Shown one piece after another: positions 1-64,000 of a stretch of DNA of 64,000 bases; within the stretch, counting starts at the first letter, position 1; each line of letters opens with the position of its first letter. Under the pieces are notes generated by a model that saw nothing but the letters and a program-made list of their open reading frames with translations, did no database searches and was not told where the DNA came from. The translations under genes and the position numbers were made by a program. This stretch comes from Niastella populi (GTDB lineage: Bacteria; Bacteroidota; Bacteroidia; Chitinophagales; Chitinophagaceae), in contig NZ_LWBP01000001.1 of the NCBI RefSeq assembly GCF_002078015.1, forward strand, positions 124,001 through 188,000, given 5' to 3'.

Positions 1-1
1 C

Positions 2-253
2 GTAGAAGAAGCCGAAATATGGATGGCTGCCGAAGATTTTGCCCGTTATTCGCAACTGGCGCCTTCCTGTTTTTATTTGCTGGGAACAGGCAATCAACAA
101 AAGGGGATCACTTCTTCTTTACATACAACGACATTCGATGTAGATGAGGAAGCGCTGGCAACCAGTATGGGGCTGATGTCGTTTACGGCCATTCAACTGT
201 TAGGTACCCCGTTACGGCCCGATCGGGATGAGCATGAACTGCAACAGGGATGA
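2..253 (+). CDS. M20-family amidohydrolase/peptidase, C-terminal fragment
   Basis: Last 83 codons of a gene that enters from the left edge. The reading frame is open from base 2. The peptide has the M20 signature around MAAEDFARY (a metal-site region in M20D amidohydrolases), a P-x-x-FYLLGTG stretch, and a later LHTTTFDVDEEAL, which matches the conserved LHs-x-x-FD-x-DE-x-aL ending of N-acyl amino acid amidohydrolases. Such enzymes hydrolyse N-acylated amino acids using two metal ions. The substrate cannot be told from the tail. The gene converges on a minus-strand regulator, with a hairpin between them. Confidence 0.85.
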   Translation, partial: VEEAEIWMAAEDFARYSQLAPSCFYLLGTGNQQKGITSSLHTTTFDVDEEALATSMGLMSFTAIQLLGTPLRPDRDEHELQQG

Positions 254-273
254 TCTTACTTTTCATTCAACAG

Positions 274-295
274 AAAGGCCGGCCCCGTGGCCTTT
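274..295. terminator. Convergent-gene hairpin terminator
   Basis: Arms AAAGGCC (274-280) and GGCCTTT (289-295) form a perfect 7-bp stem with an 8-nt GC-rich loop. It lies between the M20 stop codon and the stop of the minus-strand regulator. The A/T ends of the stem give a short U tract on either strand, so it may serve both genes. Confidence 0.5.
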
Positions 296-308
296 ATATC
301 AGCAGTTG

Positions 309-1358
309 TTACAGGTGTTCTTTTGTAATACCCAGCCGTTTCAGCTTTGAATGTAGCGTGCTGGGCGGAACGCCAAGGATACCGGCAGCGCCGTCTCTTC
401 CTGCAATGCGCCCTTTGCAATGTTTCATGATCAGGATGATATGATCGCGCTCATTCTCGTCTATCGTTTTGAGCAGCCTGTCATAATTATCACGGGATGG
501 GGTAGCGGCAGGTAACTGTATATGATTGATTGTACTCCCATCAGTGAGCAATACGCTTAGTTCTATTACGTGTTCAAGCTGGCGGATGTTCCCGGGCCAC
601 GTATAGTTCACTAACTGTTCCATGGCCTTCTCATCGATATCATAAATGACCCGGTTGTTCTTTTCGCTGTACAGGCGAATAAAATGCCGGGCCAGCACAG
701 GAATTTCTTCGGGCCGGTGTCGAAGCGGTTGCAGTTGTATGGGAAATACATTCAGCCGGTAATACAGGTCGGGGCGGAATTTGCCGGCTTCAATGTCTTC
801 TTCCAGCACCCGGTTGGTAGCGGCAATGATACGTACATCTGTTTTTATACTTGTATTGCCACCTATACGTTCCAGTTCTTTTTCCTGCAATACGCGTAAT
901 AATTTTCCCTGCAGTTCTATTGGCAGTTCGCCGATCTCATCGAGGAACAAAGTGCCTTCGTGCGCCAGTTCGAATTTACCTATCCGGCGATCATACGCTC
1001 CCGTGAAGCTGCCTTTTTCATGCCCGAATAGTTCGCTTTCTATCAGGTTCACCGGCAATGCTGCACAGTTCACCTTTATCATTGGTTTTTTATAACGGGG
1101 CGAACGCTGATGAATAGCGCGGGCTATCAGTTCCTTTCCCGTACCCGTTTCGCCGAGCACCAGCACGGTACTTGCAGACGGGGCTACTTTTGAGATGAGC
1201 TGCAGCGTTTTTTTCGTTGCGGGGCTTTCGCCGATCATTTCCTCGTGATGCAGGGTTGGCAAATGTGGCGGTACCATATGGTGTTGCGTTCTTATGTTTG
1301 CGGTTTGCATAATTGTAACATTTAACCAAAGTTTCCCATTTGCGTGCCAGAACAACAT
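309..1358 (-). CDS. Sigma54-dependent AAA+ transcriptional activator without receiver domain
   Basis: 349 aa. The AAA+ sigma54-interaction domain covers about residues 40-275: Walker A GETGTGKE (69-76), the sigma54-contacting loop as GSFTGA (116-121, a Ser variant of GAFTGA) and Walker B FLDEIGE (138-144). A Fis-type helix-turn-helix ends the protein. There is no receiver or GAF domain, only about 40 residues of unassigned N terminus, so this is a stand-alone activator like PspF. An ATG at 1310 would remove a 16-residue extension and is an equally plausible start; neither has a clear ribosome binding site. Its AAA+ region closely resembles that of the neighbouring response regulator, which suggests a shared origin. 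Target promoters are unknown. Confidence 0.88.
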
Positions 1359-1460
1359 GGTCAGGTGAATTCGGTTTTCCGTTGTATAAAACGTTTTTGT
1401 CGCGTTTTTACATTTACCGTATATGCGATTGTTTTATGGAACTCTGAAAAAGTCCGAAGA

Positions 1461-1491
1461 AAATAAAAAAGCCTCCGAATTTTTTGGAGGC
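1461..1491 (-). terminator. Terminator of the response regulator gene
   Basis: GCCTCC (1471-1476) pairs with GGAGGC (1486-1491) across a 9-nt A/T-rich loop. On the minus strand the stem is followed by a U-rich run (plus-strand A tract 1461-1470). It sits 8 bases past the stop of the regulator at 1499. Confidence 0.75.
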
Positions 1492-1498
1492 GCTTGTA

Positions 1499-3490
1499 TC
1501 AGTTCCCGTTTTCCTTTGTTTTGGGCGTATGGTTTTTTTTGATGCCCAGCTTCTCCATTCTCGATTCAAGCGTGGTGGGTTTCATGTTTAATTTTTCTGC
1601 CGCCCCGCCTGCGCCTCTTACGCGGCCATTCGTTTCTTTCAGTATCGCTAGTATATATTCCCTTTCTGCATCCTGTTGCTGTTGTTTTACTTCATCGAGG
1701 GTGCGCGGGTGCGTTATGATGGTGGGCGACGATGTTGCCGTTTCCGGTGAATTGATCAATGGCCGGCCCCATTGAAGCGGGCTTTTGCCATCGTTCAGTA
1801 CAAATGCCTGTTCAATGATGTTCTCCATTTCCCGGATATTGCCGGGCCAGTTATACCGCATCATTTCCTCCTGCGCTTCGGGTTTTATGCCATGAAAGGC
1901 TTTACCGGTTTTCCTCGAAAATTTTTGTGCAAAAAAGCCGGCCAGCAGGGGAATGTCTTCTTTTCTTTCACGCAGGGGAGGGAGGGTAATGGGAAATACA
2001 TTCAGCCTGTAATACAGGTCGAGGCGGAATTTACCGGCGGCAATTTCCTTTTCAAGGTGCCGGTTGGTGGCGGCAATGATACGTACGTCAACTTTTATCG
2101 TATGCCGGCCGCCAATACGTTCAATTTCTTTTTCCTGTAAAACCCGTAATAATTTCGATTGCATATCGGGCGGCATTTCGCCTATTTCATCCAGAAAAAT
2201 AGTGCCGCCCTGGGCCAGTTCAAATTTGCCAATGCGTTTGTCATGGGCTCCGGTGAAGGCGCCTTTTTCATGCCCGAACAATTCGCTTTCAATTAAATTG
2301 GCGGGCAGGGCGGCGCAGTTCACTTTTACCAGTAATTTATCTTTGCGGGGCGATAAATTGTGAATGGCGCGGGCCACCAGTTCCTTTCCGGTTCCGCTTT
2401 CGCCCAGTAGCAATACCGACGTATCTACCGGCGCTACCTGGGTAACCAGATCAAATACCCGCAGCATATTGTAACTGGACCCAATGATCTCTTCAAAGTT
2501 GGCCGTTGTTTTTACTTCTTCGCGTAAATAATTCTTTTCACGTTCAAGCTGTTCGGTCAGCCGCTCTATTTCAGCAAAAGCGATCAGCCGGTCGATGGTT
2601 AGCTGTAACGCATTTTGCAGGCGTTGTAATAACTGAATATGTTCCGTTTTATAGGTGTCGGGCCGGCGGCTGTAAAATGAAAAGAGAAAAATGCTGCCTT
2701 TTGTGAGTGGCAGTGCTATGTCGAGATTGCTTTCGAGAGAAAATTTCCGGGCAAGTGACCGCTTTTCGGGAACCCGTGCGCACAGGGTTTCAAACGCATC
2801 GAGATTATACAAACCGGGTTCGTTCGTTATCATTTGGTTGATGAAGCCGGTTAGTTGTTCTGGTTGAATATTGGCCACGTTTGACAATTCTGCGAGGCGA
2901 ATGCGCTGGTATTCATTAAAACCGAGCCTGAAAAAGCTGCAGGCGCAATTGTGCCCTTCAGGCGCATTGTTCATACCCAGCAAAATGTAATCGAAGGGAA
3001 TGGCCTGCTGCAGGATCGCGGCCATCTGCTGCAAACGTTCTTCCCAACCGGCCTTACTGGTCATTATATTGGTAAGCTCTACCTGCAGTGTTTGTTCTTT
3101 ACGCAGTTTGGCCTCTATGCTATGTGCATGCCGGTAATGTGCAATTTCGAGGGCTACCAGCACATCTTTTTCGCGGAACGGTTTTACCAGGAAACCATAA
3201 GGCTGGGTGGTTTTGGCTTCCTCCATCACGGTTTCATTATTGTTGGCGGAGAGATAAACAAAGGCGATATTTTTCTCATGCAGCACCCGGGCCAGATCGA
3301 TGCCTGTTCTATTCCCTTTTAAATAGATATCGAGTATGACCAGTTCAGGATCGTGCGTTTCAATAGCTTGCATGGCGCCGTTGAACGTATCGGTGATGGC
3401 GCATACCTGGTAACCGGCATTTTTCAACGTGATGCGAAGGTCGTTAGCTACAATAAATTCATCTTCTACGATCAATATTTTTTTGTTCAT
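1499..3490 (-). CDS. REC-GAF-like-AAA+-Fis sigma54 response regulator
   Basis: 663 aa. An N-terminal receiver domain (1-120) has the acidic pair ED (9-10), phospho-acceptor D54 in [10 protein letters not shown]81 and K103. A GAF-like segment spans about 140-300 and a short coiled stretch about 305-328. The sigma54 AAA+ domain (333-560) carries Walker A GESGTGKE, an intact GAFTGA loop and FLDEIGEM. A Fis-type HTH lies near 610-655. It overlaps the upstream histidine kinase by 4 bases (ATGA), so the two are translationally coupled and form a cognate pair. Expected role: phosphorylation-dependent activation of sigma54 promoters. The GAF-like segment may sense a ligand. Expression of the pair may be affected by the frame break in the kinase. 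Confidence 0.92.
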
Positions 3491-5532
3491 ACAAGCATTG
3501 ATTTGGCCGGTTCAAAAGAAATTTTAATCGTAACGCCATTCTGTTGCAGCACATCGAAGGTGCCATCGAGCTGACGGCAAAGTCCCTGCATCAGGCTCAT
3601 GCCGAGCGATTCGGTTTGTTGCCAGTCGAAATCCGGCGGTAAGCCAATGCCATCGTCCTGTATGGTCAGTTCAATGGGGCCTTTTACTTTTTTATACATG
3701 CTGATATCGATCTGTCCTTTTCGTTCGTTTGGGAAGGCATATTTAACCGCGTTGGTCACCGCTTCGTTAATGATAAGGCCGGTTGGCACCGCCTGGGTTA
3801 CATCGAGCTTTACGGGGTCTATAAGCAACCGGAAGTTTATGCGGTGGCTGGTGTCGAGGCTGTCGGCCAGGTATTCGGCAACTTCTTTCACATACGAGGC
3901 CATATCTATTTCGGTTAGCTGCTCATCGCTCTGGTACAGTTTGCGGTGGATGAGGGAAATGGCATGTACGCGATGCCGGCTTTCGTGAATGGCGTTGAGT
4001 GCCGCCTCATCTTTTAAGTAAGCCGACTGGGTGTTCAGCAGGCTCATTACTACCTGCAGGTTATTTTTAACACGGTGGTTGATCTCTTTCATGAGCCATT
4101 CTTTTTCCTGCAGCAGTTTGTCTTTTTCGGCGGTGATCATTTTTTCTTCCTGCACCATTTTTTCGAGCACCTGGTTTTGCCGGTTGATCTCGGCCTGTTT
4201 GTTCTGCAGCAGTTGATTGGCCCGTTGTTTTACCCGGTAACGGTTGAAGATCACAAGTAGTAACAAAAGCAACAGCACCGAACCGGCGATCATGAAATTG
4301 CGCAGGGTGTTTCCCTGTTGAATGGCTTTTTGCTGCAATTTTGCCTGCGTATTCAGTAGGTTCAGTTCGCTGTTCTTTTGATCGGTTTCGTATTGCACCG
4401 CGATCTCGATCAGTTGCCTGTCGAGTTGGTTTTCCTGCAACAGATCGAAATACCGTTTGTATTCCTGGTAATGCCTGAGCGCCGAAGCATAATTGCCCGT
4501 TATACTATCCAGTTTATAATGAATTTTATTAGTAACCTCCAGGATGAAAACGGAGCCAAGCATTTTGCCGAATTGGTAGGCGCTGTCATTGTAGTATTTG
4601 GCTTTGTCGTATTGTTTCAACCCATAATAGATTTCTGCCCCCCTAGACATAAACACGCCCTCAAGCTCTTTGTTATATGAAGGCCGGTTTTGATATTGTA
4701 ATCTTTTTAAAAAGTAAGATTCAGCTTTTTTGAAATCATTTTTATAGAAATATATGTCTGTATATAGTGCATTCACATTATCCATAGCGTCAGCAACTTC
4801 TTTAGCAGCCGGTGCCAGGTAATTTTCTAAAAGATCCAGGGCTTCATCGCATTTTAACCGGGCTGCAAGCGTTGAAATTATATTATTCATAAACTGTCTC
4901 GCTATCCTGCTGCCAGGATCCCACCTGCCATGGGTATAGGAATCCAGTCCCTTTTTATAATAAATTTCCGCTTTGTCGAAGTTCCCAAGATCAAAGTAGA
5001 TCTGTGCCAGCCGCTGATAAAATGTAAAGATATAGGCGGTGTCTTTAACCTTTTGGGAATGATCAATAGTTGCTATAGCATAGCGAAGGGCTTCTTTGCG
5101 GTTGCCAACACTTCTATAACAGGGTACCAGCAGATCGGTGGTATAGTGGATCTTTATGTCGCCTGTTTTTTTCTGGAATTCCAAAAGGCTCAAAAGTTCC
5201 TGAATGGCCAGTTCATATTTACGTTGATTTAAATGGAAGTCGGCAATGTCTTTCAGGATAAACGCTTCCTTTATTACATCTCCCGCTTCCCTGATAAAAT
5301 GCAATGCGCTATCGAACAACCGGCTTTTTTTTAATGAATCGTCCATGGGGGTTATCCTTGCCCTGAAGAGGCAGACATCTGCGAGTCCCGGGTTATATTT
5401 TGCCGTTGTATAGGAAGCCATTGCTTTTTGCAGCTGGCTGTTTACTTTTTCCTGATCTTTATTAACATGATATCCTTTGGCTTCAAAGAGGTAACAGTTT
5501 CCGAGGCCCTGCTCATAATTCAGTTTTTGCAA
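3487..5532 (-). CDS. TPR sensor histidine kinase (HisKA_2 type), main body
   Basis: 681 codons from a TTG used here as nominal start. TPR-like helical repeats fill the first 380 residues or so. One membrane helix lies near 415-435 ([17 protein letters not shown]). A coiled coil follows, then a HisKA_2 dimerisation region with [12 protein letters not shown] (phospho-acceptor His about residue 486) and a HATPase domain with N box [13 protein letters not shown] and DDGIGLPP. The first TPR and signal peptide are encoded in another frame just upstream (5520-5816). The [13 protein letters not shown] start looks like the middle of a TPR, so the true gene probably ran 5816-3487 and is split by one indel. 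It is coupled to the sigma54 response regulator. Alternatives to mutation: sequencing error or programmed frameshifting. Confidence 0.85.
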
Positions 5533-5816
5533 AGCCTGGCAGCAGCAGCAGCCGTTTTGAAATAGGTGACCGAATCTTCTGCACCCTGATAAAAGTACTT
5601 CGAATAATAGTTGGCAAGCAGTTTTATGTAATTGTTCGCTTTGGCGGTATCATCCGGCGCTTTGGCGATCAGCCCGATCAGGCTGTCGCGTTCAGCCGCT
5701 AAATTATTTTGTGCCGCCAGCCGGGCACAGCAGGTGAGTAAGATGGAAACCGCTACAATGACATATCGGGTGTTACGCACAAAACAGTTGTTTGGTTTAA
5801 GTATGATTACAGGCAA
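5520..5816 (-). pseudogene. N-terminal part of the TPR histidine kinase, frameshifted
   Basis: 98 codons encoding a signal peptide (VIVAVSILLTCCARLAAQ) and the start of a periplasmic TPR region that stops at CKN. The next frame continues as [15 protein letters not shown], the usual TPR continuation, and overlaps this ORF by 13 bases. The join lies next to a GCT-repeat and a run of five A (minus strand), sites prone to slippage. No ATG is available: the start is TTG at 5816 or GTG at 5780, the latter giving a compact signal peptide. Read as the 5' piece of the kinase gene rather than as an independent gene. Confidence 0.6.
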
Positions 5817-6155
5817 AAAATCGTCCAGCCTTGCTAAAGAAAGTAAACGGGGCCGGTTAACCGGTTGCGTATTCTATAAAGATCATTGGATTGCGTTTGC
5901 CGGAGAATAAATGCGGGTAACGTTCATGCCTATAGTCCGGCAGCTATCGCCTTTAAAAATACGGGAATTTCGGAGATTTTCGGAGTACTCCGGGATTTTC
6001 GGAGCATAATGAATGCCGGTAACATCATTTTATGGGGCAAAGGGCAATGTTGAACATGATCAGGCAATTATACCGGCGCCCCGGGGCCGCTTTGTAAGGT
6101 GGTATAGTAGTTGATCATTTTGTTGTTCGACTAAAACAACGGGTTGAAACAACTT
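5817..6155. other. Divergent intergenic region, kinase operon / SnoaL-like gene
   Basis: 339 bases without a coding frame. It must hold the promoters of the minus-strand kinase-regulator operon and the plus-strand SnoaL-like gene. I see no clear TAnnTTTG or -24/-12 box. The notable content is the triple ATTTTCGGAG array listed separately. Confidence 0.5.
5966..6004. promoter_or_regulatory. Triple ATTTTCGGAG array with palindrome, candidate activator site
   Basis: Three copies of a 10-bp word, AATTTCGGAG (5966-5975), ATTTTCGGAG (5976-5985) and ATTTTCGGAG (5995-6004), at spacings of 10 and 19 bases, close to helical phasing. A perfect 12-bp palindrome CGGAGTACTCCG (5981-5992) overlaps copy two. 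It lies 150-190 bases upstream of the kinase start, a normal distance for an enhancer-type site. Assignment to a regulator is inference. Confidence 0.45.
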
Positions 6156-6545
6156 ATGACGCTGGCCTTACTTACTATCCGCGATCTGTATGCATCCATG
6201 GAGCAGGGAAACATTGGCAAACTGGTGATTGCTTTGGATGATGGCGTTTGGGTATACACCGCGCAGTGTATGGGCGGCAACAGGCGCGGCCGCGAAGGTA
6301 TACTGCAACAGGTGCCGGCCTTTTACCGGCCAGGCACCGGTATCAAAAAGAACGCAGATCATTTCGTTGAGCAGGGAAGTATGATCATTGTGCTGGGAAA
6401 CATCCAGATCACTGTTCCCGGGGCCAGTATCGGCAGTATGACTTTTGTCGATGTGTGGCGTTTCGAGAATGGCAATATTAGCTCGGTGAATTTTTATTAC
6501 CGCGATCCGGAGGAGTTATACGTTTATCTTGAGCATTTTTCGTAA
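6156..6545 (+). CDS. SnoaL-like / NTF2-fold protein
   Basis: 129 aa with the layout of small alpha+beta-barrel SnoaL-like proteins: an N-terminal helix (IRDLYASMEQGN), the strand LDDGVWVYTAQ, a glycine-rich turn followed by GREGILQQVPAFY, and the final strands MTFVDVWRFENGNISSVNFYYRDPEEL, where FVDVWRF-x-[DN]GKI is the most typical family motif. These proteins act as small-molecule isomerases, hydrolases or binding scaffolds; the substrate is not predictable. ATG 6156 is chosen over an in-frame TTG at 6144. It is a single-gene unit converging on the eCIS ATPase gene. Confidence 0.7.
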   Translation: MTLALLTIRDLYASMEQGNIGKLVIALDDGVWVYTAQCMGGNRRGREGILQQVPAFYRPGTGIKKNADHFVEQGSMIIVLGNIQITVPGASIGSMTFVDVWRFENGNISSVNFYYRDPEELYVYLEHFS

Positions 6546-6556
6546 AGTAATTATTT

Positions 6557-6586
6557 CGTTCCGAAGGCTGCCGGCCTATTGGAACG
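6557..6586. terminator. Weak hairpin at the 3' end of the eCIS operon
   Basis: CGTTCC (6557-6562) pairs with GGAACG (6581-6586), and an inner AGGC/GCCT pair extends the stem. It overlaps the stop codon of the ATPase gene. There is no U tract on the minus strand, so termination is uncertain. Confidence 0.3.
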
Positions 6587-7940
6587 GCTTCCCTTCCTTC
6601 ATCATTTCCTTCTGAATGCCCTGCAGTACATCGCTGAGGTAAATGGTTAGTTTGTCGTTGGCGTCGCTATCGTGCCCGTTACGGCGTTCCAGCGCTTTCA
6701 GACTGGCATAGTGCACTACGTTGATGATACTGCCGCCGGCCATTTCATATTTCTTTACCAGATCAGGAACGTCTACGCTGCCGGCGTCATTGCCGGGGGC
6801 GGCCGGTTCTTTGGCAAATAAGGCATTTTCAGGAAATGATTTTTTCCAGATCTGCATGCGTTCGCCGGCATCGGGGAAAGGAAAGCGAAGCGTGGCGTTG
6901 AAACGGCGCATAAAGGCGTCGTCGATATTGCTTTTCATATTCGTGGCCAGAATGATCAGTCCATTGTAATCTTCAATACGCTGCAACAGGTACGATACTT
7001 CCTGGTTGGCGTATTTGTCGTGTGCGTCGCGAACGCTGGTACGTTTGCCGAACAGGGCATCGGCTTCGTCAAAGAACAGGATCCAGCCTTTGTCTTCGGC
7101 GCGGGCAAAAAGCATTTCGAGGTTCTTTTCGGTTTCGCCTATGTATTTGCTCACCACCATCGACAGATCGATCTTATACACTTCTTTACCCATTTCATTG
7201 CCGAGGATGCCGGCGGTGAGTGTTTTGCCGGTGCCGGGTGTACCATAAAACAGGGCGCGGTAGCCTTTTTTGATCCGGTCTTTCATGCCATATTCATTCA
7301 TCAATTGCTGGTTGTATTTTAGCCAGCTCCTGATCTCTTCTATCTGTTTTTTCAGGTCGTCATTGATCACCAGTGAGGCCCATGTTCTGCTTTCCCCGAT
7401 GCGTTTGGCCGGGAACGTGGTACTGAAATGGGGTGGGGAGGGTTTGCCAATTAAAAAGGTGTCGATATAATCGGGCGACATAATAATACGGCCGCTCATG
7501 GCCGGCTCGCCGGTCGGCAGTTCTTCCAGCCACAGGATCTTTTTCTTTGCAAACAGGTGTTGCGAACCGAATAGCTGTTGCACCTGCATTCGCTGGGCCA
7601 GTTGCCCGCCAGCCAGCAGGAAGAGCAGCGTTTCACCGGTGGGTAAAAAGGTGCGCGAATTCTTTCCCCGTACGCCGCCGATCCTTGGAAAATTACCCGG
7701 GTCGCTCAGTTTGCCTTCCACGGCGCTATCGAACAGATCGGGTTGTACATGCGGCGCCAGCGCTACCAGCAGCAGCGTTGCTTCATGTACGTTGAGTTTG
7801 TTCCGGTGCACAAAATCGGCCAGCGGATAATGCCATTGGTCGAGGGTAGGCATCACCGGCTCTGCTTCCTCACTGCCCGATGGAAAATATCCGTTGAGCC
7901 GGTACCTGACCAGTTGTTCAAGATATATGAGTTCTTTCAT
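6576..7940 (-). CDS. eCIS AAA+ ATPase (Afp15-like)
   Basis: 454 aa. The first 190 residues are the variable helical domain usual in eCIS ATPases. The C-terminal half is an AAA+ module: Walker A GTPGTGKT (233-240), Walker B FFDEADALFGKR (289-300), sensor 1 LATNMKSNID and arginine finger MRRF. This is the conserved ATPase of contractile injection clusters (Afp15/PVC15), needed for particle assembly or maturation in the related Afp system. It is the last gene of the eCIS operon, 35 bases after the immunity-like gene. Its position after the cargo genes suggests the cluster is one transcription unit. Length and motifs are normal. Confidence 0.9.
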   Translation of the reverse strand: MKELIYLEQLVRYRLNGYFPSGSEEAEPVMPTLDQWHYPLADFVHRNKLNVHEATLLLVALAPHVQPDLFDSAVEGKLSDPGNFPRIGGVRGKNSRTFLPTGETLLFLLAGGQLAQRMQVQQLFGSQHLFAKKKILWLEELPTGEPAMSGRIIMSPDYIDTFLIGKPSPPHFSTTFPAKRIGESRTWASLVINDDLKKQIEEIRSWLKYNQQLMNEYGMKDRIKKGYRALFYGTPGTGKTLTAGILGNEMGKEVYKIDLSMVVSKYIGETEKNLEMLFARAEDKGWILFFDEADALFGKRTSVRDAHDKYANQEVSYLLQRIEDYNGLIILATNMKSNIDDAFMRRFNATLRFPFPDAGERMQIWKKSFPENALFAKEPAAPGNDAGSVDVPDLVKKYEMAGGSIINVVHYASLKALERRNGHDSDANDKLTIYLSDVLQGIQKEMMKEGKPFQ

Positions 7941-7975
7941 TACAGTGCTTTTGTGTTTTGATCGATCGGTATTTG

Positions 7976-8710
7976 TTATTGTATAAGCCGGCCGCCCACA
8001 TCGGGGTAGGCATCGAACATGCTGATCAGCAGTTGCAGGTCTTCGCGGTTTTCAATACTCAAAACGTTTTCGGTGAGCTGAAATAACAGTCCCGCATCAG
8101 CGGTTTGTTTTACTGAGAACACCTGTTCTTTAAGTGTATTGTAGTTTACCCGCATCTGCTCAACGGTTGTTTTGCTCCAGTAATTGATCCACGCCATGCC
8201 GGAAGGAATAAAAGGGCCGCGGTATTTTGCAGGGGGCTTTAACCGGGGCAGGCCCAGCTTCGCGGCTATTTCAAACCCCACTGGCTGCAGCTGCAGGGCT
8301 GCATACCCTTCTGTATTGCTGTCGTTCATAACAGCCCAGTATGGGCGCCACAGGGCAATCAGTTCTTCCATGAAACTGAGGTAAGAAGCGGCCGGCTGCA
8401 CTTCATCCGACATTTCAATAAGGATATACCATACATTTTCACCTGCATAACCAAATGGTTTTTTAAGGGCAAAACCGGAAAGCTCAACCATCAACCGCTC
8501 GTTGCCATTGGTGATCAGGGGTATGCGTTCGTTATGGTGAATGGTATCTTTAATAAATAACGGGGCGTCTTCCAGTAGTACCAGTTCTCCTTCTATATCA
8601 ATTGTTTTATCAAAGGCATCGCCGGGGAACTGCCGGGTCAGCAGATCAAGTACCGGCTGAACCGGCACAGGCGTATTGAAAGGACAAAATAATTTTACCA
8701 GTTTGCTCAT
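7976..8710 (-). CDS. Imm52/DUF5953-like immunity protein, cognate to the upstream nuclease cargo
   Basis: 244 aa from ATG 8710, 8 bases after the cargo stop; a TTG at 8725 would give a slight overlap and is less likely. It shows the pattern I know from DUF5953/Imm52 proteins: an N-terminal strand, a central PLITNGNERLMVELSG, the block LPRLKPPAKYRGPFIPSGM-AWINYWS and a terminal MFDAYPDVGGR. In myxobacteria this family often sits beside DUF6310 nuclease-like proteins, and the gene just upstream ends in such a domain. No signal peptide, so it is cytosolic, as expected for neutralising an intracellular nuclease. Family recall is from memory without a search; the pairing itself is strong contextual support. 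Confidence 0.72.
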   Translation of the reverse strand: MSKLVKLFCPFNTPVPVQPVLDLLTRQFPGDAFDKTIDIEGELVLLEDAPLFIKDTIHHNERIPLITNGNERLMVELSGFALKKPFGYAGENVWYILIEMSDEVQPAASYLSFMEELIALWRPYWAVMNDSNTEGYAALQLQPVGFEIAAKLGLPRLKPPAKYRGPFIPSGMAWINYWSKTTVEQMRVNYNTLKEQVFSVKQTADAGLLFQLTENVLSIENREDLQLLISMFDAYPDVGGRLIQ

Positions 8711-8718
8711 ACTACAAA

Positions 8719-11700
8719 TTAACAATTTATCAATAGCAAATTTACACCCGGTGGTATCCTTGGTAACAGATCGAGGTACATTTGCTGGTCGGTTACTGCA
8801 AAAACATAACCATGCAAACAGGCCGTTGCCAGCGGCAATTCCCTTGCAATTTCAGCCAGCGCCTTGTTAATGGTAATGCGGCGTAACCACGGACCATAAT
8901 TACTGTAATTATTTGTTTTCACTTCCCACAAACGATCGGCCAGGTCTATCGCATCATAACTTTTTCTGCCCAGGGCGGGGTGTACCACTTCAATATCGTT
9001 ACCCGGGAATACGTTGGGCGGAACCGTATCGGCACAGAAATTATGCCTTGCATTTCCTCCCCTGTGGTACCCGAGGGGATATACAAGACAGGGTTTGGGT
9101 TTGGGCTTGGGTTTCGGCTGCGGTCCGGGACCGGGACCAGGGCCGGGGCCAGGACCGGGTACAGGTATCGGCGCGGGTTTTAGTATTGCCTGCACCAGTT
9201 TGTACAGCAAATAGAGCAGGATCGCTATCAGGATCAGGATGATGATGATAATTATGATAGCGATAATGATGATAATGGCAATCAGCACTTCTTCCGCTAT
9301 AATGATGACAACTCCGCCAATGATGATGACCACAGATCCTTCAACGAATATAACGACGGCGCCGCCAATTACGACAACGGTTACAATGATTACTTCTACG
9401 ATCACCGGCGGCGCCAGGAAAGCGGGCGCCAGTAAAGCCGGCGGTGCAAACAACGCACGCGAGCCGCCGCTCAAACTGTTTACATCAAATGCGCCGCCCG
9501 TTACAAAATTACTGACGGCATCCCCGATAAAGGTTTGTATGCGCTCCCATATGTTCTGCGCCGCCAGTTGCAGGGCCCGTACAGGATTACCGATAAGGTT
9601 GGTTATCGCTTCATACAACCGCGTAAACGAATCGATCACAGATTGTATTATACGGTCTACTGCGCGGGCTACCAGATCTATAATACGTCCCAACTGATCG
9701 ATCATGCGTAAGATGAACTGCGCTATTCTTACCGCTATGCGGGCAATGGCTACCTGAATTTGCAGTTTAACCTGTTGTATGGCCGATAACAGTTGCTGCA
9801 CCAGCATCGAAAATACAGCTGCCGTCTTTTGTTCGAAGTCGTCGATTATAAAAGCGTTGGCGGTGGCAAACTGGTACGCAACAGCGCTTATTTGTTGAAC
9901 TTGTTGTTGAATGGTAAGGGGAGCTCCGTTTTGATGCTGACCGGCGGTTTGTGCAGCCGGGCCGGGCGATACCAGGTCTGCGATCCTTTGAAGGGCCTGC
10001 CGGTAATTTTTGCGGATCATGCGGATGATCTGCCTGCGCGTGAGCTCGATCTTTTGCAGGATCATTCTTTCAACCCGCTGCAAAACCGGGAATACCGTAT
10101 TGTTCAGGATGCCCATCAGGGTGTTTATGACGGCAGCGCCAATACGTTCGAGATAACCAAAGACCATACTGATAAGCCGGTTAACCGCTGCCAGCGCTAT
10201 ATCGAGCAAGCGGTTTACAAACTGGTTCAGCTTTTCAACAATAAGGGCAATGGCGTTCATCGCCTTTTGCAGCATCGATGTAATGAATGACACTACGGTG
10301 TCGAGCGCCGTATTGATAAAACCGGTGATGCGGTTAATGACGCTGACAATGCTGTTGCGTAGTGTTTCAACGCCGGGCAGGTTGGGCAAACTGATCGATT
10401 GCACCAATGCGGATATGCGGCCCGCAATACCGCCGATTACCCCGATGATGCTTTGTTGGGTGCTGGTTACGAACGATGAAATATTGTTTACGAATTGCAG
10501 ACTGGTGGTTAAACCGCGCGTCAATGCGCCGGTAACCATGGCGCTGATATGCGCTTTAACGGTTTCGGCATTCATTGACAGGAACTGCCGGCTGTTGATG
10601 AGCGATAGTTGCACCTGCAGAACACGGTCGAGCACAAAACCGGTAATATTTTCCCGCACTGTACCAAAATACGCACTGTACTCAACCGATCTGCGGAAGG
10701 CAATGCGGTTGGCCGCCATTTCCGACATCGATGCATCCTGGCGCATAAAGTTCGCCTGCGATTGCGCTTCCTGTTTTAACGGTGAATCTTCCGCCTGTGC
10801 CAGCCGGTTCATTAACAGCCCTTCTTCTGTTTCGTTGCCGGTTGACTGCTCTTCCCTGGTTGCCGGTGCGGGTTCGCCGCCGGGTATTTGTTCACCCACC
10901 GCTGTTGCTGCTTCCATGCCGGCGTTTGTTGCTTCCGGTACAGGTGCGCCCTGTGGAACCGGCGCGGGTTCAGCGGCCGCTGCTGCAGGTGCCGCTTGCG
11001 CCAGTGATGGTGCACCAGCCACGGCAGGTGGTGCAGCCTGTTGTGCCGGTGATGGTGCTTTCGCCACGGCAGGCAGGTTGCCGCTTTGCTGCGGCGTAGC
11101 CTGGTAATTAGCGGCCGGCATCTCCGGTTGAGCGGTTACGGCTTCGGGCAGGGCGGCGGGAGCAGGTACAGCCGTTGCTGGCGCGGGTGATGCCGGTTCA
11201 ACCGCTGTTTCCGGCGATAATGAATTATTTGTACCGGTTTCACTGGCGGCGGGTTGCCGTTGGGGTACTGCTCCCTGTTGTATGGTATGCGTTAACTCAT
11301 GCGCCAGCAGGTGCTGCCCGGCCACACTGTTCGTATCGTATCTGCCTTCGTTGAAGTAAATATTGTTGCCATGCGTGAAAGCCTGTGCATGCAGGCCCTG
11401 GTTCATTTGAGCGGCATGGCTGTTGGTATGAATACGCACATCGCTGAGATCGGCGCCCATCGCGGTTTCCATATTAGTGCGCACGGGGTCGGGTAGTGCA
11501 GCGCCCTGGCCCTCCGTGGCCGATAAACGTTCTTCCAGGCCCGGTGTTCCTGAATCGTCATCTCCTTTTTTCTGTACATCTTTTTCTACGTGGCAACCGC
11601 ACATTTGCACAACACCGTCGTCTTTTTCCTCAGGGAATTCGTGCGGGGGCGGGGGAGCCGTGTTCTTCAACGGCGGTTCATTGTTTGTTTCCCCTTCTTC

Positions 11701-12021
11701 TTTTTGCTGCAGTTTTTCCTCTTTTTCGCATTCGGCGCATTTTGTTTGAACAAAGGGCGTTACCGGAGTGGTTGCCGTAACCGGTTTTGTTTGTTGCTTC
11801 GGATCGTGCAGCCGCTGCACTACTTTATCGGCAACATGATCTGCCTCCTGTTCATATTTGTCATTGGGCCGGCCTACATTCAGTTTTGCCTGAACAGGCG
11901 GATCGCTTTTTTTGAAAAAAGAAGTTTCATTGTTGAAAGCCGCTTCACCGCCTTTCCTGTTGAAGAAAGGTTTGCTGCCGGGGGCAGTGGTTGTGGTGCT
12001 GGTTGGTGAATGCGCTTTCAA
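8719..12021 (-). CDS. DUF4157 eCIS cargo with hydrophobic segment and C-terminal DUF6310-like nuclease
   Basis: 1100 aa. Residues 1-75 hold FF-K-G motifs and the leader PNDKYEQEADHVADKVVQR. Cys pairs (CAECEKEE near 95-102, CGC near 141) precede the DUF4157 domain (about 165-250) with zinc-protease-like HELTH (241-245). Residues 255-400 are Pro/Ala rich. Residues 420-860 are amphipathic helices, like a pore or tape-like structure. Residues 869-943 are almost pure Val/Ile with small residues. A Pro-Gly then Pro-Lys linker (948-977) leads to a 123-residue end with GGNARHNFCAD, PPNVFPGND and D1026...W-E1033-V-K1035-T, which fits a PD-(D/E)XK core and the DUF6310 family. DUF4157 proteins are known eCIS-associated cargo. 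Predicted job: a delivered nuclease toxin. The immunity-like gene follows directly. Confidence 0.82.
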   Translation of the reverse strand: MKAHSPTSTTTTAPGSKPFFNRKGGEAAFNNETSFFKKSDPPVQAKLNVGRPNDKYEQEADHVADKVVQRLHDPKQQTKPVTATTPVTPFVQTKCAECEKEEKLQQKEEGETNNEPPLKNTAPPPPHEFPEEKDDGVVQMCGCHVEKDVQKKGDDDSGTPGLEERLSATEGQGAALPDPVRTNMETAMGADLSDVRIHTNSHAAQMNQGLHAQAFTHGNNIYFNEGRYDTNSVAGQHLLAHELTHTIQQGAVPQRQPAASETGTNNSLSPETAVEPASPAPATAVPAPAALPEAVTAQPEMPAANYQATPQQSGNLPAVAKAPSPAQQAAPPAVAGAPSLAQAAPAAAAAEPAPVPQGAPVPEATNAGMEAATAVGEQIPGGEPAPATREEQSTGNETEEGLLMNRLAQAEDSPLKQEAQSQANFMRQDASMSEMAANRIAFRRSVEYSAYFGTVRENITGFVLDRVLQVQLSLINSRQFLSMNAETVKAHISAMVTGALTRGLTTSLQFVNNISSFVTSTQQSIIGVIGGIAGRISALVQSISLPNLPGVETLRNSIVSVINRITGFINTALDTVVSFITSMLQKAMNAIALIVEKLNQFVNRLLDIALAAVNRLISMVFGYLERIGAAVINTLMGILNNTVFPVLQRVERMILQKIELTRRQIIRMIRKNYRQALQRIADLVSPGPAAQTAGQHQNGAPLTIQQQVQQISAVAYQFATANAFIIDDFEQKTAAVFSMLVQQLLSAIQQVKLQIQVAIARIAVRIAQFILRMIDQLGRIIDLVARAVDRIIQSVIDSFTRLYEAITNLIGNPVRALQLAAQNIWERIQTFIGDAVSNFVTGGAFDVNSLSGGSRALFAPPALLAPAFLAPPVIVEVIIVTVVVIGGAVVIFVEGSVVIIIGGVVIIIAEEVLIAIIIIIAIIIIIIILILIAILLYLLYKLVQAILKPAPIPVPGPGPGPGPGPGPQPKPKPKPKPCLVYPLGYHRGGNARHNFCADTVPPNVFPGNDIEVVHPALGRKSYDAIDLADRLWEVKTNNYSNYGPWLRRITINKALAEIARELPLATACLHGYVFAVTDQQMYLDLLPRIPPGVNLLLINC

Positions 12022-12036
12022 ATCCGGTTGTTTTTA

Positions 12037-15000
12037 TCAGGGTTTATCAGGATCGCCAATGGAATTGATGATGAACATTTTTCCATACAGTTCCCGCGGG
12101 GTGCTTTGTTTCACTTCGCCGTTCTCTATATATTGTACCGGTTGATCATAGATCTCGTTTGCATATTGGCGGTTCATGGTATCGTAGATGGGCCATACAT
12201 TATTCAATGTATCATTGCCGCCCAGGCCCTGGTCCAATGCGTGGTCGGCATCGGTTGGTCCCAGCTTCCAGCTATAATTATAGTTCTCAAACAGCGTCCT
12301 TACTTTATTCGACACGCTATATTTTTGCGGCGACTTCCTTCGTTTCAATCGCTTTTTATTATCCCTTATTTGTTTTGCCTGGTACAGGGGGTCTATTCCA
12401 ATGTAAATGAATTTCACTGTATGCCCGTTACGGGTTTCAGATTTTGCATCGCCTGGGAATGATTTATTTTGCGTGGGTGGCAGTTCGAGTTTTGTTTTCC
12501 CATCCCATGCGGCGGTGACCTCAGGCGGCGGCGGTATCTTTCCCCATCTCGGCGAATAGGGTGTTAACGTAATGGGCGAATGATAACCGCGTTTAGCCCA
12601 CCTGATGGGGATCGGGTATTCATAACTGCCATCGCCCAGTGCTGCATTGGGTGTTGCGCTTCCCGGCGAAGGTGTTGATGCTGCTGTGGCGCCCAGGTCT
12701 TTTATGCCATACCGTTTGCCAAAATCAGCGATCTGCCTGCTCAATGGATGAAATCCGGGAACTTCATAAGTTTTTGGGTCGAGCCCTTTATCGCGGGTGC
12801 GGTTAATAAGGGTGCCGGCGCTTTTCTGTAATTCGTCGAGGTCGTCGAGCTTCCGTTGCAGTTCTTTTTTCCTGTCATCGTCCTTTTCAGTTTTTAGTAA
12901 CATAACCGTGCGGTCCCGTTCTGCTCTTATCTTTTCAGACAATTCCTTTGGTGTGCTTGCCATTTTAAGAGTAACCGGCTGGCCGGGTTCGCCTGCGGTT
13001 AGTTCAAGATAATGCCATACGCCTTCCATCTGGAAGTCGTCTTTAATGGCAGTAGGCGGTATCGTTTTCTCAGGAATAGGTATGGGGTCCTTGCTTCCTT
13101 CCGTTACCTCTTTGCTTTCTTCATTAGTGAATTTGCTTTTGTTCGCATTCGTTTCTTTGGGCGTTTTGTTTTGCAGCACGCCCTTTACGAAATTCTTGTT
13201 GTTGAACGATGAGCGTCTGAATTTGACTATTTCCCTTAGCTTTTCTTTGGTGAGTTTGTCGCCGATATCGTAGTCAAAGTCAACCGTCAGGCCGGCGTTT
13301 GCAACAGGCCATTGTTTGTCGATCTTCGGGTCGGTTACCGTGCCGCCCGCTACGGAAAAATCTATTAACCCTTTTAGTGCAAGTGTTAATTCGCCTGCCA
13401 GTTGCAGCGCGCCTTTGATATAGGTTCTTGGCACTTTTTCATCTTTGGTGCCTGGTTTTGTTTTTTGTCTTACGCCAAAAGTGGCCGCAAGGTCGAGATA
13501 GGTTTTGAGAGCGGCTTCACCATCCACATCCACTACAACTGAAGACAGGTTAAAGCCCAGGTAAGGGATCTTTGTTCCCACCCGCACTGCGGCTTTCGCC
13601 CAGATATTCACTTTCCCATTCAATTCAGCAGAGAGATTTAGCCGTGCCGACACGGATAATTCCTTGTTGATAGCCGGGTTGGTTGAATAAAGGCCGGCAA
13701 TGGTAATGTCGTGTAATGTCAATGGCCCCAGCATGTATTTGTAATACAAACCGCCGTGGCCTTTGAAATACAAACCGGCGGGCACACCTGGTATATAGAT
13801 CATATATGGACCAAACGATTTTTCCAGCGCGGGATGTACCGGTTCCCAGTCGGTACCCGTTGGGTGCATCAGCGTATACATTTTTTCAACAGTAATGCTG
13901 CCGCTTACGGTTATATGCCCATCAGGATCTATTACAACCCCAGCTTTCCCGCTTACAAGGTCTGAGCCGTCCTCGTTTTTGACGATAGATAATTCTATAA
14001 GACCCCAACCAGCCACCACCAGCTCATTTCCTGTTGCTGAAAGGGTAGATAACGATACAGGACCGTCATCTTCCATGGCAGGTAACTGCTGACCAACTTC
14101 TTCCCAGGCTTTTTCTATTGTAGTTACTATCAGCGTGGCTTTTGCGCTTTTGACCCGGCCCTTATTATCTGTTGGTATATATGCTGCTTCGCCGCGAATG
14201 TCGAGTATGCCGGCTGCATAGGAAGCATGCAGCGAAGCGGTGATATTATTGATGTTCCAGGTCTTGTTCAGCTGCATGTCGGGGATGATCCCGTGCAGTT
14301 TTGCGCGGCGATCGCGTTCAAGCTGCATTTCTTTATCTTCCAATCCTTTCACCTGAAGCCGCAGCGAACCATCCCAGGCGAAAATGTCATCGATGATGGC
14401 AATGCTGCCGATCAGCACCTGTCCGTCGCTGATCTTATAATAACCGGCCAGGTTGAACTGCAGCATACCGCCGGTAATGGCATTCTGGTATATTACTTTT
14501 GTAAACAGTTCAACCGGGTAGTCTTCCCCAAATACCAGTTTTATCAGCAATGTTTCATCAAACAATTGTTGCATAGCTGTTTTACCGGCGGCCCTTACCA
14601 TCCAGCCGCGGGGCAGCACCGCAATGCCGCCGTAAATGGAACTGTCTGTACCGTCTATGCCAACCGCGAGATAAGTATTTTCTTTTTTGCCTTCCATGTT
14701 GAACGCAGGGTGCGTCATTTCCATGAACTGTGCCGGCATTTCGTAGTGGCCGGTGGCAAGATGGTACCGGATACGAACGCCTTTTTTCGAAGCGAGGTTA
14801 CCGTATTTGATATTCAATAGAACACCGTTCTTTAACTGGTCGTCGAATGAGATGCCGAACGTGGTTGCGGTGGTTTTGTTTTCTTCATACCATTGTACAA
14901 GTGTAGCAAAGGCTTTGATGTGATTGGCAATGTACGAGGGCGGATCGAATAATGGCATGCCCTTCAGGTTGATAGGAATGGCCAGCAGGGTTTTGATGAT

Positions 15001-16473
15001 ATGATTACCCATGCGTACCATATCGGCCTCTTCATTATCGTCGAGCAGTTTTTCAACGCCCCACCTTATCAGCCGGCCCGCTACGTAGCGCGCGCCAATG
15101 CCAGCCAGCGGTGCAAGGAACGCAACGCGTTGAATATTGGGCACACCTTCTGGTTTTTGTTGTACCGGAGCCGAAGCGTTGCCCGATTGCTGTACGGTAT
15201 GTGTTAATTCATGCGCCAGCAAATGTTGCCCGGCCGCACTGTCGGTATTGTACTTTCCGCTGTTGAAGTAAATGTCGTTCCCATGAGTAAATGCCTGTGC
15301 ATGTAATTGCCGGTTCATTTGTACTGCATCGCCGCCGGTATGAACTCTTACCTTGCTGAGATCACTGCCAATGCCGTTTTCCATCTTACTGCGTACCTGT
15401 GGGGGCAGGGGCGCCCCTTTGCCCCGGGAAGATGACAGCTGCTGCTCTATATTGGCCGGCGCTGTTCCGTCGCTTCCCTTTTTTTGCACTGCTTCTTCCT
15501 TTTCACAGGCCGGACATTTTGTTTGCAGGCCGGGTGTAAAGGGCGTAATACCGCTGACGGGTTTGGTTTGAATATTACCGGTACCGGACATACGTTGTAC
15601 CACATGGTCGGCTACTGAATCGGCTTCCTGTTCATATTTATCATTGGGTTGGCCCACTGTCAATTTGGGTTGAACTTCGGCCGGGACCGGCGCTGGAACC
15701 GGCGTTCCAGCGGGAGCCGGGGTGCGTGTGGCAGCCGTATGGGTTTGCCAGTAATTGTAGCCGAGATAGGGGTATGGCCCCAAAAGGAAATTTACATTGA
15801 TACCGCATTGGTTCAATACCCACCAGGCAAATGAATTACTGTTGGGGCCGCTGGTAGCATGGTATGGGTGGCCTGCAGCATGATAAGCTGCGGTGCGCGT
15901 TTTGAGACAATTGATAAATGCCGGACAATCGGTTGGTGTAATGTCCCATTGTACGCCGCGTGCTTCCCAGGTGCCTGGTTTTACCCAGGCGCCGCTATGA
16001 CCGCCGCCTGTTGTTGCGTGCGAAGGAACCGGCCCTGCTTCTATAACCCCATAATCGGAACTGTTCAGATAGTAATCAATATACAAATGCCGCATGGCCG
16101 GCACATACCCCGACCAGTGATCGATCCTTCGGCCGCCGAGGATCACATGACATTGCCCGTCGGTTGGCGGCTCTTCCGAAGGCCATAGGTCGCCCAGCAT
16201 CCAATCGGCCTGTATGGCCGGGGCGCCGCTTGTTTCACCTACAGGCGCCGGTGTTTCACCCGAACGCTGCACTACCTGGTCGGCCGTGCCTTCCGCTTCC
16301 TGTTCGTGTTTATCACCGGCCGTTTTGGTTTGTATGGCGGGTGTTTGTCCTGTATTAAAGAACGAACCGCCCGTTTCCCTGTTCTGCATAGCCTGCCCGC
16401 CACCTTTGCTAAAGAAAGGTGCGCTGCCCGTGGCAGCCGCAGGCGCCGTGGTTTTTGTAGCGTGTGTTTTCAT
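12037..16473 (-). CDS. Giant DUF4157 eCIS cargo with N-terminal insert and C-terminal HNH-like motif
   Basis: 1478 aa from ATG 16473, chosen because the MKTHATKTTAP start matches the MKAHSPTSTTT start of the sister cargo; an upstream ATG at 16512 would overlap the previous gene. Residues 1-70 carry two FF motifs and a partial leader (DKHEQEAEGTADQVVQR). Residues 88-245 form an insert with GHSGAW and GPNSNSF (209-215), resembling permuted papain-fold families such as DUF3750. A second, full leader (PNDKYEQEADSVADHVVQR, 276-294), CPACEKEE and the DUF4157 domain with HELTH (421-425) follow. The long middle is beta-rich and unassigned. The end has DADHALDQGLGGND then NNVWPIYDTMNRQ, an HNH-type nuclease layout (D-H at 1410-1411). 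No immunity gene is seen beside it. Confidence 0.8.
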   Translation of the reverse strand: MKTHATKTTAPAAATGSAPFFSKGGGQAMQNRETGGSFFNTGQTPAIQTKTAGDKHEQEAEGTADQVVQRSGETPAPVGETSGAPAIQADWMLGDLWPSEEPPTDGQCHVILGGRRIDHWSGYVPAMRHLYIDYYLNSSDYGVIEAGPVPSHATTGGGHSGAWVKPGTWEARGVQWDITPTDCPAFINCLKTRTAAYHAAGHPYHATSGPNSNSFAWWVLNQCGINVNFLLGPYPYLGYNYWQTHTAATRTPAPAGTPVPAPVPAEVQPKLTVGQPNDKYEQEADSVADHVVQRMSGTGNIQTKPVSGITPFTPGLQTKCPACEKEEAVQKKGSDGTAPANIEQQLSSSRGKGAPLPPQVRSKMENGIGSDLSKVRVHTGGDAVQMNRQLHAQAFTHGNDIYFNSGKYNTDSAAGQHLLAHELTHTVQQSGNASAPVQQKPEGVPNIQRVAFLAPLAGIGARYVAGRLIRWGVEKLLDDNEEADMVRMGNHIIKTLLAIPINLKGMPLFDPPSYIANHIKAFATLVQWYEENKTTATTFGISFDDQLKNGVLLNIKYGNLASKKGVRIRYHLATGHYEMPAQFMEMTHPAFNMEGKKENTYLAVGIDGTDSSIYGGIAVLPRGWMVRAAGKTAMQQLFDETLLIKLVFGEDYPVELFTKVIYQNAITGGMLQFNLAGYYKISDGQVLIGSIAIIDDIFAWDGSLRLQVKGLEDKEMQLERDRRAKLHGIIPDMQLNKTWNINNITASLHASYAAGILDIRGEAAYIPTDNKGRVKSAKATLIVTTIEKAWEEVGQQLPAMEDDGPVSLSTLSATGNELVVAGWGLIELSIVKNEDGSDLVSGKAGVVIDPDGHITVSGSITVEKMYTLMHPTGTDWEPVHPALEKSFGPYMIYIPGVPAGLYFKGHGGLYYKYMLGPLTLHDITIAGLYSTNPAINKELSVSARLNLSAELNGKVNIWAKAAVRVGTKIPYLGFNLSSVVVDVDGEAALKTYLDLAATFGVRQKTKPGTKDEKVPRTYIKGALQLAGELTLALKGLIDFSVAGGTVTDPKIDKQWPVANAGLTVDFDYDIGDKLTKEKLREIVKFRRSSFNNKNFVKGVLQNKTPKETNANKSKFTNEESKEVTEGSKDPIPIPEKTIPPTAIKDDFQMEGVWHYLELTAGEPGQPVTLKMASTPKELSEKIRAERDRTVMLLKTEKDDDRKKELQRKLDDLDELQKSAGTLINRTRDKGLDPKTYEVPGFHPLSRQIADFGKRYGIKDLGATAASTPSPGSATPNAALGDGSYEYPIPIRWAKRGYHSPITLTPYSPRWGKIPPPPEVTAAWDGKTKLELPPTQNKSFPGDAKSETRNGHTVKFIYIGIDPLYQAKQIRDNKKRLKRRKSPQKYSVSNKVRTLFENYNYSWKLGPTDADHALDQGLGGNDTLNNVWPIYDTMNRQYANEIYDQPVQYIENGEVKQSTPRELYGKMFIINSIGDPDKP

Positions 16474-16483
16474 GGCAGATGAT

Positions 16484-17944
16484 TTATCTCCATTCAACTC
16501 TGATAATTTCACCCCACCATGGCAGCCTGATCAAACTCAGGTTCCATGGCAAATGATCGAGCAGTACATCGATGGCGTTCTTTTCTACCGCTATGTACAG
16601 TTGTTCATTTTTTGTATACAGTTTACCATTCCGTTGCAGAAAGCCCTGGCGCAATCCATCGGGCGAAGTGTTTTTCAAAATGTTCCACTGCGAAATGGCC
16701 GCGCGCAGGAGATCGTCGGCTTCCTGTAATTCGTTTATGGTAAGAATTATGTCTGTGTTTACCGGTTCTTCAATAGCATAACCACATAATATTTTCGGTA
16801 TAACCAGTTCATGCTCTTCAGCTGTTGTTGCGCCTGTGGCTATGTAATGCAACAGGTAAATGGCTTTTTGCCGGCTGGCCGCATTGGAAAAATGTTTTCC
16901 ACCGAGCAGGCCGCAAAGCGAGAACAGCGAGCGGAGAAAGGGATGTACCAGTACCAGGCCGGCATGTTGAACAAACATTCCGTCTTCTTCCTTCAGCCAC
17001 CGCCGTTTGCTATCAGCTGCGGGTTGTTCGCCGTTGTCAGCGATGTTCTTCTTATCACGACTGATCGCTGTATCGCCGGCCTCGCGCTGCCGGGCGCCTG
17101 CTTCCCGCTGCAGTTGGTGCTGAACTGCCGCCAGCGCCGGTTGTAATTGGGTGTAACCTGCCGTCTGCGGCATTATTTTTTCCAGTGCAGGCAGGTGTTC
17201 AATGGTAAGATTTTCCTGTATTATGGTAGTGGCCAGTTGGGTGGTTGTAAGCGTTGTTCCGGTTGCGGCGGCAAGGGTTATTATTTGCTGCCAGCATTCC
17301 TTACGGTTTGGTACAGCCAGTTGCGCTGCGCCTGCTTTCTGTAAGCTGTTAAAAAACTGTTCTGCTTCTGCAATGGCCCCGGGTAACCGGTTTTGATCAC
17401 TGGCAGTAAATACGGTAATGAGTTGAGTGAGCCAGGCAGCGGTATGCTGCTGTGCAATTCGTATGGCTACGGTCTTGTTGTTCCTTATTTCCTCGCGTAG
17501 CATGGTTACGCTGTGATGATTAACCGCCAGTTCTTCCAGCACTTTGTGCAGCCAATCTTCCGATATGCGTAACACATTCCAGGGCAGATAGCCTTTTTGC
17601 ATGTAATGCAGCCATTGGGTAAATGCATGTTGCGGGCCTGCACGTTTACCGGTTGTTGTATGGTGAACGTCTATGTGCTCCTGTAGCTTATTAGTGATGG
17701 CCGGTATTGCTATTTTATGCAATTGTGTTTTTTGTAATTGTTGTACATCGATTGCGCCGAGGTCAATTTCCAGGCGGTCGATGTATTGTACTGTTCCGGG
17801 TGCAGATAATTTATTCAATTCAATTTCCAACAGCGACAGGAAATGATGCCAGTACCAGTCGCTTACCTGCTGCTGAATATCGAACGCATCGAGGCGTTTG
17901 TCGATCGTGAGCTCAATTATCTGTTTTTTTATCAGGTGCTGCAT
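16484..17944 (-). CDS. Contractile injection system tape-measure family protein
   Basis: 486 aa. The N terminus MQHLIKKQIIELTIDKRLDAF-x-x-QQQVSDWYW matches the start of the Bacteroidota CIS tape measure family, which in eCIS clusters sits between the large baseplate genes and the DUF4157/ATPase genes, as here. The middle has helical repeats (WLHYMQKGYLPW, LEELAVNHHSVTMLREEI) and the C-terminal third a conserved-looking AGLVLVHPFLRSLFSLCGLL and LPWNLSLIRLPW. The tape-measure function rests on family naming; direct length control is not shown by sequence. It lies 8 bases after the Afp12-like gene and 10 bases before the cargo ATG, so translation is probably coupled. Confidence 0.75.
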   Translation of the reverse strand: MQHLIKKQIIELTIDKRLDAFDIQQQVSDWYWHHFLSLLEIELNKLSAPGTVQYIDRLEIDLGAIDVQQLQKTQLHKIAIPAITNKLQEHIDVHHTTTGKRAGPQHAFTQWLHYMQKGYLPWNVLRISEDWLHKVLEELAVNHHSVTMLREEIRNNKTVAIRIAQQHTAAWLTQLITVFTASDQNRLPGAIAEAEQFFNSLQKAGAAQLAVPNRKECWQQIITLAAATGTTLTTTQLATTIIQENLTIEHLPALEKIMPQTAGYTQLQPALAAVQHQLQREAGARQREAGDTAISRDKKNIADNGEQPAADSKRRWLKEEDGMFVQHAGLVLVHPFLRSLFSLCGLLGGKHFSNAASRQKAIYLLHYIATGATTAEEHELVIPKILCGYAIEEPVNTDIILTINELQEADDLLRAAISQWNILKNTSPDGLRQGFLQRNGKLYTKNEQLYIAVEKNAIDVLLDHLPWNLSLIRLPWWGEIIRVEWR

Positions 17945-17952
17945 ACTGCCTG

Positions 17953-20900
17953 TTATTTTTTGATACCGGTCACTACTTCATGCAACAGGTTGAGGTTTAC
18001 ACCGGGTTCGTATTTTTTTACTTCCACACCGTTCCAGTCGTCGTAAATGCCCTGGATGCCTATTTTGGCCTTGCGTAATTTTTCAAATGTTTTGGCCGAC
18101 TGTTTTATATGTTTTACTTCCATGTGCTCAAAACTTATTTTGTCGAGGTAGAACCAAACGAGTGCGGTGATGATGTCTTTTTTCATATCGCGGCTCAGGC
18201 GTTTTACGGTTGCATCTTCGGGTTTGGCGTTACTGAGCAAACGGGTGATCAGCGTATCTGTTTTTTGCGGGGTAGGGTCGGGATCGTTCAGGTATGCCTG
18301 TGCCATTACCGCCAACGGGTTGTTGTTCGATCGTTCTGTTACATCGCGGGCAACTGCCTGGTAACCGGCCATGCGGCTGTTTATAAAAAGCGTTCTGGCC
18401 GATGGCGCTGCCGTTTCTTCCCCCGGTGTTGTGCCTGCTGCTACCGGTTCTGCGGCAGCGGCCGTTTCAGCGGGCTGGGTTGTTTCCGGTTCTTCCGGCG
18501 CCGTTGTTTCATCTGGCGTTGCCGGCGGTTCTGCTGCAACTGTTTCTGCCGGGGTTTCCTCAACCAATAACGGCGAAACCTCGTCAACAGTGCCGGGTAC
18601 CCGCGTTATCACCGGCTGATCGCAGGGGGTATACCGGTATTTTTCACAAACTATTTGTTGCCAGCAGAAGGTCTCATTCACCAGGTTGGTGAACCAGTAC
18701 TGGTCTTGTTCGGGGCGGTTGCCGCTTTCACTGAAGCAGGGTTGTACCTGGGGCTGGTCACTGGCACATGGGCCGCAGTCGGTACAATCGGGCAAACATT
18801 CAAAATTTCTGCGGAATAGAAAATCGAGCAGGTCGCATACAGAGAAGTTATCACTGCAAACCTGTTTCTGCGCCAGGTGACGGCGCCAGTTTTTATATTT
18901 TCCTTCAAAACAGCAGAAATCGTGCGGCGCCAGCCATAAGATGCGCAGCAATACATGTGCAGGTGCGCTACGGTATATAATATTTTCCATCAACTGCCGG
19001 CCTTCGGGTGTGCGAAAGCGAACGGGCCATGCGGGCAGTACCACGGTGGCGATAAATGAATACGGGTCGGCGCCGGGTACAAAACAAATATCCTGTTCGG
19101 TGCTGCAGGGATCTTCGTCAGGTACTTTCCATACAAAATCGCAGTCGCGCATGCGCTCGCCGCAGCCAATTTCCCGGCGGCAATGGCAGTCGTCGTAATT
19201 GAGCGGCCGTAATAAAATATGTTCAACCACATGCAGTCCTTCGGCATTGGTTAGTTTTTTGGCGCGGCGTACGGCATCACATACGCTGTCGGGCGTTGGA
19301 TAACATTGCGGGTTGTATGCAATCAGTTCGCCGCCCGGTTTCAGGTCGTTTGGGGTTTGCTCACGGCCGGTGATACTATAGTTCAGGGCAATGCCGAATG
19401 AATTGCATTCGCAGTCGAACACCGCCTGGTAGTTTTCGAAATTCAGCAACAGGCGCATGGCATAGATCAGCGCCGCCTGCGCCTGCTGGCAACTGTCGTA
19501 ACAGCAAACCGATCTCCACGCAACGTAACAATCCGGTTCCGTTACCGGCGCCTGGTCGCCGCAACCGCAGGGCTGCAGTTCCAGCCGGTCATCGGGGCAG
19601 CTATTGAAACCGGGTATTTTTATTTCGATGCAATACGAGGTGCGGCCGGTGGCTTCATCGGTGTTTGCCACTATTGGAAAATAACAGGCGAATTGTTGCA
19701 GCCCGGTTTTCCAGTTTTCGAGGTTGTAGTTGTTGTTGTAAGATTGAAGAATGGTTTGTCCGCCGGCATCCACCAGGTATAACGTACCATCCTTTAGAAT
19801 ATAACTATTGCGGCTGTCGGTTATTTCATTGGGCAGTTGCACCAGCCAGTTACACAGGTTCTGGCCATCGGCACTGTCGAAGGTATGCCGGGCAAAGGGC
19901 TGCGCTGTATGATCGAGCAGTACAAGGGTGTTCTGTTCCCAGCGGGTGGAGTATGCCCTTGATTCAATAAACCGCTGCAGCCGGTAATACATTTCGTGCA
20001 TAACCGCGGTGCGTTTAGCGGCCGTATCGTATTTACAGGGGTGAACGATAAGGTCGGCTCCGCAGTTGAGATAAAAAGAATAACAACAATCGGTTGTGCG
20101 CAGGTAGTTATGAAAACCCAAACCCGATTGTACCGCGCAAATGAATTTTTCAATTCCTGCATTGCTCCAGGCGGCTTCTTCCGTCATAAAACGGCGGGCG
20201 CTTTCGGCCAGCACTTCGCGAATATAAATGCGCCAGGTGCGTTTGCCTTCTTTGTTGCAGTTATCACAATGAACAAACAGGTTGCCGGCATATTTCAATA
20301 AGATAAGGAAGAACTGGTAGTCTTTACGGGCCGCTTCTTCGGTAGCATAGTGCTGCAGGCTGCGCCAGGCGGTATTGCCGGCGGCGTCAACGGTGAGGCT
20401 GAAATAGTACACATAATCTGCTTCGGGATCGGTTGAGCAACTACAAGGAGGTATTACCGTTCCATCTTCGCAGGGGAACAGATCGAAAAATTGCTGCGAA
20501 CGGTATTTCACTTTTTTAATGGCATCGGTTTGCGCAACGGCATGCTGCCGCAGCCAGGCCGCCATTTTTTTACGGGCTTCATCGGCCTGCGTAAAACTGC
20601 CATAGCTTTCGGAATAGGCAGCGTATACATTGTCTTTATCAACCAACTGGTATACGTACAAACCCTGCCGGCTTATTTCATCGGGTTCTACAAACCGGTC
20701 GTACACTTCAGGGTTAGGGTTGCCCAGCATGGGCGTAATGCTTTTTTGCGTATCCAGCGCTGTCGAAACGGCGGCTACCGTGGGTGTTCCATCCGGTTGT
20801 ACCGGGGTTGCTACCACGGGCACATGGCCGTTTTTTTTGCCGGCGGTCAACAGGATGCGGTTTTCCTGGTGCCGTACCTGTAATTCGTTGGCCGACTGGT

Positions 20901-23900
20901 GCAGCAGGGTGGCCGACCGTAACGCTGCTGACGATGCGGCATATTCTTCTACGCTGGTAAAAATAAAACGGGCGTTCTCTTCAAAACCCAGGTAATAATT
21001 GAACCGCCAGCGATACGGGCTTTTATCTATGTTTACCTGGTATACCCAGTTGCGGATTATTTGATGAATATGATCTTTGGCGCGAATGGCGTCTTCGTCA
21101 GTATCGAATTCCGTTGCACAAATAGCCTGTAAAATGCCATTGCCGGTAATACCGAGCGTGAATTTCCGGTGCGGCATATTTCTGCCCACCTGGTAATTGC
21201 TTTCAATAGCGCCCAGCGCCAGCACACTGTAACAATGCGCCTGCGCTTCTTCGGTTGAATTGAACATTTCAACAGGGGTGAATTTAAAGGCATTGGTGCG
21301 GTCGAGCACTTCGTAGGTGAAATTATCGGGATGGCCTACGATGGTGTTATCTATATCTATCTTGAACGCATGTACATCGATGAACTCAACCATATTGGCC
21401 GTAACCGCAACGAGGTATAAGTTACCAGGTTGCGCGGCGTCCGCAACGGGTGTCCACCGGGTGTTGTCATCGATGCCTTCGTTTGATCGCTGTAAAGCGT
21501 TTTGCGCTTCCTGTTCAACGGTAGTAAAGTCAACGGCGGTGCGTATTACAATGCCGGTATTGTTCTGCAATTGCAGCCGGTACATGTGTTCGCTTACAAA
21601 AACATCATCCGGCCGTGGTTGCAGATCGAATGCCCTGCTGAGCGCAGCGCGCACTTCATCTGCCTCCTGTTCGGTGGGCCAGGTATAAGCTACATTGGCA
21701 AAGCTGCCATTGCCGTATTGCAATTGCAGGGTGTACAATCTCTCATGCGCCAGGTAGCGGGTTGATAAATTACCGGGGTTACCCAATGCATTGAAAACCG
21801 AACGCGCCGTTTCCTGTGCTTCGGGCCGGCTGTTGAATTTGCCGGGTAACGACATAAACGCACGGTTGGCAATGGTGATGTTCACCTGGAACAGCTCATC
21901 GTATTGCGTTACAATAAAATTGCACAGGCTGTGCGCCAGTTTGTTCTCTATGCCGCTGATATATTTAACCGATTGTTCAAACCCCGAAATGTTACCGGTG
22001 TTCCAGTTGTTCTCAAAATAATCATACGCCTTTCCGCGATCGCGGCTGATAGTATCGTAGTGCGTCAAAAAGTTTTCTTTCGCTTCTATGTTGGCCTGTG
22101 TTGCGGCCTCTTCGGTTGTATACTGTTTATACGACAATAACGCAAAATCGGTAAACTGTTCGGCAAACCGGCTTAACAGGTGATCGAGGAACGTATTGCG
22201 GCGGGTGGCATACAGGGCATCGTCCTCTACTATTTCCTGCAGGTAGCTGGCAAAGGATACCAGGTTCAACTCCAAATCAAAGCTTACGCGGTTGCTGCCG
22301 GTGATATAGGTGCGGTAATTGGCATCGAAACCGGCAATGTAGATCACGGTGCCCAGTTCTGCATCTGCTTCCGCAGTAGCAGCAAAATGTTTTTTACTCA
22401 CCAACGCAAAATCATCCTGCGAAGTGAGCAGGTAATAATGAATGGCGGGCGCGTTGCCTATATAACCGGTGGTGTACTGTTGCTGTAACAGGTCTTCTTT
22501 CAGCTGTTGCAAAATGATCTCCTGTTCGGCAAGCGAACCAACGGTGTATGGTGGTAATGCACCGGCATCGAATGTGGTATCGGGATGAGCGGCGATCCAT
22601 TGCAACAGGTCGTTTTTTGCAACGGGATATACCAGCGTGCTTCCCTGGGTGCCTGCGGCCAGTGCATCGCTATCGGTGGCCGGCATCCGCAACAGTTTGG
22701 CAAGATCTGGCACCGAATTGAGCGAATTGAGAAAATACGTATGCCGTTCATTGTCACCGGGGGCCGATAAGGCAAACAGCGAACGGATATTCGTTAACTG
22801 CGTCAGGTAATTCGCCAACAGCTGATCAAAGAACAGGAGGTAACCTTTCAGCTGCAGGGCCTGCGCTTTCCTGGTTGCCGGCGCCGAGTCGGGCAACCCG
22901 CCTTCGCCTATGCCATATACCCGCGGGAAATCGTTTTGAATGGAATAATAATCGCTGAGGTCGCTGCGATAGATGCCGCCGGGTATGGCGCTGTCGAGGT
23001 TGGGAAGTGCTTCTGTATATAATATTTTACCGGTGTTGCTGAAATTGATGTTCAGCAATCCCTGGTATTTGGCGGTATCGACGGTAACGGGCCGGCCATT
23101 TTTCGAGAACTGAAAACCTGAGCAGCCGATGGTGAAATCCGGTACATAATTCTTTGGCAGTTTGAACTTCCAGCCGGTTGGGTTCACCGGCGCGCCATTA
23201 CAGGTGCGCAGTTGCAGGTTCTTTACTTTTCGAATGCCGGGCACCTGCAGTATTACATTGAACACATCGGAAAGGTGGATCTCTTTTTTCAGTTCTATCT
23301 GTTCAAACTCGCCGGTATCTACGAAGCCATGGCTTTCGGTAACGTTGTAAGGGCGGCCCGCAAAGATGGCTTCAACAGGCAATTGCCTGTCGAGCAACTG
23401 GGGCAGGGTATAAAATCGCGGGGCAGGTGAAAAGAAGGCGCGTAATGCCTGCGCAACTGCCAGGTAAACTTTATCGGCATCGGCGTCGGATTCCAGTTCA
23501 AGATCGGCGCAAACACCCATTTCGAGTTTACACAGGACGTAGATGTCGACAAAATCTTCGCAGAGGTTACGATGCGCCATCAGCGCTTTTTTCACGCGGC
23601 AGGTTATATCGTTTATGTAGGCTGCTTTTTGGGCAGCGGTGGTAAAATCTTTATCGGGATTTTTTTCGGTTTCAATATATACGTGGTATAACCCGTTCAG
23701 GTATTCGGTGCACGCGCTACGGGCTGCACCGGGAACGGTGCCGGGTATGGGGTCCGGTGCCGGCTGGTTGGAGTTGCGGCACCAGTCTTTTTGATCGGTG
23801 GCCACTTCAAGCCAGGCATTCTTCACGCCATCGATATCAACCAGCAGTTTACGGTAATCGGTTATGGTGAGCGGGTTGCAGCCCAGTATTTGTGCAGCGG

Positions 23901-24177
23901 TGAAAAAATTATTGTCGCTGCCGGTATCGCCGGGCGCGCGTGATAAAATATCCTCTACCGGCAAATTGGTGCGGTAACCCAGGTCGAGCAGGGCATAACA
24001 CAATGCTTCGAGTATGGTTATACCGGGGTCGTGCACGTTATGATCTGTCCATATTTTCCCGCTCAGTTTACCCAGGTAGGCAATGCCTTCGCTGCGCAGT
24101 TCGTCAAAGTTGAGGTACCCGGGGAAACCGGAGTTGTTCTTGCTGATCACTTTTGTATTTAATAGTTCGTCTGCCAT
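17953..24177 (-). CDS. Afp12-like baseplate wedge protein, extended and cysteine-rich
   Basis: 2074 aa. The N terminus (GKIWTDHNVHDPGITILEALCYALLDLGYRT, with the central block around residues 40-70) is the characteristic start of Afp12/gp6-type wedge proteins. Residues about 100-500 hold the conserved baseplate core with the KNAWLEV region. The C-terminal half has many Cys pairs (PCGCG, CCYDSCQQ, CLPDCTDCGPC), unusual for this family. Around residues 1860-1925 a low-complexity Pro/Ala/Glu/Thr linker precedes a final helical block of about 145 residues rich in Lys. Afp12 and Afp11 form the wedges around the spike hub. It follows Afp11 by 22 bases. The extension may add an outer cage or docking surface; that is inference. 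Confidence 0.85.
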   Translation of the reverse strand: MADELLNTKVISKNNSGFPGYLNFDELRSEGIAYLGKLSGKIWTDHNVHDPGITILEALCYALLDLGYRTNLPVEDILSRAPGDTGSDNNFFTAAQILGCNPLTITDYRKLLVDIDGVKNAWLEVATDQKDWCRNSNQPAPDPIPGTVPGAARSACTEYLNGLYHVYIETEKNPDKDFTTAAQKAAYINDITCRVKKALMAHRNLCEDFVDIYVLCKLEMGVCADLELESDADADKVYLAVAQALRAFFSPAPRFYTLPQLLDRQLPVEAIFAGRPYNVTESHGFVDTGEFEQIELKKEIHLSDVFNVILQVPGIRKVKNLQLRTCNGAPVNPTGWKFKLPKNYVPDFTIGCSGFQFSKNGRPVTVDTAKYQGLLNINFSNTGKILYTEALPNLDSAIPGGIYRSDLSDYYSIQNDFPRVYGIGEGGLPDSAPATRKAQALQLKGYLLFFDQLLANYLTQLTNIRSLFALSAPGDNERHTYFLNSLNSVPDLAKLLRMPATDSDALAAGTQGSTLVYPVAKNDLLQWIAAHPDTTFDAGALPPYTVGSLAEQEIILQQLKEDLLQQQYTTGYIGNAPAIHYYLLTSQDDFALVSKKHFAATAEADAELGTVIYIAGFDANYRTYITGSNRVSFDLELNLVSFASYLQEIVEDDALYATRRNTFLDHLLSRFAEQFTDFALLSYKQYTTEEAATQANIEAKENFLTHYDTISRDRGKAYDYFENNWNTGNISGFEQSVKYISGIENKLAHSLCNFIVTQYDELFQVNITIANRAFMSLPGKFNSRPEAQETARSVFNALGNPGNLSTRYLAHERLYTLQLQYGNGSFANVAYTWPTEQEADEVRAALSRAFDLQPRPDDVFVSEHMYRLQLQNNTGIVIRTAVDFTTVEQEAQNALQRSNEGIDDNTRWTPVADAAQPGNLYLVAVTANMVEFIDVHAFKIDIDNTIVGHPDNFTYEVLDRTNAFKFTPVEMFNSTEEAQAHCYSVLALGAIESNYQVGRNMPHRKFTLGITGNGILQAICATEFDTDEDAIRAKDHIHQIIRNWVYQVNIDKSPYRWRFNYYLGFEENARFIFTSVEEYAASSAALRSATLLHQSANELQVRHQENRILLTAGKKNGHVPVVATPVQPDGTPTVAAVSTALDTQKSITPMLGNPNPEVYDRFVEPDEISRQGLYVYQLVDKDNVYAAYSESYGSFTQADEARKKMAAWLRQHAVAQTDAIKKVKYRSQQFFDLFPCEDGTVIPPCSCSTDPEADYVYYFSLTVDAAGNTAWRSLQHYATEEAARKDYQFFLILLKYAGNLFVHCDNCNKEGKRTWRIYIREVLAESARRFMTEEAAWSNAGIEKFICAVQSGLGFHNYLRTTDCCYSFYLNCGADLIVHPCKYDTAAKRTAVMHEMYYRLQRFIESRAYSTRWEQNTLVLLDHTAQPFARHTFDSADGQNLCNWLVQLPNEITDSRNSYILKDGTLYLVDAGGQTILQSYNNNYNLENWKTGLQQFACYFPIVANTDEATGRTSYCIEIKIPGFNSCPDDRLELQPCGCGDQAPVTEPDCYVAWRSVCCYDSCQQAQAALIYAMRLLLNFENYQAVFDCECNSFGIALNYSITGREQTPNDLKPGGELIAYNPQCYPTPDSVCDAVRRAKKLTNAEGLHVVEHILLRPLNYDDCHCRREIGCGERMRDCDFVWKVPDEDPCSTEQDICFVPGADPYSFIATVVLPAWPVRFRTPEGRQLMENIIYRSAPAHVLLRILWLAPHDFCCFEGKYKNWRRHLAQKQVCSDNFSVCDLLDFLFRRNFECLPDCTDCGPCASDQPQVQPCFSESGNRPEQDQYWFTNLVNETFCWQQIVCEKYRYTPCDQPVITRVPGTVDEVSPLLVEETPAETVAAEPPATPDETTAPEEPETTQPAETAAAAEPVAAGTTPGEETAAPSARTLFINSRMAGYQAVARDVTERSNNNPLAVMAQAYLNDPDPTPQKTDTLITRLLSNAKPEDATVKRLSRDMKKDIITALVWFYLDKISFEHMEVKHIKQSAKTFEKLRKAKIGIQGIYDDWNGVEVKKYEPGVNLNLLHEVVTGIKK

Positions 24178-24199
24178 AACCGGATTGCCATTTTCAATA

Positions 24200-27100
24200 T
24201 TATTTGCATATGGTATTTATCTTCATCGGCTGGTTATCGCATGCCAGTTGCGGATGCCAGGTTTCACAATCCTGTTGCTGAATACATACATCGATTTCGC
24301 CGGCGATCAGGATCGACCGCGGGGTAACGGGGCAAACGGCTGCCTGGTCGATGGGCGCTGCATTGGTTTCATCGTCCTCATGCCGCATTCTCAGCTCGAT
24401 GATATAGTCTACATAATCGCGCGACTCCAGGAAGCGGATAATATCCGACCGGTTGATGCATTGGCCAAACGTGAGTTTGTCGTATACACCCACGGCCCAG
24501 GGAGCCAGGAATTCGCGCAGGTCTCCCTGCAGTTTTTCTTTATAAAAATGCTCGTCCTTACCGAGGTATAATTTCACCCGCAAACAGAACTGCACTTTTT
24601 CATAACGGGGGTTCATTACCCGTAACCGCACAAAGGGCGCCGTTTTTTTCGCTATGTATTGTTGTATCGATTCCAGCATGCTTACCGGCACGCGTGGCTC
24701 GAATTGCTGCATGGCCTTAAGCTTGTTCATATCGGGTATTACTGCCAGCAGCACGTAGCCGGGCGCTACCGGGTGATCGTTCCTGTACTTATGCGCATCG
24801 AGCGCAAAACTGTGGTTGATGCATTTGGCTTTGAACACCTGTGGAAAGGCATCGAGCACCAGCCGTTCATAATCGAATTTTTGAATGGCCCTTCCTTTAT
24901 GGCGTAACAGTTCGCTTACGCGTACATAGTATTGCCCCGTTTCTTCGGGTACCCGGCCGCCAAAGGTTTCGTAAGGCTGCGTAATTTTTTTAACGGCGGT
25001 ATCGGCCACTTTCAGTTTTGTAAGCGAAGCGGCGGGCAGCGTTTCATCGAGCCGCTGTTTGTCGTTGGCTTCGTCATTGGTAAAGGTGGCCCTTACCGCC
25101 TGTGTAAAGATGCCGATGGTTTCGGCCACCGAGCGGCTGTTGATGGGGATGGCCGCTTTTATCCAGTGCAGGCCTTTGGGCAATACGGTGTTCTCATTGG
25201 TCATATTGCCGGGAAGCGCGAACCGGATAATACCCGAGGTGGTCAATCCTTCCGTAGCATCTTCCAGCACTTCAAAACCGGTGCGCAGCAGTTTCCAGGT
25301 ATTGTTCTCGAGATAATACCATTGGATGTCTTCTTTCTGCGATTCTGAATCGGCGGTGGCTTCGGCCAGCTGGAACAGTATGTTCAGGTTGCTGCCGGGT
25401 TGCAGGTCCTTCAGGCCGAGGTATAAATTGCCTTCATCGCAGAAGGTTGGAAACAGGGAAGGCCGCGTTTCCAGTTCTTCGGCTTTGTAGGTGCCGGTGT
25501 ATGGATATAAATGAATAAGATCGATATCGGTAATAGCGGCGGTGGCTTTGTAATCGATAGACATTTCTTTGATCACCGGCGTCCAGGGTTCGTTGGGGAT
25601 CACCACTGTTTTCTCGCCAAAACTTCCTGAAAAGAAATCGCCGAGGTCGATATCGTCGAGAATATCGTTGAACTTACCCCTGATGATGCCTTTCAGGTCA
25701 TCGGCCACCCCGGTGAGGTCGGTGTTCAGTAATGTGAACAAGCTGGTAAAGAAAGCTCTTACTTCTGCATTTACATTGTCCTGCTCCGATGCGGTAAGAT
25801 CGCCGGTCTCGAAATCATTATTGAACAGATCGGTGATGGAGAGCGATGCAATGCCTGCAATATTGTCAAGCACCGTTTTACAATCGGCAATTACATTGTT
25901 CAGGAAGGGTACGTTCACCCCTTCGTCGATCTTGCTTTCCACTACGCTGATGAGGTCGAGTAAAACGTCTTCTATGGCGGAGTTCACCACCTGGCCGGCC
26001 ACCTGTATTACACGCGGACCAATATTGCCGAAGAAGATAGAAATATCGAAAACCGATGGAATGGCGTTCTCGTCGTCATACACGGCCCCGTTAATAAGGT
26101 CGGGGTAACGGCCAAAGGCCATCATTTGCCGGGCAAGCACATACGAATAGTTCTTGTGCAGGAAATCCTGGTTCTGCAGGTTGATCCGCAGGAAATTATT
26201 TCTCGAGTTCACGCCAAAAGGGCTTAGCGGTTCACCCGTGATGTTGAACGCCTGGGTAACATCGAATTGCGGCGCCGATGCCAGCGCAGCATCATGAAAC
26301 AGCCTTATCGTTTGATCGAACGGGGGAATGGCGCTGGAGGGATCATCAGGATCTTCCAGTACTACCGGATGGCATGTTACCGATGAAATGCCCTGTTCAA
26401 ACAATTGCCGGTTATTGTCTTTGGTAAACTCATTCAATACGGTTGTGGTGAATGGCGTACCTGTTTTTTCTTTTATCCAGTTGCCGTTTTCGAGCAGCGC
26501 GAGGTTCATTTGAAAATCGCACTCATTCAGTCCGTAGATCGATTTGTCATTGTTCGCTGGGTCTTCACAATTATGATAATTTTCCCTTACGAGATATCCT
26601 TTATAATGTTTGTTGAAATCGGTTGGTTTGTCTTTCCAGTTGATGTTCACAAACACCTCATTCCATTTTTTACCAAACACTTCCTGGCTGCCGATATAGA
26701 AATTCGGGCCAACCAGGTTGAGTTTGGGAACGGGGTTCGGTACGGGAACGGGTGGTGGATTGGTAACGTCGAAATCGATCACTACGGGCCGGGTGCCAAA
26801 CGGATATACCGGCGCGTTTACGTTCTGTAAACTTTCATCGTTCTGTACAATAAAGTTTTTCAGTCCGCATACCGTTGTTTCTATCTTCGACAGGTTGTCG
26901 CCGGCAACGATCACATTCCTGAAGAAATGGTACAGCGATACCGGTTGTTCCCGCTCTTCAGGTTTTCTTTCGCAGCATTGTTCTTTTATTGCGGTGGCCG
27001 TAATGGTTTCGAACAGTTTTATTTTATCATCCAGTTCAACCTTTACCACAGGCAGGGTAGTGCTTAGTTCTTCTTTCAGGTTTGCTGCATTATAAAACGT

Positions 27101-29029
27101 AACTGCTTTCTGATGGGCCTGCAGTTCGGCGGTTATGGTAAGGGTGAAGGGTTTATCTGAACCTGATGGCGCCATGGCGCCGGGCGCCATTGTGATCACC
27201 GGTGGCGTTTCGGGCATTATCCATTCTTTTTCACCACTGAACGAAACGGTTAATGCTTTGCGTGGCTGCAGGAATTCAGCGAGGATCATTCTTTCCGCTT
27301 CATTGAATTTGCTTTCAAACTGCGTTTTAGTAATGGTGGTCTCGAATATTTTTTCTTCCCGGGCGCAATAACAGATATCCGTATCGAGCCGGTCGCTGGC
27401 ATCCCTGCGTTCGGCTTCCGATTTTATATAACGGATGGTGAGCAGTTTGTTCAACCGGTCGTTCAGGTCTTTGCAGATGCCTTTTTTTACAATGGCCGCC
27501 AGTATGGTCCTGTTGAGATAATAGAACGACTGGCCCAGCAGGGCCCTTATGTCATTGTACAGCGTATCGGCCGGCACAAGGCTGTTATACGAGCCGCTGC
27601 TGGCTGTGCCGCCCCCTGTTGTTGAACCGGGATCGCAACAGGAATTGGAAACGCCCGTTACCGGTTGCAGCCCGCTGCAATAATTGTTCTTTAGCAAACA
27701 GCTTAGGGTGATGGTCACTTTACGGGTGCCTTCATTCAACAGCAATACGGGCGATGCCAGTATAAATGCAATACGGGCATTGGGGTAGGGGTGAATGAAC
27801 TTATTTTCAGGATCGGTGTATTTGCTGTAGCGGGCGCCGGGTGTTGGCCAGCTGTTCGGTTCCTCTTTAAATTCTTTATCGATGCCATTGGCTTTACGGG
27901 CATCGGGCGCCATGTAAACACCTTCGAGCCAGGTGGTGGTTGAAATGGTGTTGTTGTTCAGGAACAGGGTTCGTATATCGCTTACCTGTGCTTTATTCAC
28001 TACAATTTCCTGGTCGGTGGCAAATAGTATTTCCTGTTTGTTAAGGTCTTTGCCATCTTTCAACTGCAGGCCTTTTTGCAGCAGGTAAGCGTTCAGCTGG
28101 TTCTGTATTTCAAAAACAATATGCGCTTTGTCGGGCACAGCCTGCTGTGGCTGCAGCTTCAATACTTTTTTATAGAAGAAGTCGAGGTGTTTTTTCGAAA
28201 AGCTGTTCAGGTCGGTTTGCAGGTGGGTGAATAATTTCAGGAAGGAGAACAGCAGTGCGAGGTGCGGGTGGTGTTTCTCCTGCAGGTCGTCCTGTAAGGG
28301 CAGCAAACTTTGTTGCAGGCTTTGTTCAGCACTGCCCGAGATAATGCGAATGGCATCTAAAAAGGCAGGTACCAGCTGTTCTATATCTTTATACAGCGCC
28401 AGTAATCTTTTTCTTTTGGTTTTTCCCTTTGCGCCGAATGCTTCGCTGGTAAAATTGGCATATGCATCGGTAATGTCGAGCTCCCAGGTTTCGTTATCGA
28501 GCAGTTGGTTGAAGGTTTGGGGCTTTACGCAATACCATTTAACGGCGGCATTGTTGTACAGCATGAATTGCCGTACGGTATCGGTGAGTGTGTTTTTGAT
28601 TAGGCTGCCCAGCGTTACTTTTACTGGCAGGGTAGCATCGGGTAGTTTTAACTGCCACTCGTTTATTTTGTCGATCAGTTGATTGTTTACATAGTTCAAC
28701 AACAGTTGCAAACCAGCTTTCGATGGTTTTTTTACAAATGCTTTTTTGAACGCGGCCAGTTTGTTTTCGTTGGCGGTTCTGTTGTAGCGAATGATGGAGG
28801 CAATGATAAATGGCGCGCTGCTGCGAAAGAACGGCTGCCAGTCTTTTATATTAAGTTGGGTGTCGTAGTAGTTGATGTGTTGTGAGAGCTGTACGAAATA
28901 GTCGAGCAGGTCGGCCAGGGTGCGGCCGTCGATAGCGGCTTCGCCCTGCAGCAGTTCGTGCATTACCCGCTGCTGCTGACTAACGCCGGGGTCGTTTTGA
29001 AAGGGATGTTTCAGGGACTGGCAATTCAT
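24200..29029 (-). CDS. Afp11-like baseplate wedge protein (baseplate J/gp47-related C terminus)
   Basis: 1609 aa. The N-terminal region (LLDYFVQLSQHINYYD near residue 45) is typical of large Bacteroidota Afp11 homologues. The middle is long and beta-rich, with a Ser/Gly-rich loop near residue 475. The last 250 residues carry the baseplate J-like module: RVSELLRHKGRAIQKFDYERLVL, then GYVLLAVIPD, and the closing LAPWAVGVYDKLTFGQCINRSDI, which matches the common phage gp47 ending PW-x-x-[GD]-x-x-f-G-x-x-I. It partners with the Afp12-like product encoded next. It starts 19 bases after the gp25 gene. Nothing looks truncated. Confidence 0.87.
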   Translation of the reverse strand: MNCQSLKHPFQNDPGVSQQQRVMHELLQGEAAIDGRTLADLLDYFVQLSQHINYYDTQLNIKDWQPFFRSSAPFIIASIIRYNRTANENKLAAFKKAFVKKPSKAGLQLLLNYVNNQLIDKINEWQLKLPDATLPVKVTLGSLIKNTLTDTVRQFMLYNNAAVKWYCVKPQTFNQLLDNETWELDITDAYANFTSEAFGAKGKTKRKRLLALYKDIEQLVPAFLDAIRIISGSAEQSLQQSLLPLQDDLQEKHHPHLALLFSFLKLFTHLQTDLNSFSKKHLDFFYKKVLKLQPQQAVPDKAHIVFEIQNQLNAYLLQKGLQLKDGKDLNKQEILFATDQEIVVNKAQVSDIRTLFLNNNTISTTTWLEGVYMAPDARKANGIDKEFKEEPNSWPTPGARYSKYTDPENKFIHPYPNARIAFILASPVLLLNEGTRKVTITLSCLLKNNYCSGLQPVTGVSNSCCDPGSTTGGGTASSGSYNSLVPADTLYNDIRALLGQSFYYLNRTILAAIVKKGICKDLNDRLNKLLTIRYIKSEAERRDASDRLDTDICYCAREEKIFETTITKTQFESKFNEAERMILAEFLQPRKALTVSFSGEKEWIMPETPPVITMAPGAMAPSGSDKPFTLTITAELQAHQKAVTFYNAANLKEELSTTLPVVKVELDDKIKLFETITATAIKEQCCERKPEEREQPVSLYHFFRNVIVAGDNLSKIETTVCGLKNFIVQNDESLQNVNAPVYPFGTRPVVIDFDVTNPPPVPVPNPVPKLNLVGPNFYIGSQEVFGKKWNEVFVNINWKDKPTDFNKHYKGYLVRENYHNCEDPANNDKSIYGLNECDFQMNLALLENGNWIKEKTGTPFTTTVLNEFTKDNNRQLFEQGISSVTCHPVVLEDPDDPSSAIPPFDQTIRLFHDAALASAPQFDVTQAFNITGEPLSPFGVNSRNNFLRINLQNQDFLHKNYSYVLARQMMAFGRYPDLINGAVYDDENAIPSVFDISIFFGNIGPRVIQVAGQVVNSAIEDVLLDLISVVESKIDEGVNVPFLNNVIADCKTVLDNIAGIASLSITDLFNNDFETGDLTASEQDNVNAEVRAFFTSLFTLLNTDLTGVADDLKGIIRGKFNDILDDIDLGDFFSGSFGEKTVVIPNEPWTPVIKEMSIDYKATAAITDIDLIHLYPYTGTYKAEELETRPSLFPTFCDEGNLYLGLKDLQPGSNLNILFQLAEATADSESQKEDIQWYYLENNTWKLLRTGFEVLEDATEGLTTSGIIRFALPGNMTNENTVLPKGLHWIKAAIPINSRSVAETIGIFTQAVRATFTNDEANDKQRLDETLPAASLTKLKVADTAVKKITQPYETFGGRVPEETGQYYVRVSELLRHKGRAIQKFDYERLVLDAFPQVFKAKCINHSFALDAHKYRNDHPVAPGYVLLAVIPDMNKLKAMQQFEPRVPVSMLESIQQYIAKKTAPFVRLRVMNPRYEKVQFCLRVKLYLGKDEHFYKEKLQGDLREFLAPWAVGVYDKLTFGQCINRSDIIRFLESRDYVDYIIELRMRHEDDETNAAPIDQAAVCPVTPRSILIAGEIDVCIQQQDCETWHPQLACDNQPMKINTICK

Positions 29030-29048
29030 TGTTGACGAGTTAACGAGT

Positions 29049-29474
29049 TTATACTGGCTTTAACGCTTCGTTCTTATAGTAGTCATACACATAGTTGAAC
29101 CTTGAATTGGTACCCGGTATGCTGTAATCGATGCTGATGGTGAACTTACCTTCTATAAGGTCGAACGATTCCGCTGCGGTTACTTCAATTTTCTCCGCCA
29201 CTATCCGTGGTTCATAATACAGGATGGCATTCTTAACCCTGTCTTTCAGGTAACCGATCACCGAGCTGTTCATGGTTTCGAATACATAGTTGGTAAGATC
29301 GCAGCCATAACGGGGCTGCATAACCCGTTCACCGAGTGTTGTCGACAATAATATATTGAGGCTTTGCCTGATGTCCTCTTCATCGCTTACCAGTTCAACG
29401 GAACCGGCTTCGCGGTTGAAGGTGGGCGGAAATGACCAGCCTGTGCCGAGAAAAGAATTGAATACCTTGTTCAT
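29049..29474 (-). CDS. gp25-like baseplate protein (Afp9-like)
   Basis: 141 aa, normal gp25/GPW size. The N-terminal LGTGWSFPPTFNREAG and SDEEDIRQSLNILLSTTLGERVMQPRYGCDL are hallmarks of the family (E-R-x-M-x-P-x-[FY]-G motif), ending in a lysozyme-like beta fold without catalytic residues. In contractile tails gp25 joins wedge to sheath and nucleates sheath assembly. It lies 12 bases downstream of the PAAR gene and 19 bases before Afp11, the conserved order of eCIS baseplate genes. Confidence 0.93.
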   Translation of the reverse strand: MNKVFNSFLGTGWSFPPTFNREAGSVELVSDEEDIRQSLNILLSTTLGERVMQPRYGCDLTNYVFETMNSSVIGYLKDRVKNAILYYEPRIVAEKIEVTAAESFDLIEGKFTISIDYSIPGTNSRFNYVYDYYKNEALKPV

Positions 29475-29486
29475 ACGAAATAATTT

Positions 29487-29777
29487 TTATCCGCCTATCT
29501 GTACTGTTGGGAAACCGGCTACGATAACACCGCCATGCGATGTAAGATCGCCCTGCCGGGCCGCGGGTTTGCCACCGATCAATACGGTAACAGAGCCTTT
29601 TACAATAGTATCGGGCGGACCCGTGCAGATCAATAAGTCGCCCACTACTGCCGCCGGCATATTGCCGATCAGCACCGTGGCCACACCCGGACCGGTAATG
29701 GGGCCGCCTACATGTGGTACCGGCCCGTTTGAAAGCGGACAGGTATGCATATCGCTTATTCTTGCTGCTGCGGGCAT
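29487..29777 (-). CDS. PAAR-domain spike tip protein (Afp10-like)
   Basis: 96 aa, a single PAAR domain: MPAAARISDMHTCP, then PHVGGPITGPGVATVLIGN, AAVVGD, TGPPDTIVKGSVTVLIGGKPAARQGD and LTSHGG. The His/Cys pattern (H11, C13, C50, H83 by rough count) agrees with the metal site that holds the tip of the cone together. The protein caps the trimeric spike encoded just upstream. No toxin extension is present, so this tip is purely structural. Confidence 0.93.
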   Translation of the reverse strand: MPAAARISDMHTCPLSNGPVPHVGGPITGPGVATVLIGNMPAAVVGDLLICTGPPDTIVKGSVTVLIGGKPAARQGDLTSHGGVIVAGFPTVQIGG

Positions 29778-29792
29778 GTTGTTGTTTTTTGG

Positions 29793-31568
29793 TTAGTTTA
29801 TTTTTACCAGTGAACCGCTGATGTCGGTAATGCCCGATGACGATACTTTCGTCATGGCGCCCTGTATTTCACAATTGCCATCTGCTTTTACCGAGAGCGA
29901 CATACCGCCTATTGATAATGTAGCGCCTGCCGAGAGGGTGAGGTTCGCACCCGCCTTCAGTTCTATATTCTGCGGGCTTTCTATCGAAACACCGCTGGTG
30001 CCCATGGTCACTTTATTGTTGTTCTGATCTTTGATCTCTATTTTGCTTCCGGCTTCATCGAGCTGAATGCTGTTGCCGGCGGGGGTATCGATGGTAATGG
30101 TCTTTGTATTGTCGTTAAAATGAATGCGCATTTTACTGCGTGTAAAAAAGCCTTTTTCATCATTGGCATCGGCTGCCTGCAGGGGCGCGGGTTTGGCGCT
30201 GCTGTTCAACTGGCCCAGCATAATGCCATGACGCGGATCGTCGTTGATAAATCCTACGATCACTTCATCGCCTATTTCGGGCCGGAAGAAGGCGCCGCGC
30301 GTATCACCGGCATCGAGACTGGCCACGCGCACCCAGGTGCCTTCGGCATTGTTATCGATAACGGGTATTTTAACCAGGATGCGGTCATCACCGTCTGGAT
30401 CGGTTGCGAGGCGTTTTACGATCCCTATCTGCAAACCGTGAATGGAACCAACCAGCCCGGCGCTGAGCATGTCATCAACCTGCGGGGTTTTGGCCGCGTA
30501 CTGTGTTGGGTCGTAACCGAATTGGATATGCGTATACCAGGCGCCATTGGCTATATCCTGTACAACTGCCGTCACCAGCGCTTTGCCGTTAAAGCGGTCG
30601 CCGATACCGGCAAGCTTTACCATATCGCCCGGTTGTACGCCTGAAAAACCGGTGATGCGTGCGCGCCCTCTTATTTTGCTCAGGCGGCTGCGCATCATAA
30701 TGCCGTCGGCCCAGTCCTGCAGTTCCTGTTCCAGTAAATGCCCGCTGTGGTGAACGAGGTATTTATCGAGGTCAATAGCTTCTGCGAGGTGGCTGCCAGC
30801 GATATTACCCGGCTCGGTAAACCCCTGCGCTTCGGAGGCATCGGCTTTGAACAATTGCTGACCGGCATAATCCCACGAGGCGGCTTCCACGTTTTTCCAT
30901 TGCGTGCGCGCATCCATCGATGCTTCCAGTTCCAGGATCGATGAACCGTAGGTTACCTGTATAACGGGCTCGGCAGCGGTAACCGGTTTGGTGATCTTTA
31001 TTTCACCATCGTTTACAAACACCAGCATGCCGTTGGCTTCAGCGCGCAGCAACAGGAAGTCCCAGTCGCTCACATGGTGCTGTACCACTTCCTTATGTGT
31101 TAGGGTGGTGGTTTGAACATCGCCTGATAACCCGCTGTAAGCGCTTATCAGCGTGTCGAAGAGCTGGCTGTCCTTTACCTGTTCGTAATAGCGGCTATGG
31201 CGGCCGATGGTCATCTTCACCGCTTCATCGCGGCATTCGATATGCAGTTCGCTTTTGCCGTTCTCTTTTATTTTTACCGAGTGGCGGGTGATGATGCCTT
31301 TGAAAGCCTGGCTGTTGTTGCTGTCGAACCCTATTTTGATCTTTATTTTATTACCGGGTACAAAATCATTGCTGTTGCTGATGTCGAAACTGCGCTGCGC
31401 GGCATCGCCATCGCGCAGGATGATCTTTGCCGTGGGTATGCGGTTCACTTCTTTGGTTATGGAAATACCCAGCACCTGGTACGATGGGTTCACCGGCGTT
31501 TCGTTCACCAGTATATTGAAAGTGCTTACATCGTGTTGCGACGGGTTTGGTATGATCAGTTCCTCCAT
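29793..31568 (-). CDS. VgrG-like spike/hub protein (Afp8-like)
   Basis: 591 aa. Residues 1-370 match the gp27-like hub (phage late control/VgrG fold: SNDFVPGNKIKIKIGFDSNNSQAFKG near 85-110). Residues about 375-480 form the OB-fold domain, with LVGSIHGLQIGIV, RILVKIPVI and GAFFRPEIGDEVIVGFINDDPR (all typical of VgrG/gp5). The last 90 residues are a repetitive beta-helix of Ile/Lys/Ser type that ends as the PAAR-binding base. The start codon shares one base with the LysM gene stop (TGATG). Forms the trimeric membrane-piercing spike. Confidence 0.94.
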   Translation of the reverse strand: MEELIIPNPSQHDVSTFNILVNETPVNPSYQVLGISITKEVNRIPTAKIILRDGDAAQRSFDISNSNDFVPGNKIKIKIGFDSNNSQAFKGIITRHSVKIKENGKSELHIECRDEAVKMTIGRHSRYYEQVKDSQLFDTLISAYSGLSGDVQTTTLTHKEVVQHHVSDWDFLLLRAEANGMLVFVNDGEIKITKPVTAAEPVIQVTYGSSILELEASMDARTQWKNVEAASWDYAGQQLFKADASEAQGFTEPGNIAGSHLAEAIDLDKYLVHHSGHLLEQELQDWADGIMMRSRLSKIRGRARITGFSGVQPGDMVKLAGIGDRFNGKALVTAVVQDIANGAWYTHIQFGYDPTQYAAKTPQVDDMLSAGLVGSIHGLQIGIVKRLATDPDGDDRILVKIPVIDNNAEGTWVRVASLDAGDTRGAFFRPEIGDEVIVGFINDDPRHGIMLGQLNSSAKPAPLQAADANDEKGFFTRSKMRIHFNDNTKTITIDTPAGNSIQLDEAGSKIEIKDQNNNKVTMGTSGVSIESPQNIELKAGANLTLSAGATLSIGGMSLSVKADGNCEIQGAMTKVSSSGITDISGSLVKIN

Positions 31569-32275
31569 CAGGCTTCGTTTTTATCGAATGGTGGAAAATA
31601 GAGCTCGTTGCCCGGTTTTATTTTTCTGATAGTAGTGAGCGCATTCACTTTGGCCACCTGCAGAAAATAATTCGGGTCGTTGTAAATGCTCCAGGTCATC
31701 AGGTCGAGCCGGTCGCCCTGTTTAACCGCGCGGTAGTGCGTGAGGTCGGGTGAGCTAAGCCGTGATTCTGCCTGGATCTCTTCCCTCGACTTATGCGCAA
31801 GGAAGGTGGCGTTCACTTTTACCCGTAACGGTTTGCCATCGGGTTCGAACAGGGAGAAGTTCAGCTCGAGATTCGAAAGCACACACCTGAAATCGATCTC
31901 CGAGCCCCAGTGTACGATCAGGAAGCGCGGCCGGTGAATGTTGCCATCCATATTGTACACGCATTTTTTGAGATCGGCCAGCTGGTCGTGCACGGGTTTA
32001 TTGATGTATTCTTTGTTATCGCCGCCATAACCTTCCATTGTTTTGGTGCCATCGAGAATGAACTCCAGCCGCAGTTCTTCGGGCGCGGTGCTTTTATACC
32101 GCGCTTCGCTGCCCTGGTTGCCATGCCCCGTTTGCGTATCGACATTCACCTTATAGGTTTGTGAGAACGATTCGGGGTTGATGGGCGTGGCAAACTGCCG
32201 CGTGGGGTCTTCACCTGTGAAATCGCGGTTGGCGAATGATTTGATCACCAGTTTGCGGAGGCTGTTATCGCTCAT
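31568..32275 (-). CDS. LysM-type baseplate hub protein (Afp7-like)
   Basis: 235 aa. The N-terminal 170 residues follow the Afp7/gp53-related pattern (FATPINPESFSQTYKVN, TAPEELRLEFILDGT, RPRFLIVHWGSEIDFRCVLSN). A C-terminal LysM-like stretch (AVKQGDRLDLMTWSIYNDPNYFLQVAKVNAL then PGNELYFPP) completes it. In eCIS this protein links the inner tube to the hub. The ATG overlaps the end of the small DUF5908 gene by 11 bases. Confidence 0.9.
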   Translation of the reverse strand: MSDNSLRKLVIKSFANRDFTGEDPTRQFATPINPESFSQTYKVNVDTQTGHGNQGSEARYKSTAPEELRLEFILDGTKTMEGYGGDNKEYINKPVHDQLADLKKCVYNMDGNIHRPRFLIVHWGSEIDFRCVLSNLELNFSLFEPDGKPLRVKVNATFLAHKSREEIQAESRLSSPDLTHYRAVKQGDRLDLMTWSIYNDPNYFLQVAKVNALTTIRKIKPGNELYFPPFDKNEA

Positions 32276-32432
32276 TTTTTTCTTTTAAGATGTCCATCAC
32301 TTTTTCCACGCAGGCCTGGATGATCTCTTCCTGTGAGCCGCCGCTTCCCTGGGAGGCGCCGGCCGACTGACCGTTGGGGCTATCCTGCGTTACTACGGCC
32401 TTTATCACCAGTTCGCGAACTTCTATTGGCAT
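32265..32432 (-). CDS. DUF5908-family small eCIS protein
   Basis: 55 aa by my own translation, from ATG 32432 to TAA at 32265. It starts MPIEVRELVIKAVV, the conserved N terminus of DUF5908 proteins that sit between the tube and LysM genes in Bacteroidota eCIS clusters. A Ser/Gly/Gln-rich linker (about 18-33) leads to the helix EEIIQACVEKVMDILKEKNER. It begins 10 bases after the second tube gene and overlaps the LysM start by 11 bases. Function unknown; the short strand plus C-terminal helix suggest a small adaptor. It is easily missed because of its length. Confidence 0.88.
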   Translation of the reverse strand: MPIEVRELVIKAVVTQDSPNGQSAGASQGSGGSQEEIIQACVEKVMDILKEKNER

Positions 32433-32442
32433 ATGTGAAAAT

Positions 32443-32901
32443 TTAACCGTGATTGAACAACAGCTTGTTGTAATTCAGTTCCAGCGTTTCGAGCAATACC
32501 TCACCGCGTTCGGCATTCAGTTCACCCAGCTTCCAGCTGCGGGGCCACACATTGTTGATGACCCAATACATCAGCGGCTGGTGATCTTCATCGAGCAGGT
32601 TGATCTGCACCGTGCGGATCACTTCGTATTTTCCATCGTCGAACGCTTTCTGCAGCCAGGTGGTAAGACCGGAATCTGTTGGTTTCAGCAAACCCCGTTT
32701 CAATATCAGCGGGCCGTATTTGCGGCGGGTGGGGATCACATGTTCAAAATGATTCTCGCCGCCTTCCCTGATGGTTTCGGTATCGACGTTGCCATCGAGA
32801 CCGCTGACCGACTGAAACTTTACATCCACTTCCTTTGCTTCACCCAGTGCAAACTGAACGCTGAAATGAAAATTGACCGTTTGATAAAAATTCTCAGCCA
32901 T
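32443..32901 (-). CDS. eCIS inner tube protein 2 (Afp5-like, hub-proximal)
   Basis: 152 aa of the gp19/T4-like tail tube family: FHFSVQF, FQSVSGLDGNVDTETIREGG, LKRGLL, then LLDEDHQPLMYWVINNVWPRSWKLGELNA and the closing ETLELNYNKL. It differs from its neighbour by lacking the Pro-rich start and is placed nearer the LysM/spike genes, so it may be the tube-initiating form that contacts the hub. It is 5 bases after the first tube gene. Confidence 0.9.
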   Translation of the reverse strand: MAENFYQTVNFHFSVQFALGEAKEVDVKFQSVSGLDGNVDTETIREGGENHFEHVIPTRRKYGPLILKRGLLKPTDSGLTTWLQKAFDDGKYEVIRTVQINLLDEDHQPLMYWVINNVWPRSWKLGELNAERGEVLLETLELNYNKLLFNHG

Positions 32902-32906
32902 TGCGT

Positions 32907-33371
32907 TTATTTCTTGGCTTCAACAATCGATAACCCTTCGTGCACCAGTTCCATGGTTTCGATGGCCACTTCATTGGCATCGGCCTTCAGATCGCCGCTT
33001 TGGACTTTGGAAGGCCAGGCTTTTGAAAGCGTCCAGGAAATAACGGGCTGGTGCTCTTCATCGAGCAGGCGAATGGTAACATCTCTTCTGAACTTTTCTT
33101 TGCCTTCCTGGAATAATTGTGTTTTTTTCCATTGTTCAAAGAATTCGAAGTCGCCCAGGAAGGTGCCGCGTTTAAGGGTGACGTTGCTGAACTTGGTAAG
33201 GCCGGGTTGTTTTGTTTTATTGTAGGTTGGACTACTGCCTTCACGGTATTCGATCACTTCGGTTTCGAAGTCAAGACCGGTTACTTCAGTGAAACCGATA
33301 CGTGTTCCGCCCCAATCGAGTTGAAAATGGAATTTCGGGAGCGGATAGTTCTTTTTTGGATCGTCAGCCAT
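32907..33371 (-). CDS. eCIS inner tube protein 1 (Afp1-like)
   Basis: 154 aa, same tube fold: PLPKFHFQLDWGG, FTEVTGLDFETEVIEYREG, LKRGTFLGDFEFFEQW, RLLDEEHQPVISWTLSKAWPSK and the C-terminal ETMELVHEGLSIVEA. The VTGLDFETE and LLDEEHQPV motifs are those of major CIS tube subunits. Probably the main tube protein stacked along the particle. An unusually long repetitive leader (33372-33911) separates it from the preceding gene, which could give it an independent expression level. Confidence 0.92.
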   Translation of the reverse strand: MADDPKKNYPLPKFHFQLDWGGTRIGFTEVTGLDFETEVIEYREGSSPTYNKTKQPGLTKFSNVTLKRGTFLGDFEFFEQWKKTQLFQEGKEKFRRDVTIRLLDEEHQPVISWTLSKAWPSKVQSGDLKADANEVAIETMELVHEGLSIVEAKK

Positions 33372-33408
33372 AGTTGTTAGTTTATTGTTTATGGTTTATT
33401 GTTTATAG

Positions 33409-33796
33409 TTCTTTTATTCGAAACTCGAGACTAATTGCAAGGCGTTTTCTTTTGTTTATTGTTTGTGGTTCTTTATTTCGAAGCTCAAGACTAATTGCAA
33501 GGCTCGCTTCTTTGGGTTTATGGTTTATTGTTTTTTGTTTATTGTTCTTTTATTCGGAACTCGCGACTGGGTTCTTAGTTTGTGGTTTATGGTTTGTTGT
33601 TTGTGGTTCTTTTATTCGAAGCTCATAACTAATTGCGGGCTTCGCTTTCTTTTAGTTTATTGTTTATTGTTCTTTTATTCGGAGCTCGCGACTGGGTTCT
33701 TAGTTTGTGGTTTATGGTTTGTTGTTTGTGGTTCTTTTATTCGAAGCTCATAACTAATTGCGGGCCTCGCTTTCTTTTAGTTTATGGTTTATTGTT
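33409..33796. repeat. About 63-bp degenerate tandem repeat with a 125-bp duplication
   Basis: Units contain CTTTTATTCG, then GAAGCTC, ACTAATTGC, CTCGCTTTCTTTTAG and TTTATGGTTTATTG. The blocks 33547-33671 and 33672-33796 are near-identical 125-bp copies (two units each); an earlier, more diverged pair covers 33409-33546. The reverse complement recurs at about 53774-53890. The spacer 33372-33911 has no gene. Confidence 0.85.
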
Positions 33797-33844
33797 TATG
33801 GGCACCGGTTAAACTGTGGGATGCGATTCGCTTTATGCCTTTAT

Positions 33845-33911
33845 GCCTTGTTGCCTCGTTGCCTCGATGCCTCGATGCCTCGTTGCCTCGATGCCTCGAT
33901 GCCTCGTTGCC
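33845..33911. repeat. Octamer tandem repeat (GCCTCGAT/GCCTCGTT)
   Basis: Eight or so consecutive 8-bp units alternating GCCTCGAT and GCCTCGTT. The array abuts the stop codon (33912-33914) of the 308-aa gene, so on its strand the units read GGCAACGA/GGCATCGA directly after the stop. A related octamer array follows the SusD stop at 53611. Confidence 0.9.
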
Positions 33912-34838
33912 TTATTTGCACTTGCTCTCCACTTGCGCAATAGCATTCTCAAGCGCTTCCTTGCATGCCTGCAACGCATCGCGTTTTTCCCTGGCTTTGT
34001 CGAGCTCTTTCTTAAGCACTTCCACTTCTTCTTTGGCCTTGTCGCAATCTTCTTCGAGCTGTTTGTAATAAGGATCGTCGTCGAGCGGAAAGCGGATCTT
34101 CGGTTTCAGGTGGCAATGGTGTTTGTAACCGCCGCATTTGCCGTCATCCACTTTCACATGCTCATCTTCGTGCTCATCCTCTTCTACAGGATCGCAGCCG
34201 CAGTTGAGTTTGCTTTTCCAGTATTTCAGCACTTCCTTCAACCCGTATTCTTCACAGATGTGGATGTGCAGGCCATAGGCGAGCTCGATGGCGATCACCA
34301 CTTTTCCTATCAGACTATCGCGTGTGGCAATCACCGCGTCGAGCTTTTTGCCATATTCTTCAATATATTTCATGATGCCGGTGCCGGGGGCCAGCTCGGG
34401 CCGTTTGAGGCAGTTGATGCACTGAATGAGCTCGTCGTATTTTATCTTCAGCCTGTCGACCCGTTTGTACAGGTCCTCGATCATACAAAAGAGAATTTCA
34501 ATGGCCTTGTTCACCTTGCCGGTGATCTTGCAAACCTTCTCAAGGTGCAGGATGAACAGTTCGAGCTGGCGGCATAAGGCATCCGCTTTTTCATCGGTGA
34601 GCTCCCAATCGGCGCACCAGGCTTTCAGTTTATCGCGCCATTCAACGACGAGGGTGTATTCGGTCTCTTTATGGCTGGCTATGGCCAGGGCTTCCTTCCA
34701 GTCGGCCGTAACCTCCACCAGGTCTTTTTTCCAGGTGTCATTGCAACAATCACCACCGGGGGTATCGCCGCCATTATCCTGTTTGCAGCAATCGAAGATG
34801 TCTTCTTCAATATTGCTCAGCGTACTATATTTTAACAT
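33912..34838 (-). CDS. Cys/His-rich coiled-coil protein of the eCIS cluster, unknown function
   Basis: 308 aa. Not recognised beyond its place between sheath and tube genes. The N terminus has CC pairs (DCCKQDNGGDTPGGDCCND). Residues 35-200 are amphipathic helices with scattered Cys. Residues about 215-250 hold a Cys/His/Asp/Glu cluster (NCGCDPVEEDEHEDEH and CGGYKHHCH), a likely metal or disulfide site. The last 60 residues are a strong coiled coil (EEDCDKAKEEVEVLKKELDKA). No signal peptide. Shares the layout of helices plus a Cys-rich acidic patch with the next upstream gene, so they may be partners. Could be a particle component, chaperone or regulator of assembly. Confidence 0.7.
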   Translation of the reverse strand: MLKYSTLSNIEEDIFDCCKQDNGGDTPGGDCCNDTWKKDLVEVTADWKEALAIASHKETEYTLVVEWRDKLKAWCADWELTDEKADALCRQLELFILHLEKVCKITGKVNKAIEILFCMIEDLYKRVDRLKIKYDELIQCINCLKRPELAPGTGIMKYIEEYGKKLDAVIATRDSLIGKVVIAIELAYGLHIHICEEYGLKEVLKYWKSKLNCGCDPVEEDEHEDEHVKVDDGKCGGYKHHCHLKPKIRFPLDDDPYYKQLEEDCDKAKEEVEVLKKELDKAREKRDALQACKEALENAIAQVESKCK

Positions 34839-34873
34839 GCTGGCTGAATTTTTAATTGGGTTAATAATGGGTG

Positions 34874-35947
34874 TCAGCGGCTTTGCGCCTGTTGGTGATT
34901 GTGATTATGGTTGTGCTCGTCTTCGCAATAAATGTCCTTCACGTCTTTGCAGATATCGCAGATCTCGCATTTGCATTTTTTGAAGCGGTCTTTTTTATTG
35001 CGGTCGTTGTCGTTATCGTCGCGGCGATCGTTGTCGTCATCATCGCAGCCGCAATCTTTTATGCAATCGCAATCGTGGTGGCACAGGAAGTCCTTGGTGT
35101 CGTCGTCGGTTTCTATTTCGTTGCGTTTGTTGTACAGGGCGTGGCCGGCCGTGGCAAGCGTTTTAATGGCAGCGGTCAGTTCTTCCTGCGCTTTGGTGGT
35201 TGCGGTAGCGCCGGCTTTCATTCTGTCGGCCACCACATCGTCGAATGCTTTGGCGGCGGCGGCCAGGTCTGTTTGGAATTTGTCGAGCGTTTTGATATTC
35301 GAGAAGCTTTGAATACCGAGGATCTCTGCGGCGGAAGTGAAAATGATATCGATGTCTTTAGCCAGTGTTTCGGGCACTTCTACCAGGTCATCGAGTATTT
35401 CGCAAACGTTATCGCAGGCGTCAGGTTTTTTATCGTTCTGGTCATTGTCTTTTTTATCACCGCATTCTTCGCCGCTTTTGCAACCCAGAATGATCATTTG
35501 AGAAGCGTTGCAGCTATCCTTGCGGGCGGCGTCGAGTTTGGTGGCCGCATCGCGCAGTTCACCGAATTTTGCCTTGGATTCCTTGGCGGCTGCCAGTACG
35601 TCTTTCAACGCCTTTACCAGGTCGTCGTTCATTTTTACGTAGGAGGCAACGTTCTTCTTTATTTCTTCGGAAGATTGTACCAGCTCGATGCCTACCTTCA
35701 GTTCGAGGTTGCGTACGATGCGGTAGTTCTTTTCCGTTTTAATGAAACTGCATTTTTTGCGGTGGTATGCCCGTACATAACCTTCATGGGTGACTTCGCT
35801 CTGGCTCAGTTCACCGGTAAGCACCCGCAGGTTTTGGCAATACGTGTCTTTTATTTGTTTGATGGTTCTTTTGGTGGCCGTTTTGCCATTATCGTTACAC
35901 GGCTTTTCGGCCGGTGGTTTTTTTGTATTTGATTGTTGATAGGCCAT
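34874..35947 (-). CDS. Helical protein with Cys/Asp/His-rich tail in the eCIS cluster, unknown function
   Basis: 357 aa. Residues 1-270 are mostly helices, broken by an acidic Cys loop near 165-185 (CKSGEECGDKKDND). The last 75 residues are extreme in composition: CHHDCDCIKDCGCDDDD, then an Asp/Asn/Arg repeat, then CKCEICDICKDVKDIYCED and HNHNHNHQQ. The spacing of Cys and the His tail suggest metal binding. No signal peptide. It follows the sheath gene by 273 bases of repetitive spacer and precedes the 308-aa gene by 35 bases. I do not recognise the family. The conserved position would argue for a structural or assembly role. Confidence 0.7.
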   Translation of the reverse strand: MAYQQSNTKKPPAEKPCNDNGKTATKRTIKQIKDTYCQNLRVLTGELSQSEVTHEGYVRAYHRKKCSFIKTEKNYRIVRNLELKVGIELVQSSEEIKKNVASYVKMNDDLVKALKDVLAAAKESKAKFGELRDAATKLDAARKDSCNASQMIILGCKSGEECGDKKDNDQNDKKPDACDNVCEILDDLVEVPETLAKDIDIIFTSAAEILGIQSFSNIKTLDKFQTDLAAAAKAFDDVVADRMKAGATATTKAQEELTAAIKTLATAGHALYNKRNEIETDDDTKDFLCHHDCDCIKDCGCDDDDNDRRDDNDNDRNKKDRFKKCKCEICDICKDVKDIYCEDEHNHNHNHQQAQSR

Positions 35948-36005
35948 TATAGATAATTTAGTGTTTCAAGTTGAAAATTAACGGGCTGACACATTAGCAA
36001 GTTTA

Positions 36006-36220
36006 TTGGGTTACTTAAGCATCAGGCTGAAAGCTGAAAGCCGAAGGCCTAAAGCGAATACAGCTACGCGTTGCGGGCTACCGGTTGCCGGGAATACAGT
36101 TCCCATGTTACAGGTTCCACGGTTCGCGGCAACGGTTGCTGATTATTGGAACCGCAATCCCGGACGCCGGAAACCCTTTCACGTTTCGCGTCTGCCGTTT
36201 CACGCTTGCCGATTCCCGTC
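36006..36220. repeat. Word-like low-complexity spacer after the sheath stop
   Basis: The spacer directly after the sheath stop is built of reiterated words such as GTGAAACGG, GACGCGAAACG, CGGGAATCGGC (minus strand) and GCTGAAAGC, GCCGAAGGCC (plus strand). No coding frame or U-tract hairpin. Similar vocabulary recurs at 53680-53770, 54878-54985 and 56085-56335. Confidence 0.6.
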
Positions 36221-37630
36221 TCACGATTCTGCAAGCATTTTGTGCATAAAGCGCAGGATGATGAATTCTGCGGGGCGAACAACTGCCATGCCTATTTCCA
36301 CTATCATTCTTCCTTCCCAGATGTCGAGCTCGGTCATGGTTTCACCTAAACCCACATGCACAAAGAAGGCTTCTTTGGTGCTGGCGCCCATCAGGGCTCC
36401 GGCCTTCCATTGTTGTGTGAGATAATTTTCGATCATCGATTTTACCCGTACCCAGGTATTGCGGTCGTTGGGTTCGAAAACAAATTGCTGGGTGGCGTTC
36501 TTGGTCGATTCTTCCACCATATTGAAGAATCGGCGAACGGAGATATAACGCCATTCGTTGTCGTTGCCGGCAAGTGTGCGGGCGCCCCAGATCAGGGCCG
36601 GACTGATACCGGTAAATGACCTGATAACGTTGATCGATTTACCGGCGGTAGTGTCAACGTTCAGCGTTTCCTGCATTTTATTGGTAACGATAACTTCGGG
36701 GCGCGATGCGTAGTCGATGCTGACGTTGGCAGGCGCTTTCCATACCCCGCGGCTATTGTCGGTAACGGCGTATTTGCCTACAACGGCAGAAGAAGCGGGC
36801 AGCAACAGTTCTATCTGGTTAATGGCATTCTTCGCCATGAAATAATAAGCGTTATTGAAGCTTTTCAATTCATCGAGATTGGCCACGCCGCCGATACCGG
36901 TGATGGTTACCGATGCATCGTTGTCGTTCACGGTGCCCGGAACCTTATAGTAATAATCGAGGCGGGTATATATACGCGGATAATAAACGGCGCCGTATTT
37001 AAAACGGTTGATATCGCCCGCTATGGTATTCCTGAATTCAGTGATATTATCCACGGTGGGGTCGGCATCGAGCCATACATCCATAACCGTGAAGCGGTCC
37101 TGCAATTCAAAACACTGGTCCATCGCTTCCTGGTGCAGGGTGCAATAATCGCCGAGCGAGCTCATATTCATGCTGTCGGGGAAAAGAATAAGGGTAACCT
37201 CGTTCTCTTTTTCAATTTCATCGAGGCCATTCTGTAATGTGGCCAGGTCGATCACCCCGCCGCCCGAGTAATCGCCAACGGAAACAATATAACAGGGACC
37301 GCCGCCATTGATAAAGAACATTTGTAAAGAATAATACATGAGGTATTTGGAAGGGGTGGTCACTTTTCCCTGTACATCGATGCGCGAAGGATTGGTGGTA
37401 TCGATGTTTACCGTAATAGTGGTTTCGGGTTCCGGAAAGCCGAAGTATTGTTCATACTCCAGCATAGAGCTGATGCGTTTCGGTTTTAATAAAAGATCGT
37501 TGTCTTCTTTTAACCTTGCGATCTGGGTGTAACCAATAAAGGCCGGAATGGCTGTTTCAACAGATGCTATAGAAGGGGGAAGTTTGGGTATTTCTTCTAT
37601 ATACACTCCGGGTGTTTTATATTCCTGCAT
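36221..37630 (-). CDS. eCIS tail sheath protein
   Basis: 469 aa. Begins MQEYKTPGVYIEEIPKLPPSIASVETAIPAFIGYT, the standard sheath N terminus (its core is TPGVYIEEI). The middle has TLILFPDSMNMSSLGDYC and PRIYTRLDYYYKVPG. The C terminus has GISPALIWGARTLAGNDNEWRYISVRRFFNMVEES and TFEPN-type FVFEPNDRNTW, the interlocking sheath region, then LGETMTELDIWEGRMIVEIGMAVVRPAEFIILRF. A single sheath gene is present, unlike Afp/PVC, which carry several. Contraction of this protein drives the tube. Confidence 0.95.
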   Translation of the reverse strand: MQEYKTPGVYIEEIPKLPPSIASVETAIPAFIGYTQIARLKEDNDLLLKPKRISSMLEYEQYFGFPEPETTITVNIDTTNPSRIDVQGKVTTPSKYLMYYSLQMFFINGGGPCYIVSVGDYSGGGVIDLATLQNGLDEIEKENEVTLILFPDSMNMSSLGDYCTLHQEAMDQCFELQDRFTVMDVWLDADPTVDNITEFRNTIAGDINRFKYGAVYYPRIYTRLDYYYKVPGTVNDNDASVTITGIGGVANLDELKSFNNAYYFMAKNAINQIELLLPASSAVVGKYAVTDNSRGVWKAPANVSIDYASRPEVIVTNKMQETLNVDTTAGKSINVIRSFTGISPALIWGARTLAGNDNEWRYISVRRFFNMVEESTKNATQQFVFEPNDRNTWVRVKSMIENYLTQQWKAGALMGASTKEAFFVHVGLGETMTELDIWEGRMIVEIGMAVVRPAEFIILRFMHKMLAES

Positions 37631-37682
37631 AATGCGATTGTTTTAAGGATTAAATATTTGATGTGCTGATTGTTGTTTTTTT

Positions 37683-37752
37683 AGTCGGGCCACGTTTCGC
37701 CAGCGACGCAATCGTACCCCCCGGCTTAATCGGGGCAGGCTGTGGCACGACT
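37683..37752. other. Imperfect long hairpin in the sheath leader
   Basis: Outer arms AGTCGGGCCAC (37683-37693) and GTGGCACGACT (37742-37752) pair at 10 of 11 positions. An inner stem CCCCG (37719-37723)/CGGGG (37731-37735) has a 7-nt loop. It lies between the 440-aa gene and the sheath ATG. On the minus strand it is followed by an A run, so it is not an intrinsic terminator; a processing or stability element, or a small palindromic repeat, fits better. Confidence 0.55.
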
Positions 37753-37759
37753 GCTTTAT

Positions 37760-39082
37760 TCATGGCCCCAGTGGAAACATTTCGGAGGTTGGTACCGGTA
37801 TTTCTGTAAACAGCCTGTTGCCTTCTACCCGCACCGGCTCGTACGCTTTCGGGTTGGGCAGATAGTGCAGTGAGCTGTCGGCTTTTTTATATAATGTCGG
37901 GTAGTAACTATGTGAACGCGGACCGTCGGAGATCAACTGCCCGTTATTAAAGAAAAGCAGGTCGGCGTGAGTACCGGTCTTCAACACCCCGCCATCCATA
38001 CTGGAGTAACGCCAGAAGCTCAACCGGCTTTTTACCCATATTTCAAAAATGGGCGGCGAAACGGTAACGGCATTGGCCTCATTGCGGCGGGTGATCAAAA
38101 AACCGGAGCCGTCTATTAAATTGAATGCGGCATTGACGGGCGCCGGTTTTATATTCACCATACCCCAGATGTCTTTTGCATCGATGCCCGGTTCCCTGAT
38201 GAATAATAAAGGATGGGTATTGCTGTAACCGTCATCGGCATTTACTTCAAGTGTATACAGCAGTGTATTATCGATGGTGTTGCCGGCGGTTGTTTTTAGT
38301 TTGGTAATATCGAATGCAAGCGATGCCGTGTACAGGCGGTTGCCGCCGCTGCCGGCCTGTATGGTTTGAATGGTGGCATTGGTGTTGTCTTTCAGCGTAA
38401 AGCCGGCCTGTGTTACGGTATTGGCTGTTGGAAATGTATAATTAATATAAGGAGAGGTAAGCAGGTTGTCTGCTTCGTTGTAGTAATTACCGGGCGTTAC
38501 CGGCAAAAACTGGTCGCCGCCGCTGTTATCAACAAAAAAAGCGCGGGTATCATTGGCGCCGAAAGCGGAGAGTTCGCCCTGCTCATATACCGCTGCTGCA
38601 TCGAAGGCCGCTACCGGGTTGCTCAGGAATGGAAAGGTTTTAGCGCCGGGCAGATCGTCGTTGCTGAAATAACCGGCCGTTTTAAGACTGGTGCGAAGCC
38701 GGCGGTTGGTGTAAATATCGATACTGTGGTCTTTACGCAGCAACAATACCCTGATATCGAGGTCATCGGGCAGTTCCACTACGGGGCGATATGCTTTGAT
38801 ATTACCGCCGAGGATAACCGGGGTTACTTCTATCCCGATCTTAAATCCTGAATAACCGGTGACGAGTTTGAGCCGGTATTTGTTGAATACGCCCTGCATG
38901 GAGGGCGGCACTACATACCGCAGATCGCTGCTGATGCTGCGGGCATTTTTCAGGAACCGGTCGCCCAGGAACAACTGGCGCGCGGCCGCGGTGCCTTCAA
39001 AGATGGTGGTATTGTCCTGGTTGGTGAGGTAGAACTCATGCAGCACCTGTACTTCAAATAATATTTTATATATGGTGGTCAT
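37760..39082 (-). CDS. Conserved-position eCIS protein, possible cap/adaptor
   Basis: 440 aa. N terminus MTTIYKILFEVQVLHEFYLT then GTAAARQLFLGDRFLKN. The rest is mainly beta strand (PPIFEIWVKSRLSFWRYSS, FNNGQLISDG). No signal peptide, no enzyme motif. Its start overlaps the DUF4255 stop by one base (TGATG), so the two are co-translated. In Afp and AlgoCIS-type particles, DUF4255 proteins form the distal cap, and extra cap-adaptor proteins occur in the Bacteroidota type; this gene's partner position suggests such a role. That is inference from context. A tail-fibre role is an alternative, as no other fibre candidate is visible. Confidence 0.65.
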   Translation of the reverse strand: MTTIYKILFEVQVLHEFYLTNQDNTTIFEGTAAARQLFLGDRFLKNARSISSDLRYVVPPSMQGVFNKYRLKLVTGYSGFKIGIEVTPVILGGNIKAYRPVVELPDDLDIRVLLLRKDHSIDIYTNRRLRTSLKTAGYFSNDDLPGAKTFPFLSNPVAAFDAAAVYEQGELSAFGANDTRAFFVDNSGGDQFLPVTPGNYYNEADNLLTSPYINYTFPTANTVTQAGFTLKDNTNATIQTIQAGSGGNRLYTASLAFDITKLKTTAGNTIDNTLLYTLEVNADDGYSNTHPLLFIREPGIDAKDIWGMVNIKPAPVNAAFNLIDGSGFLITRRNEANAVTVSPPIFEIWVKSRLSFWRYSSMDGGVLKTGTHADLLFFNNGQLISDGPRSHSYYPTLYKKADSSLHYLPNPKAYEPVRVEGNRLFTEIPVPTSEMFPLGP

Positions 39083-39726
39083 CAGGCAGGCGGCATTTTC
39101 GTTGAGGAGGAATTGTTGGTAAGCTCTTCTATCAATGGTACTTCCCTTACCAGCTTGCGATCTGTAATGGCTACCAGGCGTAGTTTATACATTACAAAGG
39201 GCATTTGTTTACCGCCCAGCGAAGCCCACAGATAATTGATCTGTTCAAATGAAAGGGTGTACAACTCTGCCTTTATGCTCATATTGATAAGATCATCGTT
39301 TACGAATTTGTCGGGATCATAAGATGAGGACGTGGCCAGTGAAAATGAATTCCTGCCCTGGAAGAACCTGATCACATGCGATAACTTTTCAAGGGCATCG
39401 AGATAATTGTTATCGTTTTGTCCGGCGGTTTTGTTACACGATGTCACCAGCAGGTATAAGTTAAGATATACCGGCGGGTTCTCGTATCGCGCGGTATTGC
39501 CGCCATTGCGTTTCTGGTACGGTGTATTCTTGAGCGTACTTTCTTCCTCTATGTTTACAAGGGTAAACACGATCTTATCGTCGAGGTTAGCCGGCGAATT
39601 CGATTCAAACAGGGCGATGTTTTCCACCACCACCATTGTATCGGCGTTCGACTCAGGACTATAACCATGGGCAGCAAGGTATACTACCAGTTCTTTTCTG
39701 ATTAAAGAAATAGCATCATGAATCAT
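39082..39726 (-). CDS. DUF4255 sheath-cap protein (Pvc16/Afp16-like)
   Basis: 214 aa. Matches DUF4255: MIHDAISLIRKELVVYL, then DDKIVFTLVNIEEESTLKN, PPVYLNLYLLVTSCN, NYLDALEKLSHVIRFFQG and LSFEQINYLWASLGGKQMPFVMYKLRLV, which is the family core. Related proteins (Afp16/Pvc16) terminate the tube and sheath at the distal end and set up the cap. First gene of the eCIS cluster, so the operon promoter should lie in 39727-40054. Confidence 0.92.
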   Translation of the reverse strand: MIHDAISLIRKELVVYLAAHGYSPESNADTMVVVENIALFESNSPANLDDKIVFTLVNIEEESTLKNTPYQKRNGGNTARYENPPVYLNLYLLVTSCNKTAGQNDNNYLDALEKLSHVIRFFQGRNSFSLATSSSYDPDKFVNDDLINMSIKAELYTLSFEQINYLWASLGGKQMPFVMYKLRLVAITDRKLVREVPLIEELTNNSSSTKMPPA

Positions 39727-40054
39727 ATCATTATATGATTACAGTATTATTGAATTTTAGGAATCTTTGAATGTGCTAATCTGTGTTCGGGTATTTCTAA
39801 CGGCTGGGTACGGGGGGTATGTGTGCAGAAGTAATAAATCAGCAATTAATAAAATAAAGGTAGTGTATTGATTCTTGTTACCAAATACCACATTGTGGTA
39901 ATTTATAAAAAGAAGAATAGAAACAGTTTTTATTGATCATGATTAAAAAATAAAAGCTGTTAATAAAAACATATGGATGCATTTTGTGAATAACTGTTGC
40001 GTGTATATACTAACTCAAAAAGGGGATGTGTATCGATAACCTTTTTGGCGGTTT
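39727..40054. other. A/T-rich region upstream of the eCIS operon
   Basis: 328 bases without a gene, A/T-rich, upstream of the DUF4255 gene and downstream of the YihY gene. It should hold the eCIS promoter, but I see no exact TAnnTTTG box on the minus strand. The palindrome at 39886-39900 is the most regular element. Confidence 0.5.
39886..39900. promoter_or_regulatory. 15-bp palindrome, candidate eCIS operator
   Basis: TACCACA-T-TGTGGTA, 7-bp perfect arms around one base, 160 bases upstream of the first eCIS gene, in otherwise A/T-rich DNA. Good shape for a dimeric repressor site; the regulator is unknown. Confidence 0.4.
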
Positions 40055-41002
40055 CTATTTTTTGATCTCTTTAACTGACGTGTTGTTGTCTTTATCGGTT
40101 TCTACTTCAATTTTTTTTAGCGATACCGCATAATCATTGGGTTGAAGGGAAGATCCTTTATGCGCGCTCCATGCTTTTGCAAATTCAGCGCCTATATATA
40201 ATATGATGGCAGAGTAATAAACCCATAGTAACAATACTACCAGCGAGCCTGCTGCGCCATAGGTTGAGCTGATATCGCTTCTTCCTATATAGAAGGAGAC
40301 GCCGAATTTGCCGATCATGAATAATATGCCGGAAGCGATGGCGCCGGGCAGCACATCTTTCCATTTGGTTTTTGCATCGGGCAGTACTTTAAAGATCAAT
40401 GCAAACAGCGAAGTGATAACGGTGAAAGAGATGAGGAGGTTTAAAATATAAAATACCGCTACGGTAATGTTTGGAAAGCTGTCTTTTAAGTGGTTGCTCA
40501 ATGCTTCAATGACGCTTGAAATAGCCAGGGAAACCAGCAACAGGAAACCGAGGCTCACAATGATTGAAAACGATAAGAACCGTGTTCTGATAAATTGCCA
40601 AAACCCTTTTTGCGGTTTTGCTTTAAAGCCCCAGATGATATTGATGGAGTCCTGGATCTCGGCAAACACCGCTGTTGCGCTGAACAGCAGTGTAACAATA
40701 CCGATCACGGCGGCAAAGGTTTCCTTGCCGCTCAGTGATGCGTTCTTGATGATCGTTTGAAGTTGTAACGCCGCCTCACGGCCAACAAACTGTTGCAACT
40801 GTTCATTGATCTGCCCCTGTATGGCTTCCTGTCCCAGGAAAATACTGCATAAAAAAATGATCACTACCAGCAGTGGGCCCATCGAAAAAACGGTGGTGTA
40901 GGCGAGTGCTGCGCTGTATTTTAAGATCTTGTCTTCCATAAAACTCTTGAAAGACTTCAGCAGCACTTTCCATATGGTTTTCAGGCGATTCATCAGTTTC
41001 AA
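40055..41002 (-). CDS. YihY/BrkB-family inner membrane protein
   Basis: 315 aa with six predicted membrane helices and the family motifs KYSAALAYTTVFSMGPLLVV (residues about 28-47), AVIGIVTLLFSATAVFAEIQDSINIIWG and the C-terminal SSTYGAAGSLVVLLLWVYYSAIILYIGAEFAKAW. Once named ribonuclease BN by mistake; the true role in the envelope is unclear. A charged, soluble C-terminal tail follows the last helix. It is in the same orientation as the eCIS operon but separated from it by 328 bases. Confidence 0.9.
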   Translation of the reverse strand: MKLMNRLKTIWKVLLKSFKSFMEDKILKYSAALAYTTVFSMGPLLVVIIFLCSIFLGQEAIQGQINEQLQQFVGREAALQLQTIIKNASLSGKETFAAVIGIVTLLFSATAVFAEIQDSINIIWGFKAKPQKGFWQFIRTRFLSFSIIVSLGFLLLVSLAISSVIEALSNHLKDSFPNITVAVFYILNLLISFTVITSLFALIFKVLPDAKTKWKDVLPGAIASGILFMIGKFGVSFYIGRSDISSTYGAAGSLVVLLLWVYYSAIILYIGAEFAKAWSAHKGSSLQPNDYAVSLKKIEVETDKDNNTSVKEIKK

Positions 41003-41066
41003 CTGTAATGCAGTTTTTATCTTCTGAATTCGCTTAAATAATCATACCAGCGGCCGTGGACGGTTA

Positions 41067-42386
41067 TCACTTCGCTATATCTATCTTCACCTTTTTGTTC
41101 TTGATCTTCTCATTTTTGATCAATGTAATGGTATGGCTTGCGTGCGATTTACGTATGGCCACAAAGGAGAAGAAATCTTTTACCTCTATCAGCCCGATAT
41201 CTTCTTTTTTCAGCTGGCCTTTATTGGCGAGAAAACCTACGATATCGACCTTGTTCACTTTGTCTTTTTTACCGGCGCCTACAAACAGGGTGGTCCATAC
41301 CGGTTTTTGGGGCAGTACGGGTGAGGCGGGCAGTTCGATGGTTGCGGGTGGCGGCGTAATGTATTCGGGGAGGTATTCGTGCGGGGCCAGGATGAGAATG
41401 GCGGTGCCGCTGGCATCCATACGGGCGGTGCGGCCATTGCGATGGGTGAACGATTCCTGGTTGGGGGGTAACTGGTAATGTATAATGTAGCGGATGTTGG
41501 GGATGTCCAGTCCGCGTGCGGCGAGGTCGGTGGTCACCAGTACGTTCGAGCTGCCGTTGCGGAATTTACACAAAGCGCTGTCGCGTTCCTGTTGTTCCAT
41601 GGCGCCATGGTAAAATACGTTTACGATGCCTTTGTCTTTCAGCGATGCGCTTACCTCTTCCACAAACTCGCGCTGGTTGCAGAATATTATGGTAGAACGG
41701 TTGCCCAGTGCGCAGATAAGCCTGAACAGGGTGTCTGATTTATCGCGGTCATCGCTGCGCACCTGTTGAACGGCGAGGGCCGGAGATTTTTCGCCTGTTA
41801 AAAAATTGAGCTTAACCGGTTCCTGTAATCCTACAAACGGCGGCACTTCCACCGCTTCGGTAGCTGAGGTGAGTATTCTTTTCTTTACCGCCGGCAGCGA
41901 TTGTATAATGAACGACATTTCATCTTCAAAACCCTGCTCCAGCGATTTATCGAACTCATCGAGCACAAGAGATGCTATATGAGTGGTAGTAATATTACCA
42001 CGGCGAATATGATCGGCGAGGCGGCCCGGTGTGCCCACGATCAGTTCAGGCGCCTGCAGCAGGTTGTTCTCCTCGGTTTCGCGTTTATGACCGCCATAAC
42101 AGCAGGTGATCTTGAAACCGGTTCCCATTCTTTTGAAAACAAGCTCAATTTGCAGGGCCAGTTCGCGCGAAGGCACAATGATCAATGCCTGGGTCACCGG
42201 TTTCTTTTCAAGCAGCTGCGTTACGGGCAGCAGGAAAGCGAGCGTTTTACCAGAGCCGGTATCGGCCAGCAATACCACCTCGTTCGACGTTTTATTCGCC
42301 TCTAAAGATGCCTGCTGCATCTCGTTCAAAGCCTCTATCTGTAAATTGGAAAGTGTGTTCTCAATGGAGAATGTAGTTTTCTGCAT
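41067..42386 (-). CDS. DbpA-like DEAD-box RNA helicase
   Basis: 439 aa from ATG 42386; the longer frame to 42476 only adds repeat-encoded residues. Motifs in order: Q motif (LQIEALNEMQQ), I ADTGSGKT, Ia PSRELALQ, Ib TPGRLADH, II LDEFD (DEFD instead of DEAD), III TSAT, V TDLAARGLDIPN, VI HRNGRTARM. The last 75 residues form a DbpA-type RNA-binding domain (TLFVGAGKKDKVNKVDIVGFL, DIGLIEVKDFFSFVAI). DbpA binds 23S rRNA hairpin 92 during 50S assembly, so a ribosome-biogenesis role is likely. DEFD variants are known and remain active. Confidence 0.9.
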   Translation of the reverse strand: MQKTTFSIENTLSNLQIEALNEMQQASLEANKTSNEVVLLADTGSGKTLAFLLPVTQLLEKKPVTQALIIVPSRELALQIELVFKRMGTGFKITCCYGGHKRETEENNLLQAPELIVGTPGRLADHIRRGNITTTHIASLVLDEFDKSLEQGFEDEMSFIIQSLPAVKKRILTSATEAVEVPPFVGLQEPVKLNFLTGEKSPALAVQQVRSDDRDKSDTLFRLICALGNRSTIIFCNQREFVEEVSASLKDKGIVNVFYHGAMEQQERDSALCKFRNGSSNVLVTTDLAARGLDIPNIRYIIHYQLPPNQESFTHRNGRTARMDASGTAILILAPHEYLPEYITPPPATIELPASPVLPQKPVWTTLFVGAGKKDKVNKVDIVGFLANKGQLKKEDIGLIEVKDFFSFVAIRKSHASHTITLIKNEKIKNKKVKIDIAK

Positions 42387-42410
42387 CCGGCAAAAGTACG
42401 TACCAAAGGG

Positions 42411-42542
42411 CAATAAGCAATTGGCAATTAGCACTGGGCAATAAGCAATATGCAATAGGCAGTAAGCAATTGGCAAAAGAGGAGATCCGGGACTCGAATA
42501 CAGGTTTTATTTACCCATTGCATATTGCCCATTGCCAATTGG
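42411..42542. repeat. 14-bp tandem repeat upstream of the helicase, with inverted echo
   Basis: Five 14-bp units of the type CAATAAGCAATTGG run from 42411 to about 42480. A related reverse-oriented stretch (CATTGCATATTGCC, CATTGCCAATTGG) lies at 42516-42542, so the two could pair. The interval lies between the divergent helicase and small charged-protein genes. Confidence 0.75.
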
Positions 42543-42548
42543 TTAGCG

Positions 42549-42563
42549 TGGCACAATTTTTCC
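42549..42563 (+). promoter_or_regulatory. Sigma54-like -24/-12 element
   Basis: TGGCAC-N5-TTCC with correct GG to -12 spacing; the -12 element has C where G is usual (TTGC). It ends 23 bases before the ATG of the small charged protein. Interesting because two sigma54 activators are encoded in the window, but one mismatch is in a key position. Confidence 0.3.
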
Positions 42564-42586
42564 ATAATATACCAAAATGCTTGATT

Positions 42587-42832
42587 ATGGAAAACAAGAA
42601 CAATAGTAATTTAGCCGATAAGAAAAAGAAAGAAGAAAAGCATGATAACCCGGTTTCACAACCCGATCCGGAAACATTGCATAAAACAGACCCGCAGGAA
42701 AGTATGAAGGGGCCGGTTAGTTCTCTGATGAATAATGCCGCCGAAAAAATGGAAGAGAACGAAGAAAAGGACAAGGTTGATGAGCAGGAGTTTGAGCAAA
42801 AGGAAGAAGCAAAGAAAATGAAGGGCGAATAA
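42587..42832 (+). CDS. Small charged, probably disordered protein
   Basis: 81 aa starting MENKNNSNLADKKKKEE from ATG 42587. About half of the residues are Lys, Glu or Asp; there are no Cys and few hydrophobics except a short central SSLMNNAAEKM. No domain is recognised. It could be a stress-related hydrophilin-like protein; composition is the only evidence. Preceded by a sigma54-like element and followed by a strong bidirectional terminator, so it forms a single-gene unit. Confidence 0.6.
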   Translation: MENKNNSNLADKKKKEEKHDNPVSQPDPETLHKTDPQESMKGPVSSLMNNAAEKMEENEEKDKVDEQEFEQKEEAKKMKGE

Positions 42833-42853
42833 TGTAGAGGGTATTATACAATA

Positions 42854-42891
42854 AAAAAATGCCCCCGCCAGCTGGCGGGGGCATTTTTTTT
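42854..42891. terminator. Strong bidirectional terminator
   Basis: A perfect 24-base palindrome (42860-42883; arms TGCCCCCGCCAG and its complement) preceded by A7 and followed by T8. It lies between convergent genes ending at 42832 (+) and 42899 (-). Confidence 0.93.
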
Positions 42892-42898
42892 ATAACGT

Positions 42899-43531
42899 TT
42901 AATAATCGCTTTGTTGTGTGGGAAGATCCGCCGGTAACGCAAAGAATGATGCGTCCAGTTTCATTTCCTGTACTTCCATTGCTACGCTTTCCCAGGTAAA
43001 CTGGTTTATATCAACGATCGCTTTCAAAGGCAATGCATTCGATCTTGAAACAAATTCATACCAGTTGAAATACTTGTGGTTTACATACAGTTTCGGGTCA
43101 ACGGCAATCTTCCTGTTGAAATAATATTTTTGAATACCGCTCTTACACGTAAACACCAGTTCATCGCATTTATAACCCAGAATTTCGGTTACGCCTTCAT
43201 TGAGCTCTACTTTTAAAATTGAATCGGTGTTGATAGAACAATCATTCCAGCGCGCTCCTTCTTCACTGGCCATTTTGTTGTAGAGTTTATTGTCTTTATT
43301 CACATATAACTGCCACTGCAGTAACAGGCCGTTGGTGGTTGATCTATAATCGCCATTTTTGATATAATAATCGTATTTCGAGCCCATCATGGAGTTTAAC
43401 TGGGCATCGGTTATATTGGGGGCTTTGCTTTTATACTTGTTTTTGTAAACGATCTTTCCTTCAAAAGTTTGGGCAAACGACGTGAATGACAAAAGAACGG
43501 CAAGCAAAAGGAGCGGGGCCTTTGTTTTCAT
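42899..43531 (-). CDS. Exported GLPGLI/DUF4412-like protein
   Basis: 210 aa from ATG 43531 (MKTKAPLLLLAVLLSFTSFAQ, a clear signal peptide with cleavage after SFAQ); an upstream ATG at 43570 would bury it. The mature part starts FEGKIVYKNKYKSK and carries ILGYKCDELVF, the type of pattern seen in GLPGLI and DUF4412 periplasmic proteins of Bacteroidota, and a terminal VAMEVQEMKLDASFFALP. The exact family is uncertain. Probably periplasmic or outer-membrane associated, function unknown. Confidence 0.7.
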   Translation of the reverse strand: MKTKAPLLLLAVLLSFTSFAQTFEGKIVYKNKYKSKAPNITDAQLNSMMGSKYDYYIKNGDYRSTTNGLLLQWQLYVNKDNKLYNKMASEEGARWNDCSINTDSILKVELNEGVTEILGYKCDELVFTCKSGIQKYYFNRKIAVDPKLYVNHKYFNWYEFVSRSNALPLKAIVDINQFTWESVAMEVQEMKLDASFFALPADLPTQQSDY

Positions 43532-43665
43532 GTTATTGATTTTAAGGGTGTTGGATCGGGTTCGACCCAATGTTAATTTTTCAATCAGGCAACAAGATAT
43601 AACAATTTTTTACATTATGCCAGTTCCGCTGGTTATACCCGGCAGCGAACAGGGTTTATACTATA

Positions 43666-43698
43666 AAACAACCCCATTCAGGCTGAGTGGGGTTGTTT
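43666..43698 (-). terminator. Terminator of the 204-aa gene
   Basis: AAACAACCCCA (43666-43676) and TGGGGTTGTTT (43688-43698) form a perfect 11-bp stem with an 11-nt loop. On the minus strand it ends in a U-rich stretch (GTTGTTTTATAG). It is 60 bases past the stop of the gene at 43759. Confidence 0.75.
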
Positions 43699-43758
43699 GG
43701 TTTTCTACGCAGCCTTACGGACTGTTCCGGAAGTAACTGCTATGTCGGTTTATTCTTC

Positions 43759-44373
43759 TTATTGAATAACCCTTGAAACGAGTACGGAGGCCACCGATTG
43801 TTTACCGCGGCCATGGGCAATTACGCGGAACCAGTACCTGGCGATCGAGTTCAGGTTAGTGAACGTGTTTTGGGGATCGGAAGTGGTGTCACTTGCCCAC
43901 ACGCTGTCGGTTGTTACGGGGTCGGGCGTACACTGAAAGGTATACATCCTTGCCCCGGTAACCCTTTTCACCCGGGCGATGGCCTGCCCGGGCGGTCCAA
44001 TCTCAACATCCAGTTGTTCAACAGGTGTCAAATCCTGTGATGCGCCCCCGATCCCGGTAATATCGAACCCGCTGCTAAGCAGCATGGTCTTGTCACCGTT
44101 GCAGGTTAACGTTACATGATCGCCCAGTTTTTCGAGCAACCCGCTCAATACAGCTTTTTTGTCGTTTTTAGCTGATGACAGCGTTCGGTCGTTTCTGCCG
44201 GCTACGTTAAGCGATACCTGAAATTCACCGAATGCCTTTTCCACGTCAGGAAGGGTTGGCATTGGGTTGGGAAAGTATGGATTGTTTTTCATGCTTTCCA
44301 GTATGCGGCCCGTTAACTTAAGCATATACGTATCGCTTGGCTTTTTGTACGATTTTTTAATTTTGAGTATCAT
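43759..44373 (-). CDS. Hypothetical protein with C-terminal fibronectin-III-like region
   Basis: 204 aa without a signal peptide. Residues 1-100 are helical (NPYFPNPMPTLPDVEKAFGEFQ and KNDKKAVLSGLLEKLGDHVTLTC). Residues about 115-204 have beta-sandwich character: IGPPGQAIARVKRVTGARMYTFQCTP, then IARYWFRVIAHGRGKQSVAS, like a fibronectin type III repeat. Similar small proteins occur in several copies in Chitinophagaceae genomes, to my knowledge with no assigned role. Single gene with its own terminator. Confidence 0.65.
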   Translation of the reverse strand: MILKIKKSYKKPSDTYMLKLTGRILESMKNNPYFPNPMPTLPDVEKAFGEFQVSLNVAGRNDRTLSSAKNDKKAVLSGLLEKLGDHVTLTCNGDKTMLLSSGFDITGIGGASQDLTPVEQLDVEIGPPGQAIARVKRVTGARMYTFQCTPDPVTTDSVWASDTTSDPQNTFTNLNSIARYWFRVIAHGRGKQSVASVLVSRVIQ

Positions 44374-45827
44374 ATAAAAATGTTTTAAAAATTTGAAAAT
44401 TGTGGTTACTGATCTTACGCTACTAATTGCAACCTTACCTTTCGTCTATACCTGTGCCTGTTACATTACCCTGTTCCGGTAATATACCTTTAGCTCAGTT
44501 GCTAAAGCTGGTAACACAAACGTGTTGTTGAATGGTAATGAATGAAGGCCCGGATGGAAAACGTATTGGCCAATACGCGGGGGTCGAACTTCCCGTTTGT
44601 TTTACTTTTCTCACCGTTGGATCCTTTTACTAGTGTCAGTGAGACCGGTAATCAACCAGGTGTCTTTGTTCCATACAAATATAATATTGCAAAAAAGTGA
44701 ATTCCAAATTTTTGGCAAATCTCATGCGCCTATTGCGTTATATGCGTTATATGCGCTAATATTTAGATGAACTTGATTTAGATCAAGTGTTGGTAAGCGA
44801 AAAAGTTATCTTTTTCCGTGAGTTGATACTTAAATGGCATTGGTTTTATTTCTCCTTATTGCAGTGTATCAGGTACGTGATTGGTTTTCTGTGAAGGGCA
44901 GCACGTTTGCCAGGTAGTACAGTATATAACCTGAAGCTCCCGGTTATTTATACCGTCCCATGATCTGAATTCCCATCTCTCCGGTTTGTGTATGTCTAAC
45001 GCTAATCCGGTATGTGACTGGTTTTTCCAGGTAAGCCTGTTTCCTGGTCTGGAAGATGCTATGGATGGCAGGGTTGATGCTTCTGCCAACAGGCAATAAG
45101 CTTTCGCCGGTTTGTATTCACCTGCGTATAATAAATGAGATGCGTCCGCAGATAAGGTTGTGGTTTCGCCTTTTCCGGCAAAGGTGTATGCGGGCTGGTG
45201 TACAGCCTTTACCGGTCAGTGCGGGCCTTGCTCTAATCGGGTTTAGGGGCTGCCTAATCAGGTGTTTGATACATTGGGTCAGCTTTTGACGTTCCCCAAA
45301 AAAGGAACGGCCAACTCTAACCGGGTTAATGAGTTTACCGGTAGGTAAGGGGGTACAACCGACCGGAATAAAGAGGTAGATAGATCAGTGTGAAGTAACC
45401 TTTGATCATTCTTCATTACAATTTGATCAATGTCAGGTAAAAACCGGATTGGTAAGGTCAGAAAACAAATTATTGCGGTCAGGAACTGAATGGTGACCAG
45501 ATTTGGGTGAACAGGTAAGGTCAAATGCTGAGTTGGTGAAGTCAAAAACCGATCAGGAAAGTCAATTACCCGGCCAGCCCTTTCAAAAACCGGGTTGGTA
45601 TAATGAAAACCTGAAAAGTTTTTTCAAATACCCGGTTGGTATAGTGAAAATCCGAAAAGTTTTATTAAAAACCTGGTTGGGGAAGGTGCGTTTAAATATA
45701 AAATATGACAAACATTGTTTCCGGCAGGAAATTGACGTATAATAGCGGGAAACATGACAATGGATAAAGAATTATTGTCAGGTAACTCAAAATATAACAG
45801 GTATATATAAAACCAATATGCTCAATT
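44374..45827. other. 1.45-kb region without a convincing gene
   Basis: No ORF here has coding character; the short frames (for example 44856-45089 minus) have no recognisable domain. It contains a small hairpin CGTTCC/GGAACG (45290-45309), many degenerate GGTCA-x-AAAC and GATTGGTTTT-like words from 44870 on, and the 41-bp repeat at 45581. It may be decayed sequence or an unannotated RNA. Confidence 0.5.
45581..45683. repeat. 41-bp degenerate tandem repeat, 2.5 copies
   Basis: Units begin TTTCAAAAACCGGGTTGG (45581), TTTCAAATACCCGGTTGG (45622) and TTAAAAACCTGGTTGG (about 45664), each of the first two followed by a GTGAAAA/CTGAAAAG-type half. No coding role. Confidence 0.75.
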
Positions 45828-46364
45828 ATGACACCTGAAACAATTGAAATACCGTTAAGCAAAAAGAAATTAATATTGACCCTTGTGGGGGCCATTGGCT
45901 TTGTTGCGATCGGCTGTTGGTTTTTGATTGCTCCGCCAACGATCAGCAATCCGGTGATTGGCAATCCCACTACCATATTTATAACCGGACTTGCATCGGT
46001 GATATTCTTTGGGTTGGTGACTGTAGTAGTAATTCGCAAACTGCCTGATAATAAAGCGGGTTTGATCATCGATGAAAAGGGCATCATTGACAATTCAAGC
46101 GGGGTATCTGCCGGACTTGTGCTGTGGTCGGATATTGAAGAGATCAAGGTTTTCCAGATCATGAATCAAAAGTTCCTGATGTTTATTGTTAAGAACCCGC
46201 AGGATTATATCAGCAGGCAGGCAAATGGTTTGAAAAGGAAAGGCATGGAATTGAATTATAAAAGTTATGGTTCGCCGATAAGTATCTCAGCGAATGCCTT
46301 ACAAACGGATTTTGATAAGTTATACGAACTGCTTGTAAGGAAGATGGGGGAGTATAAATTGTAA
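45828..46364 (+). CDS. STM3941-family membrane protein
   Basis: 178 aa. After the charged start (PLSKKKLI) two membrane helices follow (LTLVGAIGFVAIGCWFLI and TTIFITGLASVIFFGLVTVVVI). The soluble part has the family pattern KLPDNKAGLIIDEKGIIDNSSGVSAG-LVLWSDIEEIKVFQI and a final ISISANALQTDFDKLYELL. Members are small two-helix proteins with a PH-like cytosolic domain, of unknown function. Single gene. Confidence 0.8.
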   Translation: MTPETIEIPLSKKKLILTLVGAIGFVAIGCWFLIAPPTISNPVIGNPTTIFITGLASVIFFGLVTVVVIRKLPDNKAGLIIDEKGIIDNSSGVSAGLVLWSDIEEIKVFQIMNQKFLMFIVKNPQDYISRQANGLKRKGMELNYKSYGSPISISANALQTDFDKLYELLVRKMGEYKL

Positions 46365-46369
46365 TTTAA

Positions 46370-46534
46370 GGAACGGCCACAAAAAATAATGAATACTGCT
46401 TTCTGTTTGATAATTCAGCAGAAAGCTATAAATGGACTTTGGAGATTAAATATGGCAAAATAGAGATAATAGACCCTGATATTCCTGATTGGGTATCTGC
46501 TCATGTATTTGTTCCCTTAGGCGTAAAACAGTAA
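46370..46534 (+). pseudogene. Possible C-terminal gene remnant
   Basis: An open frame of 54 codons without an ATG, reading ...NNEYCFLFDNSAESYKW, then IKYGKIEIIDPDIPDW and VSAHVFVPLGVKQ, ends in TAA at 46532-46534. The composition is protein-like but it begins right after a stop, so it looks like the tail of a lost gene. Low certainty. Confidence 0.3.
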
Positions 46535-46547
46535 ATCACATCCAGGT

Positions 46548-46913
46548 TTACTTCTTCTTCTTTTTATACCTGATCTCCACATTCGCCACACCGGCATTTA
46601 CCATACCCAGCTTTTTTGCCGCCTTTTTCGATACATCGATAATGCGGCCGGGTACAAATGGGCCACGATCGTTGATAGTGACATTTACCGAACGGCCATT
46701 GGCTAAATTCACCACTTTTACTTTAGTGCCAAAAGGCAGCGTTTTATGCGCAGCTGTCATTTTATGCTGGTCGAATTTGGCGCCGCTGGAAGTGGTGCGG
46801 CCCTGGAATTTATCGGCATAATAAGAGCCTTTGCCGGTTTCGGTAATTTTACGCGCGCAGGAAGTTAACCCAATAATAAAACAGGCGGCAATAACTGAAT
46901 GGCGGATAATCAT
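46548..46913 (-). CDS. rlpA: RlpA-like double-psi beta-barrel lipoprotein
   Basis: 121 aa from ATG 46913; the longer ATG at 46943 would precede the signal. The lipobox is LTSC (Cys about 18). The RlpA domain follows: GSYYADKFQGRTTSSGAKFDQHKMTAAHKTLPFGTKVKV (its core about residues 30-70) then NLANGRSVNVTINDRGPFVPGRIIDVSKKAAKKLGM, the full family signature including the conserved DRGP and IIDVS. It lacks a SPOR domain, so it is the short form. RlpA proteins are lytic transglycosylases or septal lipoproteins; the short Bacteroidota forms are less studied. Confidence 0.92.
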   Translation of the reverse strand: MIIRHSVIAACFIIGLTSCARKITETGKGSYYADKFQGRTTSSGAKFDQHKMTAAHKTLPFGTKVKVVNLANGRSVNVTINDRGPFVPGRIIDVSKKAAKKLGMVNAGVANVEIRYKKKKK

Positions 46914-46940
46914 GTTCACTGGTTTTAAATAGAATGGCCG

Positions 46941-46948
46941 CAAAGATA
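46941..46948 (-). promoter_or_regulatory. Bacteroidota -7 box of the rlpA-like gene
   Basis: CAAAGATA on the plus strand, i.e. TATCTTTG (TAnnTTTG) on the minus strand, 28 bases upstream of the rlpA ATG. No clear -33 TTG partner. Confidence 0.4.
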
Positions 46949-47174
46949 CTATTCTTCATGATTGCACCTTTATTGCATAGCTAAAATCCATTAGCCCCGT
47001 GCGCCATCCTTTTTTGGGTATGGCGCACACATTATTTATATAAAATAAATAATATATCCAACCCCGTTACCTCAAAATGAAACGGTTTGAATGAATAATG
47101 ATACACGATGAATAAATGCTGAATAAACCTTCGTGTAATTTTATTTTAATACTAACTACTTATAACGATTGCAT

Positions 47175-48497
47175 ATGTCGCCTAAACTTGCTTGTTTACC
47201 AAAGCGGGGCCTGACATTGGCTTCCCTTGTACTGTTTATCTTTTGTGCCTGTACCAAAAAGAGCACAACCGAAAACGGGGTTCCATACGATCCTTCTTCC
47301 CCGGTAACCATCAGCCGCATAACACCCGATAGCGGTGGCGTTAGCACCCAGCTGATGATCTATGGCGCCAACTTCGGCTCCGATACTTCCCTTATTAAAG
47401 TGTTTATCAATGGCAAACCCGCCCCGGTGATAGGATCTAACGGTTCCGCCATCTATGTGCTGGTGCCATCGAAAGCCGGCTCCGGTGAAGTAAAAGTGGT
47501 TGTTGGCGATCATTCAACAACACAGGAGGCCATTGCTCCGGTAGAATTCCGGTATATCTTTTATCCCCGCGTAAGCACACTGGCGGGTTTTACCGACAAA
47601 GACGGCAAAACCGCCATCGTTGACGGTCCCATCAATAAAGCACAGTTTGAAGAACCATACTGGCTGAGCTTCGATGATAAAAAGAATATCTGGCTGCTGG
47701 AAGAGTACCGCGGGCTTCGGTTCATCAATGCCGATAGAACCGAAGTGAGTACGAAATTCAGAACGGGTAACGGTATGGGCCGGCCCCGGACGCTTTCGTT
47801 CAACCCCGGCTTTGATACACTATATATTACCAACGACCAGTGGGACTGGACCGGTCTCAGCACGGCCGTTGCCACCAAAGCCGATAACTTTACCCGGTGG
47901 ACGTCACTTATTTACAGTCAAACCACCAATGGCGGCGCCGCACAACCGCAAACCGGCGATTATTTCTTCAACGCCTATTCAACCGGCGCCATTTTTAAAT
48001 GGGACAGAACGGCCAAAGTATCGCGTGAACTGTACCGTATCGGCGATGTAAGCTGGGAGTTCAACGTTCAGTTTGCACCCAGCGGCGATTTCGCATATAT
48101 AGTTGTGGTAAACCAGCATTACATACTTAAGTCGAGGTACAACCGGCAAACCGGCGAACTCGAAACACCTGTGCATTTTGTCGGCGGCAGAAGAAGCGCC
48201 GGCCATAAAGATGGCGTTGGCGTCGATGCGCGCTTCGATCAGCCGCACCAGGGCGCCTTTGATGAAAATGATAACTTCTACCTGTGCGATGTGGTCAATC
48301 ACTGCATTCGAAAAATAACACCTGAAGGCGTGGTAAGCACATTTGCCGGCCGTCCGCGTAACAGCGGTTATGCCGATGGCGCATTACGCGATGCGCAGTT
48401 CCATAATCCGAGGGGCATCATTTACGATCAGGCCTCGGGAACTTTTTATGTTGCCGACCAGGTAAACCGCCGTATCAGAACTATCTCCACTGAATAA
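47175..48497 (+). CDS. TIG/IPT and NHL-repeat surface lipoprotein
   Basis: 440 aa from ATG 47175 (the TTG at 47169 is not needed). The lipobox is FCAC. An IPT/TIG domain covers about 35-120 (ITPDSGGVSTQLMIYGANFG and VKVFINGKPAPV). The rest is a beta-propeller of NHL-like repeats, clearest at the end (DENDNFYLCDVVNHCIRKITPEGVVSTFAG and VADQVNRRIRTIS). Such lipoproteins accompany SusCD pairs in Bacteroidota and probably bind glycans at the outer membrane. Located 21 bases upstream of the SusC gene, first of the operon. Confidence 0.88.
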   Translation: MSPKLACLPKRGLTLASLVLFIFCACTKKSTTENGVPYDPSSPVTISRITPDSGGVSTQLMIYGANFGSDTSLIKVFINGKPAPVIGSNGSAIYVLVPSKAGSGEVKVVVGDHSTTQEAIAPVEFRYIFYPRVSTLAGFTDKDGKTAIVDGPINKAQFEEPYWLSFDDKKNIWLLEEYRGLRFINADRTEVSTKFRTGNGMGRPRTLSFNPGFDTLYITNDQWDWTGLSTAVATKADNFTRWTSLIYSQTTNGGAAQPQTGDYFFNAYSTGAIFKWDRTAKVSRELYRIGDVSWEFNVQFAPSGDFAYIVVVNQHYILKSRYNRQTGELETPVHFVGGRRSAGHKDGVGVDARFDQPHQGAFDENDNFYLCDVVNHCIRKITPEGVVSTFAGRPRNSGYADGALRDAQFHNPRGIIYDQASGTFYVADQVNRRIRTISTE

Positions 48498-48518
48498 CCT
48501 CAACCCAATATAGTTACA

Positions 48519-51500
48519 ATGAAACGTTACATAACCATTCTACTGCTCATATTGGGTAGTTGCCTCTTTGCACACGCCCAGGAATTTATACAGGTGTCGG
48601 GCACCGTAACCGATGGCCTCAATAACACGCTCACCGGCGTAAGCGTAACCATCAAAAACCAGGTGGGCGGCGGCGCCATGACGAACGATAAAGGCCGGTA
48701 TACCGTTCGTACCGAACCGTACAGCACGCTGATCTTTTCACATATCGGTTTTGCCACCCAGGAAATAAAGATCGGTACAAAAGGCCTGCTGAACGTGACG
48801 CTTAAGTCGCTCGACTCCAGCGCCCTCACCCAGGTGATCGTAACCGCTGCCGGCCCGCAGAAAAAACTTTCCGTCACTGGCGCGGTCACATCTGTCGATG
48901 TCGCCCAGCTGCGAACGCCTACCGCCAATATTTCGAACGGGCTCGCCGGCAACGTGCCGGGCGTCATTGCCATGCAGGGGTCGGGCGAACCGGGAAATAA
49001 CCAGTCGGAATTCTGGATCCGCGGTATCTCCACGTTCGGCGCCAACCAGAGCGCACTGGTGCTGGTTGATGGGTTCGAACGGCCATTCAATGAAATTAAT
49101 ATTGAAGACATACAATCATTTTCGGTATTGAAAGATGCCTCTGCCACCGCCATCTACGGCTCACGCGGCGCCAATGGGGTAGTGCTCATTACAACCAAAA
49201 GAGGTAAAGCCGGTAAAGTGAATATCGATGGAAAAATGGAATACGGGTATTTAACCCGTACGCGCACCCCAAAATTTGTAGATGGATATACCTACGCGCA
49301 ACTGGTGAATGAAGCAAAGATCACCCGTAACCAGGAACCGCTGTATACTGAAAATGAACTGCAGATCATCAAAGAAAAGCTTGATCCCGATCTGTATCCC
49401 AATGTCGACTGGCAGGATAAACTGCTGAAGGACGGCGCCAATATTTACCGCGCAGCCATTAATCTTTCGGGCGGCGCTACCATTGCCCGCTATTTTGTAT
49501 CGGCCAGTTATGTCGATGAAGGCGGTATGTACAAAACCGATCAGGCGCTAAAAGATTACAAGACCAATGCGCATTTGTCGCGCTGGAATTACCGTATCAA
49601 TTACGATCTCGATGTAACGCGCTCAACGACACTCGCATTGGGTGTTTCGGGTTTTCTCGAAAAGCAAAACTTTCCGGGGCTGAATAATCTAAACGTATGG
49701 TATTCCCTTATCGGCCAGTCGCCGACTTCCATTCCCTTTATGTACTCGAACGGGCTGGTGCCTGCATATGGCACCGGCAACAGAACCAATCCCTGGGTAA
49801 TAGCAACGCAAACGGGTTTCCGCGAGCATTGGGAAAACAAAACCGAATCGAACGTTACGCTCAACCAGCGGTTAGATATGATCACGAAAGGGCTGCGGTT
49901 TACCGCCCGCCTTGCCTTTGATGCCAACAGCATGAATGATATCAACCGCATAAAATGGCCCGAGCAGTATAATGTAGAACGCCGCCGCGACCGCAACGGC
50001 AACCTTATAATGCACAGGGTGTCGGGTGAACAACTCATGCAGCAGGAATCGAGCTCATGGGGCGAACGCGTGTACCAGGCCGATGCCGAGTTGGGCTATG
50101 GCTACAATCATGGCGGCCATCATAATGTGGAAGGGCTGCTTAAATACTTTGTACGCGAACAACGCCAGACGCAGAACCTGGGAACGGATATAAAGAACGG
50201 CCTGCCACGCAGGAATATGTCGGTGGCCGGCCGCGCCATGTATGGTTACCGGAACCGCTACCTGTTCGAATTCAATTTCGGTTATACGGGTTCTGAAAAT
50301 TTCAGGAAAGGGCACCAGTTCGGGTTCTTTCCCGCCGTTGCAGTGGGCTGGAATGTGGCAGAAGAAAACTTCATAAAGGATAAACTTCCCTGGCTCGATA
50401 TGTTCAAGGTGCGCTACTCCATTGGGGAAGTGGGCAACGATTATTTCGGTAGTTTACGCTTCGCCTACCTGAGCACCATCTCGAGCGGCGGCAGTTTTAA
50501 TTTTGGCGAACCGGTTAGTCCGAACAGTTACACCGGTTTGTATTATTCCCAGGTGGCATCCGATGCCTTGACATGGGAAGTAGCCAGGAAACAAAACCTC
50601 GGTATCGATATCAATATCCTGCGCAATGTATTTTCTTTCACGATCGACTTCTTCCAGGAATCGCGGCGGAATATTTATATGCAGCGCAACCAGCTGCCGG
50701 GTATCGTAGGTACCAGCAGCGCACCCTGGGCCAATGTAGGCCGGATGGATAACCGGGGAATAGATGGCAATTTCGGAATAAGAAAAAAGATCGGGAATAT
50801 CAACTTCCACCTGAGAGGAAATCTTACCTGGTACAAGAACAAGATCCTCGAACGCGATGAACAACTGAACAGTTATCCATACCTGATGCAACAGGGTTTT
50901 CGCGCAGAACAAACCCGCGGCCTGGTCGCATTGGGACTGTTTGCCGATTATGAAGAAATAAGGAACAGTCCGCGCCAGACCTTTGGCGCCTATATGCCCG
51001 GCGATATCAAATACAAAGACGTGAACGGCGATGGCCTTATCAATGATGAAGACGTTGTGCCCATTGGTGCAAGCTGGCGGCCAGCGCTTGAATATGGAAT
51101 GGGTTTGTCGGCATCGTACAAACAACTGGATGTGAATGTGCATTTCCAGGGTGCGGGCCGTAATTCCTATTTCCTGAATGGTCCAACGGTTTATCCTTTT
51201 GTAGATGGCGCCTGGGGAAATATTCTCACCGAAGTGGTTGAACCGGGTAACCGATGGATCAGTAAAGACATAGCGCCGAAAGATGTACAGGCTGAAAACC
51301 CGAAAGCGAAATACCCGCGCCTGAGTTATGGCGGTAATCCCAATAACTATCGCGCTTCCACCTTCTGGTTACGCGATGGCGCTTATCTGCGCTTCAAAAC
51401 GCTCGACATCGGGTATACCGTCCCCGGCAAAATAGCAAGCCGGTTCAAGCTGAGCAATTTGCGCTTCTACCTGCTTGCGCAGAACCTGATGGTATGGGAT

Positions 51501-51596
51501 AACGTAAAAGTGTGGGACCCCGAAATGGCCACCAGCGATGGTACGCGTTACCCATTGCCCAAGACATTAACCATTGGTATGACCTTCAAATTTTAA
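48519..51596 (+). CDS. SusC/RagA-type TonB-dependent receptor
   Basis: 1025 aa. Signal peptide (ILLLILGSCLFAHAQ), carboxypeptidase-regulatory-like domain (VSGTVTDGLNNTLTGVSVTIKNQ, about 25-105), plug (GLAGNVPGVIAMQGSGEPGNN-x-EFWIRGISTFG then ALVLVDGFERP and FSVLKDASATAIYGSRGANGVVLITTKRG) and the 22-strand barrel, ending in ITIGMTFKF. The SusC signature blocks are complete. Imports oligosaccharides with its SusD partner, 18 bases downstream. The substrate cannot be told from sequence alone. Confidence 0.96.
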   Translation: MKRYITILLLILGSCLFAHAQEFIQVSGTVTDGLNNTLTGVSVTIKNQVGGGAMTNDKGRYTVRTEPYSTLIFSHIGFATQEIKIGTKGLLNVTLKSLDSSALTQVIVTAAGPQKKLSVTGAVTSVDVAQLRTPTANISNGLAGNVPGVIAMQGSGEPGNNQSEFWIRGISTFGANQSALVLVDGFERPFNEINIEDIQSFSVLKDASATAIYGSRGANGVVLITTKRGKAGKVNIDGKMEYGYLTRTRTPKFVDGYTYAQLVNEAKITRNQEPLYTENELQIIKEKLDPDLYPNVDWQDKLLKDGANIYRAAINLSGGATIARYFVSASYVDEGGMYKTDQALKDYKTNAHLSRWNYRINYDLDVTRSTTLALGVSGFLEKQNFPGLNNLNVWYSLIGQSPTSIPFMYSNGLVPAYGTGNRTNPWVIATQTGFREHWENKTESNVTLNQRLDMITKGLRFTARLAFDANSMNDINRIKWPEQYNVERRRDRNGNLIMHRVSGEQLMQQESSSWGERVYQADAELGYGYNHGGHHNVEGLLKYFVREQRQTQNLGTDIKNGLPRRNMSVAGRAMYGYRNRYLFEFNFGYTGSENFRKGHQFGFFPAVAVGWNVAEENFIKDKLPWLDMFKVRYSIGEVGNDYFGSLRFAYLSTISSGGSFNFGEPVSPNSYTGLYYSQVASDALTWEVARKQNLGIDINILRNVFSFTIDFFQESRRNIYMQRNQLPGIVGTSSAPWANVGRMDNRGIDGNFGIRKKIGNINFHLRGNLTWYKNKILERDEQLNSYPYLMQQGFRAEQTRGLVALGLFADYEEIRNSPRQTFGAYMPGDIKYKDVNGDGLINDEDVVPIGASWRPALEYGMGLSASYKQLDVNVHFQGAGRNSYFLNGPTVYPFVDGAWGNILTEVVEPGNRWISKDIAPKDVQAENPKAKYPRLSYGGNPNNYRASTFWLRDGAYLRFKTLDIGYTVPGKIASRFKLSNLRFYLLAQNLMVWDNVKVWDPEMATSDGTRYPLPKTLTIGMTFKF

Positions 51597-51614
51597 TGCA
51601 CCAATATAATTGGT

Positions 51615-53609
51615 ATGAAAACATTTTATTTTATAGCGATTGTTGTCATAGCCGGTACGTTCCAGTCATGTAAAAAATATATGGATATGGAACACTACTT
51701 CAAAGACCGGATGAATATAGACACCTTATTTGTTCGGAAAGATTATGCCGATCAGTGGCTTGCCGATGTGTATACGCATTTGCGTGAGGAAAACCTCGAT
51801 GTGGCCAGTAAGGATTTTGCGCCGTTCAACCTGATCTCCGACGATATGTTCTTTGGCGATCGCGGCGATGAGCTCGATAGCAGAAGTTACAAGAACTATA
51901 AGAACGGCGAATACAATGAAGGCTGGACGCAACGTTCCTGGGGTTCGTGTTACCAGGGTATTCGAAAGGCAACCATTTATATTTATAATATCGATCGCAA
52001 CCGCCAGATGAGTGCAGAGCAGATCGCAACCGGTAAAGCGGAAGCGCGTTTTCTGCGGGCTTACTATTACTGGTTACTGCTGCGGAAGTATGGCCCCGTG
52101 CCATTGGTGCCCGAGCAGGGCATCGATTACACGCGTCCTTATGAAGAGCTGGCCATACCAAGAAGCCCATACGACAGTTGCGTGGCATATATTACAAGAG
52201 AGCTGGCCACCGCAGCACTTGATCTTCCTTTATCAACTACCAGCCGCGACAAGGTGCGGCCAACAAAAGGCGCTGCCCTGGCTGCCCGCGCAAAAGTGTA
52301 TTTGTATGCGGCCAGTCCCGAATTCAATGGCAATACCGAAATGGCCGACCTCATCGATAACGAAGGGCACCAGCTTATATCGCAATCATATAATGATGAG
52401 AAATGGGCAAGGGCTGCCGCGGCGGCAAAAGATGTGATCGATCTTGGCGTATACCGGTTGTTCACCGCACCCTTCAATGCAACAGACCAGGGACCGGCGC
52501 AACCGAAAACAATAGTACCGCCTTTCCATCCAAAATATTCAAACGCCTCGTTCCCCAACGGCTGGAGTGACATCGATCCGTTTGAGTCGTACCGCCAGCT
52601 GTTCAATGGCGCCATAACGGCATCGGCCAACCCGGAACTGATCTTTTCGCGTGTAACCGAATTAAGCGGTGTTGGTCCGGAAGCGATGGCAAAACACCAG
52701 ACGCCTTATTCGATGGGCGGCTGGAATGCCCACGGCATTACCCAAAAACAATGCGATGCCTATTATATGAACGATGGCGCCGATGTTCCTTTGAATCCCA
52801 GAACGCCCGGTTTTACTACAAATGACCAGGACCATCTGCCATTGCCTGCAGGCGTATCGTTGCAATATGCCAACCGCGAGCCGCGCTTTTATGCATCGGT
52901 GGCGTACAATGGAAGCATCTGGTACCGGTTGAGCGTGGTAAACGCGTCGTTGAGAAGTAAACAGGTCTTTTATTACCGGGGCGAACCTGATGGCAAACAG
53001 CCAGCATCGCCGCAGTTTCATGTAAGAACAGGGCTGGGTATCAAGAAATATGTTAACCCCACCGATTCGCACGATGGAAAAGAGGCGGGCTCTTTTGTTA
53101 TACCGAAATATGAACCTGCTATCCGGTATGCCGAAGTGTTATTGATCTATGCAGAAGCGCTGAATGAGCTGGGCGGTTCTTACAACATACCCGATTATAC
53201 CGGAACGAAATCGCATTCCATCGGCAGGAATATCCAGGAGATGAGTTATGCCATCAGCCAGGTAAGAATAAGAGGCGGCCTGCCCGATTTCGACGGGAAT
53301 GTATATGGTTCAAAAGAGATGTTCCGCAAAGCTTTGAAAAGAGAACGCCAGATCGAATTGCTGGGTGAGAACCATCGCTATTACGATCTGCGCCGCTGGA
53401 AAGACGCGCCGGTTGAAGAAGCCACACCGGTAATGGGATGCAATATGGATATGACTGTTGCGCAACGCGAACTGTTTCATACACCGGTTGTCATTCCTTC
53501 GTTCCCAACCATCTTCGTAAAGAAAATGTACCTGTGGCCTATTTCGCATGAAGAATTGAGAAGGAATAAAAAGCTTACGCAAAACCCGGGCTGGACGATG
53601 CCTTATTAG
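51615..53609 (+). CDS. SusD/RagB-type nutrient-binding lipoprotein
   Basis: 664 aa. Lipobox FQSC (residues 17-20). The N-terminal SusD helices contain YADQWLADVYTHL and RKATIYIYNIDRNR, the TPR region GKAEARFLRAYYYWLLLRKYGPVPLV, and the C-terminal core has YEPAIRYAEVLLIYAEALNELGG and ALKRERQIELLGENHRYYDLRRW, the latter being the family's most conserved block. It lids the SusC barrel. Octamer repeats start within a few bases of its stop. Confidence 0.96.
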   Translation: MKTFYFIAIVVIAGTFQSCKKYMDMEHYFKDRMNIDTLFVRKDYADQWLADVYTHLREENLDVASKDFAPFNLISDDMFFGDRGDELDSRSYKNYKNGEYNEGWTQRSWGSCYQGIRKATIYIYNIDRNRQMSAEQIATGKAEARFLRAYYYWLLLRKYGPVPLVPEQGIDYTRPYEELAIPRSPYDSCVAYITRELATAALDLPLSTTSRDKVRPTKGAALAARAKVYLYAASPEFNGNTEMADLIDNEGHQLISQSYNDEKWARAAAAAKDVIDLGVYRLFTAPFNATDQGPAQPKTIVPPFHPKYSNASFPNGWSDIDPFESYRQLFNGAITASANPELIFSRVTELSGVGPEAMAKHQTPYSMGGWNAHGITQKQCDAYYMNDGADVPLNPRTPGFTTNDQDHLPLPAGVSLQYANREPRFYASVAYNGSIWYRLSVVNASLRSKQVFYYRGEPDGKQPASPQFHVRTGLGIKKYVNPTDSHDGKEAGSFVIPKYEPAIRYAEVLLIYAEALNELGGSYNIPDYTGTKSHSIGRNIQEMSYAISQVRIRGGLPDFDGNVYGSKEMFRKALKRERQIELLGENHRYYDLRRWKDAPVEEATPVMGCNMDMTVAQRELFHTPVVIPSFPTIFVKKMYLWPISHEELRRNKKLTQNPGWTMPY

Positions 53610-53610
53610 A

Positions 53611-53890
53611 GAAGGCAATGAGGCGACAAGGCAACGAGGCAACAAGGCAACAAGGCATAAAGGCATATAGGCAGAAAGGGAATACAGAATACAGCTGCAA
53701 GCTACAAGCTGCACGCTGCAAGCAAATACAAAATACAGCGACAAGCTGCAAGCGAATACAGAATACAGGCGAAAAGTTCGAATAAAAAGAACAATAAACA
53801 AAAAACAATAAACCATAAACTAAAAGAAAGCGAGGCCTGCAATTAGTCTTGAGCCTCGAATTAAAGAACAACAAACCACAAACAAAAAAA
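53611..53890. repeat. Composite repeat island between SusD and the DUF1735-like gene
   Basis: Order along the plus strand: octamers AAGGCAAC/GAGGCAAC (53611-53675), words AATACAGCTGCAAGC (53680-53770), then a copy of the 63-bp family (53774-53890, with AACCATAAACTAAAAG, AAAGCGAGGC, AATTAGTCTTGAG). Relative to its operon this matches the order and orientation of the island at 33372-33911. No gene in the 311-base interval. Confidence 0.85.
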
Positions 53891-53920
53891 TTGCGACCTA
53901 TCATTCGTAAATACTTTTAT

Positions 53921-54874
53921 ATGAAATTTTATTTTCTAATCATATTCATAGCTTTGGTCTCCTGCAACAAAGAGTGGACAGACGAGCTGTACGTAAAAGA
54001 AGTATCGTTCGTAAAAAGCGGCGTGGTGCGGGTGAACGCGAAATATAAAAGCCAGGGCGGGGTAGTAACGGTAAAAGTGCCGGTGATCTTGAGCGGCTCC
54101 ACCGGCAACCCCGACGATCTACAGGTGACTATTGAACTGGATAAAGACACACTGGCAAATCTGAACTTCGACCGGTTCAGGTTGCGCAGTGATCTGTACT
54201 TCCAGGAGCTGCCGGCCGGTAATTACGCTTTCAAGTCAATGACCACCACCATTCCCAAAGGATCATTGCAGGGGTATTTTGATCTCGATCTGAAAATGGA
54301 AGGGCTCGACCTGATCAATAAATATGTATTGCCCATAAAGATAGTGGCTACGTCCAATGACAATGTCTCGAAGCGGCGATGGTTCAGTAAGTCGATCATG
54401 CAGATCATTCCCTTCAACGATTATTCGAACCGGTATTCAAATGCCGGGCTTATCTGGAACCGCGATCTGCCGCAAACCGGCCAAACCGCACTAACGACCC
54501 CGCACCGCAATGCCTTTGTGGTGGATGAGAATACGGTCTTCTTTTTTGCCGGCAATATAGATGAGGAAGCCTACGACCGGGCGAAATATAAAGTGATCGC
54601 GCGCTTCAATGATGATAGTACGGTTACGCTCACGGCCCCAGATGCAGCTATTAATTTCTCCCAGCAGGCCGGCACGTATACTATCAGCAAAAAAATGGAT
54701 GAAGTACAGCCCTACCTTCAAAAAACGTATATAACAATGAACCTGGAGTATTGGTACAGCGACATTACCAACCTTGCGTTTCCCATTAACTACAGGTTTA
54801 GTGGTCCTTTGACGCTTGAAAAGGTCAGGAACATCCAGATTCCCGAGGAGGACCAGCAGGTGCAGTTTGAGTAG
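53921..54874 (+). CDS. DUF1735/DUF4973-like surface lipoprotein
   Basis: 317 aa from ATG 53921 (an earlier ATG at 53849 lies in repeat DNA). Lipobox ALVSC. The first domain begins EWTDELYVKEVSFVKSG and VVTVKVPVILSGS, like DUF4973; the second part includes LDKDTLANLNFDRF and YVLPIKIVATSN, the typical DUF1735-type stretch. These proteins sit next to SusCD in glycan utilisation loci and are thought to be accessory glycan-binding or anchoring lipoproteins. Last gene of the operon. Confidence 0.8.
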   Translation: MKFYFLIIFIALVSCNKEWTDELYVKEVSFVKSGVVRVNAKYKSQGGVVTVKVPVILSGSTGNPDDLQVTIELDKDTLANLNFDRFRLRSDLYFQELPAGNYAFKSMTTTIPKGSLQGYFDLDLKMEGLDLINKYVLPIKIVATSNDNVSKRRWFSKSIMQIIPFNDYSNRYSNAGLIWNRDLPQTGQTALTTPHRNAFVVDENTVFFFAGNIDEEAYDRAKYKVIARFNDDSTVTLTAPDAAINFSQQAGTYTISKKMDEVQPYLQKTYITMNLEYWYSDITNLAFPINYRFSGPLTLEKVRNIQIPEEDQQVQFE

Positions 54875-54877
54875 AAG

Positions 54878-54985
54878 CAAATACAGCTGCAAGCTTCAAG
54901 CTGCACGCTGCAAGCTGAAAGCCAAAGCAAATACAGAATACGGCTGAACGCCGAACGCTTAACGCTGAACGCTGGCTCGCTAATA
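54878..54985. repeat. Word-like repeat spacer after the DUF1735-like gene
   Basis: Begins right after the stop: reiterations of AAGCTGCACGCTGCAAGC, GCTGAAAGCC, AAATACAG and GAACGCTTAACGCTGAACGC. Same vocabulary as the 53680-53770 and 56085-56335 stretches. The rest of 54986-55334 has no gene except a terminator. Confidence 0.65.
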
Positions 54986-55174
54986 TTTGGGAGGCCTGTT
55001 TAACCGGTGCCTCGCGAATACGGGGAAGCTTAACGCAGAAGGCTTGTTCCCGAATTTTTCAGCCGTCTCACTTTTTCAGGCATGGCAAAAGTGCAGCAGG
55101 CGAAAATGCGGTACAGGGTGGGTCGCCTTTCAAAGGCGGCTCACTCTTTTTCCGGAACGCGGAACACGTTTCAG

Positions 55175-55208
55175 ATGTGCCACACCTCGCGGGTGTGGCA
55201 CATCTTTT
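55175..55208 (+). terminator. Terminator downstream of the SusCD operon
   Basis: ATGTGCCACACC (55175-55186) and GGTGTGGCACAT (55192-55203) make a perfect 12-bp stem with a 5-nt TCGCG loop, followed by CTTTTTT. About 300 bases past the last gene of the operon. Confidence 0.85.
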
Positions 55209-55334
55209 TTGGGACAAAGTTAAAGGCACTTGCACGGTTATTGCCCAAATCTGCACGCTTATTGTCAAAACTACACGAATGTTAATTCTTGTCAGGCGGT
55301 AAGTGAAGTTTTAGTAGTTTTAGAAATCGATTCT

Positions 55335-55967
55335 ATGTACCTCGTGAAAGCAAATAATTACTTTGTTATAGTTGTCCTGCTATCAGGTTACCTGATATGT
55401 TGCAAGGTAAATAAACCAGTGCAAACAGCCCTCACCCGAACTTCCATGGGCATCGGTACACGTAACCCGGCAAAAAGCGTCAACGCGATCATGAATACCG
55501 ATACCACGCAGAAAAAGTCAGACAAGGGCCTGCAGTTCTCTTTGAAGCTGCATAATGATGCTGACACCGCGGTGGTGATCGTTAACCCGCTCGATCTACT
55601 GCGCATCAGCGTGTTTGATGCAGCATGGAAGGAAATTCAGTTTCCTTATAGGGGAAGACGGCAGGGGCATGACCGCGAATGGACAAACAACACGTTTGTT
55701 GTGAACCACATAAAAATTAACGGCAGGGCAACCGATGTAAATACTTTTATAAAGGACTATTATATCACCCTTCCCGGAAATAGTAAAGTGGAGATCTTTA
55801 TGGGAATAACAAAGGTAGTAAAGCCTGGTGCAGTAATGCCTTTGACGGTTGAACAAATGATAACTGTACCCTCCGGTATATACAAAGTGGACTTAGTTTG
55901 CGCATTAATGGAAGGACAATCATCTGTAATCCTTCATATGCCACTGGTGAATATTCATTACAAATAA
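55335..55967 (+). CDS. Lipoprotein-like hypothetical protein
   Basis: 210 aa from ATG 55335 (MYLVKANNYFVIVVLLSGYLICC, a signal with a Cys at the cleavage region); an ATG at 55230 would add an unlikely Cys-rich extension. The mature part is beta-rich: LQFSLKLHNDADTAVVIVNPLDLLRISV, TFIKDYYITLPGNSKVEIFMGI and a closing VILHMPLVNIHYK. No family recognised. Possibly a small immunoglobulin-like periplasmic protein. Single gene with its own strong terminator. Confidence 0.65.
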   Translation: MYLVKANNYFVIVVLLSGYLICCKVNKPVQTALTRTSMGIGTRNPAKSVNAIMNTDTTQKKSDKGLQFSLKLHNDADTAVVIVNPLDLLRISVFDAAWKEIQFPYRGRRQGHDREWTNNTFVVNHIKINGRATDVNTFIKDYYITLPGNSKVEIFMGITKVVKPGAVMPLTVEQMITVPSGIYKVDLVCALMEGQSSVILHMPLVNIHYK

Positions 55968-55991
55968 GGTGGTTAATGCTGCCAAACATTC

Positions 55992-56028
55992 GAGGCTGTC
56001 TGCAATAGCAGGCGGCCTCATTTTTTTT
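55992..56028 (+). terminator. Terminator of the lipoprotein-like gene
   Basis: GAGGCTGTCTGC (55992-56003) pairs with GCAGGCGGCCTC (56008-56019), a 12-bp stem with two G-U pairs and a 4-nt loop, followed by eight T. Confidence 0.9.
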
Positions 56029-56029
56029 A

Positions 56030-56075
56030 TTTGGCAGTAATCCCGCCTTTTTTATACATTTGACGAATAGTATAG
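56030..56075 (+). promoter_or_regulatory. GntR gene promoter with candidate operator
   Basis: -33 TTTG (56030-56033), 21 bases, -7 TACATTTG (56055-56062). The word ATAGTATAG (56067-56075) follows and recurs at the second SusC promoter, so it may be the GntR autoregulatory site. The leader to the ATG is then about 280 bases. Confidence 0.55.
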
Positions 56076-56084
56076 AATAGGACA

Positions 56085-56335
56085 GGAAGACGCTTAACGC
56101 GGAACGCTGAAAGCGTAACGCTTGCTCGCGAGTATACAGCGGTCTAATTATTCGAAGCTTCGCGAAGCGGGGAATAAAATTCCGGATTGTAGTCGTGAAT
56201 CCCGAATGTCGGAAACAGCGTTCAGCGTTAAGCCTTCAGCATAGTTCAGCGTTTCGGAGTTTAGTCAGGAACCTGGAATTTCGGGAATGGCGTTAAGCCT
56301 TCAGCGTTAAGCATAGAGCGCGAGGTAAAAATTTA
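56085..56335. repeat. Repetitive long leader of the GntR gene
   Basis: Words ACGCTTAACGCGGAACGCTG at the start and GCGTTAAGCCTTCAGCG (twice) near the end are partly complementary, so the leader can fold on itself. A perfect palindrome GCTTCGCGAAGC lies at 56157-56168. No coding frame. Confidence 0.6.
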
Positions 56336-56350
56336 ATCGGAAGCTTGCAT

Positions 56351-57367
56351 ATGAACGATGTATTCAAACAGATCTACGAAATGGAAGGCGTTAGCGGATT
56401 GTCGAAACACGACCAGCTCGTAAACGGCATTCTCAACGCCATACAGAAAAAAGCCCTCGCCCAGGGCGACCTGTTGCCTTCCGTCAATAACCTCATCAAT
56501 GAATTCGGGTTTGCCCGTGAAACCATTGCCAGGGCCTATAAAGACCTGGTAACACGGGGTATTGTAGAATCGAGGAACCGCGTGGGTTTTTATGTTTCCA
56601 ACTGCGATATAAAACAGCACCTCAAAGTGGCGCTGGTATTATTCGCTTTCGATGCCTTCCAGGAAACCTTTTACAAAGTGTTCCGCTCGAAAGTGGGCAG
56701 GGGCGTGCATATCGACGTTTTCTTTCACCATAATAATATCGATGTGCTGGAAAGCACCATCCAGAACATACGTGGGCGCTATGGCCTCTTCGTAGTGGCG
56801 CCCATTCCGCATAAACGTTCTGCCGGGATATTGTCGACACTGCCGATGGACCGGTTCCTGATGATCGACCGCTATGAAAAGATCGACGGCGACTTTTCCT
56901 ATATAGCACAGGAATTTGAAAAATCGTCGTACCGCGTGTTTGAGGAGTTGAAAGACACCATCAAACAATACGATGCCATGATCTATTATCACCGTCCGGC
57001 CGCCGATACCCCCATAGAGATCCTGCATGCCTTCAAATCATTTGTAAAGACCTATAAAATAAAACACGGGATCTTTCCCGAGTACATCCCCGGTACGCTG
57101 GAGAAAGGAAAGGTATATTTTACCATTAACAATACCGAACTGTGGAGCATGCTGAAAGACTGCAAGGTAAAGAAGCTGAAACCCGGAAAGGATGTAGGTA
57201 TCCTGTCGCACAATGATGAAGTGGTGAAGGAGCTGATCTTCGACGGCATTACCACGTATTCGGCCGATTTCAAAGTGATGGCGGAGAAAGCTGCGGAGTT
57301 TGTATTGACGCGCGAGAAAATTCAGGAAATTATACCAACGGTACTAATCCGGCGCAAAACGCTGTAA
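56351..57367 (+). CDS. GntR-family regulator with LacI-like sensor domain
   Basis: 338 aa from ATG 56351 (TTG 56345 ignored). Winged helix about 10-75: SKHDQLVNGILNAIQKKALAQGDLLPSVNNLINEFGFARETIARAYKDLVTRGIVES, whose core DLLPS-x-N-x-L and RETIARAY are the GntR signature. Residues about 85-330 form a periplasmic-binding-protein-like sensor with VALVLFAFDAF and GILSHNDEVVKELIFDGITTYSADF. This AraR-like architecture senses sugars. Divergence from no gene; it leads the symporter (15 bases) and the GH gene, so it likely controls their operon and the second SusC. Confidence 0.9.
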   Translation: MNDVFKQIYEMEGVSGLSKHDQLVNGILNAIQKKALAQGDLLPSVNNLINEFGFARETIARAYKDLVTRGIVESRNRVGFYVSNCDIKQHLKVALVLFAFDAFQETFYKVFRSKVGRGVHIDVFFHHNNIDVLESTIQNIRGRYGLFVVAPIPHKRSAGILSTLPMDRFLMIDRYEKIDGDFSYIAQEFEKSSYRVFEELKDTIKQYDAMIYYHRPAADTPIEILHAFKSFVKTYKIKHGIFPEYIPGTLEKGKVYFTINNTELWSMLKDCKVKKLKPGKDVGILSHNDEVVKELIFDGITTYSADFKVMAEKAAEFVLTREKIQEIIPTVLIRRKTL

Positions 57368-57382
57368 TGAGTTGATTGAACG

Positions 57383-58972
57383 ATGAACGTCACGGGATTT
57401 CTTTGCTTTCTGCTTTTCCTGGGCCTGGTTGCTGTAATTGCCATTTACAAAACCCGGAAAATGCGCCTGAATACCACGGCTGCCTATTTTATGGGCAATC
57501 GTACGCTGGGATTCTGGATGGTGGGCTTTTCGCTTTTTCTCACCAATATGAGCTGTAATACGCTGATAGGGGAGAACGAGTTTGTTTATACGAATGATAT
57601 GTCGGTAATGGCCTGGGGCATGAGCTCCGTGCTGGCCATGCTGATCGTTGCCGAATTTTTTCTGCCAATATATTTGCGAATGGGCGCGGTAACAACGCCC
57701 GATTTCCTTGGACAACGTTTTGGCCCGCGGTTGAAAAAGATCGTGTCGCTTTTCTTTCTCGCCAGTTATGTCGTAAGCCTGATCCCCACCGTATTGTATG
57801 GAAGCGCGGTGGCGCTCAATGGCATTTTTCATGTTGATGAAGTATTGGGTATCTCTTATTTCGCCGCCATCTGGCTGCTGGTGATTGCGGTGGGCATTAT
57901 CGGTTGTTGTTATACGGTGCTGGGCGGTTTCAGGGCCATCACCGTTTCCGACCTGGTACAGGGCGCGGCCTTGCTGGTTGGCGGCATCCTGTTGCTGGTG
58001 TTCGGGTTGCGGTACCTGGGACAGGGGAGTGTGTTGCAGGGTGTTCAAACCATCCTTGCATCAAAAAAAGAACACCTGAACGCCATAGGAAGCGCGCATG
58101 ATCCTATTCCGTTTAGTACCATATTCACCGGCATGTTCCTGATCAACCTGTACTACTGGGGCATGGAACAATATATTATGCAGCAGGCGCTGGCGGCAAA
58201 AAGTTTATCGCAGGGACAAAAAGGAATTTCGCTGGCCGCATTGGGAAAAGTGATTGCGCCTTTGTTGTTGAACGTACCCGGTTTGATCGCCGTGCATTTG
58301 TATCCAACACTTACCAATACCGCTACGGTATTTCCAAAACTGATTGGCGATGTACTGCCGCCGGTAATTACCGGTTTTATTGCCGCTGTTGTTTTTGGTT
58401 CTGCCATCAGCACTTTCAATGCCGGCCTCAACAGTTCAGGTACCTTGTTTATCATGAACCTGTACAAACAATGGCGTTCGCGGGCGGGTGACAGGGAACT
58501 GGTGAAAGCGGCGCGCATTTTCCAGTTGTCCATTACATTGGTGGCCATGTGTTTTTCTCCGTTCATCAGCCGGTTCGACGGTGGGTTCTATTATTATATT
58601 CAGAAGATGTCGAGCTTTTTTAGCGTGCCCGTATTTACGGTAATGATCGTGGGCTTTATGACAAAGAAAGTATCGGAAACCGCCGCCACTATCGGATTGC
58701 TCTTTTTTATAGTTACTTATATGTTGAGCCAGCTGGTGCTCGATCTGCCGCTGCACTACCTGCATGTTTTGGGGATCCTGTTCATTACTACTGTAGCGCT
58801 GATGCTGATCGTTGCGCGATGGAAACCGATGGCCACGCCTTATGTGCAGCCCAATACGGCGGTTGTTGATCTGAAACCCTGGCGCAGCCGGCATTTGTTC
58901 TTCCTGCTGTTACTCGTTTTAATGGCCGGGGCCTTTATCCTTTTTTCCGAAGCAGGCATTGCCAAACAATAG
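57383..58972 (+). CDS. Sodium:solute symporter (SSS family)
   Basis: 529 aa with 13-14 hydrophobic helices. Family signs: TRKMRLNTTAAYFMGNRTLGFW-MVGFSLFLTNMSCNTLIGENEF (N terminus, core near residues 25-60), FGPRLKKIVSLFFLASYVVS and GSAISTFNAGLNSSGTLFIMNLYKQW, the latter matching the Na+-binding helix region of SGLT-type symporters. Couples sugar uptake to sodium flux across the inner membrane, probably the monosaccharide released by the downstream enzyme. Substrate is inference from the operon. Confidence 0.93.
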   Translation: MNVTGFLCFLLFLGLVAVIAIYKTRKMRLNTTAAYFMGNRTLGFWMVGFSLFLTNMSCNTLIGENEFVYTNDMSVMAWGMSSVLAMLIVAEFFLPIYLRMGAVTTPDFLGQRFGPRLKKIVSLFFLASYVVSLIPTVLYGSAVALNGIFHVDEVLGISYFAAIWLLVIAVGIIGCCYTVLGGFRAITVSDLVQGAALLVGGILLLVFGLRYLGQGSVLQGVQTILASKKEHLNAIGSAHDPIPFSTIFTGMFLINLYYWGMEQYIMQQALAAKSLSQGQKGISLAALGKVIAPLLLNVPGLIAVHLYPTLTNTATVFPKLIGDVLPPVITGFIAAVVFGSAISTFNAGLNSSGTLFIMNLYKQWRSRAGDRELVKAARIFQLSITLVAMCFSPFISRFDGGFYYYIQKMSSFFSVPVFTVMIVGFMTKKVSETAATIGLLFFIVTYMLSQLVLDLPLHYLHVLGILFITTVALMLIVARWKPMATPYVQPNTAVVDLKPWRSRHLFFLLLLVLMAGAFILFSEAGIAKQ

Positions 58973-59005
58973 CAAACAAAAAGTACAATTTTAAAACACC
59001 CAACC

Positions 59006-61069
59006 ATGCTGATCCGCCCACTGCTTTCCACCCACCGCCTATTCATTCTTATTGTATTGTTATGTTTACAAATAACCGCAGGCGCTATCCCTGCCGGGAA
59101 AAAAGATTCTGTGATCACCATGCCCTTTGGTGAAAATAATATGATCCTTTATTCTTTAACCACCGGTACGTACGATGTGGTGTTCAATGGCAGGAAAACT
59201 ATTACCGGGGCGTATGCGGTATGTAAAGGTAAAACGGAAATGACCAGCACCGGCGACGCAGTCAGAACCTGTACTTTTTCAACCCGCACCGTTCATGACC
59301 GGGTTGCCCGGTACGAAATAACCACCGAACGTAACGGATTACGAATGCAGCAGGTGTTTAATTTATATGGGTCGAAAAATTATTTTTTGACCACTATGAG
59401 CGTTATTGGTAGGGAGGTAGCTGCAAATTATATGTCGCCTTTGATAACGGAGAATGTTGTATTTGATGAAAAAGGCGATAACCGGGCGCTGTATGTACCA
59501 TTCGATAACGATATGTGGGCGCGTTTCAATGCTCATCCCTTACAACAGGCGAATTTTACCGGCAGTGAAGTAACGGCAATCTATAACAATGATACCTATA
59601 AAGGCATGGTAATTGGCTCCGTTGTACAGAATGCCTGGAAAACGGGCGTTGCTGTAAAAGCCAATGGAAAGCACTCCTTTTCGGTTAGTGCTTATGGCGG
59701 TTTCGCCGATAGCAACATCACGCATGATAAAATTCCGCACGGGTTGGTAACTACCACCGATTCAACCTGCGATTCACCAATGATGATGGTAGGCATGTTT
59801 GCCGACTGGCGAAATGGGATGGAGCAGTATGCCGGCAATAATCGTTGGCAGGGAACACCGGGTTACTGGAAAAAAGGCACGCCGGTAGGCTGGAACAGCT
59901 GGGGCGCCATACAAAACAAAATAACATTAGATAAGGCCAAATGCGTTATCGGTTTCTTTGCCGATTCCTGTAAAGGATTTCGTAATTCCCGGGGCGAATT
60001 ATATATCGATCTCGATTCCTTCTGGGACAATATGGTAAAAGGCGGATTAAACGGCGATGTAAGTGAACTGAAACAGTTCGTAGCATACTGCAAAAGCAAA
60101 GGCTTTAAACCCGGCATCTATTGGGCGCCGTTTACCGACTGGGGCAAACACGACTGTAAAATGGAAGGTTCGAACTATACTTATGCACAGGCCTGGTTAA
60201 AGCAAAACGGAAAACCGGTTGAAGTAGATGGTGCCTATGCACTGGATGCTACCCATCCCGGTACCAAAGCCAGGATAGCCTTCTTTCTTGGCCGGATGAA
60301 AGCACTCGGTTTTAAAATGATCAAGATCGATTTCCTGGGACATGGCGCCCTTGAGTGCGATCGTTTTTATGACAGTACGGTAACAACAGGAATGCAGGCA
60401 TACCATATGGGAATGAAAAGCGTAACGAAGGCGCTCGATAATAAAATGCTGGTGTATGCAGCCATTTCACCTACCATGGCCACCGCACCTTATGTGCATA
60501 TGCGCCGCATTGCCTGTGACGCATTCAGCGCAATTGACAATACCGAATACACACTCAACAGCACCGGTTATGGCTGGTGGCAAAGTCACTTATATAATTT
60601 CGTTGATGCCGATCATGTGGTGTTCAACCGCGAAAGTGAAGGCGCCAACCGCGCCCGGCTGGCATCTGCCCTCGTTACCGGAACGTTGATCACCGGTGAT
60701 GATTTTGGAACACCAGGCCCCTGGTCGAACGTGGCTAAACATTTGTTGCAAAACAAAGCCCTGCTCAATGTCATTAAGGATGGGCGCAGCTTCAGGCCCG
60801 TTGAAGCCAATACCGGTAATAAAGGTGTTGAGCTTTTTGTAAAGACCGGTTACTACGAGGTTTATTTCGCTGCTTTCAATTTCAGTAACGTACCGCGTAC
60901 TTTTACATTGCCGTTGTCAAGGCTGACAAGCCAATTAGGTCCGGTGATAACCGCTATCGATCTCCTGGATAATACCAGTGATAAATGGGGCGATACCATT
61001 AAGATCACCATTCCACCTGCCGATGCCAGAATCTATCTTCTCAAACCTGATTTAATGCATGCCAAATAA
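59006..61069 (+). CDS. Clan GH-D alpha-galactosidase-like glycoside hydrolase
   Basis: 687 aa. Signal peptide (LFILIVLLCLQITAGA). An N-terminal beta-sandwich spans about 25-285. The TIM barrel begins at TPVGWNSWGA and includes FKPGIYWAPFTDW and LGFKMIKIDFLGHG, where D442 in KID is the expected nucleophile of clan GH-D (families 27/31/36). Later DAFSAIDNTEYTLN and LITGDDFGTPG continue the barrel. A C-terminal beta domain completes the protein. Exported, so it acts in the periplasm or at the surface, 33 bases after the symporter. alpha-Galactosidase is the likeliest activity; another alpha-linked hexose is possible. Confidence 0.82.
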   Translation: MLIRPLLSTHRLFILIVLLCLQITAGAIPAGKKDSVITMPFGENNMILYSLTTGTYDVVFNGRKTITGAYAVCKGKTEMTSTGDAVRTCTFSTRTVHDRVARYEITTERNGLRMQQVFNLYGSKNYFLTTMSVIGREVAANYMSPLITENVVFDEKGDNRALYVPFDNDMWARFNAHPLQQANFTGSEVTAIYNNDTYKGMVIGSVVQNAWKTGVAVKANGKHSFSVSAYGGFADSNITHDKIPHGLVTTTDSTCDSPMMMVGMFADWRNGMEQYAGNNRWQGTPGYWKKGTPVGWNSWGAIQNKITLDKAKCVIGFFADSCKGFRNSRGELYIDLDSFWDNMVKGGLNGDVSELKQFVAYCKSKGFKPGIYWAPFTDWGKHDCKMEGSNYTYAQAWLKQNGKPVEVDGAYALDATHPGTKARIAFFLGRMKALGFKMIKIDFLGHGALECDRFYDSTVTTGMQAYHMGMKSVTKALDNKMLVYAAISPTMATAPYVHMRRIACDAFSAIDNTEYTLNSTGYGWWQSHLYNFVDADHVVFNRESEGANRARLASALVTGTLITGDDFGTPGPWSNVAKHLLQNKALLNVIKDGRSFRPVEANTGNKGVELFVKTGYYEVYFAAFNFSNVPRTFTLPLSRLTSQLGPVITAIDLLDNTSDKWGDTIKITIPPADARIYLLKPDLMHAK

Positions 61070-61084
61070 TAATCCCCCAAATAT

Positions 61085-61114
61085 TTTGGTCATTTAAAAA
61101 TAACTTTATATTTG
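61085..61114 (+). promoter_or_regulatory. Promoter of the second SusC gene
   Basis: -33 TTTG (61085-61088), 18 bases, -7 TATATTTG (61107-61114), a good match to the Bacteroidota TTTG/TAnnTTTG pattern. Start of transcription is expected near 61121. Confidence 0.65.
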
Positions 61115-61124
61115 TAGTGGTATA

Positions 61125-61164
61125 GGATAGTATAGTACAGGTAGCACAGCCTGGGATACTATCC
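61125..61164 (+). promoter_or_regulatory. Inverted repeat/hairpin in the second SusC leader, candidate GntR operator
   Basis: GGATAGTAT (61125-61133) and ATACTATCC (61156-61164), perfect 9-bp arms, with an inner CAGG/CCTG pair (61138-61141, 61150-61153). It includes the ATAGTATAG word shared with the GntR promoter. It could act as an operator on DNA or as a 5' stabilising hairpin in the mRNA. Confidence 0.6.
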
Positions 61165-61199
61165 TCATTCATGCACATTTCGAATCAAACGCTGCTAAT

Positions 61200-64000
61200 A
61201 TGACAAAACGAATTGCCTGCTATGTGGGGAGGAGTACCATCTTCCTTCATACACCCCGCCTGTTCATTCTTTTACTTTTTACCATTTCTTCATTGCTGTT
61301 TTCAACCCGTTCCTTTGCACAGGAAAGTAAGTTAACGGGTATGGTGCTCGACAGTGCCCGCTCGCAACCTTTGGGCGGCGTAACGGTGCTGATAAAAGGC
61401 AGCCTGCAGGGAACCAGCACCGATGAAAAAGGCCGCTTTGTGCTCGATATTCCCGGCGACAACGCCCTGCTTACCTTTTCATTCGTAGGCCATAAGTCCA
61501 AAGATGTACGCGTGCATAAAGGCCGGCCGGTGACTGTATTGTTGCCGCTGGCAGAAGATTCAACCGCCGATGTAGTGGTGGTTGCCTACGGTAAACAAAA
61601 AAAGCAAAGCATGGTAGCGGCCATCACTACCATCAATGTAAAGGAACTGCGGGGGCCAACCAGTAACCTTACCACCATGCTGGCAGGCCGCATCTCGGGG
61701 GTGATCGCTTATCAGCAAAGCGGTGAGCCCGGCGCCGATAACGCCTCCTTCTTTATCAGGGGTATCGGAACCTTCGGCGCGGGTAAAAGAGATCCGCTGA
61801 TCCTTATAGATGGAATGGAGTCATCGACCAACGACCTGGCCCGTTTACAACCCGATGATATCTCCGGTTTCAGCGTTTTGAAAGATGCAGCAGCCTCTTC
61901 GCTCTATGGCGCACGTGGCGCAAATGGCGTTATTCTCGTTACCACCAAAATGGGTGCGGAAGGCAAGGCAAAGTTCAATGTGCGTGCAGAAGCGCCCTTT
62001 TCAACCAATACCCGCAATTTCAAATTTGCCGATAACATTACTTATATGAAGCTGGCCAACGAGGCCGTGCTTACCCGCGACCCGCTGGGCGTGCTGCCTT
62101 ATTCACAGAACAAGATCGATCATACCGCAGCCGGCGACGATCCGCTAAAATACCCGAACAACAACTGGATAGATGCGCTGATAAAAGACCATACCGTAAA
62201 CCAGAAATTCGATATGAACGTAAGCGGCGGCAGCAAAACCGCCCAGTACTATATTTCCGGTACGTATAATATCGATCGTGGCATTCTCCGCACGGTTCCG
62301 GGCAGCAGTTTCAACAGCAATATCAAATTCGGTAACTACAGCGTTCGCTCAAACGTGAACATCAACATAACACCTACCACAAGAGCGGTGGTAAGAACTT
62401 CGGCCCAGTTCGATGATTATAATGGTCCGCAGGGTTACCGCGATGGCGATGGCAACTGGGTGAATGGCGGCCGTACCGTTTTTAACAGCGCTATCTGGAG
62501 CAACCCGGTGATGTTCCCGGCCTATTACCCGGCCAGTTATGCGCCGTTCCTGAAACATCCTTTGTTCGGGAATGCATATATAGGCAATACCACTTCGCTG
62601 TACAACAACCCGTTTGCCAACATGGTGTCGGGGTTTCAGCAATACAACTCATCGCTCATGAATGCGCAGATAGAACTGAACCAGAACTTCAGTTTTGTAA
62701 CGCCCGGTTTAACCGGCCGCTTCATGGCTTTTACGCAACGTTATTCATTCTTTGATCTTAACCGCCGGTACAATCCTTTTTATTATACATTGTTGCCCGA
62801 TGCCAATGGCAAGCTCACGGTGTTAACGCCGCTGAACCCCAATCAGGGCACCGAATACCTGAACTTCAACCAGGGCGATAAAATAGTTAATACCGTAACC
62901 TATGCGGAGTTCGCAACGAATTACAGCCGCACCTTTGGCGATAAACATGCAGTAAGCGGTATGCTCATCGGCATCCTGCGCAATTTTCTCAATGCCAATG
63001 CCGGCGATCTTCAGGCATCGCTGCCCGCCCGCAACCTCGGGCTTTCAGGCCGCTTTACCTATGGCTACGACAGCCGCTACCTGGCCGAACTGAATTTCGG
63101 TTATAACGGATCGGAACGGTTTGCCGCCAACCACCGGTTTGGATTTTTCCCTTCGGCAGGCGTAGGCTGGATCGTATCGAATGAAAAGTTTTTTGAGCCA
63201 TTGCAGGATATTGTTTCCAACCTGAAACTGCGCGCCACCTTTGGGTTGATCGGTAACGACCAGATCGGACGTTCGGGCGACCGGTTCTTTTATTTATCGA
63301 ACGTAAACCCCAATAACGACGGCAACGGTTATCACTTTGGTATCGACCAGGGCCATTATGTTACCGGTTATTCGGTAAGCCGTTACGCCAATAACGACAT
63401 TACCTGGGAAAAGGCCAAAACCACCAACTATGGTATGGATCTCTCGTTCCGCAACGGCATCAACATCGTCGTCGATGCGTACCGTTCGGTTCGCTCGAAC
63501 ATCCTGATGCAGCGCAGCACCATTCCCACAACAATGGGCCTCGAAGCGGGCGTGCAGGCGAACGTGGGCGAGGCCTCCAGCAAAGGGGTTGATATTGCGC
63601 TCGACTACTCAAAGAATTTCAATAAAGATCTGTGGCTGCAGGCCCGTGCCAACATGACCTATGCCGTTAGCAAATACCATATCAATGAAGAACCTGTTTA
63701 CCCCGACGAACTGAAATACCTCAGCCGTATTGGCCAGTCGTTGGGCCAGGTGTACGGACTGGTGGCTGAAAGATTGTTTGTCGACGATGTGGAAGCGCGT
63801 AAATCGCCGGTGCAAAGTTTTGGCGGTAACCCGCCGATGGGCGGCGATATCAAATACCGCGATATCAACGGCGATGGAAAGATCACCAATCTCGACCAGG
63901 TGCCGCTGGGCCATCCCGTTACCCCGGAGATCACGTATGGTTTTGGTTTCTCGTTCGGGTACAAACAATTCGATATAAGCACGTTCTTCCAGGGCAATGC
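61200..64000 (+). CDS. SusC/RagA-type TonB-dependent receptor, truncated by the window edge
   Basis: About 933 codons in the window, starting ATG at 61200; an upstream ATG at 61171 stops after ten codons. Signal peptide (LFILLLFTISSLLFSTRSFAQ), carboxypeptidase-like domain (LTGMVLDSARSQPLGGVTVLIKG), plug (MLAGRISGVIAYQQSGEPGADN-x-SFFIRGIGTFG, LILIDGMES, FSVLKDAAASSLYGARGANGVILVTTK) and most of the barrel. It is a different clade from the SusC at 48519. Promoter and regulatory hairpin lie directly upstream; together with GntR, symporter and GH it likely forms a galactoside uptake locus. The SusD partner should lie just to the right. Confidence 0.95.
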   Translation, partial: MTKRIACYVGRSTIFLHTPRLFILLLFTISSLLFSTRSFAQESKLTGMVLDSARSQPLGGVTVLIKGSLQGTSTDEKGRFVLDIPGDNALLTFSFVGHKSKDVRVHKGRPVTVLLPLAEDSTADVVVVAYGKQKKQSMVAAITTINVKELRGPTSNLTTMLAGRISGVIAYQQSGEPGADNASFFIRGIGTFGAGKRDPLILIDGMESSTNDLARLQPDDISGFSVLKDAAASSLYGARGANGVILVTTKMGAEGKAKFNVRAEAPFSTNTRNFKFADNITYMKLANEAVLTRDPLGVLPYSQNKIDHTAAGDDPLKYPNNNWIDALIKDHTVNQKFDMNVSGGSKTAQYYISGTYNIDRGILRTVPGSSFNSNIKFGNYSVRSNVNINITPTTRAVVRTSAQFDDYNGPQGYRDGDGNWVNGGRTVFNSAIWSNPVMFPAYYPASYAPFLKHPLFGNAYIGNTTSLYNNPFANMVSGFQQYNSSLMNAQIELNQNFSFVTPGLTGRFMAFTQRYSFFDLNRRYNPFYYTLLPDANGKLTVLTPLNPNQGTEYLNFNQGDKIVNTVTYAEFATNYSRTFGDKHAVSGMLIGILRNFLNANAGDLQASLPARNLGLSGRFTYGYDSRYLAELNFGYNGSERFAANHRFGFFPSAGVGWIVSNEKFFEPLQDIVSNLKLRATFGLIGNDQIGRSGDRFFYLSNVNPNNDGNGYHFGIDQGHYVTGYSVSRYANNDITWEKAKTTNYGMDLSFRNGINIVVDAYRSVRSNILMQRSTIPTTMGLEAGVQANVGEASSKGVDIALDYSKNFNKDLWLQARANMTYAVSKYHINEEPVYPDELKYLSRIGQSLGQVYGLVAERLFVDDVEARKSPVQSFGGNPPMGGDIKYRDINGDGKITNLDQVPLGHPVTPEITYGFGFSFGYKQFDISTFFQGN

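What the first reader, a model, noticed from the sequence alone, without database searches (positions are those of the whole stretch)
7976..12021. eCIS cargo with a DUF6310-like nuclease end and a cognate Imm52/DUF5953-like immunity gene
The DUF4157 cargo ends in a domain with GGNARHNFCAD, PPNVFPG and an E-V-K-T core that fits DUF6310/PD-(D/E)XK nucleases. The gene starting 8 bases later fits DUF5953/Imm52. This pair is known to me from myxobacteria as neighbours, but an immunity gene inside an eCIS operon is unusual, since eCIS cargo usually acts on eukaryotic cells. It implies DNA/RNA damage to the producer is a real risk, or that bacteria are targets.
Basis: partly seen in the sequence, partly recalled or inferred. 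Interest (0 to 1): 0.9.

Follow-up and report, generated by a model that had tools for sequence, protein, structure and literature searches.

The report
Injected nuclease with matching immunity gene
A bacterial phage-tail-like injection machine carries a cargo protein that appears to end in a DNA-cutting toxin, directly followed by a gene that probably protects the producer, a toxin-antidote pair otherwise seen here only in predatory myxobacteria; this suggests the machine is aimed at other bacteria.

Summary
Confirmed. The 1100-aa cargo (8719-12021, minus) has an eCIS core domain (DUF4157) and ends in a DUF6310 domain (E 5.7e-21); 8 bases after its stop lies a 244-aa DUF5953 gene (E 1.6e-24). 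DUF6310 keeps a D...(D/E)-x-K motif in 20 of 20 unselected relatives and models confidently (pLDDT 95.5) with PD-(D/E)XK element order, but Foldseek gave no PDB hit at E <= 0.001. The DUF5953 model (pLDDT 90.7) matches a solved Imm52-type protein (E 6.4e-8) and the T6SS immunity protein PA0821 (E 3.7e-7). In 19 myxobacterial genomes 135 of 140 DUF6310 matches are followed by DUF5953; no other Bacteroidota genome searched had DUF6310. Best reading: an antibacterial nuclease with its immunity protein in the cargo bay (tape measure to AAA ATPase) of a contractile injection system. Some related bays also hold candidate toxin-immunity cassettes, one swapped between two congeners. Toxicity, rescue, binding and target are untested. 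New member of a known kind.

The parts
8719..12021 (-). eCIS cargo protein, 1100 aa (listed start TTG at 12021; true start not established)
   Evidence: ORF; Pfam
11272..11496 (-). eCIS core domain (DUF4157, PF13699), aa 176-250
   Evidence: E 2.5e-30
9457..10764 (-). long region aa 420-855, probably helical (inferred by eye); no similarity to other cargo proteins found
   Evidence: sequence and composition; no relative at 1e-6 in the other 293 of 294 family genomes (query aa 428-965); blastp matches to cargos of 20 related regions all end by aa 363
9178..9441 (-). strongly hydrophobic stretch aa 861-948 (19-residue Kyte-Doolittle mean up to 4.1), candidate membrane-insertion segment
9091..9165 (-). 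Pro/Gly/Lys-rich linker, aa 953-977
   Evidence: sequence
8722..9090 (-). DUF6310 toxin domain (PF19829), predicted PD-(D/E)XK-type fold
   Evidence: E 5.7e-21; alignment; model pLDDT 95.5
8917..8955 (-). predicted catalytic motif D1023-x9-E1033-x-K1035
   Evidence: in 20 relatives not selected by motif: D 20 of 20, E/D 11/9, K 20 of 20
7976..8710 (-). DUF5953 immunity-protein gene, 244 aa, starting 8 bases after the cargo stop
   Evidence: E 1.6e-24; model pLDDT 90.7; Foldseek 4rho/7drg
12037..16512 (-). first DUF4157 cargo, 1491 aa; no separate gene between it and the second cargo (15-base gap)
16484..17944 (-). CIS tape measure protein (PF19268), upstream edge of the cargo bay
   Evidence: E 2e-107
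6576..7940 (-). AAA ATPase, downstream edge of the cargo bay
   Evidence: E 2.3e-27
29793..39726 (-). CIS structural genes: hub/spike, CIS_tube, two tube proteins, sheath, Pvc16, with unassigned ORFs between

Best explanation
The pair is a polymorphic toxin-immunity module on a contractile injection system. The cargo is probably recruited to the particle through its N-terminal leader and DUF4157 domain (suggested for this class by others; inferred here). Its C-terminal DUF6310 domain is a PD-(D/E)XK-type nuclease that cuts nucleic acid of the injected cell, probably bacterial DNA (inferred from motif and predicted fold). The hydrophobic stretch and Pro-rich linker before it may carry the domain across the target's inner membrane (inferred). 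The DUF5953 protein, made from the next gene, binds the toxin domain and keeps it inactive in the producer and its kin (inferred from fold, adjacency and the myxobacterial pairs).
For: Family matches well over cut-off. 41 of 44 DUF6310 ORFs in 43 Myxococcota loci have a DUF5953 homologue downstream on the same strand; the other 3 lie too near the end of the stored DNA, and their contigs show the partner. By family model in 19 genomes: 135 of 140 DUF6310 matches, 125 of 126 at least 280 bases long; the one exception ends 190 bases before its contig end. D49, four Cys, H19 and D24 invariant in 38 of 38; in 20 further domains not picked by motif D49 and K61 are 20 of 20 and position 59 is E in 11, D in 9. 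Model order helix-strand-strand-strand-helix-strand-helix-strand, D just after strand 2, E-x-K in strand 3. DUF5953 model vs 4rho (Imm52-type by sequence, E 5.5e-12) E 6.4e-8, and vs PA0821 E 3.7e-7, an immunity protein and top structural match of TsiV3. Profile comparison DUF5953-Imm52 P 4.1e-5. Of 17 ORFs upstream of myxobacterial Imm52 genes (of 30 loci), 10 that looked like toxins were scanned and all 10 are Tox-REase-5. Cargo-bay position, and a congener pair with swapped toxin tip and downstream gene.
Against: No Foldseek PDB hit at E <= 0.001 for the DUF6310 model; best is Card1 at 0.066. DUF6310 vs Tox-REase-5 profile comparison is weak (Prob 4.7, P 0.0086). Neither profile matches a solved structure by sequence at a useful E-value; for DUF5953 the top one is 4rho at 0.35. 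The first cargo has no immunity gene of its own, so immunity is not a rule even in this operon; in 13 of 20 regions fetched I saw no small gene directly after a large DUF4157 cargo, though one region is cut and two have no gene between tape measure and ATPase. No activity, binding or target was tested.
Confidence: 0.8

Rival explanations
1. The nuclease acts on the producer's own population, as in Streptomyces davawensis, where a DUF4157 effector with a C-terminal endonuclease drives DNA release and differentiation; DUF5953 then tunes or times self-damage rather than protecting during attack on rivals.
For: Similar layout (DUF4157, hydrophobic helices, C-terminal endonuclease) is described for Tme (passages).
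Against: The word immunity does not occur in the Tme paper, whereas DUF5953 is tightly paired with DUF6310 in myxobacterial toxins.
Confidence: 0.12
2. The cargo is aimed at eukaryotic cells (amoebae, fungi, invertebrates) and DUF5953 only guards against leakage of a broadly toxic nuclease during production.
For: Classic eCIS act on eukaryotes (passages); a nuclease can be toxic to any cell.
Against: The toxin domain and its partner are shared with myxobacteria; a related cluster carries Ntox15 with a Tdi1-type T6SS immunity protein.
Confidence: 0.2
3. DUF5953 is a chaperone or loading adaptor for the cargo, not an inhibitor.
For: It is co-encoded with the cargo and lies inside the CIS operon.
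Against: The same family follows DUF6310 in short myxobacterial proteins, many with an apparent lipobox, and its predicted fold is that of immunity proteins.
Confidence: 0.05
4. The DUF6310 domain is a degenerate or non-nuclease domain that keeps only the fold.
For: No significant PDB fold match.
Against: The motif is intact in the window and in 20 of 20 unselected relatives, as D...(D/E)-x-K, and the immunity gene is retained.
Confidence: 0.07

Closest known systems
DUF6310-DUF5953 pairs of Myxococcaceae
   Same: Same two Pfam families, same order, close adjacency; Pro-rich stretch before the toxin domain
   Different: There the toxin domain ends shorter proteins (most stop-to-stop frames about 190-350 aa), many with an apparent lipobox (lipobox by eye); here a 1100-aa DUF4157 cargo. 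Identity to the window 30-41% for the toxin domain and 19-27% for the immunity protein.
Tox-REase-5 / Imm52 pairs (e.g. TseT-TsiT)
   Same: D...(D/E)-x-K motif aligned in register with weak support; immunity proteins related by profile (P 4.1e-5) and by model-to-structure match
   Different: Separate Pfam families; T6SS delivery in the described cases (passages). That TsiT is an Imm52 protein is recalled.
eCIS-associated toxins with immunity genes (Geller et al. 2021, PMC8213781)
   Same: Toxin-immunity gene pair at an eCIS locus
   Different: The tested pair is a RES-type NADase with its antitoxin (section 13); no library paper names DUF6310 or DUF5953, figures and supplements not seen
Haloarchaeal CIS DUF4157 toxins with downstream immunity genes (PMC11566945)
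   Same: DUF4157 proteins with a downstream gene that prevents toxicity (passages)
   Different: Archaeal, membrane-bound CIS; toxin families not compared here
Tme, tapemeasure-related CIS effector of Streptomyces davawensis (PMC11126660)
   Same: DUF4157, hydrophobic helices, C-terminal endonuclease (passages)
   Different: EndA-like nuclease; largest ORF, beside the baseplate genes; the word immunity does not occur in the text

Membership tests
Pfam DUF6310 (PF19829) | score over curated cut-off | tested here: met
   75.3 bits vs 27
Pfam DUF5953 (PF19378) | score over curated cut-off | tested here: met
   87.5 bits vs 25
Pfam Imm52 (PF15579) | score over curated cut-off | tested here: not met
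   no Imm52 hit for the window protein nor listed for any of the 40 A2 members at E <= 10 (HMMER filters drop most weak matches)
Imm52-like fold superfamily | same fold as solved Imm52 proteins | tested here: met
   4rho E 6.4e-8, prob 1.00, TM 0.55 over 279 columns, rmsd 6.7; 4rho found by an Imm52 profile, E 5.5e-12; profile P 4.1e-5
[quoted passage not shown]
   motif in the window and in 20 of 20 unselected relatives, with D/E exchange; element order in model
PD-(D/E)XK nuclease superfamily | significant fold match to a solved member | tested here: inconclusive
   no E <= 0.001; best Card1 E 0.066, then MUS81-EME1 and BstEII; that these are PD-(D/E)XK proteins is recalled
PD-(D/E)XK nuclease superfamily | nuclease activity | not testable with these tools
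   needs an assay
Contractile injection system | sheath, tube, hub/spike, tape measure, AAA ATPase in one cluster | tested here: met
Extracellular CIS (vs membrane-anchored T6SS-like CIS) | particles released from the cell | not testable with these tools
   needs imaging
Tme-like CIS effector | DUF4157 at N-terminus, hydrophobic helices, C-terminal nuclease | tested here: met
   nuclease predicted only
Tme-like CIS effector | largest ORF of the cluster, beside the baseplate genes | tested here: not met
   ORFs of 2074, 1609 and 1491 aa are larger; the cargo lies between tape measure gene and ATPase
Tme-like CIS effector | remote homology to phage tape measure proteins | not tested
   no profile comparison made
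Polymorphic toxin-immunity system | variable C-terminal toxin on a conserved delivery part, with a cognate immunity gene | tested here: inconclusive
   conserved leader/DUF4157 with different C-termini and a congener swap fit; cognate inhibition not tested
SitA (myxobacterial outer-membrane-exchange toxins) | lipoprotein with a family escort domain, moved by TraAB | tested here: not met
   the window cargo shows no lipobox (by eye) and has a DUF4157 N-terminus; whether the myxobacterial DUF6310 proteins are SitA was not tested

The most novel reading that the evidence does not exclude
CIS of this bacterial family are general polymorphic-toxin launchers: between the tape measure and ATPase genes they keep an exchangeable cassette of DUF4157 cargo tip plus matching immunity gene, and this cassette pool is shared across phyla with toxins of predatory myxobacteria (possibly kin-discrimination lipoproteins), so a toxin delivered elsewhere by membrane contact was refitted to a phage-tail launcher with its own membrane-crossing segment.
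Probability: 0.45. Interest if true: 0.68.

Novelty: new member of a known kind. Interest (0 to 1): 0.52.

Why it matters
What CIS of environmental Bacteroidota are aimed at is largely open (my judgement from the papers seen). A nuclease-like cargo with its own antidote argues for bacterial targets or kin killing and gives a directly testable pair. It also proposes a function for two Pfam families of unknown function and ties DUF5953 to the Imm52-type immunity fold.

Tried and rejected
Relatives were sought in plasmids and viral contigs: none. The middle of the cargo (aa 428-965) gave no relative at 1e-6 in the other 293 of 294 family genomes. PDB sequence searches with the DUF6310 and DUF5953 profiles gave nothing significant; the full cargo likewise. 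NCBIfam gave nothing over cut-off for either protein. Base composition of the toxin domain (GC 0.472) and immunity gene (0.482) is close to that of the cluster, so it neither proves nor excludes recent transfer. I considered calling the cargo a Tme effector and dropped it (position and size do not fit), and considered calling DUF5953 plain Imm52 and dropped it (no Pfam match).

Rows dropped: 6 of the 49 pattern loci (L014, L016, L018, L026, L048, L049), because the motif lies in short or unrelated frames. Alignment A1 holds 37 of the 44 DUF6310 ORFs plus the window: six under 180 aa and the second half of a split frame in L006 were left out. A2 holds 39 of 40 DUF5953 ORFs plus the window (the partial L033 one left out). 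Because the scan pattern asks for W-E-[VIM]-K-T and a Tyr, the invariance of those residues in A1 is partly by construction; I therefore checked 20 matches that lack the pattern. In one search the script took the wrong strand for five of them and undercounted; one search repeats it with the strands.

The 17 unpaired DUF5953 matches are from a listing cut at 150 of 181 and include gene fragments, at least one being half of a paired gene (G591:C40).
Full report
WHAT IS THERE. On the minus strand, 12021 to 8719 encodes a 1100-aa protein with an eCIS core domain (DUF4157, aa 176-250, E 2.5e-30) and a DUF6310 domain (aa 982-1079, E 5.7e-21). Eight bases after its stop an ATG at 8710 opens a 244-aa DUF5953 protein (E 1.6e-24) that ends at 7976. 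Both are well over Pfam cut-offs. Upstream lie a second DUF4157 cargo (12037-16512) and the CIS tape measure gene (PF19268, E 2e-107); downstream lies an AAA ATPase. Hub/spike, CIS_tube, two tube proteins, sheath and Pvc16 lie further upstream. So the pair sits in a cargo bay between tape measure and ATPase genes of a contractile injection system. Whether particles are released or anchored in the cell is not known.

THE TOXIN DOMAIN. An exact motif scan of the genome collection (84,980 species) gave 49 loci; 43 hold a DUF6310-like ORF, all 43 from Myxococcota by record title. Thirty-seven of these domains align with the window at 30-41% identity. Invariant in the 38 rows are D49, E59 and K61 (window aa 1023, 1033, 1035), four cysteines, H19 and D24, among others. 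The scan itself asked for E59 and K61, so I drew 20 further domains from the Pfam-model search that do not carry the scan pattern: D49 20 of 20, position 59 E in 11 and D in 9, K61 20 of 20, the four cysteines, H19 and D24 20 of 20. A D...(D/E)-x-K motif is what the superfamily is named for. AlphaFold2 gives pLDDT 95.5 and the order helix, three strands, helix, strand, helix, strand, with D49 just after strand 2 and E59-x-K61 in strand 3; this is the PD-(D/E)XK arrangement (general knowledge). Foldseek found no PDB match at E <= 0.001; its first five hits are Card1 (0.066), MUS81-EME1 (three chains) and BstEII, which I recall to be PD-(D/E)XK proteins. A profile comparison with Tox-REase-5 domains lines up the motif but is weak (Prob 4.7, P 0.0086; ten column shuffles gave P 0.24 or worse). 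I call it a predicted PD-(D/E)XK-type nuclease; activity is not shown.

THE NEIGHBOUR. DUF5953 is modelled at pLDDT 90.7. Its best PDB matches are 4rho (two chains, best E 6.4e-8) and 7drg, PA0821 (two chains, best E 3.7e-7); the fifth hit is at 0.02. A profile of myxobacterial Imm52 proteins finds 4rho at E 5.5e-12, together with chains named Imm52; the DUF5953 profile itself finds 4rho first but only at E 0.35. PA0821 is called an immunity protein and the closest structure to TsiV3, the immunity protein of a PD-(D/E)XK (VRR-Nuc) T6SS effector, in PMC9635880 (passages). DUF5953 and Imm52 profiles also align directly (18 Imm52 rows, P 4.1e-5, Prob 69.9; 30 rows, P 1.3e-4). Controls on the 30-row set, one reversed and ten column-shuffled, gave P 0.025 to 0.64. 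Of 30 Imm52 loci I looked at 17 for the ORF before; 13 end alike, 4 do not, and the 10 I chose to scan are all Tox-REase-5, so that count is not unbiased. DUF5953 thus looks like a cousin of immunity proteins of REase-fold toxins, although it is not Pfam Imm52 (none of 40 listed).

THE PAIR. In the 43 loci, 41 of 44 DUF6310 ORFs have a DUF5953 homologue downstream on the same strand; three lie too near the end of the stored DNA and appear paired in the whole contigs. With the Pfam models in 19 of these genomes, 135 of 140 DUF6310 matches have DUF5953 within 400 bases downstream, median 59 bases between domain matches. Of 126 matches at least 280 bases long one is unpaired, and it ends 190 bases before its contig end. 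Seventeen of 150 listed DUF5953 matches are unpaired, some of them fragments. The genomes carry 1 to 13 DUF6310 matches each; they were chosen for having one. Many of the myxobacterial toxins begin with an apparent lipobox (by eye), which recalls SitA kin-discrimination lipoproteins (passages), but I did not test that they are SitA.

RARITY. DUF6310 was found only in the window's own genome among 296 phylum, 294 family and 396 order genomes, samples that overlap; DUF5953 likewise in 1 of 294 family genomes. Plasmid and viral collections gave none. A transfer of the pair between myxobacteria and Bacteroidota is likely but old or indirect (19-27% identity for the immunity protein; base composition ordinary), and its direction is unknown.

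CONTEXT IN RELATIVES. Of 294 family genomes 59 have a related tape measure protein at E <= 1e-15. I fetched 20 such regions. By mechanical gene calls read by eye, 7 of 20 have a large DUF4157 cargo followed directly by a small non-DUF4157 gene: L087, L088, L090, L091, L093, L094, L095. In L088 that gene is ParA-like and in L093 a TPR protein, so not all are immunity genes. The clearest case is L094 and L095, two species of one genus: their cargo proteins are 91.7% identical over about 1040 residues and then part, one ending in Ntox15 (E 2e-21), the other in an HNH-like end (E 0.0012, below cut-off). The next genes differ (only short blastp matches, best a 27-residue one at E 0.004); one is a Tdi1-type T6SS immunity protein (E 4.5e-17), the other has no Pfam match; the ATPase beyond is 96% identical. 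I read that as a toxin-immunity cassette swap on a CIS cargo.

HOW IT PROBABLY WORKS. Loading by leader and DUF4157, injection, membrane passage helped by the hydrophobic stretch aa 861-948 and Pro-rich linker, then nucleic acid cleavage; DUF5953 blocks the domain in the producer. Only the sequence features are shown; every functional step is inferred.

AGAINST THE READING. The first cargo has no immunity gene; 13 of 20 relatives show none directly after a large cargo (one region is cut, L096, and two, L104 and L106, have no gene between tape measure and ATPase); the toxin fold lacks a significant PDB match; no complex prediction could be run.

WHAT IS KNOWN. Geller 2021 (PMC8213781; passages and section 13) reports eCIS toxin-immunity pairs and notes that many tested toxins lack an evident immunity gene. 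PMC11566945 (passages) and PMC13277306 (passages) report further pairs. No paper in the library names DUF6310 or DUF5953; figures and supplements were not seen, so Geller's Fig. 5a may hold related cases. The find is a new member of a known kind, with a toxin and an immunity family not named in those searches.

Noticed in passing
window 12037-16512 (-): The first DUF4157 cargo ends in an HNH-like stretch (DADHALDQGLGG...NNVWP, by eye) without a Pfam match and without an immunity gene after it.
   Followed up: partly
own genome, contig C1 45146-45862 and 48585-48782 (outside the window): A second CIS tape measure relative and a third DUF4157 domain suggest a second CIS cluster some 75-80 kb before the window start.
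   Followed up: no
L094 12921-17388 and L095 13037-17314: Two congeners share about 1040 residues of CIS cargo but differ in toxin tip and downstream gene (Ntox15 with Tdi1-type gene; HNH-like with unknown gene).
   Followed up: yes
L088 1583-9021: A 2189-aa CIS cargo ends in a deaminase-type toxin domain (E 6.8e-9) and is followed by a ParA-like ATPase gene.
   Followed up: partly
19 myxobacterial genomes: 17 of 150 listed DUF5953 matches have no DUF6310 match just upstream (some are fragments): possible orphan immunity genes.
   Followed up: no
window 8722-9099 (-): Four cysteines are invariant in 38 aligned DUF6310 domains and in 20 more (positions 4, 22, 94, 126); disulfides or metal binding are possible.
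   Followed up: partly
myxobacterial DUF6310 domains L137-L156: Position 59 of the motif alternates between Glu (11 of 20) and Asp (9 of 20).
   Followed up: yes
window 9178-9441 (-): A stretch of about 88 residues rich in Ile/Val/Leu/Ala/Gly precedes the toxin domain, more hydrophobic (peak 4.1) than any segment in 41 related DUF4157 proteins (peaks up to 2.9); some myxobacterial toxins also show a shorter hydrophobic stretch (by eye).
   Followed up: partly
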